Source of the DNA: a virus
Virus record (IMG/VR): IMGVR_UViG_3300037516_001048
Location: 1 to 55,647 of that record
Length of the DNA: 55,647 nucleotides
Reading direction: 5' to 3' (one strand)
Made by a program: the position numbers and the translations under genes. The notes below the pieces were generated by a model. That model worked only from the letters and a program-made list of their open reading frames with translations, was not told where the DNA came from and did no database searches. Every line of letters starts with the position of its first letter. Position 1 is the stretch's first letter. Below are positions 1-55,647 of this stretch, piece after piece.

Positions 1-575
1 GCAAATGAAAAGCTGGGAGATGCAGTGGTTCCAAGTTTACCAACGATACTGTTCGTGCTGGTTAAAGCTGTGGAGGTTAAACCGGCGACAACCACCCCAC
101 CCACCACAAAATCAATCGGACGCGCCACCCCATCCCCTGACTTGTTTGTTCCGATTTTCAGCGTGTTGTTGGTCCCTGATGTGATCCAATCAAATTCAGC
201 CCATTCCGGCGCACCACTGAGGTTGGTGTTATAGACCCGGAACGCCTGCTTGAGCACCCCGTTCCGCTGGGCTAGGATTCCGGGGGCGTCTTGCAATAGA
301 TTTGTGCCAGTCGCACCCAAAAGTGTCGAAGTGCTCGACCATGAAATACCAGCCGTGTCGATTAAATTAATGGCACGGGCAACTCCAAGGTAACCGGCTG
401 TTTGCAACGCGGCAGCACTGGTTGAAAATACGTTAGCTGTTGCGGTGTTGGTGACCCCTAAGCTATTAAACGTCGGCGCGTCCGTCTGGCCGAGGCCGAT
501 GGCGGTGCGGATTTGTAGCTTCTCGCTAGTCGTTGGTGGCGTTCCGGTTGGGATGTTTCCGATGTCGATTGCCAT
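1..575 (-). CDS. Tail fibre protein, N-terminal part (cut by window edge)
   Basis: The reading frame opens at ATG 575 and runs off the left edge without a stop, giving 191 codons. It begins MAIDIGNIPTG and continues with low-complexity, Ala/Thr/Ser/Asn-rich sequence containing TDAPTFNSLGV and, at the edge, GTTASPSFSF. Such blocks are typical of phage tail fibres, where they are usually followed by a DPNTGIY-type motif that would lie outside the window. It should act at the virion surface in host recognition. It is the last visible gene of the leftward terminase operon and starts 4 bases after the stop of a 46-residue ORF. Family assignment rests on composition and motif style only. Confidence 0.6.
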   Translation of the reverse strand, partial: MAIDIGNIPTGTPPTTSEKLQIRTAIGLGQTDAPTFNSLGVTNTATANVFSTSAAALQTAGYLGVARAINLIDTAGISWSSTSTLLGATGTNLLQDAPGILAQRNGVLKQAFRVYNTNLSGAPEWAEFDWITSGTNNTLKIGTNKSGDGVARPIDFVVGGVVVAGLTSTALTSTNSIVGKLGTTASPSFSF

Positions 576-579
576 AAAG

Positions 580-720
580 TTAGTTATACTGGATTGGGGT
601 GCCGTTGTAGGTTATGGCGACTCCGTTGTATTGGATGGCGGCGCTGGCGGCGGGGGCGGCCGCGGGTCTCCGGATGCCCCGGAACCGGACAGGCTTGATC
701 GTTGGGACTGATGGGATCAT
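580..720 (-). CDS. Small hypothetical protein (46 aa)
   Basis: ATG 720 overlaps the TGA stop of the upstream gene as ATGA, and the TAA stop lies 4 bases before the tail-fibre ATG, so the frame exactly fills the gap between two genes. The product is Pro/Ala-rich at first and ends with a Tyr-Asn-rich repeat (IQYNGVAITYNGTPIQYN). Short proteins with this kind of YNG repeat occur among phage virion genes, but I do not recognise a family. The perfect fit with coupling at the upstream end is the main support. Confidence 0.55.
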   Translation of the reverse strand: MIPSVPTIKPVRFRGIRRPAAAPAASAAIQYNGVAITYNGTPIQYN

Positions 721-992
721 TGCACCAAGGCGCTAAAGGTGGCCGCAGTCCCGTTGGTCGCGGTCTTAACCATGTAAGCCCCCGTCAGCGGTAGCGTGAT
801 CGACTCACCAACCGCCAGCAGCAACCCGTCCGGGTCCACCGTCATCACCCCATCAACATTGACGCCACGGCCAGTCATCAGTCGCAGTCCCGCCCCTGAC
901 CCCGCATCCACACGGATGGTCAGATTCTGAGCCCCCGGCACTACGCCAATCACACGGGACGATGCGGCAGCAGTAGGCGTGGAGAGATTCAT
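717..992 (-). CDS. Hypothetical virion-type protein (91 aa)
   Basis: A small protein with alternating hydrophobic and small residues, likely all beta, with no Cys and no membrane segment. It lies between the regulator gene and the tail-fibre genes in the leftward terminase operon, 18 bases downstream of the previous stop, and its stop overlaps the start of the 46-residue gene. Context suggests a minor structural or fibre-associated protein. No family is recognised. Start is ATG 992. Confidence 0.6.
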   Translation of the reverse strand: MNLSTPTAAASSRVIGVVPGAQNLTIRVDAGSGAGLRLMTGRGVNVDGVMTVDPDGLLLAVGESITLPLTGAYMVKTATNGTAATFSALVQ

Positions 993-1010
993 ATCCCGCC
1001 ACTGTCCGCC

Positions 1011-1313
1011 TCATCCCCAGACACCGCAACTTTGCCTGTCCCCCATCTCCTCCCGTTTCCGCAACTCCTCCAAGAACAGGTCCCATTTCGGGGCCGGCAA
1101 CAGGATGACCCCCACCCGCAGCCCCAGACCCATAAATATCTCCCTCATCTTCCACGCATCCGAGTAGTCGCCCCTCTCCGTGTGCCGCACCGCGTAGTCC
1201 GAAACCCCGCATTCCTCCGCCAGTTCCAGCATGGTCATCCCAAGGACCTGCCGGACCTCGTAAATCCGGACGCCAATCAATCGCAGGTCTGCTTTAGTGA
1301 GGGTTTTTTTCAT
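1011..1313 (-). CDS. XRE-type helix-turn-helix regulator
   Basis: A 100-residue protein whose first 65 residues match the XRE/Cro fold: RQVLGMTMLELAEECGVSDY forms helices 2 and 3 (recognition helix SDYAVRHTERG), followed by a short helical tail. It is predicted to bind DNA. The ATG overlaps the terminase stop as ATGA, so it is translated by coupling behind the packaging ATPase. That is an unusual place for a repressor and suggests it reports on or controls late expression. Target sites are unknown. Confidence 0.7.
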   Translation of the reverse strand: MKKTLTKADLRLIGVRIYEVRQVLGMTMLELAEECGVSDYAVRHTERGDYSDAWKMREIFMGLGLRVGVILLPAPKWDLFLEELRKREEMGDRQSCGVWG

Positions 1314-3169
1314 GTGTAGGACATATCGCGTGAGCCCAAGTCAACATCGTCGTCATCCCATTCCGATTTCCCCCGCCGCACCGGAGCCATGACGTGGCCG
1401 GCATCCATCGTGGCCGCACCCAGCGCCAGCATGAACACCTGGTCATCGTGGAACCCCGCCATCGCCTCCGGTCGCCCGTTCTCCCGCACAATGAACCCAC
1501 CCAACTCACCAATCACCCCGTCGTCCAGTACCTCGATGCCGTCACCCACCTCAGTCAAAAGCCGCACCCGCCGGGCCAGTAACTCCAGCATCGCCGCCCG
1601 CGTGGCCACATCCGTCTTCCACCCATACACCGTCGCCGTAGTCTGCCTCACCCGATCCACCACCACCCGGCGGTACAAATTCACGTCCGGGTAGTTCGCC
1701 CGCAGGAGGACCGTCAGGCCCTTGTCCATATTGGTCTCAATCGTCACGGTCGCGCCACCATACCAAGCGGCCAACAACGCCGCCCGCTCCGTCAGGACCT
1801 CGATGTCCCACCGGCACACCGGCATCGATCGTTTATGCCGGCGCTCCGCCCAGCAATCAGCCAGCCGCGCCGCCAACATCAAAGGCCTCCATGCCGCCTC
1901 CCGGTCAAAATACCCGCCCCGCATGATCCCCGCCCCATGGTTATCCGGATCCGCTCCCACCAGCCCCGTGGCCCCCGTCATGGGGTCCACCGGCAAGTTA
2001 TACCGCAACCCCGGCAGCGGCCGCTCCCAGACCTTCAGAAATGCGTCATCCGGGGCCGTAGGAGCGAATACCGCCACCCGCCGGGAATCATTCGCCCAAC
2101 CCAGCACCCCATACTCCGGAACCGGTGCCTCCCGCGCCCGGCGACGCAACCCCTGCACCGAAGGAGCCGCGAAAAACCGCCGCCCCGATGTGAGGAAACA
2201 GGTATCTTCATCAGCCGGGTACTCCTGCTCGAAAACTTCAGCGTCGCCATCAAACCGCGGCGACTTCAGAATCTTCCGCCGCCAAGCCAGCCGCTCGACG
2301 GAGATATCCATCGCCATCAACTCAATCTCCCGGTCCCCAAGGCTGTCCAAAATCACGCTGCGGTCGTGCTCGCTGATATCGGCCAGCACATACTCAGGAT
2401 GCTGCCACCAAGGGTAAAACACCCGGAAGAACCCATTCCAATTCTCCGGGATCTTCCCCGCCGAGTGGTCCGCCAACGTGATCGCCCCCTGGTAAGTCGT
2501 GTAATAAACCCCGCCCGTCCCGTTCGGCGTGGACTCCACAATGATCAGCGTCCCCGATTCCTCCGGCACGCAGTTCAACAAGGCCGCGAACGTAGCCTTC
2601 CCCGAAATTACCGTGGTTTCCTTCCAATGCGCCACCTCCGTGCAGATCACACACTGCATGGTGCCCGATGCCCCCGCCCGTGGATCATTCGCCGTCTCCG
2701 TTACCAATTCGGAGCCGTGGCTGAACTTCCCGGAGCTCTTGGTGTAGGTATGCCCCCACCGAAACGAATCCTCAGCCGCGTAGTTGTCAAACATCGCCTC
2801 GCAGTTCGCGACGGACTTCTCGTACTCGTCCCCAATGATGCAGACCTTCACGCACGCCGCCTGTGCCATCTGGTACGCCGCCGCTATCGAGAACGTCGTG
2901 CTGCCCTGCTGCCGCCCCTTCAAGGTCACGATGCGGGCCGGTAGCGCCTTCACTCGACAATACCGGATGATCGCGTCAATCTCCGCCTGCATCCGGTTCA
3001 CCGCCAGGTCAGGAGCCTTCACCTTCTTCCTCTTCTTGTCCAAGATGCAGCCGTGAAGCTCAAACCAAACCGCCGGGCTCTCCCTCACCAATCCCGCTTC
3101 CACCTCCGCCTGCGTCGCCACTATCGACGGTGCTCCCGCTCCCTTGGTCCGCGACGGTGCTTTAGCCAT
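1310..3169 (-). CDS. terL: Terminase large subunit
   Basis: A 619-residue packaging motor. The ATPase half has a Walker A-like KGRQQGSTT at residues 84-92, a Walker B CVICTEVAHW at about 173-182 with the catalytic Glu, and the coupling motif VESTPNGTGG further on. The C-terminal half carries acidic residues (for example ADPDNHGAG) consistent with the RNase H-fold nuclease that cuts the concatemer. It drives DNA into the procapsid through the portal encoded at 44574-46727, which here lies far away on the other strand. It starts at ATG 3169, two bases after the stop of the upstream gene, and its own stop is coupled to the XRE gene. Confidence 0.93.
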   Translation of the reverse strand: MAKAPSRTKGAGAPSIVATQAEVEAGLVRESPAVWFELHGCILDKKRKKVKAPDLAVNRMQAEIDAIIRYCRVKALPARIVTLKGRQQGSTTFSIAAAYQMAQAACVKVCIIGDEYEKSVANCEAMFDNYAAEDSFRWGHTYTKSSGKFSHGSELVTETANDPRAGASGTMQCVICTEVAHWKETTVISGKATFAALLNCVPEESGTLIIVESTPNGTGGVYYTTYQGAITLADHSAGKIPENWNGFFRVFYPWWQHPEYVLADISEHDRSVILDSLGDREIELMAMDISVERLAWRRKILKSPRFDGDAEVFEQEYPADEDTCFLTSGRRFFAAPSVQGLRRRAREAPVPEYGVLGWANDSRRVAVFAPTAPDDAFLKVWERPLPGLRYNLPVDPMTGATGLVGADPDNHGAGIMRGGYFDREAAWRPLMLAARLADCWAERRHKRSMPVCRWDIEVLTERAALLAAWYGGATVTIETNMDKGLTVLLRANYPDVNLYRRVVVDRVRQTTATVYGWKTDVATRAAMLELLARRVRLLTEVGDGIEVLDDGVIGELGGFIVRENGRPEAMAGFHDDQVFMLALGAATMDAGHVMAPVRRGKSEWDDDDVDLGSRDMSYT

Positions 3170-3171
3170 GG

Positions 3172-3612
3172 TTAATCAGACCGACGCTTCTTGGTGATCG
3201 CTCGATACTCCGCAACCTCCCGCGTCATCCCCTCCAACAGGGCCGCTGACTCCCGCCTTATACGCAGGAGCGTGGCCTGACGTGCCAACGCCGCGATGAC
3301 ACGCCCCTGAGCCTGCCCCGCCGCCGAGGAGGCCCGCGTGTCAATCTCATCACGGATCGAGACCAAGAAAAATGGCAGCAACTCAGCCGCTAATGGCACC
3401 GCCACCGGGATGTCATCCACGGAGTACACGACCACCGCCTGAATCCCGCCTTGATGCAGCGTGGCCATCAGCAGTACCCAGTTCTCCGGATTGAATGGAT
3501 CCACATCAACGAAGACCGGGGCCGGCGCGAAGTTTTGATGGTGCCCCCAATTCTGGCAGTACCCCACATGGGCAACGTGATCAGGGCCGCTGGCGTAAAT
3601 GACGTGGGTCAT
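3172..3612 (-). CDS. Hypothetical protein upstream of terminase
   Basis: About 146 residues from ATG 3612 (MTHVIYASGPDHV). A GTG at 3678 with a GAGGGG element 9 bases upstream would add 22 residues and cannot be excluded. The N-terminal half is alpha/beta with a hydrophobic stretch (WVLLMATLHQGGIQAVVVY); the C-terminal third is a basic helical segment rich in Arg and Ala ending ITKKRRSD. It directly precedes the large terminase, the usual place of a small terminase, but it shows no recognisable HTH. I do not recognise the family. Confidence 0.6.
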   Translation of the reverse strand: MTHVIYASGPDHVAHVGYCQNWGHHQNFAPAPVFVDVDPFNPENWVLLMATLHQGGIQAVVVYSVDDIPVAVPLAAELLPFFLVSIRDEIDTRASSAAGQAQGRVIAALARQATLLRIRRESAALLEGMTREVAEYRAITKKRRSD

Positions 3613-3721
3613 AGCAGGGTGGCCGAAGGAACGGGCGAGCGAGGAAAATGACAAAAACCCCACCCAGCCCGTTCCCACAGGCCACGACCCCTCTACCTTA
3701 CGCGCACTTACGGCGCAAGGG

Positions 3722-4363
3722 CTATGATTGCGGCATCAATCCCTTCACGCGCTGAACCGTGCTGCCAGCTTTCCCCGTGAGTTTGGCAACGTGCCGGATG
3801 CTTTGCCCAGCCTTCAACAGCTTCACAACGTCCGCGTGCTTCTTGAGCGTCTCAGCCGGGCTCACCGTGCTGCCCAACTTGCGGCCCAGCACCACGCCCT
3901 TCCGCCGAGCCTCCGCCAGCCCACTGTTGATGCGCTCCCGTAGCGTGTCCGTCTCCGCCCGCGCCATCTCAGCCAGCAACGCCAGCATGATCGCCGCCGC
4001 CGGATTCCGCTTCCCGCTGGCCATCAGAGTCTCAATCCCCTGCGCGTGCCAGTAAAGGCTGACGCCCGCGGCCTCCAGTTGCTCGACAAGCGCATGAACG
4101 ATAGCCGGCCGACGGCTCAACCGGCTGACCTCATGCACCAGTACCTTCTTGATTCGCCCCGCCTCCACCAGTGCCTCGATGCGGGCCAGTCCCGGCCTGA
4201 CGTTGGCGCTGGCGCTGCCGGTGATGGTCTCTTCGATCACCTCGACGACCTCCCAGCCCTTGGCCGTGGCGACGGCTTTAAGGTCAGCCACCTGCCGGGC
4301 ATGGGCTTGTCGGTCGGTCGAGACGCGGACGAGGATGGCGACGGGGATTTGTTTGGGGGGCAT
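3722..4363 (-). CDS. Small serine recombinase (resolvase/invertase family)
   Basis: A 213-residue protein with the resolvase catalytic domain. The nucleophile is Ser15 in AILVRVSTDRQ, and the active-site arginines are in EVSRLSRR (R81, R84). A long linking helix and a C-terminal helix-turn-helix (residues about 165-205, SIRHVAKLTGKAGSTVQRV) follow. The size is that of Tn3 resolvases and DNA invertases rather than large serine integrases. It would catalyse site-specific resolution or inversion between short sites. No crossover sites were recognised. Its start lies about 80 bases inside the previous small frame. Confidence 0.88.
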   Translation of the reverse strand: MPPKQIPVAILVRVSTDRQAHARQVADLKAVATAKGWEVVEVIEETITGSASANVRPGLARIEALVEAGRIKKVLVHEVSRLSRRPAIVHALVEQLEAAGVSLYWHAQGIETLMASGKRNPAAAIMLALLAEMARAETDTLRERINSGLAEARRKGVVLGRKLGSTVSPAETLKKHADVVKLLKAGQSIRHVAKLTGKAGSTVQRVKGLMPQS

Positions 4364-4475
4364 TGAGGTAGATTCGTTGGAGTTGATAAATGGCGTAGGT
4401 CAGGGATTCAGGTGAGTCAGGCGTGTCCCAGGCATCAAGGACTTCGCGGATGGCGGTTCGTTCGGTGCTGGTCAT
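4284..4475 (-). CDS. Small hypothetical protein (63 aa), overlaps recombinase start
   Basis: ATG 4475 overlaps the upstream TGA (TGATG), so translation is probably coupled. The first 40 residues look like a normal helical protein (MTSTERTAIREVLDAWDTP onward); the last 25 are Arg/Pro-rich and lie over the start of the recombinase gene in another frame. The C-terminal part may therefore be only a by-product of the overlap. No family is recognised. Confidence 0.45.
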   Translation of the reverse strand: MTSTERTAIREVLDAWDTPDSPESLTYAIYQLQRIYLNAPQTNPRRHPRPRLDRPTSPCPAGG

Positions 4476-4684
4476 CAGTATTCAATGCCTCCCTCGCCGA
4501 GCGCCCTCTGCACAAGGTCCAATGCGTCCCTGTAGTTCACGGTCATCTTGACCGGCGGGCCGTAGCCGTCGCGACCGCCGACTTCGTGCAGGACCTCCCG
4601 CTTCGTCCGGCACCGGATGTTGTAGGTTTTGCCGCCATCGAAGAAGGCGACCCAGTAGGTGAGAGTTTTCATGTTGATGTGCAT
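4475..4684 (-). CDS. Small hypothetical protein (69 aa)
   Basis: A small protein with mixed alpha/beta character (TYWVAFFDGGKTYNIRCRTK). The start is ATG 4684 behind a G-poor leader (GAACCAACAAT); Met5 at 4672 is an alternative. It belongs to a run of small leftward genes that look like early accessory genes. Its stop is coupled to the next gene. Function unknown. Confidence 0.6.
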   Translation of the reverse strand: MHINMKTLTYWVAFFDGGKTYNIRCRTKREVLHEVGGRDGYGPPVKMTVNYRDALDLVQRALGEGGIEY

Positions 4685-4693
4685 ATTGTTGGT

Positions 4694-4942
4694 TCAGTCG
4701 ATGAAGGCGGCGTCAGGGCCGGTCAGTGCAGCCAGCGCCACCGCGAAGGCCGGGGGCATGGCCCAGAAGGGAGCATTCAGTGGCACGCCCGCCGGCCCTC
4801 CGGGAGGGATGATCGTCAGCAGGCGGAGGTTGTGGGGGTTGAACCGCGTGTACCCCTTGGCCCGCAGGCGCTCGATGGTGGCTCTGATGGCCAGCACAAG
4901 TGCCTCCATCCATTCCGGCGTGATCAGTGTCTTGGTCTTCAT
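4694..4942 (-). CDS. Hypothetical protein, paralogue of the 9536-9787 product
   Basis: An 82-residue protein that aligns over most of its length with the product of the rightward gene at 9536-9787. Both have LV.AIRATI.R in the middle, PxGGPxG further on and an identical end motif (DAAFI). The leader is CAACACCACCAACCAACCTC before ATG 4942, with no Shine-Dalgarno. A hairpin shared with the other arm lies just upstream. The function is unknown; small size, helical N-terminal half and location suggest an early host-interaction protein. Confidence 0.7.
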   Translation of the reverse strand: MKTKTLITPEWMEALVLAIRATIERLRAKGYTRFNPHNLRLLTIIPPGGPAGVPLNAPFWAMPPAFAVALAALTGPDAAFID

Positions 4943-4962
4943 GAGGTTGGTTGGTGGTGTTG

Positions 4963-4983
4963 GCCGGGGGGTTGAACCCCGGC
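4963..4983 (-). repeat. Intercistronic hairpin, copy 1 (GGGGTTCAAYCCCC type)
   Basis: Read leftwards this is GCCGGGG-TTCAAC-CCCCCGGC, a near-perfect stem just before a CA-rich leader and a start codon. A second copy at 10458-10478 sits in the same relation to a gene on the other arm. Intercistronic terminator, processing site or stabiliser are all possible. Confidence 0.6.
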
Positions 4984-4990
4984 GGGTTGA

Positions 4991-5515
4991 TTAGGCAGGG
5001 ATTGCGGCCATCAGGTCATCGATCCGAGCGAGGAGGAGGGCACGCTCACCAAGGTCAGCCGGCAGGCGCAGCGTGAAGAGGGCATCCTCGCCGGCACGCA
5101 TCAGTTGCGGGATCTTGAAGGCCCGGTAGCGCAGGACCTCAGGCAAGACAGTGTCAGCCGGCCCACCGCGTGCGGCGCGGAGCATCCCTCTCCATGTGGT
5201 CGCTGCCGCTTTCTCCTTGACCGCTTCAGCCGCTCTCTCCTCTTTCTCCTTTGCAGCGCGGGCGTTATCTTTCGCCAGCACTGCCTCCGCCTTGATGATC
5301 AGCTTCCGGAGTTTCGCCTTCGCCTGTTCGTAGGTCAATTCAGGCTTGAGTAAAACGAAGGGGGCCTTCATGTAGCCGTAGGTGACCTTGTGGTGGTCGC
5401 CCCAACCGATCCGGAGGGCTTTGAACTCAGGCAGTTCAATGAGATCGTGCGTGGCGGCAAAGTAGCCCATTGCGCCGAGGGTCGCGGGGGTGATGTCGGT
5501 TTCGGTGTTGTTCAT
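4991..5515 (-). CDS. Hypothetical coiled-coil protein (174 aa)
   Basis: Starts at ATG 5515 (MNNTETDITPATLGAMGYF) behind the G-poor leader CCAACCAGAAACCCAACACC; an in-frame extension to 5620 reads through this leader and is rejected. Residues about 65-120 are a charged Ala/Lys/Glu-rich helix, probably a coiled coil (AKDNARAAKEKEERAAEAV). The ends are more globular. No enzyme motif was found. It is part of the leftward early-type cluster. Confidence 0.65.
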   Translation of the reverse strand: MNNTETDITPATLGAMGYFAATHDLIELPEFKALRIGWGDHHKVTYGYMKAPFVLLKPELTYEQAKAKLRKLIIKAEAVLAKDNARAAKEKEERAAEAVKEKAAATTWRGMLRAARGGPADTVLPEVLRYRAFKIPQLMRAGEDALFTLRLPADLGERALLLARIDDLMAAIPA

Positions 5516-5543
5516 GGTGTTGGGTTTCTGGTTGGGGGTTGAG

Positions 5544-5756
5544 TTAAAGAGCGGCCATTGTGATCCGGGCGAGGGTGGGGGCACCGCCGTAGTAGTTCCG
5601 CAGACATTGGAGGGCTCCATCGTGTTCGCGGGCGAACCAGTAGTTCCCGGTGAGCCAGGCGTCCCGGATCAGCCCCTTGGCGTTCCTCCCGAAGTGAGTC
5701 CGGACGTAGATGAGGGCGGCGATGATATCGGGGGGGAGGGGTGGGGTGGTTTTCAT
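5544..5756 (-). CDS. Small hypothetical protein (70 aa)
   Basis: ATG 5756 gives MKTTPPLPPDIIAALIYVR and a compact helical product with aromatic residues (GNYWFAREHDGALQCLRNYY). A candidate promoter lies immediately upstream at 5765-5792, close enough that the transcript could be nearly leaderless. It would be the first gene of the leftward small-gene cluster. Function unknown. Confidence 0.6.
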   Translation of the reverse strand: MKTTPPLPPDIIAALIYVRTHFGRNAKGLIRDAWLTGNYWFAREHDGALQCLRNYYGGAPTLARITMAAL

Positions 5757-5764
5757 GGCACCAC

Positions 5765-5792
5765 AAGATGCACGCTGTACCGAATTAAGCAA
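5765..5792 (-). promoter_or_regulatory. Candidate leftward promoter (TTGC family)
   Basis: TTGCTT, 16 bases, CATCTT, preceded by G and followed 8 bases later by ATG 5756. The block GTTGCTTAATTC resembles GTTGCATAACTC and GTTGCATAATTC at 8840 and 9487. The -10 element is weak. Confidence 0.4.
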
Positions 5793-5878
5793 CTGATTTC
5801 TCGCTTACACCTAAAGATAGTTCATCCGTCAGGATTCTACGGGGCCGGGGAGCAAAATCCGGCAGGGTGATTAATTGA

Positions 5879-6244
5879 CTACGCTTCCGTTGCCAGTGCC
5901 TGGCGCATCGCCTCCCGCGCCGCGGGGCTGGCCATCAGCCGGGTCATCGTCTCCGCGTCCGACTCCTGCTTGTCCTCTTTCGTAATGGTGCGCTGCACCG
6001 GCATCCCGAGGTTGTACGAGAGGTAAAGCTGGACAGCCGCGAGCCGGGTCCGGTGGTCCGGCACCGTCACGGATGAGTCGGAGCCGGTGCGGACGATGCT
6101 TGATGCCTCCATTAGGTCGGCGATGGCACGGGCGACGCGCTCCGGCGGGACCTCAGTGGCGAGAGTACTTAGGAGCCGCACCCCGATGTTGGAGGGGATC
6201 GCGGCCATTGCCAGTAGTGCCTTTTCTTTTGGTCGACCTGCCAT
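5879..6244 (-). CDS. Putative small terminase or DNA-packaging protein
   Basis: A 121-residue protein beginning MAGRPKEKALL and containing DHRTRLAAVQLYLSYNLGMP followed by an acidic linker and a final helix (ETMTRLMASPAAREAMRQAL). This arrangement of a GRPK start, an amphipathic repeat and a C-terminal helix recalls small terminase-like proteins, but no clear HTH is visible and the large terminase is 2.7 kb downstream. It is the first leftward gene after the control region. The assignment is tentative; a DNA-binding regulator is the alternative. Confidence 0.45.
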   Translation of the reverse strand: MAGRPKEKALLAMAAIPSNIGVRLLSTLATEVPPERVARAIADLMEASSIVRTGSDSSVTVPDHRTRLAAVQLYLSYNLGMPVQRTITKEDKQESDAETMTRLMASPAAREAMRQALATEA

Positions 6245-6592
6245 TTTAGTTAGAGGAGCCGCGTTTTCGCCCCCCCTGTGTGCGTGCGCGTTTTCTGGTG
6301 CATGAATTCACGCCCACGCCGGCCTCCGGGTCAACTTTGCCGCCGACGCATAATGCAATAATATCCCCCGGCGGGAGGTTCCCTATCACTCACCTGAAAC
6401 GGCACCAAAACGGGGTCGGTTGTCCACGTTGATTTCCACGGTGGTGGAGTGGGGGAATGGGTGTTTATGGATTCTGCTGTTTTAGAGGCTCTGGGAGGGC
6501 GGGGTGGCTGGGGACATAGGATTGGGGGTTCTGACGGCGTGAGACGGCGTTTCTGGCTTCCTGTGAATGGATGGCGTCCATCTGACCGCGCC

Positions 6593-6708
6593 TCAGAGCA
6601 TAGGTTGGTGGGGGGGGGAGCTTGTGACCGAGGCTTGGCCGACGGGCAGAAGGGGTTGTAAGCCCCCCCTTATCAGGTAGGCACATACCCCCCCACCTAA
6701 TGCTCTGA
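6593..6708. repeat. Large imperfect inverted repeat
   Basis: Left arm TCAGAGCATAGGTTGGTGGG (6593-6612, followed by more G) pairs with right arm CCCCCCCACCTAATGCTCTGA (6688-6708). The roughly 70-base loop has its own small hairpin GGGG-TTGTAAG-CCCC at about 6652-6666. The arms are about 20 bases with a few mismatches. Confidence 0.65.
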
Positions 6709-6902
6709 TGGTTTGGGTATAGGTATGTGTAACTCGTTGATAATAAACAATTAGAGTGGTGGAATGAGTGGTGTTGAGCTTCCATTATGCCGTGGTGTTT
6801 CTATTTTTGGGGTTTTTCTATACTGGGTAAGGGATTGACGCCAACTAACCATCTCTTAAAAGCCACGAACCAGCCCCTGTTTCCTTTTAATAGAATAATC
6901 CA

Positions 6903-6930
6903 TTGACAAGGCATATTGGATGATTAAGTA
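6903..6930 (+). promoter_or_regulatory. Candidate rightward early promoter
   Basis: TTGACA (6903-6908), 16 bases, TAAGTA (6925-6930), about 40 bases before ATG 6970. The -35 box is a perfect sigma-70 consensus; the -10 box is weaker. A further AT-rich sequence with TATACT lies near 6825. Confidence 0.5.
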
Positions 6931-6969
6931 ACCGTAGGACGGCAGTTTACGCCCTCCCAACCCAATACT

Positions 6970-7836
6970 ATGACCACCCAAAACGACCCCGAGACCTATG
7001 CTGACGGCATGGATATCATCGACAAGATCATGAATGATGACGCCCAGCCTGAGTGGCGACGCCTCATCAACCGAGCTCTGATGGAGGCAGTGGCACGACG
7101 GGCGGCTGAGTTCCGGGTGAGTGAACTGGATGAATCTCACCTTGAGCGGATTCTGGGGATGGCCTGTTTCCCGCCCCCTATTTCGATTGAGACGGTGAGG
7201 GCTTTGGTGCCGGATGAGAAGCGGATCCAATGGGCTGATCTGGCGTCAACGCTACGGGACCTGTATCACCTGTCCACCTACGAGGTTGGGGACCATATCC
7301 GGCGGACTGTGAAGCTGGGGGCTCTGTATGTGGAGGAGCAGCAGGGGTTGAAATACCTGTGCCGGACCAACGTCACTGATGGGATTGACTGGTCAAGGAT
7401 GTGCGGGTACGGCCGGGCGAAGGGTCCTGATGTGGTGGCGAAGCTGACGGATATCCTTGTATGCAGCGATTCCAAGGCGTACCAGTTGATTGAGGCGGCG
7501 GTGGAGAAGGGTATCCTTGGCGAGCAGAAGAAGGGGCGGTCCCGGATACTCTGGGTGCAGCGAAAGGACGTGACGCGGCGGGACCCCGTATCGGAGCCGG
7601 TGCCGGGCGTTCCCGTTTCAGAGCCCGGTGATGGATCCTTCCCGGTGCAGAACCATGATGGCCTGCTCCCTCCGCCGGCCCCTGATCATCCACCGGAGTT
7701 CGCGGCCTGGTGGTCGGAGAATATGGCGACGTTGGGTCGGTTTGATTCCTACGATCCCGACCGGAGGGACGAACGGAAGGCCATCATCAAGAAGTGGGGC
7801 CGGGCCAACCAAGCCTTTGTGGACGCCAACCAGTAA
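6970..7836 (+). CDS. Putative DNA-binding protein, replication-initiator-like position
   Basis: A 288-residue acidic/helical protein. Residues about 155-200 (VAKLTDILVCSDSKAYQLIE followed by a basic wing EQKKGRSRILWVQ) look like a winged helix. A Pro-rich linker (about 205-240) and a short helical tail ending KKWGRANQAF follow. It starts at ATG 6970 behind the G-free leader CCCTCCCAACCCAATACT. As the first gene transcribed away from the putative origin it could be an initiator or early regulator; this is inferred from position and the HTH-like segment only. Confidence 0.6.
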   Translation: MTTQNDPETYADGMDIIDKIMNDDAQPEWRRLINRALMEAVARRAAEFRVSELDESHLERILGMACFPPPISIETVRALVPDEKRIQWADLASTLRDLYHLSTYEVGDHIRRTVKLGALYVEEQQGLKYLCRTNVTDGIDWSRMCGYGRAKGPDVVAKLTDILVCSDSKAYQLIEAAVEKGILGEQKKGRSRILWVQRKDVTRRDPVSEPVPGVPVSEPGDGSFPVQNHDGLLPPPAPDHPPEFAAWWSENMATLGRFDSYDPDRRDERKAIIKKWGRANQAFVDANQ

Positions 7837-7849
7837 CCCAACCACCACT

Positions 7850-8329
7850 ATGACACCAACTGAAAATCAGATCACCGCATCGCGCATCACCGCATCCACG
7901 GCCACCTACGATTCCCACCTCCAGAACCGCCACGAATACACGGAGGCGGTGATCGCCCACTGGGAATCCATCCGACCGAAGGACAACATCGATGCGGACA
8001 ACGCCGCACTCAGGTCGCAAATGGACGAGCTCATCGACCACCACACCCGGTCGATCATCGCCCACGAACGGGACGCGGAGTTGCTTAGGGCGGCGCTGGA
8101 TGACATGACCCGCCGATGTGTCCGATACTGGAATGCCGGCACGGAGGTGCATGGGGGGACCAAATTAGGGCCCATCCCGCCGCTGGCTGCAGAGGATCAT
8201 GAGCGGGATGCGATGAGCAAGGCGTACATGCTGTTCTGCCCTGATCGCCACCGGGGGGATTGGCAGGCATTCCAGAAGGGGTGGCAGGCCGCGAGAGCTT
8301 CGCAGGCCGCGAAGGAGGTGCAGCCATGA
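7850..8329 (+). CDS. Hypothetical phage protein (159 aa)
   Basis: Starts at ATG 7850 after the leader AACCCAACCACCACT; an apparent extension upstream overlaps the previous gene in another frame and is rejected. The protein is a long helical domain (residues 20-90, with LRSQMDELIDHH and AHERDAELLRAALDDM) followed by a region ending in a DWQAFQKGWQAA motif common in small phage proteins. Its stop is coupled (ATGA) to the next gene. Function unknown. Confidence 0.65.
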   Translation: MTPTENQITASRITASTATYDSHLQNRHEYTEAVIAHWESIRPKDNIDADNAALRSQMDELIDHHTRSIIAHERDAELLRAALDDMTRRCVRYWNAGTEVHGGTKLGPIPPLAAEDHERDAMSKAYMLFCPDRHRGDWQAFQKGWQAARASQAAKEVQP

Positions 8330-8559
8330 GTTCTCCAATCGACCACGGCGGGCTAGCCTTTCCCAGCAGCGACGGATATGGACATGTGTTCCCCGGAATG
8401 ACCCGGCGTGACCATTTTGCTGGACAGGCGCTGACTGGCATTCTGGCAGCTTCCGGGGATGGCGGTGGGTTCTCTCATTTCGACATCAAAGAGGTGGCCA
8501 ACAGGTCATGGAAAATGGCAGATGCCATGATCGCCGCCAGGAACGAGGCGCAGCCATGA
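8326..8559 (+). CDS. Conserved small phage protein (77 aa)
   Basis: The product contains MTRRDHFAGQALTGILA and a C-terminal WKMADAMIAARNE segment. This two-part pattern is very common in small phage proteins of unknown function. The start ATG 8326 overlaps the previous stop and has a good Shine-Dalgarno (GGAGGTG) 5 bases upstream, one of the few in this operon. The stop is coupled to the following gene. Confidence 0.75.
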   Translation: MSSPIDHGGLAFPSSDGYGHVFPGMTRRDHFAGQALTGILAASGDGGGFSHFDIKEVANRSWKMADAMIAARNEAQP

Positions 8560-8867
8560 TGATCCTACCCAGGAAGAAATCGGCGAGCAAACAGGCCAGG
8601 GAACGCGCTATCCTGAAGGCCAAGAACATTGCGGCCGGCACCGTGACGGCGGAGCTCCAGAGTGCGGAGGACGTCCGCAGCTACTACCGTGTGAGCAGGC
8701 CAAGGAAGGAGGAGCCGACGACGGCGAGGGATGGCCCGGCGATCTTCACGTTGGAGACGAGGGTATGGCACTGGTCGCCGGAGGATCAGGCGGAGGTGGA
8801 TAGGATCGTTGGCAAGGCCCCACAAATAGCAAGAAGAGTGTTGCATAACTCAGCTTACGGCGTATGA
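8556..8867 (+). CDS. Basic hypothetical protein (103 aa)
   Basis: Begins MMILPRKKSASKQAR at ATG 8556 (or 8559) overlapping the upstream stop as ATGATG. The N-terminal third is strongly basic and helical, suggesting nucleic-acid binding; the rest is alpha/beta. The last codons contain the promoter at 8841-8868, so the TGA stop lies within its -10 element. No family is recognised. Confidence 0.65.
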   Translation: MMILPRKKSASKQARERAILKAKNIAAGTVTAELQSAEDVRSYYRVSRPRKEEPTTARDGPAIFTLETRVWHWSPEDQAEVDRIVGKAPQIARRVLHNSAYGV

Positions 8868-8868
8868 T
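8841..8868 (+). promoter_or_regulatory. Promoter-like element with CTTACGGCGTA (copy 1)
   Basis: TTGCAT (8841-8846), 16 bases (AACTCAGCTTACGGCG), TATGAT (8863-8868), 22 bases before ATG 8891. The spacer end and -10 form the dyad TACGGCGTA, which could be an operator. Confidence 0.6.
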
Positions 8869-8890
8869 TGGGTTGTAACCAACCAAGCCC

Positions 8891-9166
8891 ATGGACACCA
8901 CCACCAAAACCCCACCAACTGCGGCTCACAAAGCCGCCCTGACTGAGCTCAGGGCGGCATATGAGGCCTTGAATGCCCTCACTGTGCAAGAGACGGCGGA
9001 CGCTGAGTTTGCCGCAGTTGAGGCCACCGTAGCCGCCGCCGACGCTGAAGTCGAGTTCCATGAGGCTAAGGCCCGCTGGGATGAGGCCGAGTTCCTGAAG
9101 GCGACAGCGTTGGTCGCATGGAACTGGCACAAAACCAACTATCATTTACCAAGACCGGCTCCGTAA
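8891..9166 (+). CDS. Small Ala-rich coiled-coil protein (91 aa)
   Basis: Almost entirely predicted helix: Ala/Glu-rich heptad-like sequence from residue 10 to 75 (KAALTELRAAYEALNAL). It starts at ATG 8891 after the leader AACCAACCAAGCCC and has its own promoter. The TAA stop lies inside the hairpin CCGGCTCCGTAAAGGGGCC, so the final residues RPAP are encoded by the hairpin arm. Function unknown. Confidence 0.65.
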   Translation: MDTTTKTPPTAAHKAALTELRAAYEALNALTVQETADAEFAAVEATVAAADAEVEFHEAKARWDEAEFLKATALVAWNWHKTNYHLPRPAP

Positions 9167-9173
9167 AGGGGCC
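9155..9173 (+). repeat. Intercistronic hairpin, GGCCCCGTAACGGGGCC family
   Basis: CCGGCTCCGTAAAGGGGCC contains the stop codon of the upstream gene and precedes the leader CACAACCACCCC. It is an imperfect member of the repeated family also seen at 9450, 9789, 10181, 39929, 46735, 53478 and 54318. Confidence 0.6.
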
Positions 9174-9190
9174 ACAACCACCCCAACACT

Positions 9191-9445
9191 ATGACAACCA
9201 TGATCACCAACTACCTGAGCGAGGAACATATGACCAGTCTCATTGAGCGGGTCACGAAATTGCGGGACGGCCGCAAGCTTACCGGGGGCGCGAAGGCTCC
9301 CTACTGCGTGATCGTAGACGGCGGACAGCACCGGTTCCGTGCGGTCACGGGACTGCGGAAGTTCCTTGAGGGCTGCACATTCCCCGACAGCTACAAGATG
9401 TTCAGGAACGCTTACGGAGGCGTTACCATCGATCTGGACACTTAG
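9191..9445 (+). CDS. Small hypothetical protein (84 aa)
   Basis: An alpha/beta protein with a helical N-terminus (EEHMTSLIERVTKLRDG) and a strand-rich C-terminus (APYCVIVDGGQHRF). It starts at ATG 9191 after the G-free leader CCACCCCAACACT. It is bracketed by two hairpins of the same repeat family. No family is recognised; one of a set of small early-type genes with unknown roles. Confidence 0.6.
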   Translation: MTTMITNYLSEEHMTSLIERVTKLRDGRKLTGGAKAPYCVIVDGGQHRFRAVTGLRKFLEGCTFPDSYKMFRNAYGGVTIDLDT

Positions 9446-9449
9446 CCCA

Positions 9450-9466
9450 CCGGCCCCGTAACGGTG
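9450..9466 (+). repeat. Intercistronic hairpin, GGCCCCGTAACGGGGCC family
   Basis: CCGGCCCCGTAACGGTG, a shortened member of the repeat, directly follows the stop at 9445 and precedes the promoter at 9488. Confidence 0.5.
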
Positions 9467-9487
9467 ACAGAAACATGGAACATACGG

Positions 9488-9515
9488 TTGCATAATTCTT
9501 CTTACGTCATACCAT
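9488..9515 (+). promoter_or_regulatory. Promoter-like element (copy 2)
   Basis: TTGCAT (9488-9493), 16 bases (AATTCTTCTTACGTCA), TACCAT (9510-9515), 20 bases before ATG 9536. It matches the element at 8841 in -35, spacing and in the CTTACG block. Confidence 0.6.
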
Positions 9516-9535
9516 TAAGCGTAACCCACACCACC

Positions 9536-9787
9536 ATGAAACCAACCACCACCACCCCTGCCCCCTACGCCGCTTGGCAAGCGGATCTCGTCAAAGCCAT
9601 CCGCGCCACCATCAAGAGAGCCCGCCGGGACGGACTGACCGGGATGGGCATCGACAACCTGAGGCAGGGGACAAGGATCCCAGTCGGTGGCCCCACCGGG
9701 ACCAACGTCCAGTACTTCTACGCGATGGTCTGGTTCCCGGCGGCGCTGGCCGCGCTGAAGGGAGCGGATGCCGCCTTCATCAAATAA
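9536..9787 (+). CDS. Hypothetical protein, paralogue of the 4694-4942 product
   Basis: An 83-residue protein starting MKPTTTTPAPYAAW at ATG 9536 behind its own promoter and the leader TAACCCACACCACC. It shares the LVKAIRATIKRARRDG helix, the PVGGPTG turn and the LAALKGADAAFIK end with the leftward gene at 4694-4942. The two genes sit on opposite sides of the control region in opposite orientation, so the pair probably arose by inverted duplication or by two captures. Function unknown. Confidence 0.7.
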   Translation: MKPTTTTPAPYAAWQADLVKAIRATIKRARRDGLTGMGIDNLRQGTRIPVGGPTGTNVQYFYAMVWFPAALAALKGADAAFIK

Positions 9788-9788
9788 C

Positions 9789-9807
9789 CCGGCCCCGTAA
9801 TGGGGTC
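9789..9807 (+). repeat. Intercistronic hairpin, GGCCCCGTAACGGGGCC family
   Basis: CCGGCCCCGTAATGGGGTC starts right after the TAA stop at 9787 and is followed by the leader ACCAACCAGAAACCAAACAAA. Confidence 0.65.
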
Positions 9808-9828
9808 ACCAACCAGAAACCAAACAAA

Positions 9829-10176
9829 ATGAACATCCAAAACACCAACATCCGCCACGACACGGTCTGGGATTACAACAACCCTGAGATGGCCGACATG
9901 GACAACCCCACCGGGGACCAGTACCGCCCCATCATCCAAGTGGAGGCCACCACCGCGGCCGGACGCCGGTTCATCCACTGGCACCTGTTTGAGCCCGATC
10001 AGGTATTAGCGGCTCAATACCTCGCCGGGCGGATCCTTGGTCGAGGCACCATCAACACCGAGTACTGGACTGAGACGTACGAGGTGTACGGCAGCGAGGC
10101 ATGGCAGGCCGCTGACAACCTCCGAGCCCACGCCAACGCCATGGGACCACTCGCCGGAACCGTGCGCGACTTTTAA
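9829..10176 (+). CDS. Hypothetical protein (115 aa)
   Basis: Starts MNIQNTNIRHDTVWDYNNPE at ATG 9829; an upstream in-frame extension overlaps the previous gene and is discarded. Mostly beta at first (YRPIIQVEATTAAGRRFIHW), then helical (AWQAADNLRAHANAM). The hairpin-plus-leader module lies upstream, and a second copy follows the stop. No family is recognised, though the composition is that of a folded cytosolic protein. Confidence 0.65.
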   Translation: MNIQNTNIRHDTVWDYNNPEMADMDNPTGDQYRPIIQVEATTAAGRRFIHWHLFEPDQVLAAQYLAGRILGRGTINTEYWTETYEVYGSEAWQAADNLRAHANAMGPLAGTVRDF

Positions 10177-10180
10177 CCAA

Positions 10181-10199
10181 CCGGCCCCGTTACGGGGCC
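10181..10199 (+). repeat. Intercistronic hairpin, best copy of the GGCCCCGTWACGGGGCC family
   Basis: CCGGCCCCGTTACGGGGCC is the most perfect member: a 7-base stem GGCCCCG/CGGGGCC with a TTA loop, 5 bases after the stop at 10176 and followed by ACCACCCAACCAAACAAA-ATG. There is no T-tract, so it does not look like a classical terminator. Confidence 0.7.
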
Positions 10200-10217
10200 A
10201 CCACCCAACCAAACAAA

Positions 10218-10448
10218 ATGAACAACCCAACCTATCCTGACCTTTGCCGCATGAGCACGGAGGCGACCGATGCCCTCTATAGCGCCGCTTACCGTTTCCG
10301 GCGGCTATCCGCTCCAGACCGAGATGCGGCCCGCCCCGCATTGATGACTGCAGGTAGACTGCTGGGTGCCATCCGCGACCGCATGAACTCTGATGCGTGG
10401 CCATGCGCCCCTCTCATGCTGACAACCTTCCGTAGCGCACTGCCTTAA
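10218..10448 (+). CDS. Small hypothetical protein (76 aa)
   Basis: A helical protein (YPDLCRMSTEATDALYSAAY, then a second helix with GRLLGAIRDRM). The start ATG 10218 is preceded by the G-free leader CCACCCAACCAAACAAA. The second intercistronic hairpin family follows its stop. Function unknown. Confidence 0.6.
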   Translation: MNNPTYPDLCRMSTEATDALYSAAYRFRRLSAPDRDAARPALMTAGRLLGAIRDRMNSDAWPCAPLMLTTFRSALP

Positions 10449-10457
10449 TTCCTCCGC

Positions 10458-10478
10458 TCCGGGGTTCAATCCCCCGGC
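10458..10478 (+). repeat. Intercistronic hairpin, copy 2 (GGGGTTCAAYCCCC type)
   Basis: TCCGGGGTTCAATCCCCCGGC, nearly identical to the leftward copy at 4963-4983, and likewise followed by a CA-rich leader (ACCAACCAAACAAACCCA) and ATG. It resembles a tRNA T-arm but has no tRNA around it. Confidence 0.6.
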
Positions 10479-10496
10479 ACCAACCAAACAAACCCA

Positions 10497-10757
10497 ATGC
10501 CCACCCACACCCTCACACGCCGGCCCCCTATGGGTGCCACCACCGCCGCCCGGCGGGTCCTGAATGGCCTCAGCCGCGCCCACAACGTCACGCTCCCCGC
10601 CACCATGGAGGGCGACATGGCCCTCATCATCGAGCGGGAGACTGGCCTGCTCGATCTCCTCAATCACTGCCGGGAGTTGGTGGCCCTGATGTCGGCCTAC
10701 AAAGACTACCCAGCGGTCAGCCGGGCTGTAGAAACCCTCCGCCAGTATCCTGTATGA
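10497..10757 (+). CDS. Small hypothetical protein (86 aa)
   Basis: N-terminal basic segment (RRPPMGATTAARRVLNGLSR), then a helical domain with acidic and Leu-rich sequence (ETGLLDLLNHCRELVALMSA). The start is ATG 10497 after a CA-rich leader; the stop is coupled as ATGA to the next gene. This pattern of a short basic start and a long helix pair is common in small phage proteins of unknown function. Confidence 0.65.
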   Translation: MPTHTLTRRPPMGATTAARRVLNGLSRAHNVTLPATMEGDMALIIERETGLLDLLNHCRELVALMSAYKDYPAVSRAVETLRQYPV

Positions 10758-11293
10758 CCCCTTGGCCCTACACCCCTCCCGCCGTCGACTGGCGGATGTT
10801 CCGTGGCGTGCGCATCCGCTGCACACCTCACTACCGAATGACCGCAGAGGAAGTCCGGGACCGGAGTACCCCTGGCAATCCGGGGTTTGTGCCACGGGTG
10901 AATGCCACCGGGGTTTATCGGGATTGCCGGGCCTGCTCCGGTTGGGGGAAACACACCGTACCCGAGGGAGTGGCCCCCTGTGAATTCTGTGAGGTCACGG
11001 AGAAGGAGGACCACGAACGGATGGCCCTTCTTGATGAGAAATACCTACCATCTACCCCCGGCGGGAGCTTTGAGAAACAGTGGACGGACAGTAAACAGGC
11101 GGAGGCAAACGTCGCCGCAGAGGACGGCCCCCACTTCGTTTACCGGTGCCGGCAATGCGAGCTCACCTACAAACGACCCATGGATGCCGGACTGGGTAAA
11201 TGGGACCGGCCCTCGCACCACCGGATCTTCTGCTGCGAGCATCTGGTGCCGTTCGTTGAAGCCGTCACCCCAGAACTGGAGACCTCAGTATGA
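10754..11293 (+). CDS. Zinc-binding hypothetical protein (179 aa)
   Basis: Contains two Cys pairs in a rubredoxin/DnaJ-like spacing (C58, C61 and C76, C79: CRACSGWG ... CEFC) and a second cluster (C132, C135, then H155/H156 and C160/C161). Both could bind structural zinc. Between them lies a charged helical stretch. The start overlaps the previous stop (ATGA) and its stop overlaps the next start. It may bind nucleic acid or a host protein; no family is assigned. Confidence 0.65.
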   Translation: MTPWPYTPPAVDWRMFRGVRIRCTPHYRMTAEEVRDRSTPGNPGFVPRVNATGVYRDCRACSGWGKHTVPEGVAPCEFCEVTEKEDHERMALLDEKYLPSTPGGSFEKQWTDSKQAEANVAAEDGPHFVYRCRQCELTYKRPMDAGLGKWDRPSHHRIFCCEHLVPFVEAVTPELETSV

Positions 11294-11496
11294 CCCCGGA
11301 ACAAAAGCTAAAGATGAACACCGACATCCACAGGGTAGTTTCTATTTTGAACGTCAAGGTATTGGCTCACGGGTACCTTAGATACGAAAAACTGCGGTTG
11401 TTGAACTCTCAACAGTTCGCGGAATTGCAGCTGAGGAATCTGGCTGGCGAGGGGCATTTCGATACCTTGATCGATCAACTGGAGGGGCCGGTATGA
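11290..11496 (+). CDS. Small helical hypothetical protein (68 aa)
   Basis: Two amphipathic helices (LKMNTDIHRVVSILNVKVLA and LRLLNSQQFAELQLRNLA). The start ATG 11290 overlaps the previous stop, and the stop overlaps the start of the 22-residue frame below. The helical hairpin shape suggests a small dimeric regulator or adaptor, but there is no specific evidence. This stretch is visibly less GC-rich than its neighbours. Confidence 0.6.
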   Translation: MTPEQKLKMNTDIHRVVSILNVKVLAHGYLRYEKLRLLNSQQFAELQLRNLAGEGHFDTLIDQLEGPV

Positions 11497-11561
11497 GGCG
11501 GGCCATTTACGTTGGAAGACCATACGAATTGCCCAACAATCTTAGCCTCTTAAAATTATGA
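11493..11561 (+). CDS. Tiny coupled ORF (22 aa)
   Basis: The frame MRRAIYVGRPYELPNNLSLL plus two residues starts at ATG 11493, overlapping the previous stop as ATGA, and ends in a TGA at 11559-11561 overlapping the next start, again as ATGA. GGAGGGG lies 5 bases before the start. Coupling on both sides and a Shine-Dalgarno argue that it is translated, either for its own product or to pass ribosomes to the next gene. Confidence 0.45.
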   Translation: MRRAIYVGRPYELPNNLSLLKL

Positions 11562-11806
11562 CTACCGAAGAACTCAATAAAATCGACAAATGCCGCCACT
11601 TGCTGCCCGAACCCGCCCCGGAAGTGGTAGGGAAGCTGGTCGAGCAACTGCGCGGATACGACAAGCATCTGCGGGTCTGCATGGGATGGACGATGCGAGC
11701 ATCTGAACTTGAGGTGTCGAGCGGAATGCAGGAAGCGCAACTGACCGACCTAAAAGCGGCGGAATCCTTTTTGGCCGAACGTCTAGCGATGGCATCCCCA
11801 CCTTAA
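11558..11806 (+). CDS. Small helical hypothetical protein (82 aa)
   Basis: Helical throughout, with LNKIDKCRHLLPEPAPEVVG near the start and TDLKAAESFLAERLAMA at the end. The start is ATG 11558, coupled to the 22-residue frame. Two Cys are present but not in a metal-binding spacing. Function unknown; a member of the early small-gene run. Confidence 0.6.
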   Translation: MTTEELNKIDKCRHLLPEPAPEVVGKLVEQLRGYDKHLRVCMGWTMRASELEVSSGMQEAQLTDLKAAESFLAERLAMASPP

Positions 11807-11824
11807 CACCCCAAGACTCAACCT

Positions 11825-12061
11825 ATGAAACAAACGAAATCGAAGCCAGAAACCGCACCCCAAGAGAAAGCTGGTGGGGATTGTCCATCCGCGCCTTGTT
11901 CACCTTCTGTGGTGACTTGCGTGTATTGCGGCCACGAATACCCCGATGGAACTCCGACCGCCAAGCATGACCTGCTGACGGCTCATATCAAGGTCTGCCA
12001 GAAACACCCGATGCGGGAAGCCGAGTCGCGAATCGAACGACTCCGAAAAGCACTGCCCTAA
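11825..12061 (+). CDS. Zinc-finger-like phage protein (78 aa)
   Basis: Carries a compact CCHC finger: C32 and C35 in CVYCGHEYPDGTP, then H54 and C58 in LLTAHIKVCQKHPM, followed by a coiled helix (REAESRIERLRKAL). The pattern CxYCGxEYPxGTP with HIxxC is common in small proteins of many phages. It probably binds zinc and perhaps DNA, RNA or a host protein. The start is ATG 11825 after the leader CCCCAAGACTCAACCT. The next gene starts 3 bases after its stop. Confidence 0.75.
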   Translation: MKQTKSKPETAPQEKAGGDCPSAPCSPSVVTCVYCGHEYPDGTPTAKHDLLTAHIKVCQKHPMREAESRIERLRKALP

Positions 12062-12064
12062 ACC

Positions 12065-12394
12065 ATGAGCGACACCCCAAGAACAGACGAACGTGAGGCA
12101 AGGTCCGAAGGCTTGCACGACGAGTGGGCTTTCAGCCTCTGCCGCCAGCTTGAGCGCGAGCTTAACGCGGCCAATCAAAACCAATGGTCACGCGGCATTC
12201 ATAGCTGCCACAATGCCTGCGTCAGGCCCATGTGCGTTCTGAGGCGCGAGCGGGACGAAGCCGTCGCCGCAATAAACGACTGCGTGAATTGGGCTAACGG
12301 AAAAGAAGACGAATGGGGGACTCGTGCTGAAAACTCCTACAACTTCCTGCATCGTTTCTTGGCCAAATGCAAAACCGACCAGCCAAAACCATGA
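12065..12394 (+). CDS. Conserved phage protein, MSDTPRTD family
   Basis: Begins MSDTPRTDEREARSEG and continues with a helix CRQLERELNAANQN. Small phage proteins with an SDTPRTD start and a LERELN helix are widespread and of unknown function. A middle segment has three Cys (SCHNACVRPMC). The last residues KCKTDQPKP are encoded by the CA-rich leader of the next gene, whose ATG overlaps the stop. Confidence 0.7.
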   Translation: MSDTPRTDEREARSEGLHDEWAFSLCRQLERELNAANQNQWSRGIHSCHNACVRPMCVLRRERDEAVAAINDCVNWANGKEDEWGTRAENSYNFLHRFLAKCKTDQPKP

Positions 12395-12657
12395 AGAGGT
12401 ACGACCCGATTCAACGCTTTGACCAAGGCGGCTCCACTCTTGGCGAAATGAAACAGCGCGATGACGGCGACTGGGTAGCATTTGATGATGTCGCGGAGCG
12501 CCTCGCCCACGCCGAGATCCTCCTGTCCGATCTGGCGTCCGACTACTGGCGGGCCGCCCTCAATGACCAAGACCCCAGCAGGGAGGGCATTATGGGCGAG
12601 CGCGTCGCCCAATATTGGGCGCGATATGCTGAGGACAAACCAACAACTACCCCATGA
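12391..12657 (+). CDS. Small hypothetical phage protein (88 aa)
   Basis: Starts MKRYDPIQRFDQGGS at ATG 12391, coupled as ATGA. Contains a helix DVAERLAHAEILLSDLASDY, typical of phage proteins that also start with RYDP. The C-terminal EDKPTTTP is the translated leader of the next gene. No catalytic motif. A small adaptor or accessory protein is possible, but nothing in the sequence decides it. Confidence 0.65.
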   Translation: MKRYDPIQRFDQGGSTLGEMKQRDDGDWVAFDDVAERLAHAEILLSDLASDYWRAALNDQDPSREGIMGERVAQYWARYAEDKPTTTP

Positions 12658-12851
12658 CGCCAATCCAACCCACCGGAATCGAAAAACAAGTCTGTGACGA
12701 CATCACCGCCCGCCAGCAGCTTGGCATCAGGAAATACGGCGTCACCGTCGCAGAGTCGCCCGACGATATGCTGCAACACGCCTACCAGGAGGCCCTCGAT
12801 TTGTCAATTTATCTCAAAGCCGAAATCACCAAACGCACCCCAAAACCATGA
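12654..12851 (+). CDS. Conserved phage protein with KYG...HAYQEALD motif
   Basis: A 65-residue protein with CDDITARQQLGIRKYGVTV and HAYQEALDLSIYLKAEI. This RQxxGxxKYG plus HAYxEALD pairing is a frequent small phage family. The acidic helix resembles the all-alpha NTP pyrophosphatase fold, but the full EExxE metal site is absent, so no enzyme call is made. Start and stop are coupled to the neighbours; the tail ITKRTPKP is leader-encoded. Confidence 0.7.
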   Translation: MTPIQPTGIEKQVCDDITARQQLGIRKYGVTVAESPDDMLQHAYQEALDLSIYLKAEITKRTPKP

Positions 12852-13204
12852 CCTACATCACAACAGAACTTTTTAAGTGGGACCGTGACGTCCAGCCCTC
12901 CATCGATGAGGTGGAGCGGAGCGCCGACGCCGATTGGCTCAGGGTCGCCACCGATTGCATTAGACAATCAGCCAGGGACCACGATACGTTCACGTCAGAC
13001 GAGGTAATCCGTCTCCTATCCGCTCATACCGCCCACACCCACAATCTCATGGCCCTTGGCCCGGTATTTCAAAAGGCGTCTCAGCTTGGCATCATCATCA
13101 ACACGGGAAAAATGAAGCAGACCACGATCCGGATCCGCCACCGGAAACTAACCGTCTGGCGTTCCCTGCTCCGCCCTATCCCCCTGACACCATTCCCACT
13201 ATGA
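12848..13204 (+). CDS. Conserved phage protein (118 aa)
   Basis: Contains a fairly well-known phage module: a helix with TFTSDEVIRLL, then LMALGPVFQKASQLGII and a basic strand region RIRHRKLTVWRSLL. Proteins with this order (DVW/DEV helix, ALGPVFxxA, then an RxxHxRxLxVWRSLL tail) are common in phages and may be winged-helix DNA-binding proteins, because the middle reads like HTH plus wing. Start and stop are coupled as ATGA. The Pro-rich end is again leader-encoded. Confidence 0.7.
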   Translation: MTYITTELFKWDRDVQPSIDEVERSADADWLRVATDCIRQSARDHDTFTSDEVIRLLSAHTAHTHNLMALGPVFQKASQLGIIINTGKMKQTTIRIRHRKLTVWRSLLRPIPLTPFPL

Positions 13205-13419
13205 TGACCCCCGAAGAAAAGGACGCCGCCAAGGAGCAAGCCAAGCGGTGGCTCCTGCCACCACTGGCAACGTCGTCGCTGGAGCGCCGGCCACGGAGCG
13301 ACAAGGGTCGGCCAAGGGCAGTAAAGAACCAGCCAAAACCGCCCCTGACGCTACCGGACCGCATCATGATTGGCCGCTACACGCTGTTCCTGCACCCCCA
13401 ACCGATTCCAAGACTATGA
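13201..13419 (+). CDS. Small hypothetical protein, tandem paralogue of next gene
   Basis: The first 20 residues (MMTPEEKDAAKEQAKRWLLP) match the start of the following protein (MMTDEEKALAREQAKKWLAP). The middle is basic, and a short MIGRYTLFLH segment matches its LGRYVGGTLF. It looks like a duplicated and shortened copy lacking the C-terminal fold. Starts and stops are coupled to both neighbours by ATGATG overlaps. Confidence 0.6.
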   Translation: MMTPEEKDAAKEQAKRWLLPPLATSSLERRPRSDKGRPRAVKNQPKPPLTLPDRIMIGRYTLFLHPQPIPRL

Positions 13420-13745
13420 TGACTGATGAAGAAAAAGCACTGGCACGGGAACAGGCCAAGAAATGGTTGGCCCCGGTCACCACACCGGGCAAAAAGGCCC
13501 CGAAACGGTGGCGACCGACCCCCTCCCAGAAACGCGCCCTACCGCCGTGCATCTATCTGGGACGCTACGTTGGAGGCACCCTGTTCTACCGGGTGCAGTG
13601 GCAGTCGCAACGAGTCGCCCGGCATGTCGGGTGTTATCTCACCCTCGAGGAGGCCGTCCGCAGATTGCATCTGTCACGGCCCCCTCGCCCCGCCGCCCCT
13701 GTCAATCCTCGACGTCGCCCAGTCGGCTCACGGGTTGGCCCTTGA
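13416..13745 (+). CDS. AP2-like basic DNA-binding protein (109 aa)
   Basis: After the duplicated N-terminal helix, a basic linker leads into residues about 45-90 (YVGGTLFYRVQWQSQRVARH then GCYLTLEEAVRRL). The pattern of three strands ending xxGxYxTxEEAxxxL is that of an AP2-type DNA-binding domain. It is the last gene of the rightward operon and its 3' end overlaps the 3' end of the convergent giant gene by 44 bases, with the Arg/Pro tail lying in the overlap. A regulator or partner of a homing-type nuclease is possible; no nuclease is fused. Confidence 0.6.
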   Translation: MMTDEEKALAREQAKKWLAPVTTPGKKAPKRWRPTPSQKRALPPCIYLGRYVGGTLFYRVQWQSQRVARHVGCYLTLEEAVRRLHLSRPPRPAAPVNPRRRPVGSRVGP

Positions 13746-16700
13746 GCTCACCCCATGCCCGGCGGCGTCCGTCCGTGTAGGCTTTTTTGATGCGATCCAC
13801 ATCATCCTGTGTGGGCTTCAGGTTCAGGCCTTGGAGCGACTGCCGAGCCAGCGCCGCAGACCGGCCACTCAGTTGTTTGTAGGCCCCCGCATTCAGTTTC
13901 ACGCGCACCGTTTTACCATCCACTTGCAGTTCGTGCGTCCGGTCCGGCGTGCCCGGTGCCCATGCCTCCTTGCCGGGGTTAGCCGCGTTCCACTGCCGCA
14001 GCACGATGTCAGACGGCTCCACCCCGTCCTGCTTCACCAGCGCCGGCAATAGGATCCGGGTCAGGGCGTTGCCGGTTTTTTCTTTGTCGACTCCGGTGGC
14101 GGTATTCACACGGGATTCCGCCCCGGCCCCAAACGGAGCCAGTTGGTAATACCAGTCCGCCGTGGAACCGTCGCGCACCATGCTATCCATGTTGCGGAGC
14201 GGTTGGCGGATCAGGTTTGGCACCAGTGCCGTCATCACCGCCCGCTGACCCTTGTCGGCCAGCTTGCCGGGTTGTTTCATGGTATCGAACAGCGCCGCCA
14301 GCCCACTCAGGAACGTCTTGTCCATCGCAGCCTGCTGGAGAGACCCCAGCACCCGCCCGAACTTGTCAGCCACGTCCCCGCCGCCCTTGCTGATGCGGAG
14401 GGCATCAACCGTGGATCCCAGCACCGTCGCGAACGGCTCGACGCGGCCGTAGGGAATCCTGACGCCGCCGATCCGGATCACGTAGGCCCCGCCAGCGGTG
14501 CGTTCTTGCAGGTCGCGTTCCGCAAAGTCCGCAGGCTGGCTTCCGGTGATCAGGAGCCATTTTTTCTCGTCGTCGTCGTCACCCTCCGCAGCCCCCTTGA
14601 GCAGAGCCAGCGCCGCCATCGCCAGCGTTTGCTCCGCCAGCCATTTTATCATCTGCGGACTGGCCGCAGTGGCCAACTCCAACCGGCCACCGGACAGCTT
14701 CACCATCCCGTGTTTGCCCAACTGCCAGATCAGATTCGCCGCCCCCAAGGGACTTTTCCTGATCCCGTGCCGGAAGATGTTATAGGGCGTCCGGATAAAG
14801 GGCACCACGAACCCAAGCAACCGGTTGGAATTTTTCCATTTCTGTAGCGGTTTCAGGTTTTCGGGCAGGTCCTCCTGGAAGGTGAGCTCCTGCGCTTTTT
14901 GGACGGCCAACTGCCATGCCTGACTCCCCGGCGTGTAGAGCAGTTGGTTCATCCTTTTCGTCATCGCGTCCCCGCTCAATCCCTCCGCCTTGGCAATGCG
15001 GTAGGCCTGCGCCGCGGCTTCCATCTGCCCGATCAGCCCCTTGAAGAACCCATCCGTCGCCATCAGCGCCCGACCGGGAATCCGGATCACTTTGCCCTTC
15101 GTGCCTGAGATGGCGGTAGCCCGACCTTCACCTTTTGGCCCCGTCTCAAACAGGTCCAGCTGGGCGTTCAGAGCCTCATGCGCGAACCAATCGGTTTCGG
15201 TGCGCCACGACTTGGAGAACAACCGCATCCCCCGGACCAGTCCAGGCAGGAGGGCCTGCCGCATCGCGCCAAACTCCCCGAACGATGCCGACTTGTCATC
15301 CTGAATCACCAAGTTCCAGAGAGCCTCCATGCCACGCTGGACGGTGAGCTCGACGCCAGCGAAGGCCGAGTTACCCACGATGTTCACCACCTGCGTCTGT
15401 GGGCCGGAGAGGATGTTATTGATCCAGTATTCCTGGAGCATATCCATCGCCCCGCCGTGCGCGGCCTGCGTCACCCGCGCCAGCCGCACCACGTCCTCCG
15501 CATCAGCCAGGTCAGCGCCAATGAGGATGGAGACCTCATCTTGCAGCCCGAGGTCCAGTTCGTTCTGCGCCAGCGCCGGGCGGTCCCACACCTTCCCCGG
15601 ACCGGGGGCGATGGAGTTATCCGGCGTACCCATCTGCCCCAGCCGTGGCTGAGTGCCCCGGCCATCGCGGCCCATGGGTTGCGAGAGATATTCCTCGCCG
15701 CTCATGCCGGACTGTGCCGTGGGTGGCTGGTAGAGCCGCTTCCGTTTCACGATCTTGCGCTTGCCGAGTTGCTTCACGGGGATGCCATACCCCATCTGTT
15801 GGACTAGCTTTTGGATTTCGGCGGCGCGTTCAGCCTCCGTCATTCCTACCATGCGGGCAAAGTCCACATCCATGAATTCGTCTCCTGCCATGGCGGCGAC
15901 TTGGAGCGAGGAGGAAGCGGCCGCGATAGCGCGGGCCAGGCGGGCCTCCATCGCCTTGGTCAGTTGGCGGTCCATGTGGTCCTTCACCGCGAGCACCTCC
16001 TGCGGGGTCAGCCCCACCGCCTTCCCGATGTCGAGAGCGGACTGGGTGCCGCCTTTCAGAAGTACGGCGGCTCTCCGGTGTTTGTCAGATGCCAGCCCCG
16101 CGGCGGTCTCTCCGATGATCTTCGCCTTGGCCAGGCTCAACTGGATGCCGCCGGAGAACAGGTCATCCAACGTCACCCCCATTTTAGCAAACTCCGCCTC
16201 GATGCGGGCGATGCGCTGGGCATCCGCACCAAGGATCCGCTGGCGCTCCGCAGCACTACCCGCCGCCTCCAGTTTCTTCCGCGTCTCTGCCGGTGGCGTG
16301 AATATCTGCTTGGCGAGAAACTCCCGGTGCCGCTCCTCCGGAGTTTTGAAAGGATCCCGGCGGGCCGCAAGTCCCCGCGCCTGTTCCGTCCCGGCCTGAC
16401 GATACGCGTAGACCAGCGCCTGCAGGGTACGTTTACGGGCCGGGTTCATTGGCATCCGGCTCTCCTGTTCCACGATGATCTGTGCCGCCTGCGTGAGCTC
16501 CGGGGTCAGTTGGCCACCACTCAGGCCGATGTCCACCAACCGGCGGACGGTCCCGTCGTAGTTCGCCCGCAGCATCTCCACCGCGTCCGCACGCCACTGG
16601 TCGAAGGTCTCCTCCTGCACCGTCGCGTTCCGGTATTCATCCACCCCCATGATCACCGGATCACCGAACGTGGTGTAACTGTTGGTACCGGCCCCGAGGG

Positions 16701-19700
16701 ACAGGTCCGGATTGCCCGTCTTGCGGCTCCCGGAGGATTCGTTATCCGCCCGGTCCATCAGGGAATCCAGTTCATCCAGATCCACCCCGGCCCCGCGCAG
16801 CGCGTCGTCGAAGGATGCGGATTGCAGTGCCGCAGCCGACAGCGGGGCCAGATAGACTGGGGTGGTCAAGTAGCTGGACCTTGCCTCGCCTTCTGATTTA
16901 TTCCAGGCCCCCAGAACCCGAGCGTCCCTGATTACCCTTTCGCCAAAATCAGATCCTATTCTGGATGATGTTCCGGTAACCAAAACCACTTGAGCGCCAT
17001 AATAGTAACCATATCGGAATCCGGGGAGATCTCGCCCTCCCGTTACGCCTAAATGAAACAGAGCCTCCCTGATGGAGTCCCTGTCTAGTTTTATTCCGAT
17101 TGTGCTGGTTCCAGCCAGTTTTCTCTTTGTAGGCTCTCCATCATTCCACACTGAAGAAGGGGCCAAGGCATCGCCCGGCTTTACTTGCGGCACCGGATTA
17201 TTGTGCTCCACCATGACACGCAAGCCCAGCACGCGGGTTTTAGCGCCCGTTGCCAGCTTAAGAATTTCGTCAATGTTTTGCTCGAAAATCGCCAGACGGT
17301 CCGCATCCTGTTCTGCAAGTCCTTGATTCACGCCAAGATGATTACCCGCGCTTACTCCGGATGCAAGCGAATCACCACCTATGGCGTCCAGCGCCGCAGC
17401 CGACAGCGGAGCCAGCATCCCGCCCCGCCCCATCCCATCAGCCAGCGTTCCCATTTCGGGGCCAGTAGCCTCCGTGGCGGCGCCGGTCGGCGTTTCGTTC
17501 CGGGTGGCCATCGTGATCCGGAGCAGCGCGTATTCCGTTTCCAGCGCACGGAGCTTATCAATCTGCGGGAATTCCTGGCTCCCTGCGTCCACCTTCCGCA
17601 ACTCCGCCAACCGGTCAGTCAGGAACGCGATGTTCTCGCGGCTGTTCGCGGGCCGGTCCTCGATGCCGCTCACCAAGCTCCGGATCCCCAACACCAGACT
17701 TTGCCCGCCAGCGTACCAGTCCTTGTATTCAGTCGACCCCGGCACCTGCACCACCCCTACCAGGGCGTTGTCCTTGAGTTTGGCGGTCACTTCAAATGGA
17801 CGCCCGTTGACCTCCATGGCCAGCGTCGTCTGCTTGTCTCCCTGCATCGCCATACTGCCAGCAGCGCCGGCCAGCCAGAGGTCCAGCGGGTTGATGATCT
17901 TCCCGTCCTTCGCCCCCGTGTCGATGGTCTTCCCGTCGAACTTGTAGACCGGCTTGCCGTCAGCCTCCAGGAACAGCTTGCCATAGGTCGCGGCCTCCCG
18001 GTCCACCCGGTTCAGCAGTCCCTCACTGTAGGTGATGCTGGCGGCGATCCGGCGGATGTCTGCCGCCCGGCTGGCCCCCTGCCGTTGCCATCCATTGTAG
18101 CTGTTACGCAGTTGGCGCAGGTCCCGGTCCAGCATCACCTGCCGGATCATGAGAGGGTCACCCATCGCCTGCGCGGCCATCTCATTGAAGCCCATCTGGA
18201 TCTCATCCGTCGGGTCATCGAACTCATTGCCGATCGACTCACCGGAGAGGCTCTGTGCCACCATCCCCTGCTTCGCGGCCATCATGCTGTACACCACACT
18301 GTCCGTGGACCGCTGCACCGCGTATTCTATGATGCCGATGTCGAAGATTTTCGCGGCGGCGTCCGCTTCTGTCCGGATGGCTCCGTCCTTGTCGTTTTCT
18401 GTCAGCCATTCCTTGGCCGCTTTGGCCCGCTTGGCCCCGGTAGTCCCCGCGAAGGGAGTGCCCGCGGCGGTGCCCACCACCCGCGCAAAGGCCGCATCCC
18501 GCCATTCGGCATGGAGGTTCCCCTGCCGGATGATCCGTCCGTTCCGCTGCTCCATCATGGCCGGCTTGAAGTCACGCGGAGGCATCAGGTGATGCACCAT
18601 CGCCAGCCGCTCTTGGATGTTCACGCCCACGCCCAGTCGGGCCGTGCTGCCAATGATCACCCTCACCTTACCCTCGTTCACCGCATCGAGGATGGCCGTC
18701 AGCTTCTCGTCCTTCTCAGTCGTCACCACCACCACCTCCTCCGGTTTCATTCCGCCCGCGATGAGCTTGGCCTTGATGTCATCGCCCAGGTTGAATGCAC
18801 CCTCATTCCGGCCCATATCCGCAAACGGATTACCAGCGAACTCACCCAGCACCCCGAGCCGGAAGCTGTTGAACAGGTCCGAGAACATCACCTGCGCGGT
18901 CTTGTTGGCATCCCCGGAGCGGTAGATTTCCAGCGCCCGCTTGATGGCCACGTTCACCTTGCTCCCCGGATAGTCGGGTGCGTTGTCGTGGATCAGCCGG
19001 GGATCCAGCGCCGCCGCCATCCCAGCCTGCAGGCTCATGATGGGAATCGCCGTCAGCCGGGGATCCTCATCGATCTCCTTCCGGCCGATCGCCTTCCAGC
19101 GTGGAGCCACTTCATTGACGATCCATTCGTTGAACGCTTGGTTGGCTTGCGTCACCGGCACCACCACCTGCTCCGCCTTGCCGCCCGCGATGGATGGCAC
19201 ATCCAGCCCGAGGGACTCGTTGCCCATGGCCACATCGAACACCGACCGGATCAGCCGGATAAACTGCGGGCCATTCACAAATTTCGTGAAGCGGTCCACC
19301 ACCTTGATGCTGCCATCCCAGGTGCTTTCCGTCTGCGAAACCACGGTGCCGTATTGCGCCGCGAAGTCATCGAAGTTCACGATCCCGTTCGCTTCCAGCA
19401 TATCCGGGGCGATGTATCGCAGCATCACGTAGGCCTCTGCCATCGTGTTGGAGATTGGCGTGCCGGTGGCGAAGAAGACACCCTTCCCCTTCATGCGTTC
19501 CCGCACGTTGTGGGTTTTCAGCATCATACTCACCGCCTTGTCAGACCCCTCGCCGGTCGATGGGATGTTCTTCACGTCCCGCCCGCGATTGGTCACCACT
19601 GGGGCGTTCTTGAAGGCGTGCGCCTCATCCACGATCAGGGCATCCACCCCGATCTGCTCCCAGTCCAAGACGTTATCCTGACGTGCCCCGAGACGGGCAA

Positions 19701-22700
19701 TCATTTTGGTCCGTTTCTCCAGCAGCTTGTCGCGGGCCGCTTGGAGACGGCTCTGGCTCTCTGTGTCGTCGGCGGCACTGATGGCGGCGTCCAGTTCGTC
19801 GCTCTCCCTCGCGAAATACGCATCCACCGATGCCTGACTGTTCGGGATCTGCTCCAGATTGGAGTGAGTCATGATGATGGCGTCCCAGTCTCCCGTGGCC
19901 ATGCGGGCCGTGAATCGGGCGCGGGCCTTGGCGCTGTAGGAACGCGGCGTGGCCACCAGCAGTTTCGCCTGTGGGTAGGCCTGCCGGAACGACTTGGCAA
20001 ACTGGTTGATGGTGCTGTTCTGCACCACGATCACCGGCTTGCGGGCCTTGCCCAACCGGCGGAGCTCCATCGCCAGCGCGATCTGGTTGAAGGTTTTGCC
20101 GGACCCCACGCCGTGGGCCATCATGCCCCGCCCCTGCGTCAGGAGCCGGGCTATCACCGCCTTGCGGAAGGGCTTCAACCAGATGACTCCGCTCTGCCCC
20201 GGCAGCGTCACCCAGTCACCTACGAATTTCGGCGGCGTGATCCCGTTCACCTTTTCGTTGAAGATATTCTCCGTCAGCGCCGGGATAGGCACCATCACTC
20301 CGTCGTTCTCAGGGTCAGCCAGTTCTGTGTCCGTGGTCCGCACCCACTGGCGGAAGTCATCCGCCATTTCCAGCGCCTTGCTCTCCAGTTGGGCCGTCAG
20401 TTCGCTATCCACCACCGACTGCCGCAGCACCCGGTTATAGCTGGTCACCAGCAGCTTCCGGTTATTCAGGATGGCATCGAGCGTGTCGAACGCCGACCAG
20501 TCGCCCGTCTCCCATTCCGGCAATCCGCCGCGCCCCGCCGACTCAAAGTGATTCCGCTCCTTCACATATTTCACGGCTCCATTTTTGACGCCCAGATGCG
20601 CCATGTAGGCCGTATAGACCGCGTCCGGTATCCAGCGTGCTCCCACGTTGATGGAGGCTTCCGAGATCATCCGGCGGGGCGGCAGCGCGTTACGTAGCGC
20701 CTCCACGTTCCGAGCGTAGTCAGGGTTATCCTTCGCGGCGGCTTCTGCCTCCCGCAGCCGGACCGCTACCGGGCCGGACAGATATTCATCCGCCGTCATC
20801 AGTTGGCCGCTCGACGTGTCCTCGTATACGTGCCCGCCCTCCAGCAATGCCATGCGGGCCTCCGGCTCAGAGGTGCCGGTCAGGTCAGCCACGTACCGTG
20901 GATTCACGCTACCCTGCCAAGCCATCGACACCGACACCGCCTCCTCGAGGGATGCCGCAGTGGTAGGAGCCTCCAGCACCGGGATGATCCGCTGGCGGAA
21001 GATGTCCGCCTTTTTGTAGCGGTAGGCCACTTCGCCCCGCTCGTTGGTCACCATCGACTCCTCCTCCAGCGCCTCCAGCAGCGCATACTGTGGGTCGTCC
21101 TCCAGGAATCGGTACTTGTTGTTCCGGCGCACGCCGAGGGGGCCGAAGTAGGCCAGCACCCCGTTATAGGCCGTATTCAGCCGGGCGCGGGCGGCGTCCA
21201 GATCCGTGTCCATGCTGGCCGGGTTCACCTCCAGATTCACCATCTCCACGGCGGCATCCCGCAGCTTTGCCCACTGGCGGAAGATGGCCATTTTCTTCTT
21301 GGCTGCAGTCCGCTTGGCCTTATCCAGCGTCTCGTTTTCATTCCATTCCACCGGCTCCAGCCCCTCCGCCGTCACCTGGTAAACGATCCCGTCGCGCTCG
21401 ACGTAGGAGTCGATCTTGTCATCCCGCTCCGCCGCCACCGCATCCCAGCCGGTCGTAGCCGCATCACCCAGGATATTCTCCGGCAGGCGCTCCACCGCCG
21501 CCGCCAGTTGCTCATCGAGGCTCCCCATGGATTGCACGGTATATTCCCCGGCGGAATACATGGACCCCTGCAGCGCATGGCGACCCAGCACGTTCTCCGG
21601 ATGGCGTGCGTAGTACTCATTCACCCGGATCGGCGCAGAGAATTCCAGACTGTCGCTGGAGTCAGGCCGCTCCCGGAAGGCCTTTACGACCGCGTCCCAC
21701 TTTTTGCCAGTCTTTGGCCGGCCACCATCCATCCACGGCCTCCACGCCGTCGCCATCTCCACCGATGTCGGATTCCAGTCAGGCTCGATATCCGAAAACC
21801 AAGTGTGCAGGTCCACCGTGGTCTTCTGCCATGGCCGGGTCTTATCGACCGGGCGGCGGCTCATCACGTTATCCCGGCCCACCTGCATTTTTTCCATCCA
21901 GGGCTCCGGAGCCATCACCTGCTTGCCGTCAGGCTTCCGCAGCATGATCACATCCGTCACCACTTCCGTCCCCGCGTTTTCGGCGAAGGCGTCATTCGGC
22001 AGTCTCCATGAAGCCACCAACTCCGCCTTCCCGTTCAGGTAGGCCCGTTGGGCACGTTGGGATTCCATCGTGCCGGATGAGGTGATGAATACCACCAACC
22101 CGCCCGGCTTCACCTTGGCGAGGGCGCGGGCGAAGAAGTAATTGTGCAGGTTGAAATCCTGACCAAACTCCGACTTGGCCTTGCCCGGCCCTTCTTTCGC
22201 GAAGGGCACGTTGGAGATGAGCAGGTCCAGACTATTGTTGGGGATGCGGCTGTCTTGGAAGCCCATCCCGGATACCTCCCGGCCCGGTGCCGGCATCATA
22301 CCATTCACCCGCGCCTGTGGATACAGCTTGGAGAGGATGCGTGCCGTGACATCATCCAGTTCCGTGGCCTCCCACCGGGTCCGTTCCGCCATCGAGGGAG
22401 GTTGCACGCCAATGAAGTGCCCGATCCCGCCGCCCGGCTCCATCGCCCGGCCACCCTTGAACCCGAGGCGAGCCACCGCCTTCCACATGGATCCAATCAC
22501 GCTTGGGGTCGTGAAGTGAGCGTTACGCACCGACTTGGCAGCACTGCGGAATTCCTTGTCCGTCAGTTCCGCCCGCAGCCTGTCGTAGTGCTGCCCGTAG
22601 GTGGCCTGCCAGGAGAGCAGGGTCTGGGCTTTCTCTGGGTCATTCTCGCGGGCTCGCTGCTGCCAGTCGGTGCTGCGGGCCGGGCTCCGGTCGTAGGATT

Positions 22701-25700
22701 CGCGGTACGGCGGGCGAGCAATCTCGCGGGCAATCGTCGCCTCCCAGGTGGACTTCAACTCTGCGTATGCTTTCGCCCTGACATCGTTGAAGGCTTCCTT
22801 CATCCAGCCCCAGCCGGTGTAGGCCTCCAACACACTCTTCTCTTCCGGGGTAGGGTTGCGGCCGTCCGCATCCAACTGCCGCAGCAGTTTCATCGCCTCA
22901 AAATTCCCCGCCCACTTTTGGCTATTCGTGCGGGGGGCCACCTTGCCCATTGGGTCGATGACGTGGTTCCGGTCCGCCGGGTTTTCCGGCTGGGGGACTA
23001 TGGGATGTAGGCCATCGCGTCCGGATGGATCTTCCCGTAGACCTCCCACAGGTTTCTCCGCTGCTCCGCGTTCAGGCGGTTTTGCCACGCCATCACTGTT
23101 TCCTCCGCTTCCAGTTCCGCGTCCGTCTGGTCCGTTGCCTCCCGGCTGTCCGGATCCAGCCGTTGTGCCTCCCGTTTGGAATTCAGCCGACCAGTCAAAA
23201 AGGTCGTTAGCGCCTCCTGGAGCATTCTTGGATCGCTTGCTATTTTTGCCCCCTGCCGGTGTTCCGACAGCTGCACCAGTGTTGCCAGGACGTCCATCGC
23301 TTCCAGATCCATTTCCTTGAGTTCCATAATTCACACCATACCCGCCGGAAGATGCGAAGTCAAATAAGTCAGAAATCGCCGCCACCGTGGGCAGTTTCCC
23401 AGCGGGCACCTCCGCCTTCAGCGCCTTCGCAAAGGCCGGTTTGCTGCGTTTCGTCTTGGCAGGCAGGCTGTCCGCCCATTCGCCGAACAGGTCAGCGGAG
23501 CTTAACGGTCCGGCGGGAGCGGCAGGCCGTAGAGCGGAGCGTCGTCCGTTATCGGGAACATTTCCTTGATCTTCATTCCCTTGTGTGCTTTCACTAGCGC
23601 CTTTGTCTCCGGCCTGATTGGTTTCAAGGGCCGGGTGGCCGTAGTCGTAGGAGGCAAGTAGTTGGGTTTTGTTGGTGGCGTATTCATTGAGATTGGATCT
23701 TTCCTGCGTGAAATAATACTGCTCACCACGGTCTTTCGCAACCGGGGAGACGCTGGACTCCACCACGATGGACCGGAGACCTTGGCCCCCATCCTCGTAG
23801 ACATTGTCCCCAAACATGATCCCTCTCACCTCATAGGAATCCACCAGCGGCAGGTATTCCCGGAAGTTCATATGAAAGCCTTTATGCCCCCACAGAGTGC
23901 CGCCAGCAGGCACCAGGCGTTTACTCTTCAATCCCCGATCCACTGACCGGTTCATAGCCTCCCATGGATCGATCACGATCCCCCGGAGGTGCATTTCATA
24001 CCCTAGTCCCTTGATTTGCTCCATCAGGGGAATCACCTGCGGGGCGTGGCTCAGAGTAGCGTCCCAGATCAGGTTCACATGGTAGGGCAGTGCCAGCACC
24101 GCAACCACGACATCGTTGAAGATTTTCTGACTCTCGACGTGTACTGTCCCTGCCGCCCGACTGTCCCCCCGTGCCAGCATTTCCTGCATTTCTGGGATGA
24201 GCATTTTGATGTCATCCGCCGTCAGCGTCAATATTCCGTCGCCCGTAGCGATTTCCCCCGTCGATTGCATTTCCCTGATAAACGTGGACTTGCCCGCAGC
24301 CGGACCGCCGCCGGTGAACAGCACCTTACCCCGCCCATTCGCCCGCGCTTTTTCAGCCCGGTCCAGATACAGATCAATGATCGCTTCATGCAACTCATCG
24401 CGGGTGTATTCTTTCCCCGGCTCCAAGTAGTCCAGCAGGTAGTTCGGAATCACCTCCCCATCATCATCCTTGATCATCGTTGGCTGAATCACGGCGGTGG
24501 CATGAGTCAGCACAAACACCCCATCCACCTCCCGCGCCGTGGCCGGTGGTTTCGGCCCCGTGGGTTCGGGTAGTTTCGGCAGTTGCCACTCCGCATCAAA
24601 TTCCAGCGTCACGTCCAGCATCTTGATCGTCGCCAGAATCCGTTTATCCACCACCCCAGCGAACGCATCCAAATTGTCCGGCCCGATTTGCGAAGGCAGC
24701 ACCGCCGAGGACAGCGCCGCCGTCGCCAGCGCGTGCCGGTTCTCCCGCGTCTCCGTGGTCGCCGGATCCACCGCCTTCTGCCACAGCTGCTCCCGCGTCG
24801 CAGGCTCACCCCCGAACATATCCACCTGCGCCGGATTCCCCAGTTGAGCCACCCCTTCCACGTAGTTGGAGATCACCTCCTCCATCCGCGCTTGGTTGGT
24901 CCGGTTGGCGATCAGGAACTGCATCAGTTCCGTGACCATGGGATTCTCAAACACATCCGTCTGACTCTCCAGTCCCTGATAGACCGCAGACGACGGGGTC
25001 TTGGCAGATTTATCACGCAGGGCCACCGCGATCCGTTGTGCCGCCGCCCCCAAATCCACCGAGATGTCCCGTGGGTGCAGATTACCGGCCTTGCCTTCCG
25101 CCTTCATCCAGCCCATCCCAGCGGCCATGGTCAGCAGAGCCGCCGTGATCTTCTTGGCTCCAACACCCGTCGAAGCGGCCATCCGCGCCAGCGCCGCCCG
25201 GCCCTCCGCGTCCAGCCCATAGGCGGAGGCGAAAATGCCCATCCGCATCCGGCTAGCCAGTTCCGGCCCCGTCAGGTTGGCTTCGTTGGTACCGCCCGCA
25301 TCGATCACCTGAGCCACGTAGGCCGTCCGGAACGCCTCATTCTGTTTGGCCTCCAGATCAAAATTAGGATCCAGCAGGGTCAGCACCTGACGCGCCGGTC
25401 CCGCCAGTCGTTGGGCATCCTGCCCGGCCAGTTCGGTGGCGTTGGTCCGCATCGCCACTCCCTCATTACTGCCCTGTGAGAATTTGATTACCGTCTCCCG
25501 GTCGGTAGGTTCCAGCACCCGCACCAGTACCGGCTCCTTCATCGCCATCACGTCCTCCGGCGTCAGGCCGAACCGGGCCGCATTCTTCGCCAGCGCCGCT
25601 TTGTATTTCGCGGCAGTCGGGAAGCCCTCACTGTAGGCCATCGCCACCCCATTGAACCGCCCGTTGCCCACAATCACCTGACCGTTGGCATCCACCACTG

Positions 25701-28700
25701 GTGCCCCGAGATCCGGAGTGGTCGCTGGCACGTTCGTGTCAGGGAAGAACGCCGCCTGGTCGAAATCAAGCTCGCGGGCGATGTTCTGGCTCTGCTTCTG
25801 GTATTCCGGCAGGGACCGGTCCCGTGGTTGCAGCGCCTGATCATACCCAGTCGATGGCTGGCCACGGAAATCATGGGACGGCAGGAGAGTAGACTGTTCG
25901 CGCAGCGCGAAGACCGCCTTCAGCTTGACGCCATGCTGCGTGATCGTGGTGGCTCCTGCCGTTTCGCCTTGTGCTTCCGTTTGCGCTGGCACCATGGGCA
26001 CGTCCCGTGATTCCGGCACGCTGGGTCCAGCGCTTTGCTTCCCGTCAGAGGATGGCGTTTGGTTTTGCTCATTGGTTGTAGATTGGTTTTGCGCCACGCC
26101 GCCGAGGAACTCCCTCATCCGCCCCTCGATGAGCTTCACCGTGTCCTCGATTTGGGCGATGGTTTCAGGCGCAGCCCCAGCCTTCGCCAACTGCTTCTGC
26201 AAGTTTCGCAGGTAGCCCAGCAGCGCATTCACCGCACGCCGCAGGGAGGCCTTCAGGTCCGTCCCGGCCTGTTCGGTCGTTACCAGTTTCCCGTCCAGTT
26301 TCCACCCCTCTTGAGAGATAGCCATCCGCCCCTGCACGATCATCCTCAGGAACTCATGCCCCAGATTCCGGGGCTCCTTGCTGCTCCGGTTATAGGCGTC
26401 CCGTACCACCCGCTGCACTTTCGCGGGCAGGCTGTTATACAGGCCAGCCGCATCCAGCTTGCCACCCTTCTCCAGTTCCAATGCGGCCGAGTGGATCACC
26501 TCCTCGATCACAGCCAGCCGCGCCCATTCCTTGGTGTTCTGTTTTGTGTTTTCCGCCGTCTTGGCTAGAGCCCCGAAATCCAGTTCCAGTGCCCGGTCGG
26601 TGGAGTCGATTTGCAGCCCGCCCCCCAGCGTATTCTCCTTTACGCGGAATCCACCAGGGAATGCCCCCGCCCACTTCTTCGCCTCCATCTCCAGCGCCTT
26701 GGCCATTTCCTTGTTCCGCGCCACCCGTTCCGGCGTGGCCTTCAAGCCGCGGGCTTCCCCGGCCGCTGTGATGGCGTCGGCAAAACTCCCACCCTTGGCA
26801 GGCTCCGCCGTTGGTGCGTCCGGGGCCGTCTGTGGCGCGGCGACCGGCACCTCCACCGCATCCCGCACCATCCCTTGGCCGGTGGCCGCAACTTGAGCGA
26901 TGGCCGCAGTCCGGGATTCCGCCGTCACCCTCACCGGGGCGTCCACCCCATCAATCTCCACGTCCCACTGACGGCCCTGTTTCGGGGCCGTAGGGGCAGC
27001 AGTCGGTGCCGCAGTCGTTGCCGCAGCAGGTGCCGGTGCCGCCGTTGGATCAGGTGCCGCCGTTGGGGCCTGCGCTGCCATCGCCGCCTGGGCAGCGTCT
27101 TGCGCGGCCTGCTGCAACACTGCATCACGCCGTTGCACCTCCCCCGCCGTGATCAGCGCCGCCGCCGCCGGGAATACCCGCTTCGTCCGGTCGATCAGTC
27201 CTTGCCCCAGAATCAACTGCCCGGCCTCCATCGTCACGCGGGGCACGCCGTCCGGCGAGGGGTTGGGGTCCTCGCCGACCACAATCTCAGCGGCAGGACC
27301 ACGGGCCAGTCCGAGCGTGGCCAGTTGACCGTTGTCCAGCGTCGCCGCCCGGCCCGTGGCCACCGCCACCACCGCCCGTGCCGTGGCCACCGCCAGTACG
27401 TGCTCCGGAGTCCCCACAGCCATCGTCAGTCCCGTGACTGGATCCATTACGGGGCCAGCCAACTGCTCCTCCAGACCTACCAAATTCTGTACGCCGGTCA
27501 GCACCGCCTCCCGGCGATCTTTTTCCAGTTGGGCCATCCCGCGCAGCGCCTCCCGCGCCGTCACCCGGTCACCCTTGTTGCGGGCCTCCTCAGCCACCAG
27601 TCCCAGCGCCTCTATCTGAGCCGTGATCCCCGGCACCGTCCCAAATTGCTCCAGCGCCGGCACTGGCCCGAGCGCCGTGGCCATCTTCTGAGGATCCACC
27701 CCAGCCATTTCCGCGAGCCCTTCCTCCGTGGCCGTCATCACCGCCTCCGATTTAGCGATCTCCGCCTTCAGTGCATTCCCGGCTTGATTCAACTGCCACG
27801 CTTCTTTCAACGGACGCATCGCTTTGGCCGTCATCCGCGCCGCACCTCCGGCCCCGCCGAACGCGCCACCACCGATCAACTCACCGATGGCGTTCTCCCA
27901 GATTTCAGTCTGCTCTGCTGCCGTGTAACCCGCTGACAAGTCCGTTTGATTGGAGATACGCGCAGCATAGACCCCAAGAATCCCCTGCATAAAACCCGTG
28001 GCACCCTCCGTGGCCGGGTTCTTGGCCGCTTTCAGGGCACCCATGCCCACTTCCTTCATGAAGGACCGCATCCCCTTATCAGCCACGGCCCTGAGTTCCT
28101 TGGCCGGACGGCCCACCAACTTGCTAATCAACCCACTTTCCATACCGGTCAGGGCATCGAGTGCCGCCGCCGGAGCACCCAATATCAGACTGGCCGCGAT
28201 GGAGCGGTCCACCTTGTCAGGGTCATTCACCAACTGCGCCGGGGTCATGCTCCCCAGGGTGCTTTGCAGGTATTCCCCGCCGTTCCCACGGAAGGAGGAA
28301 CCGAACGCACCCCACTTCGCGACGTTGGCCGCTGACTGCTTCCGCATGATGTCAAAGAGCGGACCCTTCCCCCCTCCCTTGATTTCCGACTTCAGCAGCA
28401 TCAGGACCCGGCTTTCCACCAGCACCGTCGCCATCTCAGAGGTCAGCTTGCGCTTCACCATCAAGTCCGCAGCCTCCTTGGCGATCAGTTTTTTCACCGC
28501 CGTTTTGCCCATCAGACCCGCCACGCCACCACCTACGGTGCCGGGACCAGGGGCCACCGCGCTACCAATCGCCGCGCCGGCCACCGTCGTCACCACCGTC
28601 TCCCCCAAATCGAAGACCATATTGGAAACGGTCTTGCCCACGTAATGCAGGGTATCAGACAGGCTCTCGATCTCCCCGAAGGTATCCACCACACTACCAC

Positions 28701-30945
28701 GCTCCTCCGCCCGCTTCATGTGCTCCGCACTTTGTGCGTGCAGGCTGAGGAATTCCTCGTCATCCCCAGCCAGATGGTTCATCGCTGCGCGCATCATCAG
28801 CCATGTGCCGGTGTATTGGTCCCAGCCGTCAGCGATCTCTGACTTCGCCACATTTAATCCGCCGGTCGCCCGCAGCTGTTCTGATTTGAGGTTTTTCGTG
28901 GTCGCCGTCAACTCCTTGTCGACCGCCCCGGTGTTGAACAGCGGCTGATTGCCGTACTCCTTGATGTACCCCTTCAAAGCCGTCATCCGCGCCGCGGCGC
29001 TGCTGGCATCCTGCTGGCTCAGTTTCCCGGCGGCGTCCAGGGTCACTGCCATGTCAGGCACCGGCTTCACCTCGATTCCCGCCGCCTTGTAGGCATCCAC
29101 CACCTTGTTCATGGGCACGGCCCCCTGCCAAGCCAGGTCCCGCACCCGGCGAAGGTCACCCTGCATCCGTTCCGCTGCCTTGTCATACACGACCGCAGTT
29201 TCAGCCGACCGTTTCTCAAACATGGCCGACATCTCCTCCGGCGAAAGATTCCGCGCCGACCCCGCCGAGGCAATGTCGGTCTGGTGCGCCGCCATCGCCC
29301 CCTTGATCAGCCCCTGCAACTCCCGGCCCCGGTTGGTGATCTCCGCCACCGCAGCATACCCGGCCTCCCGCTCCTGCCGCACATCCGCCACCGGCTTCCC
29401 TCCGGCCTCCTCATTCCCCAGCAGTCGGCGAGTGTTGCCCTCACCTTCCGCACGGGCTTCCACCATGGTCTGCCAGTCGGGCCGCAGGAACACATCCTTG
29501 CCAGGGTTTTGAGCGATGGCCGTTTGCAGGTCCGCCACATTCTTGGCTTCCAAGGTCCCTGCACGGAATTTCGGCGTGAAGGCGTAGTCCAGCGCCACTT
29601 TCGGGGCCGCAGGATCAGCCGCCGCCACCCCAGTGGCCGAGTCGTTAGCCGCCGCCTTCGCCGCTTGCTCTTCCTTCACAGCATCCACCGCTTTCACCTG
29701 CTCATCACGCAGTCCACCGGCATACCGGTTGTGATCGTCGATCGTTGTTCCCAGTGCGTCAAACTTCGCCTTCAACCCCTGCGACCGCAGCAGTAGCGAT
29801 TCCCGTTGCCGGATGATATCCGGGGCCTCCGCCGCCGTATACCCAGCCTCCCCCACCGCCTTCAGCGCCAGAGCCTCCGCGTTCAGTGCCTCATCCTCGA
29901 TCTTGAGCTCCGCCTTCCGCGCATCCATCTTCTGGAGGCTCTCAGCGAGGTACCGCGAGCGCACCGCGTTCTGTTCCTCCGGTGTTTTCCCGGCCAGGCT
30001 CGCCTTGTTAAAGGTATCACTCGACTGGGTCGCCAGACCGGCTTCCTCCACACCGATTTCTGAAATTCGCTTCTCCCGGCTATCCCGCTCCGCCTGTCGC
30101 GTGATCAAAAGCTCATCTGCCGGAGTGGCCGTGCCGCCCGACTTCCGCACCCGCGCATCCTCCAACTGGGTGGGATTCGGGGCGTTCATGTCAGGGGCCG
30201 TCAGCTCCGCCCGCAGCTTGGCCTGCTCACTGGCCAGCCCAGTCTTTTTCCGTGTCCGCAGCGCCGCCGTGGATGCCTCCCGGACCTTGGCATCAGGAGA
30301 TAGGACCCCTTCCTCCGGATCGATGGCGTCCCACTTGGCGTTGGCGTTCTGCCGGTAGATGTATTTGTCGTTCGGGTCTTTGGGATTGCCCCCGATTGGC
30401 GCCTCCGCATCCAAGAAGGATTGCTTCATCTCCCCAGCCTTCCGCTCCACCTTGTAGGCGCGGCCAGTTGAATCCCACTTGGTGGGACCGTCGATATCTT
30501 TGACGACGGGTTTCCCGGTCATGGGGTCCTTGGCTTCCACCACGGTGCCGTCCGGATTCTTGTGATAGCCGAGCCCCGCCGCGTCCATCTCCACGGCCTT
30601 CATGTCCTGCACCGCGTCGAAGTTAAGTTTGTCGACACGCGCCTGCTCCTTGGCATTCGCCTTCGCGACTACCGCCTCATGCGCCGACTGCCGGACCTGT
30701 TGACGCTGCTCCGTAGCTTTGTCCTGGTCATACTTGTCCCACGCACGCTCCTCCCCACCATCATAGGTCTTGGCGAGACCGGAAGGTAGGCGACGTGGAT
30801 CCACCCCGGACGGCGCACGCACCGCAGGGGCTTGAGGTGCCGCAGGGGCTGGGGGCTCCGTTACAGAGCCATCCTCCGGCGGGACCACCGGAGGGATAGG
30901 GGTGGCAGGAGATAGGACAACGCGGCGCGTAGGTTGCAGAGACAT
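13702..30945 (-). CDS. Giant polyvalent protein: ParB-like/zeta-kinase/methyltransferase/SNF2 helicase
   Basis: A single 5747-residue frame. In order: Ala/Lys/Glu-rich helical region (1-770); hydrophobic Gly/Ala segment (about 775-815, TVVTTVAGAAIGSAVAPGPG), possibly membrane-penetrating; a zincin-like remnant (IEEVIHS, about 1478); a DdrB-type ParB-like domain (about 1665-2045, DANGQVIVGNGR near 1750); a zeta-toxin-like P-loop kinase (about 2200-2390, GGGPAAGKST near 2210); a disordered linker with three DLF motifs (about 2400-2665); an adenine methyltransferase (MEPGGGIGHFIG near 2835, SNVPF near 2910); an SNF2/DarB-like helicase (HGVGSGKT near 3607, VDEAH near 3770, QRNGRIIRQG near 4132); and an LPD38-like C-terminus (from about 5175, SGPQTQVVNIVGN). 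P1 DarB and DdrB are ejected antirestriction proteins; the same role is inferred here. Confidence 0.88.
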   Translation of the reverse strand: MSLQPTRRVVLSPATPIPPVVPPEDGSVTEPPAPAAPQAPAVRAPSGVDPRRLPSGLAKTYDGGEERAWDKYDQDKATEQRQQVRQSAHEAVVAKANAKEQARVDKLNFDAVQDMKAVEMDAAGLGYHKNPDGTVVEAKDPMTGKPVVKDIDGPTKWDSTGRAYKVERKAGEMKQSFLDAEAPIGGNPKDPNDKYIYRQNANAKWDAIDPEEGVLSPDAKVREASTAALRTRKKTGLASEQAKLRAELTAPDMNAPNPTQLEDARVRKSGGTATPADELLITRQAERDSREKRISEIGVEEAGLATQSSDTFNKASLAGKTPEEQNAVRSRYLAESLQKMDARKAELKIEDEALNAEALALKAVGEAGYTAAEAPDIIRQRESLLLRSQGLKAKFDALGTTIDDHNRYAGGLRDEQVKAVDAVKEEQAAKAAANDSATGVAAADPAAPKVALDYAFTPKFRAGTLEAKNVADLQTAIAQNPGKDVFLRPDWQTMVEARAEGEGNTRRLLGNEEAGGKPVADVRQEREAGYAAVAEITNRGRELQGLIKGAMAAHQTDIASAGSARNLSPEEMSAMFEKRSAETAVVYDKAAERMQGDLRRVRDLAWQGAVPMNKVVDAYKAAGIEVKPVPDMAVTLDAAGKLSQQDASSAAARMTALKGYIKEYGNQPLFNTGAVDKELTATTKNLKSEQLRATGGLNVAKSEIADGWDQYTGTWLMMRAAMNHLAGDDEEFLSLHAQSAEHMKRAEERGSVVDTFGEIESLSDTLHYVGKTVSNMVFDLGETVVTTVAGAAIGSAVAPGPGTVGGGVAGLMGKTAVKKLIAKEAADLMVKRKLTSEMATVLVESRVLMLLKSEIKGGGKGPLFDIMRKQSAANVAKWGAFGSSFRGNGGEYLQSTLGSMTPAQLVNDPDKVDRSIAASLILGAPAAALDALTGMESGLISKLVGRPAKELRAVADKGMRSFMKEVGMGALKAAKNPATEGATGFMQGILGVYAARISNQTDLSAGYTAAEQTEIWENAIGELIGGGAFGGAGGAARMTAKAMRPLKEAWQLNQAGNALKAEIAKSEAVMTATEEGLAEMAGVDPQKMATALGPVPALEQFGTVPGITAQIEALGLVAEEARNKGDRVTAREALRGMAQLEKDRREAVLTGVQNLVGLEEQLAGPVMDPVTGLTMAVGTPEHVLAVATARAVVAVATGRAATLDNGQLATLGLARGPAAEIVVGEDPNPSPDGVPRVTMEAGQLILGQGLIDRTKRVFPAAAALITAGEVQRRDAVLQQAAQDAAQAAMAAQAPTAAPDPTAAPAPAAATTAAPTAAPTAPKQGRQWDVEIDGVDAPVRVTAESRTAAIAQVAATGQGMVRDAVEVPVAAPQTAPDAPTAEPAKGGSFADAITAAGEARGLKATPERVARNKEMAKALEMEAKKWAGAFPGGFRVKENTLGGGLQIDSTDRALELDFGALAKTAENTKQNTKEWARLAVIEEVIHSAALELEKGGKLDAAGLYNSLPAKVQRVVRDAYNRSSKEPRNLGHEFLRMIVQGRMAISQEGWKLDGKLVTTEQAGTDLKASLRRAVNALLGYLRNLQKQLAKAGAAPETIAQIEDTVKLIEGRMREFLGGVAQNQSTTNEQNQTPSSDGKQSAGPSVPESRDVPMVPAQTEAQGETAGATTITQHGVKLKAVFALREQSTLLPSHDFRGQPSTGYDQALQPRDRSLPEYQKQSQNIARELDFDQAAFFPDTNVPATTPDLGAPVVDANGQVIVGNGRFNGVAMAYSEGFPTAAKYKAALAKNAARFGLTPEDVMAMKEPVLVRVLEPTDRETVIKFSQGSNEGVAMRTNATELAGQDAQRLAGPARQVLTLLDPNFDLEAKQNEAFRTAYVAQVIDAGGTNEANLTGPELASRMRMGIFASAYGLDAEGRAALARMAASTGVGAKKITAALLTMAAGMGWMKAEGKAGNLHPRDISVDLGAAAQRIAVALRDKSAKTPSSAVYQGLESQTDVFENPMVTELMQFLIANRTNQARMEEVISNYVEGVAQLGNPAQVDMFGGEPATREQLWQKAVDPATTETRENRHALATAALSSAVLPSQIGPDNLDAFAGVVDKRILATIKMLDVTLEFDAEWQLPKLPEPTGPKPPATAREVDGVFVLTHATAVIQPTMIKDDDGEVIPNYLLDYLEPGKEYTRDELHEAIIDLYLDRAEKARANGRGKVLFTGGGPAAGKSTFIREMQSTGEIATGDGILTLTADDIKMLIPEMQEMLARGDSRAAGTVHVESQKIFNDVVVAVLALPYHVNLIWDATLSHAPQVIPLMEQIKGLGYEMHLRGIVIDPWEAMNRSVDRGLKSKRLVPAGGTLWGHKGFHMNFREYLPLVDSYEVRGIMFGDNVYEDGGQGLRSIVVESSVSPVAKDRGEQYYFTQERSNLNEYATNKTQLLASYDYGHPALETNQAGDKGASESTQGNEDQGNVPDNGRRSALRPAAPAGPLSSADLFGEWADSLPAKTKRSKPAFAKALKAEVPAGKLPTVAAISDLFDFASSGGYGVNYGTQGNGSGSDGRPGNTGAAVGTPAGGKNSKRSKNAPGGANDLFDWSAEFQTGGTTAGSGQPGGNGPDGRGTGSGGNSDGVAKPPERGAAEKPVGGLREDPSGRDGLHPIVPQPENPADRNHVIDPMGKVAPRTNSQKWAGNFEAMKLLRQLDADGRNPTPEEKSVLEAYTGWGWMKEAFNDVRAKAYAELKSTWEATIAREIARPPYRESYDRSPARSTDWQQRARENDPEKAQTLLSWQATYGQHYDRLRAELTDKEFRSAAKSVRNAHFTTPSVIGSMWKAVARLGFKGGRAMEPGGGIGHFIGVQPPSMAERTRWEATELDDVTARILSKLYPQARVNGMMPAPGREVSGMGFQDSRIPNNSLDLLISNVPFAKEGPGKAKSEFGQDFNLHNYFFARALAKVKPGGLVVFITSSGTMESQRAQRAYLNGKAELVASWRLPNDAFAENAGTEVVTDVIMLRKPDGKQVMAPEPWMEKMQVGRDNVMSRRPVDKTRPWQKTTVDLHTWFSDIEPDWNPTSVEMATAWRPWMDGGRPKTGKKWDAVVKAFRERPDSSDSLEFSAPIRVNEYYARHPENVLGRHALQGSMYSAGEYTVQSMGSLDEQLAAAVERLPENILGDAATTGWDAVAAERDDKIDSYVERDGIVYQVTAEGLEPVEWNENETLDKAKRTAAKKKMAIFRQWAKLRDAAVEMVNLEVNPASMDTDLDAARARLNTAYNGVLAYFGPLGVRRNNKYRFLEDDPQYALLEALEEESMVTNERGEVAYRYKKADIFRQRIIPVLEAPTTAASLEEAVSVSMAWQGSVNPRYVADLTGTSEPEARMALLEGGHVYEDTSSGQLMTADEYLSGPVAVRLREAEAAAKDNPDYARNVEALRNALPPRRMISEASINVGARWIPDAVYTAYMAHLGVKNGAVKYVKERNHFESAGRGGLPEWETGDWSAFDTLDAILNNRKLLVTSYNRVLRQSVVDSELTAQLESKALEMADDFRQWVRTTDTELADPENDGVMVPIPALTENIFNEKVNGITPPKFVGDWVTLPGQSGVIWLKPFRKAVIARLLTQGRGMMAHGVGSGKTFNQIALAMELRRLGKARKPVIVVQNSTINQFAKSFRQAYPQAKLLVATPRSYSAKARARFTARMATGDWDAIIMTHSNLEQIPNSQASVDAYFARESDELDAAISAADDTESQSRLQAARDKLLEKRTKMIARLGARQDNVLDWEQIGVDALIVDEAHAFKNAPVVTNRGRDVKNIPSTGEGSDKAVSMMLKTHNVRERMKGKGVFFATGTPISNTMAEAYVMLRYIAPDMLEANGIVNFDDFAAQYGTVVSQTESTWDGSIKVVDRFTKFVNGPQFIRLIRSVFDVAMGNESLGLDVPSIAGGKAEQVVVPVTQANQAFNEWIVNEVAPRWKAIGRKEIDEDPRLTAIPIMSLQAGMAAALDPRLIHDNAPDYPGSKVNVAIKRALEIYRSGDANKTAQVMFSDLFNSFRLGVLGEFAGNPFADMGRNEGAFNLGDDIKAKLIAGGMKPEEVVVVTTEKDEKLTAILDAVNEGKVRVIIGSTARLGVGVNIQERLAMVHHLMPPRDFKPAMMEQRNGRIIRQGNLHAEWRDAAFARVVGTAAGTPFAGTTGAKRAKAAKEWLTENDKDGAIRTEADAAAKIFDIGIIEYAVQRSTDSVVYSMMAAKQGMVAQSLSGESIGNEFDDPTDEIQMGFNEMAAQAMGDPLMIRQVMLDRDLRQLRNSYNGWQRQGASRAADIRRIAASITYSEGLLNRVDREAATYGKLFLEADGKPVYKFDGKTIDTGAKDGKIINPLDLWLAGAAGSMAMQGDKQTTLAMEVNGRPFEVTAKLKDNALVGVVQVPGSTEYKDWYAGGQSLVLGIRSLVSGIEDRPANSRENIAFLTDRLAELRKVDAGSQEFPQIDKLRALETEYALLRITMATRNETPTGAATEATGPEMGTLADGMGRGGMLAPLSAAALDAIGGDSLASGVSAGNHLGVNQGLAEQDADRLAIFEQNIDEILKLATGAKTRVLGLRVMVEHNNPVPQVKPGDALAPSSVWNDGEPTKRKLAGTSTIGIKLDRDSIREALFHLGVTGGRDLPGFRYGYYYGAQVVLVTGTSSRIGSDFGERVIRDARVLGAWNKSEGEARSSYLTTPVYLAPLSAAALQSASFDDALRGAGVDLDELDSLMDRADNESSGSRKTGNPDLSLGAGTNSYTTFGDPVIMGVDEYRNATVQEETFDQWRADAVEMLRANYDGTVRRLVDIGLSGGQLTPELTQAAQIIVEQESRMPMNPARKRTLQALVYAYRQAGTEQARGLAARRDPFKTPEERHREFLAKQIFTPPAETRKKLEAAGSAAERQRILGADAQRIARIEAEFAKMGVTLDDLFSGGIQLSLAKAKIIGETAAGLASDKHRRAAVLLKGGTQSALDIGKAVGLTPQEVLAVKDHMDRQLTKAMEARLARAIAAASSSLQVAAMAGDEFMDVDFARMVGMTEAERAAEIQKLVQQMGYGIPVKQLGKRKIVKRKRLYQPPTAQSGMSGEEYLSQPMGRDGRGTQPRLGQMGTPDNSIAPGPGKVWDRPALAQNELDLGLQDEVSILIGADLADAEDVVRLARVTQAAHGGAMDMLQEYWINNILSGPQTQVVNIVGNSAFAGVELTVQRGMEALWNLVIQDDKSASFGEFGAMRQALLPGLVRGMRLFSKSWRTETDWFAHEALNAQLDLFETGPKGEGRATAISGTKGKVIRIPGRALMATDGFFKGLIGQMEAAAQAYRIAKAEGLSGDAMTKRMNQLLYTPGSQAWQLAVQKAQELTFQEDLPENLKPLQKWKNSNRLLGFVVPFIRTPYNIFRHGIRKSPLGAANLIWQLGKHGMVKLSGGRLELATAASPQMIKWLAEQTLAMAALALLKGAAEGDDDDEKKWLLITGSQPADFAERDLQERTAGGAYVIRIGGVRIPYGRVEPFATVLGSTVDALRISKGGGDVADKFGRVLGSLQQAAMDKTFLSGLAALFDTMKQPGKLADKGQRAVMTALVPNLIRQPLRNMDSMVRDGSTADWYYQLAPFGAGAESRVNTATGVDKEKTGNALTRILLPALVKQDGVEPSDIVLRQWNAANPGKEAWAPGTPDRTHELQVDGKTVRVKLNAGAYKQLSGRSAALARQSLQGLNLKPTQDDVDRIKKAYTDGRRRAWGELKGQPVSRLGDVED
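22998..23327 (-). CDS. Overprinted ORF inside giant gene (109 aa)
   Basis: Same strand as the giant gene but a different frame, opposite its residues about 2539-2649. It starts at ATG 23327, one codon after an in-frame TGA, and stops at TAG. The product is a normal-looking acidic helical protein (MELKEMDLEAMDVLATLVQL at the start, EQRRNLWEVYGKIHPDAMAY near the end). By hand count 77 of 109 third positions are G/C (71%), against about 38% for the giant frame over the same bases, where the product is Gly/Asn/Ser-rich. The hidden frame therefore carries the codon bias. No Shine-Dalgarno is evident. Confidence 0.55.
   Translation of the reverse strand: MELKEMDLEAMDVLATLVQLSEHRQGAKIASDPRMLQEALTTFLTGRLNSKREAQRLDPDSREATDQTDAELEAEETVMAWQNRLNAEQRRNLWEVYGKIHPDAMAYIP
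23502..23687 (-). CDS. Second overprinted ORF inside giant gene (61 aa)
   Basis: In the same alternative frame as the 109-residue ORF and just upstream of it, opposite giant residues about 2419-2481. It starts MNTPPTKPNYLPPTTTATRP at ATG 23687 and ends MKIKEMFPITDDAPLYGLPL plus PPDR. In its last 40 codons about 72% of third positions are G/C, against about 45% in the giant frame. The first 20 codons are Pro/Thr-rich and there the giant frame is the better one. A real start further in (for example Met at KGMKIKEM) is possible. Confidence 0.42.
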   Translation of the reverse strand: MNTPPTKPNYLPPTTTATRPLKPIRPETKALVKAHKGMKIKEMFPITDDAPLYGLPLPPDR

Positions 30946-30951
30946 AATTGC

Positions 30952-31644
30952 TCAAGCATTCTGGGTACCCTCCTGTAGGGGGTTACGGCGCTGCCGTGCC
31001 GGGGATACACCGTCCACGCCCTTCAAGGCGCGCATGGCGAGTCCACCTGACTGCTCCGGCGTAGTAGCGGCTGGTGCCGCTGCCGGTGCCGCCTGACCGA
31101 AGCCAGGCCCATTACTTGAAACTTGGTCGCCCACGTCGGCGTTTTGCCCCATCGCCTCGTAGGCGCTCCGCTCCTCCGGCGGCATGGCCGCGTATTTCTC
31201 CCGCAACGCTCCTTCCGCTTCCTCGCGGGTTTGGCCTTTGTACTCGCCGGACTGTGCCACCCATCCCGCCTTGCGGTCGCTCCCTGATTTCTGGAACCCG
31301 GCCGCGCCAATGCTTTTTGAGAGGTAAGCCTGAAACCCGTTCGTGCTCTGCGGATCAGCCGGAGGGTTACCGGAACCGGTTCCAGGAACCGCAGACGGCG
31401 TTCCCGTAGCCCGTTGAGCCAGTCCACCCTGCTGCGGTTGGAGGTTCTTGAACTTCATGCTACCCAGTTGATTCTGGACCGGTGCCCCGAACTGCCGGCC
31501 ACCCTCTTGAGATGGATCCGTCGCCCGCTGCGTCAATCCACCGGGAGCGGGCCGTGGTTTCAGGCTACTCAGATCAGGCGCTGCGGCCTGAATCGGCAAA
31601 GCGGAAGCCCCTGCTCCCATGAAGATTTTAGGTGCGGTGCTCAT
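30952..31644 (-). CDS. Virion-associated low-complexity protein (230 aa)
   Basis: Pro/Gln/Gly/Ala-rich with a repeated GGLxQRATxP phrase (GGLTQRATDP and GGLAQRATGT, and a related GGLAMRAL near the end). A central folded segment (QAYLSKSIGAAGFQKSGSDR, then REEAEGALREKYAAMPPEER) separates disordered ends. It lies directly upstream of the giant gene (6 bases), so it is probably co-packaged or a chaperone for it. ATG 31644 overlaps the previous stop as ATGA. Confidence 0.6.
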   Translation of the reverse strand: MSTAPKIFMGAGASALPIQAAAPDLSSLKPRPAPGGLTQRATDPSQEGGRQFGAPVQNQLGSMKFKNLQPQQGGLAQRATGTPSAVPGTGSGNPPADPQSTNGFQAYLSKSIGAAGFQKSGSDRKAGWVAQSGEYKGQTREEAEGALREKYAAMPPEERSAYEAMGQNADVGDQVSSNGPGFGQAAPAAAPAATTPEQSGGLAMRALKGVDGVSPARQRRNPLQEGTQNA

Positions 31645-31916
31645 GTTGGGGAAGTGGTTCGTGGTTGGTTCGGTTTGATTTCCGGCAGGTTCAGGTCCGA
31701 GCGGTTATACGGGCAATGCCGCGCCATCGGGCACCCCATCAGCGCCATCTTCAGCTTGGCAATCTCACCCACCGAGACATTGTGCCGCTGGTCACATTTA
31801 ATGGACCGCCAGTAAAGGTGCCCTATCGCCCCAGCCAGCACACTGATCGCGGATGCCATCACGCCGATGGCCCCCACAATCACGGAATCGATCTGGACGA
31901 TGGAAAAAAATATCAT
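31641..31916 (-). CDS. Membrane protein of lysis cassette, holin-like candidate
   Basis: A 91-residue protein with one strong membrane segment at residues about 8-33 (DSVIVGAIGVMASAISVLAG), followed by a short basic loop and a soluble tail with Cys residues. It follows the endolysin gene with a 4-base overlap. A holin or a spanin-like anchor is plausible from position and topology, but sequence alone does not decide between them. The end KPNQPRTTSPT is encoded by the CA-rich leader of the next gene. Confidence 0.55.
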   Translation of the reverse strand: MIFFSIVQIDSVIVGAIGVMASAISVLAGAIGHLYWRSIKCDQRHNVSVGEIAKLKMALMGCPMARHCPYNRSDLNLPEIKPNQPRTTSPT

Positions 31917-32446
31917 GGCAGGATGCGGATGACGGCTGAAATAGAGGTGCGGCTCCGGGGCTTCTCAAAGCACCCATCCCCATCACGCCCCCCGCCTGCA
32001 TCGGTGTTGTATCCGATGGCGGTGAACTTCCGGTCCGGTAGGTCACCCGTGTAAATCTCGATGTGGGAGTAGTCGTAAATGATCAGGTCGCCCGTGTGCA
32101 GATTGGCCTCCTTGCCCAGAATTGTCAGTCCCTTTTCCCGCGCCCAGTGCAGCCAGTTGTTACCCTTGGCCTTGAAGCAGGACGCCGACTTGCAGCGCCA
32201 CTTCTCCGCCTGGGTAGGAGTCAGGTCCAGTGCCGTCAGCACCGCCGGATCTCTCAGCCACTCCTTCAGCGTCCGCGCCACCCCAGCCGCACAGTAGGGT
32301 TGCCGCTCATCATACCCATGCGGGTAGCCGGTGGCCTCCCAGAGCGGCACTATCCACGGAGCCTGGTTCCGCGTCTCCTCCATCTTGCCCACGTCCCGGC
32401 GGGCAATCGCGCAGAATCTCATGCGGAGGGGGAAGGAGCCAGTCAT
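31913..32446 (-). CDS. Endolysin, NlpC/P60 or CHAP-like peptidase
   Basis: A 177-residue protein. Catalytic Cys52 is in YCAAGVARTL after the helix ARRDVGKMEETRN; His128 is in YDYSHIEIYTGD; a polar third residue may be Asn147 in IGYNTDAG. This Cys-His order and the strand context are those of papain-like peptidoglycan hydrolases. It would cleave cell-wall peptide bridges at lysis. ATG 32446 overlaps the stop of the tiny lipoprotein gene upstream; its stop overlaps the membrane-protein gene. Confidence 0.75.
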   Translation of the reverse strand: MTGSFPLRMRFCAIARRDVGKMEETRNQAPWIVPLWEATGYPHGYDERQPYCAAGVARTLKEWLRDPAVLTALDLTPTQAEKWRCKSASCFKAKGNNWLHWAREKGLTILGKEANLHTGDLIIYDYSHIEIYTGDLPDRKFTAIGYNTDAGGGRDGDGCFEKPRSRTSISAVIRILP

Positions 32447-32574
32447 GGATTAATCCGGAAGAATTGTCGTGCCGTGGCGGCGTCCCGCTGTTCGGGGCTT
32501 GCCCCGCACGGACAGGCGCAACCACTGACCAAGAGACCAGCGGCGATGATGAAAAGTGTAAGGAACCGATTCAC
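32443..32574 (-). CDS. Small lipoprotein (43 aa), o-spanin-like candidate
   Basis: GTG 32574 overlaps the upstream TGA as GTGA, and its stop overlaps the endolysin start as ATGA. The product has a hydrophobic signal (VNRFLTLFIIAAGLL) and a lipobox VSGC, then about 24 residues with a second pair of Cys. Tiny outer-membrane lipoproteins in lysis cassettes are often Rz1-type spanins. A longer frame through the region exists but reads unlikely sequence. Confidence 0.6.
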   Translation of the reverse strand: MNRFLTLFIIAAGLLVSGCACPCGASPEQRDAATARQFFRINP

Positions 32575-32864
32575 GACGTGATGAGGTTGAGCCGCTTGGC
32601 GATGTTGTAGGCGACCCAGCCGACCACCTGCGGGATCCACGGCCACGCCGTGATCTTGTCCCCAAAATGGAGCCGGACGAGATTGGCCACCCATTCCGCC
32701 TTGACCTTGGATTCGCCACCTGAAGATGATGCCACCACCGTCCACGCGATGACCGCTTGGAAGTCAGCCAGCGTCAGCCCATCCTTGCCATCAGCTTTGG
32801 ATAACTTGATGACCGCCGCCCGAAAAGCGCCGGCGATGGGATTGAAGAAGGATGGGAAATTCAT
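32571..32864 (-). CDS. Hypothetical protein in lysis cassette (97 aa)
   Basis: Begins MNFPSFFNPIAGAFRAAVIK; the middle has KADGKDGLTLADFQAVIAWT and the end is amphipathic with three Trp (ITAWPWIPQVVGWVAY). The DGK-LT-ADFQ phrase loosely matches DGKITPYEVVAIL in the protein at 33260-33607, so the two may be distant relatives. Its place before the lipoprotein and endolysin suggests a lysis or virion-wall role. Start ATG 32864 overlaps the previous stop. Confidence 0.55.
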   Translation of the reverse strand: MNFPSFFNPIAGAFRAAVIKLSKADGKDGLTLADFQAVIAWTVVASSSGGESKVKAEWVANLVRLHFGDKITAWPWIPQVVGWVAYNIAKRLNLITS

Positions 32865-33250
32865 GGGGCAGTAGTGGTCGATATTTCAGCCATTTGCACG
32901 TCGGCGGCGATCTGCGCCTGCTTCGTTGCTTCCTTCCCGGCGGCGGTGGAGGCCTTGGTCGCTTCCGTGGCCGCAGTGCGGTTGGTCAGTCCGTTCTCTG
33001 CAATTTCGGCCCCCTTGTTGAGCCCAGAAACCACCAAGCCGGTTCCCACAACCGTACCAACTGTCTTGCTGACGGAGATGAGGCTTTTGGAATTATTGAC
33101 CTCCCTGGCCTTGGCTCCATCAGGGGAAATATCCAGCCCGACAGTGTCACCGCCGAGGGAGTGGTAAGCATACGTCGCCCCATCCGGCCGCGTGCCGGTC
33201 ATGCTGGTGCATGACGGGAGCGCGAGGGACAGGAGAAAGAGGATTCGCAT
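32861..33250 (-). CDS. Lipoprotein (129 aa)
   Basis: The first 14 residues form a lipoprotein signal (MRILFLLSLALPSC), predicting lipidation at Cys14. The mature part is polar with a Gly/Val-rich central segment (VGTVVGTGLVVSGLNKG) and a Thr/Ala-rich helical tail. It lies in the lysis region, so an envelope role such as superinfection exclusion or spanin-like function is possible. No homologue is recognised. Confidence 0.65.
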   Translation of the reverse strand: MRILFLLSLALPSCTSMTGTRPDGATYAYHSLGGDTVGLDISPDGAKAREVNNSKSLISVSKTVGTVVGTGLVVSGLNKGAEIAENGLTNRTAATEATKASTAAGKEATKQAQIAADVQMAEISTTTAP

Positions 33251-33259
33251 GGGAAAAAG

Positions 33260-33607
33260 TTAAGCGACGGCGTCATCAGACCATGCCAGAAAAGTCACCA
33301 GCCCCTGGCGGAGCAGGTCGAAGGTGGCACCCACCTTGGCCCGCGTGGCTTGATCATCTTCCAGGGCCAGCGCATCGATCACCGTGAAATACAACTCGTC
33401 CAGCTTCTCCGGAGTCAGCGGCACCATCTCAGACGGGGCCAACTTGATGTCCTTGGCCGCAGCCCACAGCTTGCCCGCGTTACCGACAAGGATGGCCACC
33501 ACCTCGTAAGGGGTGATTTTCCCGTCAGCATTAGCCTTCCGGGCCTCATCGATCAGGGAGAACAGGGCCACCGCGGCCTCTTTGGTTTGGGGGATGGTGG
33601 TGTCCAT
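33260..33607 (-). CDS. Hypothetical helical protein (115 aa)
   Basis: All-helical, acidic, with ALFSLIDEARKANADGKITP near the start and a hydrophobic C-terminal segment (LLRQGLVTFLAWSDDAVA). The DGKIT motif recalls phage proteins near lysis genes that carry a similar N-terminal helix pair. Start ATG 33607, after a hairpin-rich gap. Function unknown. Confidence 0.6.
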   Translation of the reverse strand: MDTTIPQTKEAAVALFSLIDEARKANADGKITPYEVVAILVGNAGKLWAAAKDIKLAPSEMVPLTPEKLDELYFTVIDALALEDDQATRAKVGATFDLLRQGLVTFLAWSDDAVA

Positions 33608-33677
33608 AAGAGTTACCGTTTCGGGGGCGACGGGGTAGCCGCACCATCCCTGCCCGAGGGGCTTTATTCAACTTTGC

Positions 33678-34040
33678 CTACAGGAAATCGGAGACCTTCA
33701 GTTTGAAACTGATCGAGATCCCCACATCCTCCCTGGCCGTCGTCTCTGAACGCTGTTCACCCTGCCGCTGCGTCACCGTGGACGCCTCACTGACCGTCCG
33801 GTTTACCGCCGCGTCCCGCGTCTCCGTGGTCGTCCGCTGCGGACTGTCCTCGAGGGTTTCATTAGTGACCTTGCCCGGCCTACTCCTCGTCGTGGCCGTT
33901 TTCTGTGGGTTGATCTGCGACGTGGTCTCCGTGCCCGGCGTGCTGGTACTGGTCCGGTTGGTGATCGCGGTGTTGAAGTCGGTGCGTGTAGACCCCTCCC
34001 CGGCCTCTGTGAAGGTGACTACTTTACTTAGATCGGCCAT
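33678..34040 (-). CDS. Thr/Ser/Arg-rich low-complexity protein (120 aa)
   Basis: After a short N-terminus (MADLSKVVTFTEAGEG) about 80 residues are Thr/Ser/Gln/Arg/Glu-rich with no hydrophobic core (for example RTTTETRDAAVNRTVSEAST). The last 15 residues are hydrophobic (VGISISFKLKVSDFL). It shares this style with the next gene upstream, and both sit between the tailspike and lysis genes. Probably a disordered virion or linker protein; no family recognised. Confidence 0.55.
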   Translation of the reverse strand: MADLSKVVTFTEAGEGSTRTDFNTAITNRTSTSTPGTETTSQINPQKTATTRSRPGKVTNETLEDSPQRTTTETRDAAVNRTVSEASTVTQRQGEQRSETTAREDVGISISFKLKVSDFL

Positions 34041-34045
34041 AGTGG

Positions 34046-34513
34046 TTATTCGTAGGTGTTTTCAGTCGTCCGGGTGTCCTTGCCACTGGTTCCGGTGCCG
34101 GTGTGGGTGTCTGAGGTATCGGTGCTAACCGTCTTCTCGACACTTTTCTCACTCTCCCGGATAGTCTGGACCATATAGTAGGGCTGAACTTCCTCCTGCT
34201 CACTGGTGAGCTCCGTTTTCGTCGACGTGCTCTTGCCCTCAAAGGGCGATGCCACCGACCTCGATGTCGCCAATCCCTGCTCCTGCCGCTGCACCGACTC
34301 CGGATTGTCTGTCTGGGTTTCCGAGGGGAACGCCACCGACAGCGACGGCCGCTCCAGAGCATTGACGCCCGTAATCAGGTCCACCGTCACCGTGATCTCA
34401 TCCGTGAAGTCCAGGGTGGCAATCCCCTGCGCCGCCGCCGCGCACCGCGCCAGCTTCAGTTGTTCCGCCATACGCACCAGCGTAGCGCCAAGGTCATCGA
34501 TCAGGATTTTCAT
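34046..34513 (-). CDS. Hypothetical protein with Thr/Ser-rich tail (155 aa)
   Basis: Residues 1-60 look folded (MKILIDDLGATLVRMAEQLK and TDEITVTVDLITGV); residues 60-155 are Ser/Thr/Glu/Gln-rich and disordered (ending HTGTGTSGKDTRTTENTYE). The gene follows the tailspike by 3 bases and precedes a second Thr-rich gene by 5 bases. A minor tail or adaptor protein is possible. Confidence 0.55.
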   Translation of the reverse strand: MKILIDDLGATLVRMAEQLKLARCAAAAQGIATLDFTDEITVTVDLITGVNALERPSLSVAFPSETQTDNPESVQRQEQGLATSRSVASPFEGKSTSTKTELTSEQEEVQPYYMVQTIRESEKSVEKTVSTDTSDTHTGTGTSGKDTRTTENTYE

Positions 34514-34516
34514 AGG

Positions 34517-36325
34517 TCAGTAAATGGGTCCGATAAAGAATTGCCGGGAGGTGCTGGCAGCACTACCCGGCAACACAGGGTCGTAGAACCCGGTGCCAAT
34601 AGAGGCATAGGGGGCCGTGGTCTGCCGGGCATAGATGTTGCCACGGGAGTAGGAGGCAATGGCCCCTCCATTGGCTGTTGGGTCCTGCCTCGTTCCGTAG
34701 GATTTGATGTGTTGGCCGTAGGCATCATCCCTTAGCAGGAACAGGCAATCACCCTGCACATGGATCGAGTTGAGAGCTACCGTATCGCGCCAGTTGGCCC
34801 CTTGGTAAGAGAAAGTGATACCGGTCTCTGGATCGGTCTCTCCATATCCGGCAATCAGCACGGCGCAGGAATAACCATGGTAGTCAGCTACCGTTCCTGC
34901 AACGTCTGCGCCTGTCCTTCCGTCTGCATAGTAGACCGCCCCCCGTGCCCGGTCCATCATGTGGATCACATCAATGTTCCTGATAGAGACCGTGCTCGGT
35001 CCTCCATTGGATTCCCTGACCAAGACGCCGATAGTGGTGCCCTCGATGTGGACGTTTTCGACAGAGACACACCCTGCGACGATCATGGCGCACAATGGGT
35101 AGGTCAGGAAGTCGCCGTTCACGCGGGGGTCTTTCGTGTAAACAGCGGTATCTGCCCCGCCCGCCGTGCCTCCTGTCGCATAGTTACTACTGCTCGACTT
35201 AGCTAAAGCGAAAGCGACGGTGCCCACCATAATCTTGCAGTCGTAGCTCCACTTACTCAGGTAGATACCAACCATGGTCCGTTTAGTTGGTCCGAACATC
35301 CAAAAGTTACTGATGGTCAGGCCGTTTACGGTGGCAGGGTTTGGATAAGGAGTCCCGGCAGGGATGATGGTCGTAGCGGCCCGGTGGCGGCAGAATCCGA
35401 TCCCAAAACCGGATGGACTGGTGATCAGGATGTCGTCAATGACAGAACATTCCTCCACTCCACCCTGCGCCGAGATTCCGGAAACATTGCGCGTCCAGTT
35501 GGCGTAAGTGGCAGCGCCGCAGTGCAAGTCAAGCCCCCTGATTTGGGTGCGGTAAGTGGCGGCGGCATGAGCGGTGGCTGTGGGGGTGTAAGTGCCTCCC
35601 AACCAGATCATCGCGGCATGGTTCCCGCCAGAAACTTCTGGCCACTGCTCTGCGTGTAGCCAGACAGTAGGTGCCCAGTTGGTAGTAGCAAATATCTCAG
35701 TGCGTCCGGAACCTGCTCCGACAAGGGAAGACATGGTGCCGCTAAGGTCCAGTGGGCGGGCAACGTAGTAGGCGCCTGCGGCCAAGGAGACGCGGATACC
35801 CACCCGCGGACTAATGGCCCCGGCGTAGGGGGTAAAGGACTGGATGGCGCAGTTGATGGCAATGTCATCCCGCAGGACTGCGGCGTTGGATGGGGTGCTG
35901 TAATCAATGATCGTGGACGACGGGTAAGTGCCGTAAGTCCGGGCGGAGAGGCCCCACCACTCCGGGTAGACGTCAGCCCTGCCAAAGGTGCCTCTGATTT
36001 CTCCGGCGGCAAACCCGCTGAAAATCTGCCGCCTGCTGGCGAGGCACTCCCCCAAAAAGAGCAGTAATGACCCTGATCCCTTGATCAGCTTGAACCCGGC
36101 AAACTCAATACCCTTGCCGAAGCCAATGGTAGTGGTGCCAGACGGCAGGACGATATTGGCACAGAGGCGGATCACCAAGTCCCCAGCCTCTGCGAGGGCG
36201 GCGAGGAACTCAGCCTGGGTGAAGACGGACCGGATGGCGGCGGGGGCGCCATCTGGCAACAAATCCAACGAGTCACGGATCCCAGCCAGTTGGCCGGCGC
36301 TTGCTGAGGTAAGTTCAATGGCCAT
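34517..36325 (-). CDS. Tailspike protein with beta-helix
   Basis: A 602-residue protein starting MAIELTSASAGQLAGIRDSL at ATG 36325, whose first bases overlap the stop of the upstream gene. A longer in-frame version to 36508 reads that gene's 3' end and is rejected. The N-terminal about 120 residues may attach to the particle. The long middle is Gly/Asn/Ala-rich with regularly spaced hydrophobic strands (IRGLDLHC, VNGLTISNFWMFGP, SVENVHIEGTTIGV, IRNIDVIHM), as in parallel beta-helix polysaccharide-degrading tailspikes. Catalytic residues were not identified. Confidence 0.7.
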   Translation of the reverse strand: MAIELTSASAGQLAGIRDSLDLLPDGAPAAIRSVFTQAEFLAALAEAGDLVIRLCANIVLPSGTTTIGFGKGIEFAGFKLIKGSGSLLLFLGECLASRRQIFSGFAAGEIRGTFGRADVYPEWWGLSARTYGTYPSSTIIDYSTPSNAAVLRDDIAINCAIQSFTPYAGAISPRVGIRVSLAAGAYYVARPLDLSGTMSSLVGAGSGRTEIFATTNWAPTVWLHAEQWPEVSGGNHAAMIWLGGTYTPTATAHAAATYRTQIRGLDLHCGAATYANWTRNVSGISAQGGVEECSVIDDILITSPSGFGIGFCRHRAATTIIPAGTPYPNPATVNGLTISNFWMFGPTKRTMVGIYLSKWSYDCKIMVGTVAFALAKSSSSNYATGGTAGGADTAVYTKDPRVNGDFLTYPLCAMIVAGCVSVENVHIEGTTIGVLVRESNGGPSTVSIRNIDVIHMMDRARGAVYYADGRTGADVAGTVADYHGYSCAVLIAGYGETDPETGITFSYQGANWRDTVALNSIHVQGDCLFLLRDDAYGQHIKSYGTRQDPTANGGAIASYSRGNIYARQTTAPYASIGTGFYDPVLPGSAASTSRQFFIGPIY

Positions 36326-37244
36326 GGGGGGTGCCGTATCCGTGGGGGGTTGATTGGGTATCGACGGCCAGCCCGCCGACTTGCTTCCAACTGGAGGCAG
36401 TGGACTGGATGGCGTCCTGACGGGTGAACCGCGACCGGTCAAACCAGCGGTGGGTCGAGAGACCCTCGCCCGCCATCGCGACAATAAACCCCGCAACTTC
36501 GTCATCATAAGGTAGATCCACCGGTCGTACAGACGATCCCAGCGTCAGCGGCACCGGAGCCACCAGCGCATCAAAGGCCAACACCGTCATGGCACTATGC
36601 CCCGGCGTCAGCTCCACCAACGTCCGCATCACCCCGGCGTGCTGGATGCGACGCACCGCGAACGATTTTGGCCCGTAGTTGTATCGCTCATCGTGGCGCT
36701 CGACTTGGAAATAATCCTGCCTGCTCACCCGGTCAATTACCGGGCTGACAATCCGCTCGATCATCACTGGCGACAGCTTGGCGTCATGGCAGAGCGTGGC
36801 CCCCACGGTACCGGTCTGCTGCCCAAGGTAAGGATGCCGCAGCGCCGTCCCGTCAAAAATGTTGGACTGATCCCCAGCCACGTCGATCCGGCAATACGGA
36901 CGCGGCGATTCCATCACAGACTCACCGTTGAACAGCAGTGGCTCACCGTCAAAAAACAGCGGCTCTCCCTGATACGTGAGAATGTCCTGAATGGATGGGA
37001 AGGCGACCCCCGAGAGGCCGCGCAGCCCGTAACCGGCCACCACCACAGTCCCCGTGGCGGGGCCGTAGAATTCCAGACTCATCGCCTGCTTTTTGTAATG
37101 CACCGGCAGCGCCCGCCACACCGCCGACTGGGCCGCGTTGAGTGAAAGCAGCAGGTCCCGCATCCCAGACGGGTCCATCGCCCCCTGATCCGGCAGCGCC
37201 AGCCACCGCGTCATCGCCTGTTGAATCAGCGTGATTGAATTCAT
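36315..37244 (-). CDS. Virion protein, tail or adaptor candidate (309 aa)
   Basis: Mixed alpha/beta protein with a duplicated phrase GEPLFFDGEPLLFNGES near residue 95 and otherwise ordinary globular sequence. It lies between the large CBM/adaptor-like protein and the tailspike, both leftward, with 4-base and 11-base overlaps. This is the region where short-tailed phages encode tail tubular or nozzle proteins. No family was recognised, so the role is inferred from context. Confidence 0.55.
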   Translation of the reverse strand: MNSITLIQQAMTRWLALPDQGAMDPSGMRDLLLSLNAAQSAVWRALPVHYKKQAMSLEFYGPATGTVVVAGYGLRGLSGVAFPSIQDILTYQGEPLFFDGEPLLFNGESVMESPRPYCRIDVAGDQSNIFDGTALRHPYLGQQTGTVGATLCHDAKLSPVMIERIVSPVIDRVSRQDYFQVERHDERYNYGPKSFAVRRIQHAGVMRTLVELTPGHSAMTVLAFDALVAPVPLTLGSSVRPVDLPYDDEVAGFIVAMAGEGLSTHRWFDRSRFTRQDAIQSTASSWKQVGGLAVDTQSTPHGYGTPHGH

Positions 37245-39439
37245 TTATTGGTGGGTCCTTTCCGTTCGGTCTCTTTTGGAGTCGGCGTGAAATCACCCAA
37301 CAGTCCCAGCACTTCCTCAGCCTGTTTCAGGATGGCATCCTTGACGTTGTCCTTGACCGTGTACCGGCTCGACAGGGCGTAGTAGAGCGCCAACGGAATC
37401 AGCAGGGTTTCGGCGAAGTTATGAGGCACCGCCAGAATGGTCCCGCCGACAACATCGCTGCACAGGTAGACCGGCGGACGCACCGTCGCTTGCAGATGCA
37501 CCTTCCACGTCCTCGTACCGTCGTAGACCGGGGCCAGCATCACCCGCAGTGACGGGATGCCGATCACCGTGCCATCGTCCTCCGCCTCGACATAATAGGC
37601 GGACGGAATCCGGAGGAAGCGCAGGCTCTCCTCGCCGGCCAACAACGGAAAGGCGTCACGCTCCGCGCTGGCCTTGAAGGATTCGTATTCATGCCGGGTC
37701 GTCAGCGGCCGCAGCGGGAAGCGGGAAAACGTCGTCTCCCCAGCATTCGTGGCCGGGAGAAATTCCGCCCGCTTCACACTCACCGTGCCCCGTGGCAACG
37801 TCACGGACTCCGCCACCCCAGACACTCTGGTCAGGGTCAGCGGCACCGTGGACACAAATCCAAATTCCTTCCCGGAGGAGTAAAGCCGCTGCATCGCCGC
37901 ATTCAGCTTGCCGACAGCCTCATCCACCGCCGGATCATCACACCCCAGTTGCTTGCAGGACGGATGGCCCCACAGATTGACAATCCGCTGCACCGCATCC
38001 CGCACCAATGCGTAACCGAGCGGTTGGGATTCCGCCGTCAGCCCGCCCCGCCCCGGCAGGGTGGCCGACAAAAATTTAATCCCCGCCGCCCCGGATCTCA
38101 TCCCTCCGACGGCCGGCATCGTGATCACCCCGGACGGTTTCGACGTGCCCTTGGCAGATCCAGATGACAAAGACCCCACCGCAGGCAGGGACGCTGACGA
38201 TGTCCGCGTCCGCCTTGACCCGCCCACCAGCCCACCCACCGCAGGCATCAGCGAGTTCGAGGGCCGGACTACCCGCGCCAGCGCCGTCAGTCCCCCGACT
38301 CCCGGCAGGGTAGCCTTCAACGTAGGCATGGCCCGCCAAAGAGCCTGCACCATGGATACGTTATCCATGCGGAGCTCGAAAGGATACTCGATGGGTCCCA
38401 GCCCTATGTAAGTGAGCGGGAACTTTATCGTGTGCGTGCCGGAGGTCGCCTTGAAATAAAAGTCGTGGGTGCCGTCTACGCCGACATCCCCCAGCACTGT
38501 GCTATCCACCATCACGGTCATAATGCCCCGCGAGAAGTTCGCCACGACATCCAGTGAGATGCGGTAATACTGACCCGAGAGCAGTCCTGTAATCACCTGA
38601 TTCAGGGCCGGGGTAGACGTGTGACCGGTGTAGTTGATTAGGGCAAACGCCACCTCATCAACCAGGGGGGCTTGTTCACTGACAAAGTCTGTGTCCCACT
38701 CCGCAGAAGGCGTAAAGTCGCTCAGTGCCATGATAAAATCACCATTCACCACCTTCTCCGGCCGGCGCTTCAGCCTTACGTAATCCAATTTCATGGATGC
38801 GACCCCGCCGGAAACGGACGCTGCGCGGAACCGCAAGGTAGTGATAGCCCCGGTAGCCGTGAAGACGTACGCCCCGAGATTGACGTTTTCGCTGTCCAAG
38901 GTCACCATATCCACCGACCCGGAGAAATTCCGGATCAGTAGAGAGAGTGCCGCTGGAGGATCGTCATTGACGTTGGAGATGCCCCACGTCAGCAGGTAGG
39001 ACTCTCCCACCACTGTAGCCACCGTCACCGTGGCGCTGGCGGAATCGGTGGACGCAGACGCAGACAGATCAATCGCCGAGTTTCCCCCGCCAGTGATCCA
39101 CACTGCCGCACCCGTGGTGCCCACCGCCGTCAGCGCCCAGCCGGGAAATAGCGCCGGATTCTCAAGGAATTCAGAGTTCGGGACCAACTCCACATACCCA
39201 TGGGCCACGCCCGTCCGGCGGTATATCTGCCCGGCATTTTCGCCAGTCAGGATTTGATATTCCTCCCCGGCGACGGCGTCCGTGAAGGTCCACACGTAAT
39301 CACCCAGACGCGCCACGCGATTCTCCTGTCCGACCCATTCGCCGGACGCGCCTACAGGGGCCACGATGTACGTGTCCCCCGTTGACAGTCCAACGATCAG
39401 CCCCGGAAAAGTCAGGGTATTGTCGATGGCGTATTCCAT
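37241..39439 (-). CDS. Multidomain virion protein: DUF2793-like, two CBM-like domains, repeats, adaptor-like end
   Basis: 732 residues. N-terminal 60 residues resemble DUF2793 (STGDTYIVAPVGASGEWVGQ). Two jelly-roll domains follow, at about 88-225 and 230-370 (each opening PNSEF or NGDF and closing with MKLDYV or LRMDNVS), like carbohydrate-binding modules. Residues about 372-470 hold five copies of an about 20-residue repeat with the core (L/M)PAVGGL. The last 250 residues (RDAVQRIVNLWG, KLNAAMQRLYSSGKEFGF) look like a globular head-tail adaptor. Such a mix suggests a tail protein that also binds surface glycans. The tail PTPKETERKGPTNK is leader-encoded. Confidence 0.65.
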   Translation of the reverse strand: MEYAIDNTLTFPGLIVGLSTGDTYIVAPVGASGEWVGQENRVARLGDYVWTFTDAVAGEEYQILTGENAGQIYRRTGVAHGYVELVPNSEFLENPALFPGWALTAVGTTGAAVWITGGGNSAIDLSASASTDSASATVTVATVVGESYLLTWGISNVNDDPPAALSLLIRNFSGSVDMVTLDSENVNLGAYVFTATGAITTLRFRAASVSGGVASMKLDYVRLKRRPEKVVNGDFIMALSDFTPSAEWDTDFVSEQAPLVDEVAFALINYTGHTSTPALNQVITGLLSGQYYRISLDVVANFSRGIMTVMVDSTVLGDVGVDGTHDFYFKATSGTHTIKFPLTYIGLGPIEYPFELRMDNVSMVQALWRAMPTLKATLPGVGGLTALARVVRPSNSLMPAVGGLVGGSRRTRTSSASLPAVGSLSSGSAKGTSKPSGVITMPAVGGMRSGAAGIKFLSATLPGRGGLTAESQPLGYALVRDAVQRIVNLWGHPSCKQLGCDDPAVDEAVGKLNAAMQRLYSSGKEFGFVSTVPLTLTRVSGVAESVTLPRGTVSVKRAEFLPATNAGETTFSRFPLRPLTTRHEYESFKASAERDAFPLLAGEESLRFLRIPSAYYVEAEDDGTVIGIPSLRVMLAPVYDGTRTWKVHLQATVRPPVYLCSDVVGGTILAVPHNFAETLLIPLALYYALSSRYTVKDNVKDAILKQAEEVLGLLGDFTPTPKETERKGPTNK

Positions 39440-39442
39440 GAT

Positions 39443-39853
39443 TTAGAGGGTGGCGCGGATACCGGACGCGCCGGAGGGGATTTTGAACGTGTCACCGGCA
39501 TTGATTTGTTGGTTGACGGTGAGCGGACCCCACCAGAGCAGATTCCCCAAGGTGGCCGCGTCAAAAAACCCGACCGCCACGATAGTCCCCCAACCCGCCG
39601 CCGCTTCCAGAAAGGAGACGCTCGATGTTAGGTTGATCTCCCGCGAAGTGGTTCCCGGAAACGATGCGGTGCTTCGCACTAGACTAAGGCGGCTATACCC
39701 GGTTCCGCCAGCCACCTCCACCCCCGGACTCGCGTCATTCGGTGGAGCAGTAGTGTAGAGACCGAGATGCAGGTTGGCTGGCAACGTCAAGGTACCGGCG
39801 TTGAAAATGTGATTCAGGATAGTATTGCTGAAAACGGCAGAAGGTCCGGCCAT
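39443..39853 (-). CDS. Phage tail-fibre-type small protein (136 aa)
   Basis: Contains the pattern NTILNHIFNAGTLTLPANLHLGLY and later GTGYSRLSLV, then a beta-rich C-terminus with a GWGTIVAVGFFD strand. Proteins with this LNHIF, LxLGLYTTAP, YxR order form a widespread family annotated as phage tail fibre or virion protein. It follows the capsid gene and its terminator-like hairpin. Start ATG 39853. Confidence 0.7.
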   Translation of the reverse strand: MAGPSAVFSNTILNHIFNAGTLTLPANLHLGLYTTAPPNDASPGVEVAGGTGYSRLSLVRSTASFPGTTSREINLTSSVSFLEAAAGWGTIVAVGFFDAATLGNLLWWGPLTVNQQINAGDTFKIPSGASGIRATL

Positions 39854-39876
39854 GGCGGTAAAAAAATAGGAGGGTT

Positions 39877-39922
39877 TGAAAATGGGGCGGGGGGAGGAAA
39901 ACCCAATAACCTCCCCCCGCCC
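39877..39922 (-). terminator. Strong terminator-like hairpin after capsid gene
   Basis: Read leftwards: GGGCGGGGGGAGG, 12-base loop, CCTCCCCCCGCCC, a perfect 13-base stem, followed by CATTTTC. It lies just after the GGCCCC-family hairpin downstream of the major capsid stop. It may partly terminate transcription so that capsid mRNA exceeds downstream tail mRNA. The T-tract is short. Confidence 0.65.
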
Positions 39923-39928
39923 TTAACC

Positions 39929-39945
39929 GACCCCGTTATGGGGCC
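39929..39945 (-). repeat. Intercistronic hairpin, GGCCCCGTAACGGGGCC family
   Basis: Leftwards GGCCCCATAACGGGGTC, 6 bases after the capsid stop and directly before the 13-base-stem hairpin. Confidence 0.6.
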
Positions 39946-39951
39946 GATAAA

Positions 39952-41439
39952 TTACACCGTGACCGGCAACGGCAGATCAGGATAGTGCAGGGAGTGGTTG
40001 ATCACCAGAATCCCAGGGCACTGCTGGCGAATGTTCTTCCGGACGCTCTGCCCGAAGTAGGAGCGGAGATAGACCTTGGTGAAGAATCCATCCTCTTCCG
40101 TTTCGGAGCCGCGTTTGGCGCGGTGTTTGCCATGACCGCGAACGGCCGCAGCACGCGCCACGATGAAGGAGCGGCCAATCGGCTCACCCTTGCTGTTACA
40201 GGCGACGATCAGTGAACCCGCCTTGTGGGTCATGGTATGCTTGCCAGCCCAGACACCCGTATTGTAGGTAACGTCACCCACTGTGAGCTTCCGAATACCA
40301 AGGTCGGCTGTGCCAAGACGCTCAAGGATCACAATCTTGTTCCCATCGTTGCCGGAGGTGTACGCATACATCCCGATCTTGTTTGGATCCGTGACCGCGT
40401 TGGGTGGATTGATGATGAGGAAGAATTTCTTGTCCGCCGTGACGGTCGAGAAGGTCCCATCCATGAAGGGATAAGCCACCCCGTCAAAGTAACGGAAATA
40501 ATCCACATCAAGCAGACCGGCACTGGTAGGGTTACCTCCCCCCTTCACCGTGAGGAGATCACCCACAAGTACGAGAGGATCAACGTCGACACCAAGCAGT
40601 GCGCGAGGCTCCTGCGGGCCACCAATCGGGCCGTCGCCGTCGTGATCCACAATCCGGCGCTCCACCACCGCGATGCCGTCAATGTCAGGGACATCACCGG
40701 TAAAGATGGAGTTGCTGAGACTGCGGGCCTGACCGTTGACCACCTTGGTTTGGTAGTCAGAACTGGACCGGAGCACCGCGAGGGCGGTCGAACTGGCAAT
40801 CAGAGAGAGTCGCAACTGAGGGGCCTGACCCTTCACGGATTTGGTGACGCGGGCAGCGGTGCCGCCGAGCCGACCGAGGTAAGCACCAGCACCAATCACC
40901 GTGTTCCAGTTCAAACCGTCACCAGCAGCGAGGGTGTTAATGGTCTTGCCATTCACACCCATGAAGTTTTCCCCATTGGTTTTGTGGAGCCAGGTCATGT
41001 CCATCTGCTCCGATTTATAGCGGCCGAGCCAGGCTCCGAGATCCTCCGGCACGCCGGAATTGATTTCGCCTTCCGCACCGAGCAGTTGCTCAGAGAGTTC
41101 ATTGTACGAACTGCCGTGACGGATCACGTTGATCTTGAGAGGGTATTCACCCAGCTTGCGCTTCTCAAAATTGGATTCAGCGCCCATCGGGGTCTCCCCA
41201 GTGGTGGGCTTCTTGTAGAATCCGCTGGAAACGCGGATGTTCATGGTCATGCCGCGACCGGCGGCGAGATCCTCACCAGTGATGATGATGGAGTCGTCGG
41301 AAGCTCCTTCCATGGACGACCAGAAGTCGTTGTTTTCGGCGAATCGCTCGACGGTCATCTGCCACAGTTGGGCAGGAGTGACTTGGGCGGCGTAGGTGGC
41401 TGCGGTGTTATTACCGCTGATTAGTGCGTAGTCTGCCAT
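39952..41439 (-). CDS. Major capsid protein, N4 gp56-like
   Basis: A 495-residue protein. The N-terminal part has the hallmarks of the N4 gp56/DUF4043 capsid group: LWQMTVERFAENNDFWSSM, an IITGEDLAAGRGMTMNIRV strand pair, then ESNFEKRKLGEYPLKINVIR and SSYNELSEQLLG. The rest is an HK97-like alpha/beta mix. It assembles the shell together with the scaffold-like protein upstream and the portal. The start ATG 41439 follows a 95-base leader with three hairpins, and strong hairpins follow the stop, suggesting special mRNA control for a highly expressed gene. Confidence 0.82.
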   Translation of the reverse strand: MADYALISGNNTAATYAAQVTPAQLWQMTVERFAENNDFWSSMEGASDDSIIITGEDLAAGRGMTMNIRVSSGFYKKPTTGETPMGAESNFEKRKLGEYPLKINVIRHGSSYNELSEQLLGAEGEINSGVPEDLGAWLGRYKSEQMDMTWLHKTNGENFMGVNGKTINTLAAGDGLNWNTVIGAGAYLGRLGGTAARVTKSVKGQAPQLRLSLIASSTALAVLRSSSDYQTKVVNGQARSLSNSIFTGDVPDIDGIAVVERRIVDHDGDGPIGGPQEPRALLGVDVDPLVLVGDLLTVKGGGNPTSAGLLDVDYFRYFDGVAYPFMDGTFSTVTADKKFFLIINPPNAVTDPNKIGMYAYTSGNDGNKIVILERLGTADLGIRKLTVGDVTYNTGVWAGKHTMTHKAGSLIVACNSKGEPIGRSFIVARAAAVRGHGKHRAKRGSETEEDGFFTKVYLRSYFGQSVRKNIRQQCPGILVINHSLHYPDLPLPVTV

Positions 41440-41534
41440 ATAAGTGTGTGTTGTCGGGCACGGAAAATCCGTGCCTGTGATTAGGGTGATTCCCGGCTAT
41501 CCGCCGGGGAGGGGGTGATCCGTTTCGGATTCCG
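41440..41534 (-). promoter_or_regulatory. Capsid gene leader with three hairpins
   Basis: Three perfect stems lie between the scaffold stop and the capsid ATG: ATCCG-AAA-CGGAT (41518-41530), CCCGGC-GGATA-GCCGGG (41492-41508) and GGCACGGA-TTT-TCCGTGCC (41457-41475). The segment next to ATG (CGACAACACACACTTAT) is G-poor and unstructured. Termination, mRNA processing or protection are possible. Confidence 0.6.
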
Positions 41535-42578
41535 TCAGGAAGCTCGCCGCCCGTAATGGCGGTTATGCTCCCGGAGTTCATCCAGGCTCATTGCGTTGAT
41601 TGCCTGACGGGCCATCCCATCAGATACAACAGGGGGTGCCGCGACCGCGCCGCCGGAAGCCGGACGGATACGGGACAACACCGGGCCAGCAGGTCTTGCA
41701 TGAATCACAGGAGCCGCACCTGACGCACGGGCCGGGGCAATCCCCAGTTCCGCTGCCGCCATCTGCACTGCACGTACCACCACCTGAGGATCCTTGATTA
41801 GAGGATCCTGATTCGCCCGCATCACGTCGAGGATTTCGCCGGCCCGCTGATACAGCGGTGACGATTCCACGCCGGAATCTGGGTAGAGAGTGACGGCTCG
41901 CGCCTCTGCTTCGGACCACTTACCCGCATCAGTCGCCTGCTGGGTGATCACGGCTTGCGCCTGTGAATGCCCCACCTCGACCTTGCGGACGGACAAATCC
42001 AGAATCTCATCCTGGAGTTTGTTTACCCGGTCCATCTCATACATTTCCCAAGCCTCATCCTTTTCCTTACGGAGAGCCACGATACGCGCATCGATGCCTT
42101 CAACCGTGCCCAGCACATCCACCGGGGCCTGCGCCTCCGGTGTAGCTACTGAGCCCGACTCTTGCACCGTCGCGGGGACGGCAACCCCGAACAGGCTTTC
42201 GGTGGCTTTTGCAATGGTCCAGCCAGGATTGGCCTTCATTATCGCAAATACCGCCGTGTCCCGTGGGTCTGCTGTCCTGATCCGGTATTGTTTCCCGCCG
42301 TTTTCCACCGGTCCATCATCGTCATCCAGATCCGGGTCAGCCCCGGCAGGAATGGATTCAGGAACTAGCGTTACCGTTTCGGGAACGTCAGGGGATTCGT
42401 TGGCGAGCGTAATTTTGCCCGATTTGAAATCCTCCAGATACCGATCAAACGCTTCACCGTTTGGTCTTGGAATCCCATCACCCCCGGCGGGCGATGCCAA
42501 GTAAGGCGACAGGGCCTGATCTTCCACGGCTACCGGTAGTGCCGCTGTTGTTGGAAGGGTAATTGCCTCTGCTGCCAT
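41535..42578 (-). CDS. Putative scaffolding protein (347 aa)
   Basis: Starts MAAEAITLPTTAALPVAVED at ATG 42578; the longer frame adds 11 unlikely residues. Acidic, Ala/Pro/Asp/Glu-rich N-terminal third, a central coiled-coil (about 165-215, RIVALRKEKDEAWEMYEMDR) and a C-terminal short helix (SLDELREHNRHYGRRAS), as in scaffold proteins whose basic end contacts the capsid protein. It directly precedes the capsid gene. A TTGC-type promoter may lie 8-33 bases upstream. Confidence 0.65.
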   Translation of the reverse strand: MAAEAITLPTTAALPVAVEDQALSPYLASPAGGDGIPRPNGEAFDRYLEDFKSGKITLANESPDVPETVTLVPESIPAGADPDLDDDDGPVENGGKQYRIRTADPRDTAVFAIMKANPGWTIAKATESLFGVAVPATVQESGSVATPEAQAPVDVLGTVEGIDARIVALRKEKDEAWEMYEMDRVNKLQDEILDLSVRKVEVGHSQAQAVITQQATDAGKWSEAEARAVTLYPDSGVESSPLYQRAGEILDVMRANQDPLIKDPQVVVRAVQMAAAELGIAPARASGAAPVIHARPAGPVLSRIRPASGGAVAAPPVVSDGMARQAINAMSLDELREHNRHYGRRAS

Positions 42579-42624
42579 CACACAAAGTGGCACAACGCGA
42601 AATGCGTGCAACTTTGTCCAGCAT

Positions 42625-43281
42625 ATGTCCGTGCCGATTTCCAGCTTTCGCCAGCCGCCCCCGGCTAGTCGTTACCGTTCCGGTGCCAGCCCGGCGGAAA
42701 AAACCCTCTGGCAGGCCCGCCAGCAGGACAGCACCGACGAAGCCCGTGGAGCCCTCATCCGGTGGAATGAATACCTTGGCGGCTACCGCGAGCAGACCAT
42801 CACCACCACCGAGGGCTCTTTTCAGACCTTGGTGCGCGGCTCCGGTGACGGTGCTGCTCCCGCCGCCGGCGGCGCACCCTGGCAGATGGTCCGCCTCGCT
42901 GACCGCGTCCTGCGTATCTTCCCCAGCGCCATCTGGGACGGTAAGGGCCACTCCATCTGGTGTACCTATGCGGAGAAGCCAAGCATCGCCGAGAGTTTCT
43001 TTGACCTGATCCTGCCCAAGAGCCCGACACGCGGATTCGTCTGGCTGGAATGCACCGTCGATGACACCAACGACGACCACGGCATCCTGGAGTCCGCCAT
43101 AATCAAGACGGGGACGGAAGTGGCCTTCAACTCGCGGGCCGACAAAATAGTCAACATCGCCCTCGCCACCTACTTCCTCAACTCCACCAACTACACCTTC
43201 GACCCGGTGCGGGGTTTCGTGTTCGTCTTGCGGCGATTCGGCCCCCGGACCTCGATCACTTGGGACGTGGAGCCGCTATGA
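42625..43281 (+). CDS. Hypothetical virion-type protein (218 aa)
   Basis: Starts MSVPISSFRQPPPASRYRSG at ATG 42625, only 46 bases from the divergent scaffold gene. The first 60 residues are polar and helical, the rest beta-rich (DRVLRIFPSAIWDGKGHSIW, then RGFVFVLRRFGPRTSITWDV). The stop is coupled as ATGA to the next gene. It heads a rightward block that includes the portal, so a structural or connector-related role is likely. The family is unknown. Confidence 0.6.
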   Translation: MSVPISSFRQPPPASRYRSGASPAEKTLWQARQQDSTDEARGALIRWNEYLGGYREQTITTTEGSFQTLVRGSGDGAAPAAGGAPWQMVRLADRVLRIFPSAIWDGKGHSIWCTYAEKPSIAESFFDLILPKSPTRGFVWLECTVDDTNDDHGILESAIIKTGTEVAFNSRADKIVNIALATYFLNSTNYTFDPVRGFVFVLRRFGPRTSITWDVEPL

Positions 43282-44225
43282 CAATCTCCCGCCCAGCCTG
43301 GCGGGCCAATGTCCGCGCCGCCTATGCCGCTCAAACCAGCAATCCGGAACACCGGGGGCCGTGGGGGAACCCCGGCACTGACCGGTATTCGGCTTTCGGT
43401 TTCGGGGCTGGCGGGGCTCGATCATGGACCCGATTCGGTAAGCAGGGTGGGATGACCATTGAAACCATCGAGGCATACTCACAAATCACGACGGAGACCC
43501 GCACCTACACGGATGCCACCCCTACCAGTACCGGCACCCGTGCGGAAACCAGTTCGTTCGGAGCCAGCGTTACGGTCACAAAAGATAAAATCCTCATCCC
43601 GGAGACTATCGACGCGACCAACCCGCCGGCACTCTATGCCTACCGCCGTCACGCCTCCGCGACCGCTTATGGTGACGGACTGTATGATGCCCACGGACTC
43701 ATCGTGATCGTCGCCCCCACCCACAGGATAGACGCAGTGGACTACACCGGGGACTGGATTGGCACGGACATCTCTTCCACCGCAGACGGGAGCGAGCAGT
43801 ATGTTTTCCGCTACGAGTCGGACGCCACCGCCCTCAATGGCTTGGCCACCCCGGCCCGAGTCGTGGCCACCCAGCAACTCCACGGCCCAGCCATCGCCTA
43901 CCGGGCCAACGTGGTGCTGGTAGACGACCAACCGGGGGGCATCGACGACGAGTTCATCCTGACGGACATCCCGTTCCTCCCCCTCGAAACCAACCCGGAC
44001 GGGGAGACCTACGACGCACTGGGAAATCCGCAGACGGAGCTTTTCTTCACCGACACCTTTTTGAGCAGTCTGGTTTTCGGCACCTTTATCGGGACCATGA
44101 TCCGGACCACCGGCAGCGCATCCAGAACGGAGCCGAACTACAACGACACCGACCCCCAGGCCGCCCTCGCCTGGTCCCACTCATGGAGCCGCTCCGGCAC
44201 CCTGACTCTTACCCTGCTGCCTTAG
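43278..44225 (+). CDS. Beta-rich virion-type protein (315 aa)
   Basis: Starts MTISRPAWRANVRAAYAAQT at ATG 43278. After a Gly-rich N-terminus a Thr-rich stretch (ITTETRTYTDATPTSTGTRA) leads into alternating strand sequence to the end (SWSRSGTLTLTLLP). No enzyme motif. It lies just before the portal in the same direction. Its last 17 bases overlap the 3' end of a reversed HTH gene. Probably structural; the family is unknown. Confidence 0.6.
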   Translation: MTISRPAWRANVRAAYAAQTSNPEHRGPWGNPGTDRYSAFGFGAGGARSWTRFGKQGGMTIETIEAYSQITTETRTYTDATPTSTGTRAETSSFGASVTVTKDKILIPETIDATNPPALYAYRRHASATAYGDGLYDAHGLIVIVAPTHRIDAVDYTGDWIGTDISSTADGSEQYVFRYESDATALNGLATPARVVATQQLHGPAIAYRANVVLVDDQPGGIDDEFILTDIPFLPLETNPDGETYDALGNPQTELFFTDTFLSSLVFGTFIGTMIRTTGSASRTEPNYNDTDPQAALAWSHSWSRSGTLTLTLLP

Positions 44226-44556
44226 CCAGCCACTCCTCCAGCCGCTTCAGCTTTTTCGCATCCATGCCCGCCACCTTCTGGATCAGGTCCTGCTTCGCCG
44301 CCACCGTATCGGGGCCGGTCAGGCGCTCCTGCGTCCACAGGGCCACGGCCTGCTTATATTGCCGGCTGTCCGGCTCCAGCCCAAACCCGTCCCGCAGCAG
44401 CACGTCCAGCGTGTGGCCCCGGATGGCCCAGCCCGGCGTCACCGCCCGCCAGACCGCCACCTTCGACAGCCCGCACCGCTCACCGAGCTCGCGATGCGAC
44501 AACCCGGACTTCTCATACAGCCCGGCCAAAAATTCAGGAGTCTTTTTCACACCCAC
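44209..44556 (-). CDS. HTH regulator in reverse orientation (115 aa)
   Basis: Residues 1-60 form an XRE-like or sigma-like helix-turn-helix: LYEKSGLSHRELGERCGLSK with recognition helix SKVAVWRAVTPG. The remainder is helical and basic (AAKQDLIQKVAGMDAKKLKR). It is transcribed against the surrounding structural genes, 17 bases from the divergent portal start, and so may sense or limit late rightward transcription. Start ATG 44556. DNA binding is likely; the target is unknown. Confidence 0.65.
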   Translation of the reverse strand: MGVKKTPEFLAGLYEKSGLSHRELGERCGLSKVAVWRAVTPGWAIRGHTLDVLLRDGFGLEPDSRQYKQAVALWTQERLTGPDTVAAKQDLIQKVAGMDAKKLKRLEEWLAKAAG

Positions 44557-44573
44557 TCATACCCCTTAATCCT

Positions 44574-46727
44574 ATGTACGCTACTCCAAATCCGCCCGAG
44601 ATCCATATCGGCTCCGTCGCCCGCACCCTCATCCGTGACAACGATGCGGTGGACCCGGTACCCTACAACCAACCGCGCACCCTATTCCCCAGCGAACTAA
44701 TCCTCACCCGCCAGCAGGAGGATGCGATGTGCCTTTTCGCCCAGGCCGGGTTCCGGACGTTGAACTTGGAGTTGGGCCGGGACGAATCCGCCACCGATGG
44801 ATCCATCCCCATGTTCTTGGCCACCGAGGGGAGACGCACCCAAGACACCCTCAGCACCGCGAAAAAATTCATGTGCAAGCGGTCGACCTTCCTGCTGGTC
44901 GAGCGGAACGACATGGAGTGGCGGCGGAGACTCAACCCTGACGCGATCTTCGCGCAATCCAACCTGACGGTCCCGCTGTCCCGCCGCATCGCCGGACAAA
45001 AAGCCGCCCGTGCCGTGAACTACTTTTTCGGGACCGACCCATGGCTGGCCCTCCACGCTATCGGGGCCTCCGATCTGGAGCTATCAAAGAAACTGCAGCG
45101 GCTCCTCGACATCAAAATGATTGAGTCCGGCAGTCTCGCCGCCATCCGCCGTGGCGTGGCCAGCGCTTTCGTCCTTGGGGAATCAGTCATGAAGGTCACA
45201 AAGGCCCGCCGGTCCAAACGATTCCGGGAAATGGCCCGTGTCGCCGTGGACCCGGCTGGCAACCCCTGGCTGGCCGGCGATGGTGGCCCCATTTCGGAAA
45301 CGGATCTTTTCATCGACGACCCCGCCACCGGACAGAGTGTCCTCAAACGCGACCCCAAAACCCCGCACCCCGCCGGAGGCCAGCCCCTGATTTTTACGGA
45401 TGTCCTGATCGATCAGGAGGTCGTCACCTACGAAGGGCCGGAGGTCACCAAGGTCCACTTCCGCGACTTCCTGTGCGCGGAGAACGCCACCGACCTGCAG
45501 TCCGCCCCCATGATCATCCACATGATGGAGCGCAGCGCCTCCTCGATTGCCGAGACCTACCTGGCGTCCGGCGACCGCAGCATGAGCGGCATCCAGAAAG
45601 CCGTCTCCCTGATCCAGTCCGCCCTGACCAACACCACTGCCGCCAAGGGTGGAGCCAGCGGCCCCCGCGCCGAGTACGCCCAGTATGAGCCCAGCCAAGC
45701 CGCCGAGCCGACCACGGAATACGGCGAGTTCTATTTCCACTTCGACGCGGATGGCGACGGCGTGACCGAGGATATCTTCCTGTTCATGGATCCAAAAACC
45801 GGCGTCCCCATCTATTACAATTACGTGGCCAATACCACGGACGACCATCAGCGCCCCTTCTATCCTATCACCCCGTCCCCGGTGGAAGGCCGCTGGTGGG
45901 GCCAAGGCGAGATTGAGCGTTTTGAAAGCCATCAGACCAATATCGATCTGCAATACAACCGCCGGAACCACAACCAGAGCGGGGCCGGGCGGGTCGTATT
46001 CTGGAACCGCGCCGCGACCGTGGAAGGCGACACGGACCCAAATTTGAAACTCAACTGGGGCCGGACCTACACGCTCAAGAACGGGCAGACCATGGACGAT
46101 GCCCTGAAGGTTTTCTACATCTCCGACAACAAATTCGACTACCTCAAGGACGAGGTGGAGTTCACGCTCCAGATGGCCATGAATGAATCAGGCGTCCAGC
46201 ACGCCAACGATGCCCAAGCGGCCGGAATGGATTCCGCCAAACTGGCGACCGGCGTCCGAAATATTGAGAAGAGCGGACAGGAGATGTTCGCCCTTCCGAT
46301 TTCCGAACTGGAATCCTGCCTCACCCCCATCGTCCAGTGTTTCAACACCACCCTGTTCGCCGGGCTCAAGGACGAAGAGACATTCCTCTATTTCGAGGGC
46401 GAGGTCCCGCAGGAGATGGTGGTAGCGGCCCGCGACGTGGCCGGGCTCCGCTTCAATATTCAGGTGCTATTGACCAGATTCCGAGAGGAGCAGGTCTTGC
46501 AATCCACCAGTCAGGCCGCGCTGCTCATCCGGGAGTTTTACGGGTATATGCCGGAACTCCAGATGATCATGGCCCCGCTCTACCGCGATATGTTGAAGAG
46601 CCTGCAAATCCAACGTGCCGACCAGTACATCATCCCCATGGGCTCGCCCCTCACCGCCCCCACCGGTCCCGGCGGATCACCGCAGGCGCCGGGCGGACAA
46701 AGCAAATCCCCGGCCCCGCTTTTGTGA
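44574..46727 (+). CDS. Portal protein, N4 gp59-like
   Basis: A 717-residue protein of the large podoviral portal type. Helical N-terminus, a clip/stem region with YNYVANTTDDHQRPFYPITP and GRWWGQGEIERFESHQTNID followed by YNRRNHNQ, and long helices towards the C-terminus. GRWWGQG with an RFES-HQxxID run is characteristic of portal proteins in which residues line the ring. It forms the dodecameric DNA channel and binds the terminase. The disordered end is Pro/Gly-rich. Start ATG 44574 is behind the G-free leader CCACTCATACCCCTTAATCCT. Confidence 0.8.
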   Translation: MYATPNPPEIHIGSVARTLIRDNDAVDPVPYNQPRTLFPSELILTRQQEDAMCLFAQAGFRTLNLELGRDESATDGSIPMFLATEGRRTQDTLSTAKKFMCKRSTFLLVERNDMEWRRRLNPDAIFAQSNLTVPLSRRIAGQKAARAVNYFFGTDPWLALHAIGASDLELSKKLQRLLDIKMIESGSLAAIRRGVASAFVLGESVMKVTKARRSKRFREMARVAVDPAGNPWLAGDGGPISETDLFIDDPATGQSVLKRDPKTPHPAGGQPLIFTDVLIDQEVVTYEGPEVTKVHFRDFLCAENATDLQSAPMIIHMMERSASSIAETYLASGDRSMSGIQKAVSLIQSALTNTTAAKGGASGPRAEYAQYEPSQAAEPTTEYGEFYFHFDADGDGVTEDIFLFMDPKTGVPIYYNYVANTTDDHQRPFYPITPSPVEGRWWGQGEIERFESHQTNIDLQYNRRNHNQSGAGRVVFWNRAATVEGDTDPNLKLNWGRTYTLKNGQTMDDALKVFYISDNKFDYLKDEVEFTLQMAMNESGVQHANDAQAAGMDSAKLATGVRNIEKSGQEMFALPISELESCLTPIVQCFNTTLFAGLKDEETFLYFEGEVPQEMVVAARDVAGLRFNIQVLLTRFREEQVLQSTSQAALLIREFYGYMPELQMIMAPLYRDMLKSLQIQRADQYIIPMGSPLTAPTGPGGSPQAPGGQSKSPAPLL

Positions 46728-46734
46728 TTGTAAT

Positions 46735-46754
46735 CGGCCCCGTTTCGGTAACGG
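46735..46754 (+). repeat. Intercistronic hairpin, GGCCCCGTTTCGGTAACGG variant
   Basis: CGGCCCCGTTTCGGTAACGG, 8 bases after the portal stop. The same variant occurs leftwards at 53478-53495 after the ParB-like gene. Confidence 0.55.
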
Positions 46755-46787
46755 TGCTGGACTCACGGTCAGTTAATATGGCAAGCC

Positions 46788-46843
46788 CCCATCGTTCCGC
46801 AGTGATTGCGAAAGGCGATGGGTAATGGAGGTTCGAAGTCTCC
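46788..46843 (+). ncRNA. Structured intergenic element, tRNA-arm-like
   Basis: A perfect 7-base stem CCCATCG/CGATGGG (46788-46794 with 46816-46822) closes an inner stem TTCCGCA/TGCGAAA with one mismatch. GGAG-GTTCGAAGT-CTCC (46827-46843) follows, resembling a tRNA T-arm. The acceptor and D arms of a tRNA are missing. It lies in the 131-base gap between the portal and nuclease genes. Confidence 0.35.
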
Positions 46844-46858
46844 CCGTGGGATTCCTTT

Positions 46859-47290
46859 ATGGCATCAGAACCTGAAATCCACTTCGCCAACCTGTGGATT
46901 GCTGTCGGCGGAGAGGAATCCGGACTACCCTTGGTCCCGGAATTGAAGTGGCACCCCACCCGGAAATGGCGGGCCGACTTCGCCCTGCCCACCCGTGGGG
47001 TATTGATCGAGATCGAGGGCGGCGTCCACTCCGGAGGCCGGCACAGTCGCGGAGCCGGATTCACCGCCGACGCCCAGAAATATCTGGAGGCCACCCTCTC
47101 CGGCTGGCACGTCATCCGCCTCGTCCCTTCACAACTCAACCTGTCCACCACCGAACGCCTCCACTCATGGATAAACGCACTGCCGACAAAGCCGCCAGCC
47201 TCTCCCGCGCCCTCCTCGAAAACCAAGGATGGTCCGGATTCATCCTCCCATGGATTACCGCCCGGCAGGAAACCATCAAGGAAGACCTGA
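46859..47290 (+). CDS. Small PD-(D/E)XK endonuclease, Holliday-junction-resolvase-like
   Basis: A 143-residue protein. KWRADFALPTRGVLIEIEGG holds Asp of motif II and the E-x-E of motif III; GGVHSGGRHSRGAGFTADAQ followed by KYLEATLSGWHVIRL completes a known phage endonuclease signature. It would cut branched or foreign DNA during packaging or recombination. The C-terminal 40 residues are Pro/Ser/Lys-rich and lie over the start of the next gene in another frame, so they may not be needed. Confidence 0.75.
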   Translation: MASEPEIHFANLWIAVGGEESGLPLVPELKWHPTRKWRADFALPTRGVLIEIEGGVHSGGRHSRGAGFTADAQKYLEATLSGWHVIRLVPSQLNLSTTERLHSWINALPTKPPASPAPSSKTKDGPDSSSHGLPPGRKPSRKT

Positions 47291-47427
47291 CCAGCCCGAT
47301 GCCCAGCGAGAAGACGGCGGACCTCCGGGAGGAGTACCGCGTCCTGAAAAGCCTGGCCACCCTGCCGGAACGCAACCTGTCCGCCGCCCTCGCCGTCCTC
47401 AGCGAGCGCGGCGGCGACGACGACTAG
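47167..47427 (+). CDS. Small helical protein (86 aa), overlaps nuclease gene by 124 bases
   Basis: ATG 47167 in another frame than the nuclease gives MDKRTADKAASLSRALLENQ followed by an acidic helical protein with GFILPWITARQETIKEDLTS. Its reading of the shared bases looks like normal coding sequence, unlike the Pro/Ser-rich tail of the nuclease. The stop overlaps the stop of the convergent primase gene by 3 bases. The family is unknown; it may be a small packaging or virion accessory protein. Confidence 0.6.
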   Translation: MDKRTADKAASLSRALLENQGWSGFILPWITARQETIKEDLTSPMPSEKTADLREEYRVLKSLATLPERNLSAALAVLSERGGDDD

Positions 47428-49550
47428 CGTTTTAGCACGCGCCAAGCTCCACGGACTCCGTCAATACGGACCTGATTGTCAGCCAACGCCGCCTCCAGTG
47501 CGACCTTGCCCAGACTTATGCTGACGCCAAATGACTCCGCCAGGCGCTTTACCAGATCCTCTTTTGAGATGCCGCCCATTGGCACGGCGTCCCGCACCAC
47601 AGACGGCGGTATCTTCACTTTCCCCGGTGCCGCCTTGCCGTCTGATGCCAGCCGCTCCTTCCACTCATCAAGGCTAAAATCTTCATCCCACTCATACAGA
47701 CCGTCCTCCCGGAGGACGATCCCGAACGGCTTGAACTGCTTGCCGTTATTACACTTCCCGCAGGCCACGATCAGCTTGTCCGTATCCTCCGGGTCGAGTG
47801 GTGCGATATTGATCTGGCTCCGGACCTTGTTGTACAGGCCCTTGCTCCCGCGCCCGAATGATGAGGCATCCCAGCCCACCGCCCGAGATGCCCCCTCTTT
47901 GCCCGTGAGCGCGTGGTGGACAAAGAGGATCACCCGCTTGGTGTTCCCCTCTTGGATCACCGCCCGCAACCGGCCGCATAGCGCCTTCATATGTTCGTCA
48001 GTGTTCAGGTCCGCGCTGCTAAAATCCCCCAACGGATCCATCACCACACCATCAGGATCGATGTCGGCTACGGCCTTTCTGATCTCCTCCAAATCCTTCG
48101 GATCGGTGGTATCCATATCGAAGTCGGAATTCTTGAGTAGGGTCGTCGAGTAAATCCGTCGCGCCACGAACTCAAATTGGGAAGCACTCAGGCCCATGCT
48201 GTTTTTCAGCGTCATGATTTCATGCTTCAGGCGGTTCTTGCGATTCTCTCCCTGCAAGAATAACCATTTTTTCCCGTAGGCGGCAGGGTGGACGACCATC
48301 CCGCAGAAATTCATTCCCAGAATCATATGGGCCACCAACTGGAGGGTCCACCGACTTTTCCCGAGCCCGCCCTGCCCTAGAATACTGCAAGCCTCACCCT
48401 CCGTGATGACGTTTTCTCCCACCCACGCTGCGTCAGGGTCAAGCTCCATCTGGTCGATCTCCCAGAGGGAATGAATCGACAGTTTGGTCGAGCGTTCCTG
48501 TTTCGGGACCATGATGGCCTCCTTCGCCAGCTTGAGCGCCTCAGCACCATCCGCCCGCACCCAGTCATTCAAATCCTTGTACTGCTCCGGAGGGTAGGCC
48601 CATTCCACCCCCGGCCACACACTCGCCAGATCCAGCTTCCACTTATGATTCCCGTGTGGTGCCTCGCCCTCCGCCAATGGCTTGTCGTTTTGTTGAAAAC
48701 CCACGGCAGAGCCACGCAAGTAGTGAGGAGCCAGCGACCTGGCGTTACCGGCACCCCGCGAAATGCAGACCTTCAGAGCATCCCGCATCTGGGGATGTAA
48801 ATGGCACTCACAGCCCAACATCATGGTGAAGGCGTCCCACTGGCTTTCAAACGCCACCACCATATCGCGGCCTTCGCCCCAGATCAGCGGCGTGTTTTTC
48901 GTGCCGGTGGGGAACATCCAGTCGCCGTCATCCCTCCGATAATGACACGACACCACCTTGCCTCCAGCATCCATCACCGGGCAGGCAATCTTCCCCTGAT
49001 ACAACCCGAGCAGCTTCTCTGCCCACAACCAATCCACAAACTCCACTGGCCAGCCACGCCACTCCGCCACCCCCGCCCGCCGCTCCGGCAGGAACGCATC
49101 CACGCAGGCCTGCCAATCAAACGCCACCGGCCCCGTCGCCTTCCCGAGTAGGGTAGCCAGCGATGCCTTCGCGGTCGTTAGTAAATCTTGAGTGGGCGGG
49201 GGTCCAGCGGGCACCGCGACTGATGGCGCAGCCCCTCGACTGTACGCCGGTCGCGGAGCTTCCTCCCGCTGGACCCCAGCCAACTCCAGAAATCGTTTGG
49301 CCGCATCCTCCTTGGAACAGCCCTCAAAATCGGCAATGAAATCTACCTCATCCCACGTCGTCCCGCTCGCCCGGTCGATCCCACGCCACCGTCCATTTCG
49401 CTCCACCACGGAAAACGATGGGTGTTTGTCAGGCCGCAGCGGGCTGCAAATCGGCTTGTTCCCCTCAGGCACGGCCACCCCCAACCGGCGGAGCAGATCG
49501 GGAAATGGCAGGGAGTTACGGGCACGGGCGAGGTCATCAGAGAAGGACAT
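47424..49550 (-). CDS. Primase / RepA-like replicative helicase fusion
   Basis: A 708-residue replication protein. The N-terminus has a reduced CHC2-like region (KPICSPLRPDKHPSFSVVER; most zinc ligands missing), then a Toprim-like segment (about 230, VAFESQWDAFTMM). The C-terminal half is a RecA-fold ATPase of the RepA type: Walker A ILGQGGLGKSRW near residue 389, Walker B DGVVMDPLGDF near 498, then FVHHALTGKEG. A C-terminal winged-helix-like segment follows. It would load at the origin, unwind DNA and prime. The start ATG 49550 is behind the C-rich leader TGTCCTGCCCCTCCC. Confidence 0.8.
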   Translation of the reverse strand: MSFSDDLARARNSLPFPDLLRRLGVAVPEGNKPICSPLRPDKHPSFSVVERNGRWRGIDRASGTTWDEVDFIADFEGCSKEDAAKRFLELAGVQREEAPRPAYSRGAAPSVAVPAGPPPTQDLLTTAKASLATLLGKATGPVAFDWQACVDAFLPERRAGVAEWRGWPVEFVDWLWAEKLLGLYQGKIACPVMDAGGKVVSCHYRRDDGDWMFPTGTKNTPLIWGEGRDMVVAFESQWDAFTMMLGCECHLHPQMRDALKVCISRGAGNARSLAPHYLRGSAVGFQQNDKPLAEGEAPHGNHKWKLDLASVWPGVEWAYPPEQYKDLNDWVRADGAEALKLAKEAIMVPKQERSTKLSIHSLWEIDQMELDPDAAWVGENVITEGEACSILGQGGLGKSRWTLQLVAHMILGMNFCGMVVHPAAYGKKWLFLQGENRKNRLKHEIMTLKNSMGLSASQFEFVARRIYSTTLLKNSDFDMDTTDPKDLEEIRKAVADIDPDGVVMDPLGDFSSADLNTDEHMKALCGRLRAVIQEGNTKRVILFVHHALTGKEGASRAVGWDASSFGRGSKGLYNKVRSQINIAPLDPEDTDKLIVACGKCNNGKQFKPFGIVLREDGLYEWDEDFSLDEWKERLASDGKAAPGKVKIPPSVVRDAVPMGGISKEDLVKRLAESFGVSISLGKVALEAALADNQVRIDGVRGAWRVLKR

Positions 49551-49617
49551 GGGAGGGGCAGGACATTACGGAGGAAGGAAGATTGCGCCACGGAAACCCC
49601 GGCACCCAGGTGACAGG

Positions 49618-49779
49618 CTACAGTGTAGCCCGCTCAATGTCGGAGGTGGTCGCCCACTCCGGGGGGTCGCTGAGACGTGCGACGGCGGCGGTCATCAGGC
49701 TGAGGTATTCCAGCCGCAACGCCTCCGCCAGAAAATCAGGGGCCATATCATCAGGTGGTTGGTTTTTTGTTGGGGTCAT
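49618..49779 (-). CDS. Small hypothetical protein (53 aa)
   Basis: Starts MTPTKNQPPDDMAPDFLAEA at ATG 49779 after the G-poor leader ACTCACCAACAAACAAA. Mostly one helix (EALRLEYLSLMTAAVARLSD). It lies between the helicase and primase genes. Too short for a functional call. Confidence 0.55.
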   Translation of the reverse strand: MTPTKNQPPDDMAPDFLAEALRLEYLSLMTAAVARLSDPPEWATTSDIERATL

Positions 49780-49814
49780 TTTGTTTGTTGGTGAGTGCCG
49801 GCAGTCCGGCAAAA

Positions 49815-51200
49815 TTAGCGCCTGCCTTTGGCGAACATCCGGGACATCAGCGTCGATGCCGCAGCCCGGCTCAGTCCCTCCGGCGGGATGACCACGCGGA
49901 ACCGGCGGAGCATGGCCACCTGTTTGGCCGTGGCCATGAGCGTGTTATGATCAACGGACGGCACTGCCTCCACTGCGACGTGGTGCCGCTTGCAGAAATC
50001 CGCCAGGGTCACGGTGTAGGCCTTCCGCCGGGCCTCCGCCTTCGTCTTGCGGATGAGAGCCAGTTCGCGGGCAATCCGGAGGGATTCCGCCACTCCGGCC
50101 GCGAGCTCTTCGAGATTGAGCGGCTTGTCCACCACCCTCGATGCACAGATATAACCCATCTCCGGATCGTCCGAGAATAGTGATGCCGGGCGGGCATAGT
50201 GCTGCTTGGTCTGCCACAATAAATCCAGCAGGAGCATATTGGCCTTCCCGGAAAATAGCCGGGTGCCCCGCCCCACGATCTGCTGATAGAGCGACGACGA
50301 CTTGATGGGCCGCAGCGGCACCACGCAGTCGACGCACGGCTCATCCCATCCCTCCGTCAGCACCGCGGCGTTACACAGATACTGGATCCGCCCGGCCCTG
50401 AAATCGGCCATCACCGCTGTCCGGTCCATCTCCCCATCGACGTGGCCAGCCGAAACCCCGCACTCCCGCAGGAGATCCGCGAATCGTTTGGAGGTATCGA
50501 TCAGTGGCAGGAACACCACCACCGAGCGCCGGCCTACGGATGCCTTCACTACCGCCCCGGCAATCTCCCGCAGCAGTGGGGTAATCAGCGCGTCCGCCTG
50601 CTCCGGCGAGAGCTCCCCGGAAACCTTTGGCAGATCCACCAGCACCGGCAGCGATTGAACCAGAATATCACACAAGAACCCCTGACTGATTAGTTCCGGG
50701 AGCGTCACCTCATAGGCGATCCGGTCCCACCACTCCGAGAGTTTCTGCCGGTCCATCCGAAACGGCGTGGCCGTCACCCCGAGGTATTCCCCAGCGGAGA
50801 GGGATTCCAAGAATCGTTTCCATTTCGGGGCCATAGAGTGATGAGCTTCGTCCACAATGACCAAATCAAAATGCCGGTGCAGCCGCCGCCGGTCCCCCCA
50901 CAGGCTGGCCACCGAGCCCACCACCAACTGGTCATCAGGATCCGACTCCAGTCCCGCCATCTCGATCCCCGGCTCCAGCCCGATGGCCCTGCCCTTGTCC
51001 ACGGCCTGCATCACCAGATCCTCGCGGTGCGCCACCACCAGCACCGACCGCCCGGCAGCGAGCGCCCGCCGGGCATATTCGATGAAGACCACCGTCTTGC
51101 CGCCGCCGGTCGCCATCAGCAGCAGTTGGCGCGTGTACCCGGCAACCCGGCCTTCCTCCAGCGCCGCCAGGGCACTGGCTTGGTAGGGTCGCAGGGTCAT
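49815..51200 (-). CDS. SF2 DNA helicase (DEAH type, UvsW/RecQ-like position)
   Basis: A 461-residue superfamily 2 helicase: Q-like start LRPYQASALAALEEG, Walker A MATGGGKT (29-36), DEAH 117-120 in LVIVDEAHHSM, motif III GVTATPFRMD, motif V LTEGWDEPCVD and motif VI YQQIVGRGTRLF. Length and motif spacing fit phage branch-migration or restriction-type helicases that remodel recombination forks. It is coupled as ATGA to the gene upstream. No nuclease or zinc domain follows. Confidence 0.88.
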   Translation of the reverse strand: MTLRPYQASALAALEEGRVAGYTRQLLLMATGGGKTVVFIEYARRALAAGRSVLVVAHREDLVMQAVDKGRAIGLEPGIEMAGLESDPDDQLVVGSVASLWGDRRRLHRHFDLVIVDEAHHSMAPKWKRFLESLSAGEYLGVTATPFRMDRQKLSEWWDRIAYEVTLPELISQGFLCDILVQSLPVLVDLPKVSGELSPEQADALITPLLREIAGAVVKASVGRRSVVVFLPLIDTSKRFADLLRECGVSAGHVDGEMDRTAVMADFRAGRIQYLCNAAVLTEGWDEPCVDCVVPLRPIKSSSLYQQIVGRGTRLFSGKANMLLLDLLWQTKQHYARPASLFSDDPEMGYICASRVVDKPLNLEELAAGVAESLRIARELALIRKTKAEARRKAYTVTLADFCKRHHVAVEAVPSVDHNTLMATAKQVAMLRRFRVVIPPEGLSRAAASTLMSRMFAKGRR

Positions 51201-51415
51201 GCGCTCTCCTTCCAGCCAATCGCCCCGGCGGTATCCATGGCCGTGTCGATCATCGCCCGGTCGTAGGTGGTATTCCGCTTCCCTTGGATGACCGGGCGGA
51301 GCCCCGTCACGCTGCAGAGCCTCCGGAGATTCTCCCGCCCGCCCACATAGGCCGCTGCGATAGGCTCCCGCATCCCGCGTGGCCAGGAGGGGTTGATGGC
51401 AAATTCAGTGGTCAT
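51197..51415 (-). CDS. Small putative DNA-binding protein (72 aa)
   Basis: A basic protein with AAAYVGGRENLRRLCSVTGL followed by TTYDRAMIDTAMD, which could be a short HTH with a C-terminal helix, like excisionase or MerR-type small proteins. Start ATG 51415 is after the leader CCCCCTGCCCACAAT; the stop overlaps the helicase start. It lies between the ssDNA-binding protein and the helicase, so an accessory role in recombination is possible. Confidence 0.6.
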   Translation of the reverse strand: MTTEFAINPSWPRGMREPIAAAYVGGRENLRRLCSVTGLRPVIQGKRNTTYDRAMIDTAMDTAGAIGWKESA

Positions 51416-51440
51416 ATTGTGGGCAGGGGGATGAGGTGGT

Positions 51441-51947
51441 TCAGTACGGAGGCTTCACGGATTCGACAGTGGCCGTCGTTCCCGATGCGGGGCCGCTGCT
51501 CTTCAGGAGTGCGGAGGCGCGGTTGGTCAGGTTCATCCGCTTGAGCAGATCCTTACCGGCATTCGGCGCGAGCACCGGGGCCGACGCAGATTTGCCGTAG
51601 GGATTGAGCCACCGGACCCTCAGATATTCCTTGGTGCCATCTTCCGACGGCTCCATTTCGGCAACGATGCTGCACGTCTGATCAAGGAACAGGTCCGGCA
51701 GTTCAGCAATCTCTTCGAAGACTCCCCCGAAGCCGAACGTCTCATGGAGGGCCTTCGCGGTCCCCTCCCACGATTTGTCGGACAGCCAGCCGGTCCATGC
51801 GATGGTTTGCCCCGCTTGAGGGCCAGCAATCACCTGCATATTGACGCGGACGCCGAGGGTGCCCTTGGTGGATTGGAAGAGACCGTTGGAGGTATCTGAG
51901 ATGACGGAGCAATCGTAGTTGCCGGGGGTTTTGAGTTCGTTTGACAT
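51441..51947 (-). CDS. Putative ssDNA-binding protein, DUF669-like
   Basis: A 168-residue protein with a beta-barrel-like N-terminal half (GNYDCSVISDTSNGLFQSTK, TLGVRVNMQVIAGPQAGQTI, AWTGWLSDKSWEG) and a flexible Ser/Ala/Pro-rich C-terminus. The order Gly-x-Tyr, V..IAGPQAGQ and W..WLSDK is that of DUF669 proteins, proposed to be phage ssDNA-binding proteins and often next to Sak4 recombinases, as here. Start ATG 51947 follows the leader ACAACCCGAAAACACT. Confidence 0.65.
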   Translation of the reverse strand: MSNELKTPGNYDCSVISDTSNGLFQSTKGTLGVRVNMQVIAGPQAGQTIAWTGWLSDKSWEGTAKALHETFGFGGVFEEIAELPDLFLDQTCSIVAEMEPSEDGTKEYLRVRWLNPYGKSASAPVLAPNAGKDLLKRMNLTNRASALLKSSGPASGTTATVESVKPPY

Positions 51948-51983
51948 AGTGTTTTCGGGTTGTTGTTGTTGGGGTTGGGTGGT

Positions 51984-52048
51984 GGAGGCGGGGGGGCCAC
52001 GCTGCTTTCAGCGCGAGGCTTAGTCGGGGATTTGCCGCCCCCGCCTCC
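51984..52048 (-). repeat. Long intercistronic stem-loop
   Basis: Outer stem GGAGGCGGGGG/CCCCCCGCCTCC (about 11 bases) encloses an inner hairpin CGCTG-AAAG-CAGCG. It lies between the Sak4-like and DUF669-like genes and is followed by the G-free leader CCACCCAACCCCAACAACAA, so it is another hairpin-plus-leader module. Confidence 0.65.
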
Positions 52049-52055
52049 AAATTGT

Positions 52056-52970
52056 TCAGGCCGCTGGCTTGGCCAGTCCGGGGATTTCGTCCGCCTGGCG
52101 GAGCTCAAAGAAAGCGACCGCCTTCCGGAGACGGTCAGGCGTCAGGGTGGCGATGGATGCCAAGTGGGTCTTGCGCTCCGCATCAGTGAAATTGCTGGTG
52201 GACAGCAGACCCATCGCGTTAGCCTCCAAGGTGGGCCGGTGCAGGGCCTTCAACTCCTTGTCCAAGGCATCCATGGAGAATGGCAATTCAGCCGGCAGAC
52301 CGTAGCGGTTTTTCGCCTCCCACTCCGGGGACTTTTCCGTGTAGAGCTTCCGCTCCCCGCCCATCGCCGACCGCTCCTTTTTATCGCCCTTCTGGAACAA
52401 TTCATAGTTCGCGAACAGCACCATATCGGCCCAGCCAAGGATGATCGAATTAAACGCTTCGTTGCCCTTCAATACCCACGAATTGTATTCAACCCCGTCC
52501 GGGCGTTTAATTATTTTCGTGGTCACATGGCTGGTGATCCAGACCGCCACCAAGTGCTTCTGGTTGATTTGATCCAGCCGTTGCAGGACGCCCTCCAGCA
52601 GTTCCCGGCCCCGCTTGTAGCCCTTGCCATAGCCGCCGCCGTAGAGTTCCACGCTCTTGACCGTGCCCTCGCGACAAACCTCCGCGTAGATCAGGCTCTC
52701 CAAGGCATCGAGCGTATCCACCGCCAACGTCCGGAACGGCAGTGCCTTGGCCCCGATGGATTCATCGAGGAACCCAATCACTTCAGCATAGGTCGCCGGT
52801 TCAAACTGCGGAATGTATTCCATGCCGACCAATCCCTTTTCACAGGCGATCACGGCCGGCTGAAATGCCGAGCAAACGAAGGTTGTTTTTCCGATGCCGG
52901 GGACCCCGGCAATGATCCCCCGTGGAGGCAGGATCAGTTCTTTGGGAGCGAGTTTTGACAAGAATGACAT
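52056..52970 (-). CDS. Sak4-like RecA-family recombinase / AAA_24 ATPase
   Basis: A 304-residue P-loop protein: Walker A GIIAGVPGIGKTTF (about 18-31), a Walker B-like LAVDTLDALESLI near residue 88, then YGKGYKRGRELLEGVLQRLD and sensor strand LVAVWITSHV. This is the AAA_24 phage NTP-binding group, which includes the single-strand annealing protein Sak4. It is neighboured by DUF669-like, SF2 helicase and nuclease genes, a standard recombination module. The start ATG 52970 overlaps the previous stop by one base (TAATG). Confidence 0.8.
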   Translation of the reverse strand: MSFLSKLAPKELILPPRGIIAGVPGIGKTTFVCSAFQPAVIACEKGLVGMEYIPQFEPATYAEVIGFLDESIGAKALPFRTLAVDTLDALESLIYAEVCREGTVKSVELYGGGYGKGYKRGRELLEGVLQRLDQINQKHLVAVWITSHVTTKIIKRPDGVEYNSWVLKGNEAFNSIILGWADMVLFANYELFQKGDKKERSAMGGERKLYTEKSPEWEAKNRYGLPAELPFSMDALDKELKALHRPTLEANAMGLLSTSNFTDAERKTHLASIATLTPDRLRKAVAFFELRQADEIPGLAKPAA

Positions 52971-53251
52971 TATTTTGTGGGTGTTGTTTTTGGTTGGAAA
53001 AGTTCATGGGACGGATCGACGAACTCCATCACGATGCGGGCGGCAACGGCCCCCACCTGGACGGCCTCAGCCGCAGCCGGGACACGGCGGTCGCGTTTCA
53101 CGTCGTCCCAGTATTCGTCGACCTCCTCCTGGAGGATGGCGTAGGCCTCATGGGGCGAGTTGAACGGCTTGTGAAGGGAGCGTGCGCGGATCACCTCAGC
53201 GCGGATTTCTGCCAGTGCGGCATCGAGTCGGATCAGATCGTCAGTGGTCAT
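52970..53251 (-). CDS. MazG-like nucleotide pyrophosphohydrolase
   Basis: A 93-residue all-helical protein with SPHEAYAILQEEVDEYWDDV, whose E42, E43 and E46 form the EExxE metal site of MazG-type dNTP pyrophosphatases. The second half is shorter than in full MazG (EAVQVGAVAARIVMEF). It would degrade NTPs or alarmones. An in-frame extension to 53410 runs through a hairpin-rich region and is rejected. The end FQPKTTPTK is leader-encoded. Confidence 0.72.
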   Translation of the reverse strand: MTTDDLIRLDAALAEIRAEVIRARSLHKPFNSPHEAYAILQEEVDEYWDDVKRDRRVPAAAEAVQVGAVAARIVMEFVDPSHELFQPKTTPTK

Positions 53252-53495
53252 ATAAGTGGGAGGGGTGCCCAGCCCTGCTGGTATCGACAGGGCCGGGCGG
53301 TTGGTTTGCCGGATTACCCTCCGGCGAGGAATTGGTGGGGCCATCGCAGTCTCCGCTGCCTGCCCAGGTGTTGGTTGTTTTACCTGCGACAGCCCCAAAT
53401 TGATTACCACACCCGCCGCCGAGATTTCCGTTCGATAAAACGGCGGGCGTGGTATTGCCCGCAGAGAGCGGGAAATTCGTTACCGGAACGGGGCC
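53252..53495 (-). other. Hairpin array, structured leader or ncRNA candidate
   Basis: 245 bases without a convincing gene. Read leftwards: a GGCCCCGTTCCGGTAACG repeat (53478-53495), CCCGC-TCTCT-GCGGG, ACCACGCCCGCCG/CGGCGGGTGTGGT with a 22-base loop (about 53408-53455, 12 of 13 Watson-Crick pairs plus one wobble), GCCGGA-GGGTAA-TCCGGC, then GCCCTG-TCGATACCAG-CAGGGC, ending at the MazG leader. Could be a regulatory leader, processing sites or an RNA gene. Confidence 0.5.
53478..53495 (-). repeat. Intercistronic hairpin, GGCCCCGTTCCGGTAACG variant
   Basis: Directly after the stop of the ParB-like gene; same variant as at 46735-46754. Confidence 0.55.
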
Positions 53496-54290
53496 TTAAT
53501 ACGCCACCGGGAAGTCCTCCGTGGCATCCGACGCGGCCCGCCAGTGGATCCCTTTGATTTTCTTGCCACCACGGCGGAAATTCCAAGCCTTGATCAGCAG
53601 AGCGAGCATCGTGTTGTCTGGCAGTTTCGTATTGGCGACGGTGTTCCGGATGATCTTGTCCCGCAGGACCGCCACCGGATCACCAGCCTTGAGACCGATC
53701 CCCGTGTGCAGGTCCATGATGAATCGATCCGCCTCCAGCCGGGAGTGTTGGCTGAACACGTAGTGGGCTGCGGTCAGCCGGGCCGGTGAAATCATCCGTG
53801 GAAGTTTGCGCTTACAGAAGGTCACCGACTCACTCAGCCAGGGATGCTCCGCGAGGATACCTTCGATCTCGACCGTGGGGGGATGCTCCTTTGACATCAC
53901 CGTGCCGCGACCGATCTGCCACAGCACCACCAGCGATGCCCCGAGAACCGTAGTATTGAGGTGCCCCGCGATGGACAGCACATCAGATGCGCCACGGACC
54001 TTGCCGGAATCGATCGTCGCGAAGTACGCGCTATCGATCCCATATACCACCACTGACCACATCGCGACTCCCGTATCAACCACGGCCAGCAGTCGGTGCT
54101 GCCCGTCGAGAATCCCATCATCACTCAGGATGATCGACTCGCCATTGAGCCGGTAGGTACCCTCAGTCAAAGCTTTGACCACCTTGTTGTAGTTGACGAG
54201 ATTGACCGGGCGGTTGGTCTTTCGCATGGCCAGCCACCGTTTGGCCATGACTGGGGTGATTAGTGTGATGTGGACGTGTGGTTTTGTCAT
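53496..54290 (-). CDS. ParB-like (Srx/ParB superfamily) protein (264 aa)
   Basis: Starts MTKPHVHITLITPVMAKRWL at ATG 54290, overlapping the upstream stop as ATGA. A ParB-like active core is at residues 57-70 (DDGILDGQHRLLAV), with the GQHR box that binds CTP or nucleic acid in the ParB/Srx fold. The C-terminal 120 residues are helical with basic stretches. Phage proteins of this type lie in replication modules; a nuclease or DNA-mark reader role is more likely than partition, as no ParA is present. Confidence 0.78.
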   Translation of the reverse strand: MTKPHVHITLITPVMAKRWLAMRKTNRPVNLVNYNKVVKALTEGTYRLNGESIILSDDGILDGQHRLLAVVDTGVAMWSVVVYGIDSAYFATIDSGKVRGASDVLSIAGHLNTTVLGASLVVLWQIGRGTVMSKEHPPTVEIEGILAEHPWLSESVTFCKRKLPRMISPARLTAAHYVFSQHSRLEADRFIMDLHTGIGLKAGDPVAVLRDKIIRNTVANTKLPDNTMLALLIKAWNFRRGGKKIKGIHWRAASDATEDFPVAY

Positions 54291-55345
54291 TTTAGGGTGA
54301 GTTCGGGTTGATTGGTTGACCCCGTAACGGGGACGATGAGAGCCGTGAGCCAGGCCTCCAGCCGGTGGTGCCAGAGGGTGCCCCACCGCAGGGCCTCCGC
54401 CTCCTCACCCACCCGGCGGATGGGGTTCTCGTAGAGATGGTAGTGCAGCCGTGGACAGCACCGGTACGCCTTCATCCGGCTGTTGGTGAGCAGTTGCCGA
54501 CCGCTGCCGTCATCCTGCATATTCAATTCAGCGTGAGCCTGCGGGACCGTCGCATACAGGTCCGAGTCCGCCGGCACCGTGCCCGCGCATTTCTCCCAAA
54601 ACTGGCACCGGCTCCATGCATCGCAGTGGGAGGGATTCCGGGGCCACAGGTTCTTCTGCCGAGCGTAGAGCAACTGCTGCCCCACCGCCCACGAATCTGC
54701 CATGTACTCCTCCAGATCATTCGCCAGCCGGGGAATCTCCCGAGCTTGGAAATATTTGGCAGGTTCCGCCCGCATCACCTCCGCCACCCGGTCCCCGTAT
54801 TCCTCCGCCGTCTCCGGCCGGGTTTGCAGAGTGAACCCCTGCGCCGTGTCCCCGCTCTCCCGCCATTTCTTGCCGTCCTTGGTCCGCTGCCGGACGCCTT
54901 CCGCATCATGCACGATCTTCACTCCGGCCTCATCCGTCAGCGGCACCCCGGCTGGGCGGCACCCCGGTTTTCTGGTGACATCGTAGAATATAGGACCAAT
55001 CCCTGATTCCGGATGCAGTACCTGTGACGCGATCACATACTTGCTGATCTGCGTGTCCATCTTCAGGGCCGGCCAGTAATCCGAGCCCGGTGCGATGTCG
55101 CCCGCCGTCGTCTTGTGCTCGCCCACCGAGATCAGGCCGGTGGTCTTGTGCCGCAGCAACAGGTCGATCTTCCCGGCCTCCACGAAACTGCGGGACTCCC
55201 CGCCCGTCTCCGGGTTCTTGAGGCTGAACGCGAACTCCTGTTCGACCGCAACCACTTCGTAGGTCCGCCGGATGTATTCGCCCGTGGTGGCGACCCAGCG
55301 AGGGAATTGAGCGGCAATCGCCGCAAGGATGTATTCGTCTTCCAT
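54287..55345 (-). CDS. Cas4/RecB-like PD-(D/E)XK nuclease, circularly permuted order
   Basis: A 352-residue nuclease with AGKIDLLLR (Asp61) and VGEHKTT (E76, K78) as the metal site, then SDYWPALKMDTQISKYV and DVTRKPGCRP. Cys241, 247 and 253 (CDAWSRCQFWEKC) and Cys296/297 (RCCPRLHYHLY) could bind a 4Fe-4S cluster. The block NSRMKAYRCCPRLHYHLYEN to RWGTLWHHRLEAWL (residues 288-332) is normally the N-terminus of this phage family but is here at the C-terminus, while the frame opens with what is normally the middle (EDEYILAAIAAQFPRW). It would act in recombination or end processing. Confidence 0.82.
   Translation of the reverse strand: MEDEYILAAIAAQFPRWVATTGEYIRRTYEVVAVEQEFAFSLKNPETGGESRSFVEAGKIDLLLRHKTTGLISVGEHKTTAGDIAPGSDYWPALKMDTQISKYVIASQVLHPESGIGPIFYDVTRKPGCRPAGVPLTDEAGVKIVHDAEGVRQRTKDGKKWRESGDTAQGFTLQTRPETAEEYGDRVAEVMRAEPAKYFQAREIPRLANDLEEYMADSWAVGQQLLYARQKNLWPRNPSHCDAWSRCQFWEKCAGTVPADSDLYATVPQAHAELNMQDDGSGRQLLTNSRMKAYRCCPRLHYHLYENPIRRVGEEAEALRWGTLWHHRLEAWLTALIVPVTGSTNQPELTLK
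54318..54334 (-). repeat. GGCCCCGTAACGGGGCC-family hairpin inside coding end
   Basis: GACCCCGTAACGGGGAC (either strand) lies in the last codons of the nuclease gene, where it encodes VPVTG, followed by a leader-like CAACCAATCAACCCG that encodes STNQPE. The gene end therefore looks built from a hairpin-plus-leader module. Confidence 0.55.
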
Positions 55346-55348
55346 GTG

Positions 55349-55447
55349 TCAGTTTTGGGTTTGAGTCGAGGGGGGTGGAGTTTCTGTTGGCTTCTCGCGG
55401 ACGATGGGACCGTTCCCGCCGCCGCCTGGTTTCCAGTCGCCTACCAT
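55349..55447 (-). CDS. Possible small Pro/Gly-rich protein (32 aa)
   Basis: MVGDWKPGGGGNGPIVREKP and on, from ATG 55447 (overlapping the stop of the next frame) to a TGA 3 bases before the nuclease start. A longer version of this frame to 55636 has an implausible Pro-rich composition. It may be only the coding shadow of a leader. Confidence 0.3.
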   Translation of the reverse strand: MVGDWKPGGGGNGPIVREKPTETPPPSTQTQN

Positions 55448-55581
55448 ATTGTGACGAGAGTCACAAAACTCCCCCACGTCCCCGCCGAGGCAATGATGAG
55501 GGCCAACTGGAACCGGGTCAGGGCCACCCGGCGGGGGCACCGGCAGTGGTCGGGGAAGAATATTTTGTTTTGTGTTTTCAT
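55441..55581 (-). CDS. Possible small membrane-type protein (46 aa)
   Basis: ATG 55581 gives MKTQNKIFFPDHCRCPRRVA and then a hydrophobic stretch (LALIIASAGTWGSFVTLVTI). The promoter-like element at 55590-55618 lies just upstream, which would make this the first gene of the leftward DNA-metabolism block with a very short leader. Not recognised. Confidence 0.45.
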   Translation of the reverse strand: MKTQNKIFFPDHCRCPRRVALTRFQLALIIASAGTWGSFVTLVTIW

Positions 55582-55589
55582 GAGTGGTT

Positions 55590-55618
55590 GCAGTACGCCG
55601 TAAGCACTTATATTGCAA
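55590..55618 (-). promoter_or_regulatory. Promoter-like element with CTTACGGCGTA (copy 3, leftward)
   Basis: TTGCAA (55618-55613), 17 bases ending GTGCTTACGGCG, then TACTGC. The -10 box is poor, but the CTTACGGCGTA block is identical to that at 8854-8864. It would serve the leftward DNA-metabolism operon. Confidence 0.5.
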
Positions 55619-55647
55619 GAAAAATAGTTGGATCATTTTTTGTTAGA

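Follow-up and report, generated by a model that had tools for sequence, protein, structure and literature searches.

Cas4 and the other Fe–S nucleases of the pfam12705/PDDEXK_1 family, such as Pcal_0546 and SSO0001, are RecB-like proteins with a motif II Asp, a motif III ExK and one plus three cysteines. A single N-terminal Cys joins three C-terminal ones in binding one cluster in canonical Cas4 (PMC4176176). The phage exonucleases of PHROG 1218 have the same D..ExK and four-Cys set, and their canonical relatives share a Sak4 neighbourhood. We divide the chain into three blocks: block A extends from CxR to LEAW, block B continues to the D strand, and block C runs from ExK to the three Cys. The known Cas4/PDDEXK_1 proteins have the canonical chain order, and the PHROG 1218 profile reads A-B-C. 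Natural circular permutation is already known; DNA methyltransferases, swaposin and the HD domain fused to Cas10 record the same type of event in different folds, and permutation by duplication accounts for some natural permutants (PMC3320104, PMC3150331). Our literature search turned up no account of circular permutation in the PD-(D/E)XK RecB/Cas4-like phage nuclease family, although an earlier report is possible, and a 2005 survey of PD-(D/E)XK proteins does not mention permutation.

Here, we describe a 352-aa nuclease (P0001) encoded on a 55,647-base viral contig from IMG/VR without end repeats, the whole of which is referred to as the window. The protein matches the PHROG 1218 profile (5.2e-22) but has the block order B-C-A, and unlike the known Cas4/PDDEXK_1 proteins it adjoins recombination and replication genes. 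It is very probably an active, naturally permuted RecB/Cas4-type four-Cys PD-(D/E)XK exonuclease that prepares DNA ends for a phage Sak4 annealing module. The Tunturiibacter psychrotolerans phages Tunturi_1 and Tunturi_2 (PP887698, PP885685) also carry a B-C-A protein, with Sak4 and SSB genes after it; that protein is about 33% identical to the nuclease and is annotated just as 'exonuclease'. The gene contains the following features:

54287..55345, minus strand: predicted circularly permuted PD-(D/E)XK (RecB/Cas4-like) exonuclease, 352 aa, block order B-C-A, from profile matches, rotation test and AlphaFold2
54506..55345, minus strand: blocks B and C, residues 1–280, with the D strand, the ExK strand, a family insert with DGKKWRE and the three-Cys cluster, equivalent to canonical profile positions 95–343
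55163..55165, minus strand: codon of catalytic Asp61, motif II, conserved in 32/32 rows of the B-C-A alignment
55112..55120, minus strand: catalytic E76-x-K78, motif III, conserved in 32/32 rows
54587..54625, minus strand: the three C-terminal-type Fe–S cysteines C241, C247 and C253, conserved in 32/32 rows
54347..54499, minus strand: block A, residues 283–333, LLTNSR...CCPRLHYHLY...GTLWHHRLEAWLT, C-terminal here and N-terminal in canonical relatives, carrying the fourth Fe–S cysteine, C297

The initial annotation had given the position, strand and length of this ORF, and it had placed the catalytic residues D61, E76 and K78, the three clustered Cys and the CPR cysteine where we find them; all seven residues are identical across the aligned B-C-A relatives. 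It had also put the four Cys within about 55 residues. They are clustered, but their span is 57 residues (241–297). The segment RCCPRLHYHLY...GTLWHHRLEAWL corresponds to residues 295–332. The motif II Asp and motif III (D/E)xK place the protein among the PD-(D/E)XK nucleases, and its cysteines follow the Cas4-type pattern, with one in the CxR helix and three in the C-terminal-type cluster; together the four would bind a putative Fe–S cluster. The PDDEXK_1 score lies above the curated cut-off of 22 bits both for the native chain (30.5 bits) and after rotation (36.4 bits). The usual chain order, with the CxR/GxxxHxxLE block first, is not kept, but order is no condition of homology. The 352-aa protein would be expected to have nuclease activity, and for it the label 'Cas4' should be taken as 'Cas4/RecB-like'.

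The gene begins 302 bases from the end of the linear contig, where a contig-end artefact or an assembly chimera might have produced the unusual order in this record. The ORF is intact, however, with conserved residues throughout, and the same order recurs in about 31 non-redundant relatives from many metagenomes, a Chthoniobacterales MAG and the two isolated Tunturiibacter phages. The closest relative, L002 (74% identical, same order), is interior to a different contig of 63 kb, so a contig-end artefact is ruled out, and we give essentially no weight to an artefactual origin of the order.

All 352 rotations of the nuclease were scored against a profile built from 15 canonical-order relatives. 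The best cut is at residue 280, on a plateau spanning residues 274–285 that includes the swap point at residue 283 proposed initially. The best single-domain score rises from 301.6 bits for the native chain to 350.0 bits for this rotation (median rotation, 289.5 bits), and the best match extends from profile positions 95–343 to positions 6–343 of 346. A canonical control, L029, scores highest unrotated (544 bits). The matches to Pfam PDDEXK_1 and phrog_1218 fall in swapped stretches on the native chain and become a single stretch after rotation. In a profile–profile comparison, residues 2–280 of the B-C-A family align to the canonical family with E=1.3e-99, and the alignment ends at the start of block A. 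The B-C-A ends map to canonical profile positions ~57–74, in the loop behind the LEAW helix; the initial annotation had located the new N-terminus at the end of that loop. Its central proposal, that the chain is a circular permutant of the canonical RecB/Cas4-like phage nuclease, is shown to hold at the sequence level by the rotation test, the swapped profile matches and the existence of homologues in both orders, and a confident predicted fold is consistent with it.

A different reading of the chain would make block A an unrelated or duplicated accessory domain, appended to a core that functions without the canonical N-terminal block. The D, E, K and three Cys do all lie on the core alone, but the first 50 positions of PDDEXK_1 align with block A, as does the N-terminal part of phrog_1218 after rotation, and neither the Cys nor the GxxxH of this block varies across the B-C-A alignment. 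Moreover, block A was never found twice at one locus, and the rotated chain yields one collinear match. We consider an accessory domain highly improbable and retain circular permutation as the explanation of the order.

Relatives were gathered from scans of IMG/VR and GTDB contigs, and the profile of each block was searched in all translated frames of all loci. After removal of near-copies, the 98 non-redundant relatives comprise 52 with the canonical order A-B-C, 31 with B-C-A and 15 with C-A-B, while the block-profile scan found none of the three non-cyclic orders among them and no second copy of any block at any locus. Homologues of different orders are 40–50% identical over the shared part. 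Neither the B-C-A nor the canonical set varies at the catalytic D, E and K or at the four Cys, and the full-length C-A-B proteins have all of these residues too. Because homologues occur in a different cyclic order with one copy of each block, the nuclease can be classed as a natural circular permutant. The search for homologues in either order, suggested initially, recovered both orders and C-A-B in addition; this second permutation, and the sharing of the permuted order by many phages, had been missed. The initial annotation had also held that the permutation would fall if the same order were the family norm. B-C-A is the norm within one clade, but family-wide the canonical order is commoner (52/98); the curated profiles and the published Cas4 structures have it, and a root placed with a distant phage nuclease outgroup falls on it. 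Separately, a bacterial MAG carries the three blocks in canonical order but in different frames (L039:4512-5620), apparently a decayed prophage gene.

The C-A-B form is represented by these loci:

L108:4983-6044, an example of the C-A-B order
L033, L096, L098, L104, L106, L109, L111, L112, L115, L142 and L147, further C-A-B members

These proteins begin with the ExK strand (residues like MKVYLWETKTTSED), and their conserved end is the D strand (...SRTFSLGGRVDAIVE), such that ExK precedes D in the chain. The ends map to canonical profile positions 133–140, in the stretch that joins the catalytic D strand to the ExK strand. In 14/14 aligned rows the D and the four Cys are unchanged, and E-x-K is present in the 12/12 rows that reach that site. 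L033, L096, L108 and their relatives share blocks, catalytic residues and Sak4 neighbourhood with the 352-aa nuclease and differ in having their new ends between the D and ExK strands. An AlphaFold2 model of a C-A-B protein (14 rows; pLDDT 50.7, pTM 0.26) was set aside. A known enzyme family thus has two permuted architectures of which we found no mention in the literature, and C-A-B reverses the order of the catalytic motifs. Profile searches list permuted nucleases as two partial matches, and C-A-B breaks the D...ExK motif order used in annotation, so permuted nucleases are probably under-called.

In a careful 40-protein tree, C-A-B forms one clade (100/100), and a 100/99 branch separates it from the main B-C-A clade, which is grouped with five canonical proteins. 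Separate origins of B-C-A and C-A-B, two in number, are well supported by this phylogeny. When distant canonical phage nucleases, an outgroup with long branches, are used for rooting, the root of the family falls among canonical proteins. L020, also B-C-A, is nested among canonical proteins (99/95), and its cut is slightly different, with the linker helix kept at the C-terminus, the opposite terminus from the main B-C-A clade:

L020:335-1414 and L021: B-C-A order nested among canonical relatives; tail encoded by the RBS/start region of the downstream gene

The L020 lineage is probably a third origin. A further origin, represented by Tunturi_2 (L139), is possible; its branch is too long to place, and the Tunturi_2 Sak4 groups with canonical phages.

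All permuted forms could instead go back to a single duplicated ancestor, cut down at different places. The C-to-A fusion is common to B-C-A and C-A-B, as such an ancestor would predict, and constraint tests on quick trees do not reject a single B-C-A clade (p = 0.199 and 0.553); on a 97-row quick-search tree the constrained tree outscored the free tree, which makes the origin of L020 undecidable there. The 40-protein tree does reject a single B-C-A clade (p = 0.0245, or 0.0126 with Sak4 added), and the distance between the C-A-B and main B-C-A clades, the position of L020 and its oppositely placed linker helix all argue against a common duplicated ancestor, which we regard as unlikely. Separate origins remain our preferred reading. 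It is possible, though somewhat doubtful when taken as a whole, that the family has been permuted repeatedly, at least three times, with ends opened after the LEAW helix or between the catalytic strands (ExK before D), that tandem duplications arise readily around the exonuclease/annealase pair, and that moved termini alter how the nuclease meets Sak4 or DNA. The surprise lies in the recurrence of permutation within one small enzyme family. Three rotations with the same gene neighbourhood, about 40–50% identity and unchanged catalytic residues amount to a natural experiment on the origin and tolerance of permutation, and the question of how permutations arise and are tolerated becomes testable in related proteins.

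For the B-C-A form, the ancestor would have had the usual order A-B-C. Its old C-terminus, past the three Cys, would have been fused by a short linker to the old N-terminus before CxR, and new ends would have opened in the loop behind the GxxxHxxLEAW helix. The most likely route would be a tandem duplication whose two ends were then trimmed, as in the permutation-by-duplication model for natural circular permutants (PMC3320104). We infer this route, since the duplicated intermediates A-B-C-A-B-C or A-B-C-A were not found among the fetched loci. The permutation would be tolerated because the Fe–S cluster, bound by one block A Cys and three block C Cys, holds the old ends together; with the N-terminal and C-terminal Cys of Cas4 on one cluster, the old ends could be joined.

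The end of the chain may retain a trace of the trimming:

54290..54334, minus strand: non-conserved tail, residues 338–352, with codons in a hairpin copy between the genes and in the leader of the gene that follows
54320..54332, no strand assigned: hairpin CCCCGTAACGGGG, a member of a repeated palindrome family in the genome, encoding residues 338–342
53496..54290, minus strand: next gene (phrog_5931), with its ATG overlapping the nuclease stop codon (ATGA)

The initial annotation had derived the C-terminus from a repeat hairpin and a leader sequence, and this origin is borne out by the hairpin copy and by the last residues, which come from the leader of the adjoining gene. Relatives lack this tail; L002 ends in a different one. 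In parallel, the tail of L020 runs into the RBS and start of its downstream gene, and both tails would fit deletion of a surplus B and C copy up to the intergenic region. The hairpin CCCCGTTACGGGG is part of a repeat: with one mismatch at most allowed, the genome has seven copies, where 0.39 would be expected (0/100 shuffles). Palindromes around CCCCGTNACGGGG occur at window positions 9454, 9793, 10185, 39931, 54320 and others, and are probably in part terminator-like hairpins. Rfam has no match in the window, which leaves a permuted intron or RNA-processing explanation without support, and an NCBIfam search returned no match.

AlphaFold2 predicts a confident fold for the nuclease from 32 permuted relatives (pLDDT 91.3, pTM 0.83); block A lies mostly at a pLDDT of about 90–95, and only the last ten residues fall below 50. 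The high pLDDT of this block and the overall pTM support a predicted placement of the C-terminal block A in the canonical N-terminal site. Foldseek neighbours in the PDB are the nuclease domains of AdnA, AddAB and RecB, together with RecE, MGME1, EXO5 and SSO0001 (Cas4), with a weak best E-value of 2.5e-3. These alignments reach 4–5 Å over only about 106–127 columns and about 20 Å when forced longer, and such partial or distorted sequence-order alignments are expected of a permuted chain. The top match among the viral models of BFVD, A0A6J5NSY1, is named PD-(D/E)XK and aligns at full length (TM 0.71, 20% identity), so it probably has the same permuted order. No PDB relative emerged from B-C-A sequence-profile searches, and the canonical-family profile gave weak PDB matches to Cas4 SSO0001 and UvrD-type nuclease domains.

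Downstream of the nuclease are genes for Sak4, helicase and primase:

52056..52970, minus strand: Sak4-like ssDNA annealing protein/AAA_24 (phrog_124, PF13479), the predicted functional partner
51441..51947, minus strand: possible ssDNA-binding protein, with no family match above threshold, in the position of the SSB beside Sak4 in Tunturi_2
49815..51200, minus strand: DNA helicase (phrog_16)
47424..49550, minus strand: primase/helicase-like protein

A Sak4 homologue is present at 64/64 non-redundant loci, covering all three orders, and an SSB-like gene at 57. Because the nuclease lies near Sak4 in every order, it most likely resects DNA ends, providing single strands for Sak4 in annealing recombination. 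Elsewhere in the window, positions 13702–30945 (minus strand) hold a 5747-aa ORF for a giant polyvalent phage protein that combines ddrB-like ParB, zeta-toxin-like kinase and SNF2/helicase domains, and positions 3722–4363 (minus strand) encode a serine recombinase/DNA invertase (phrog_125).
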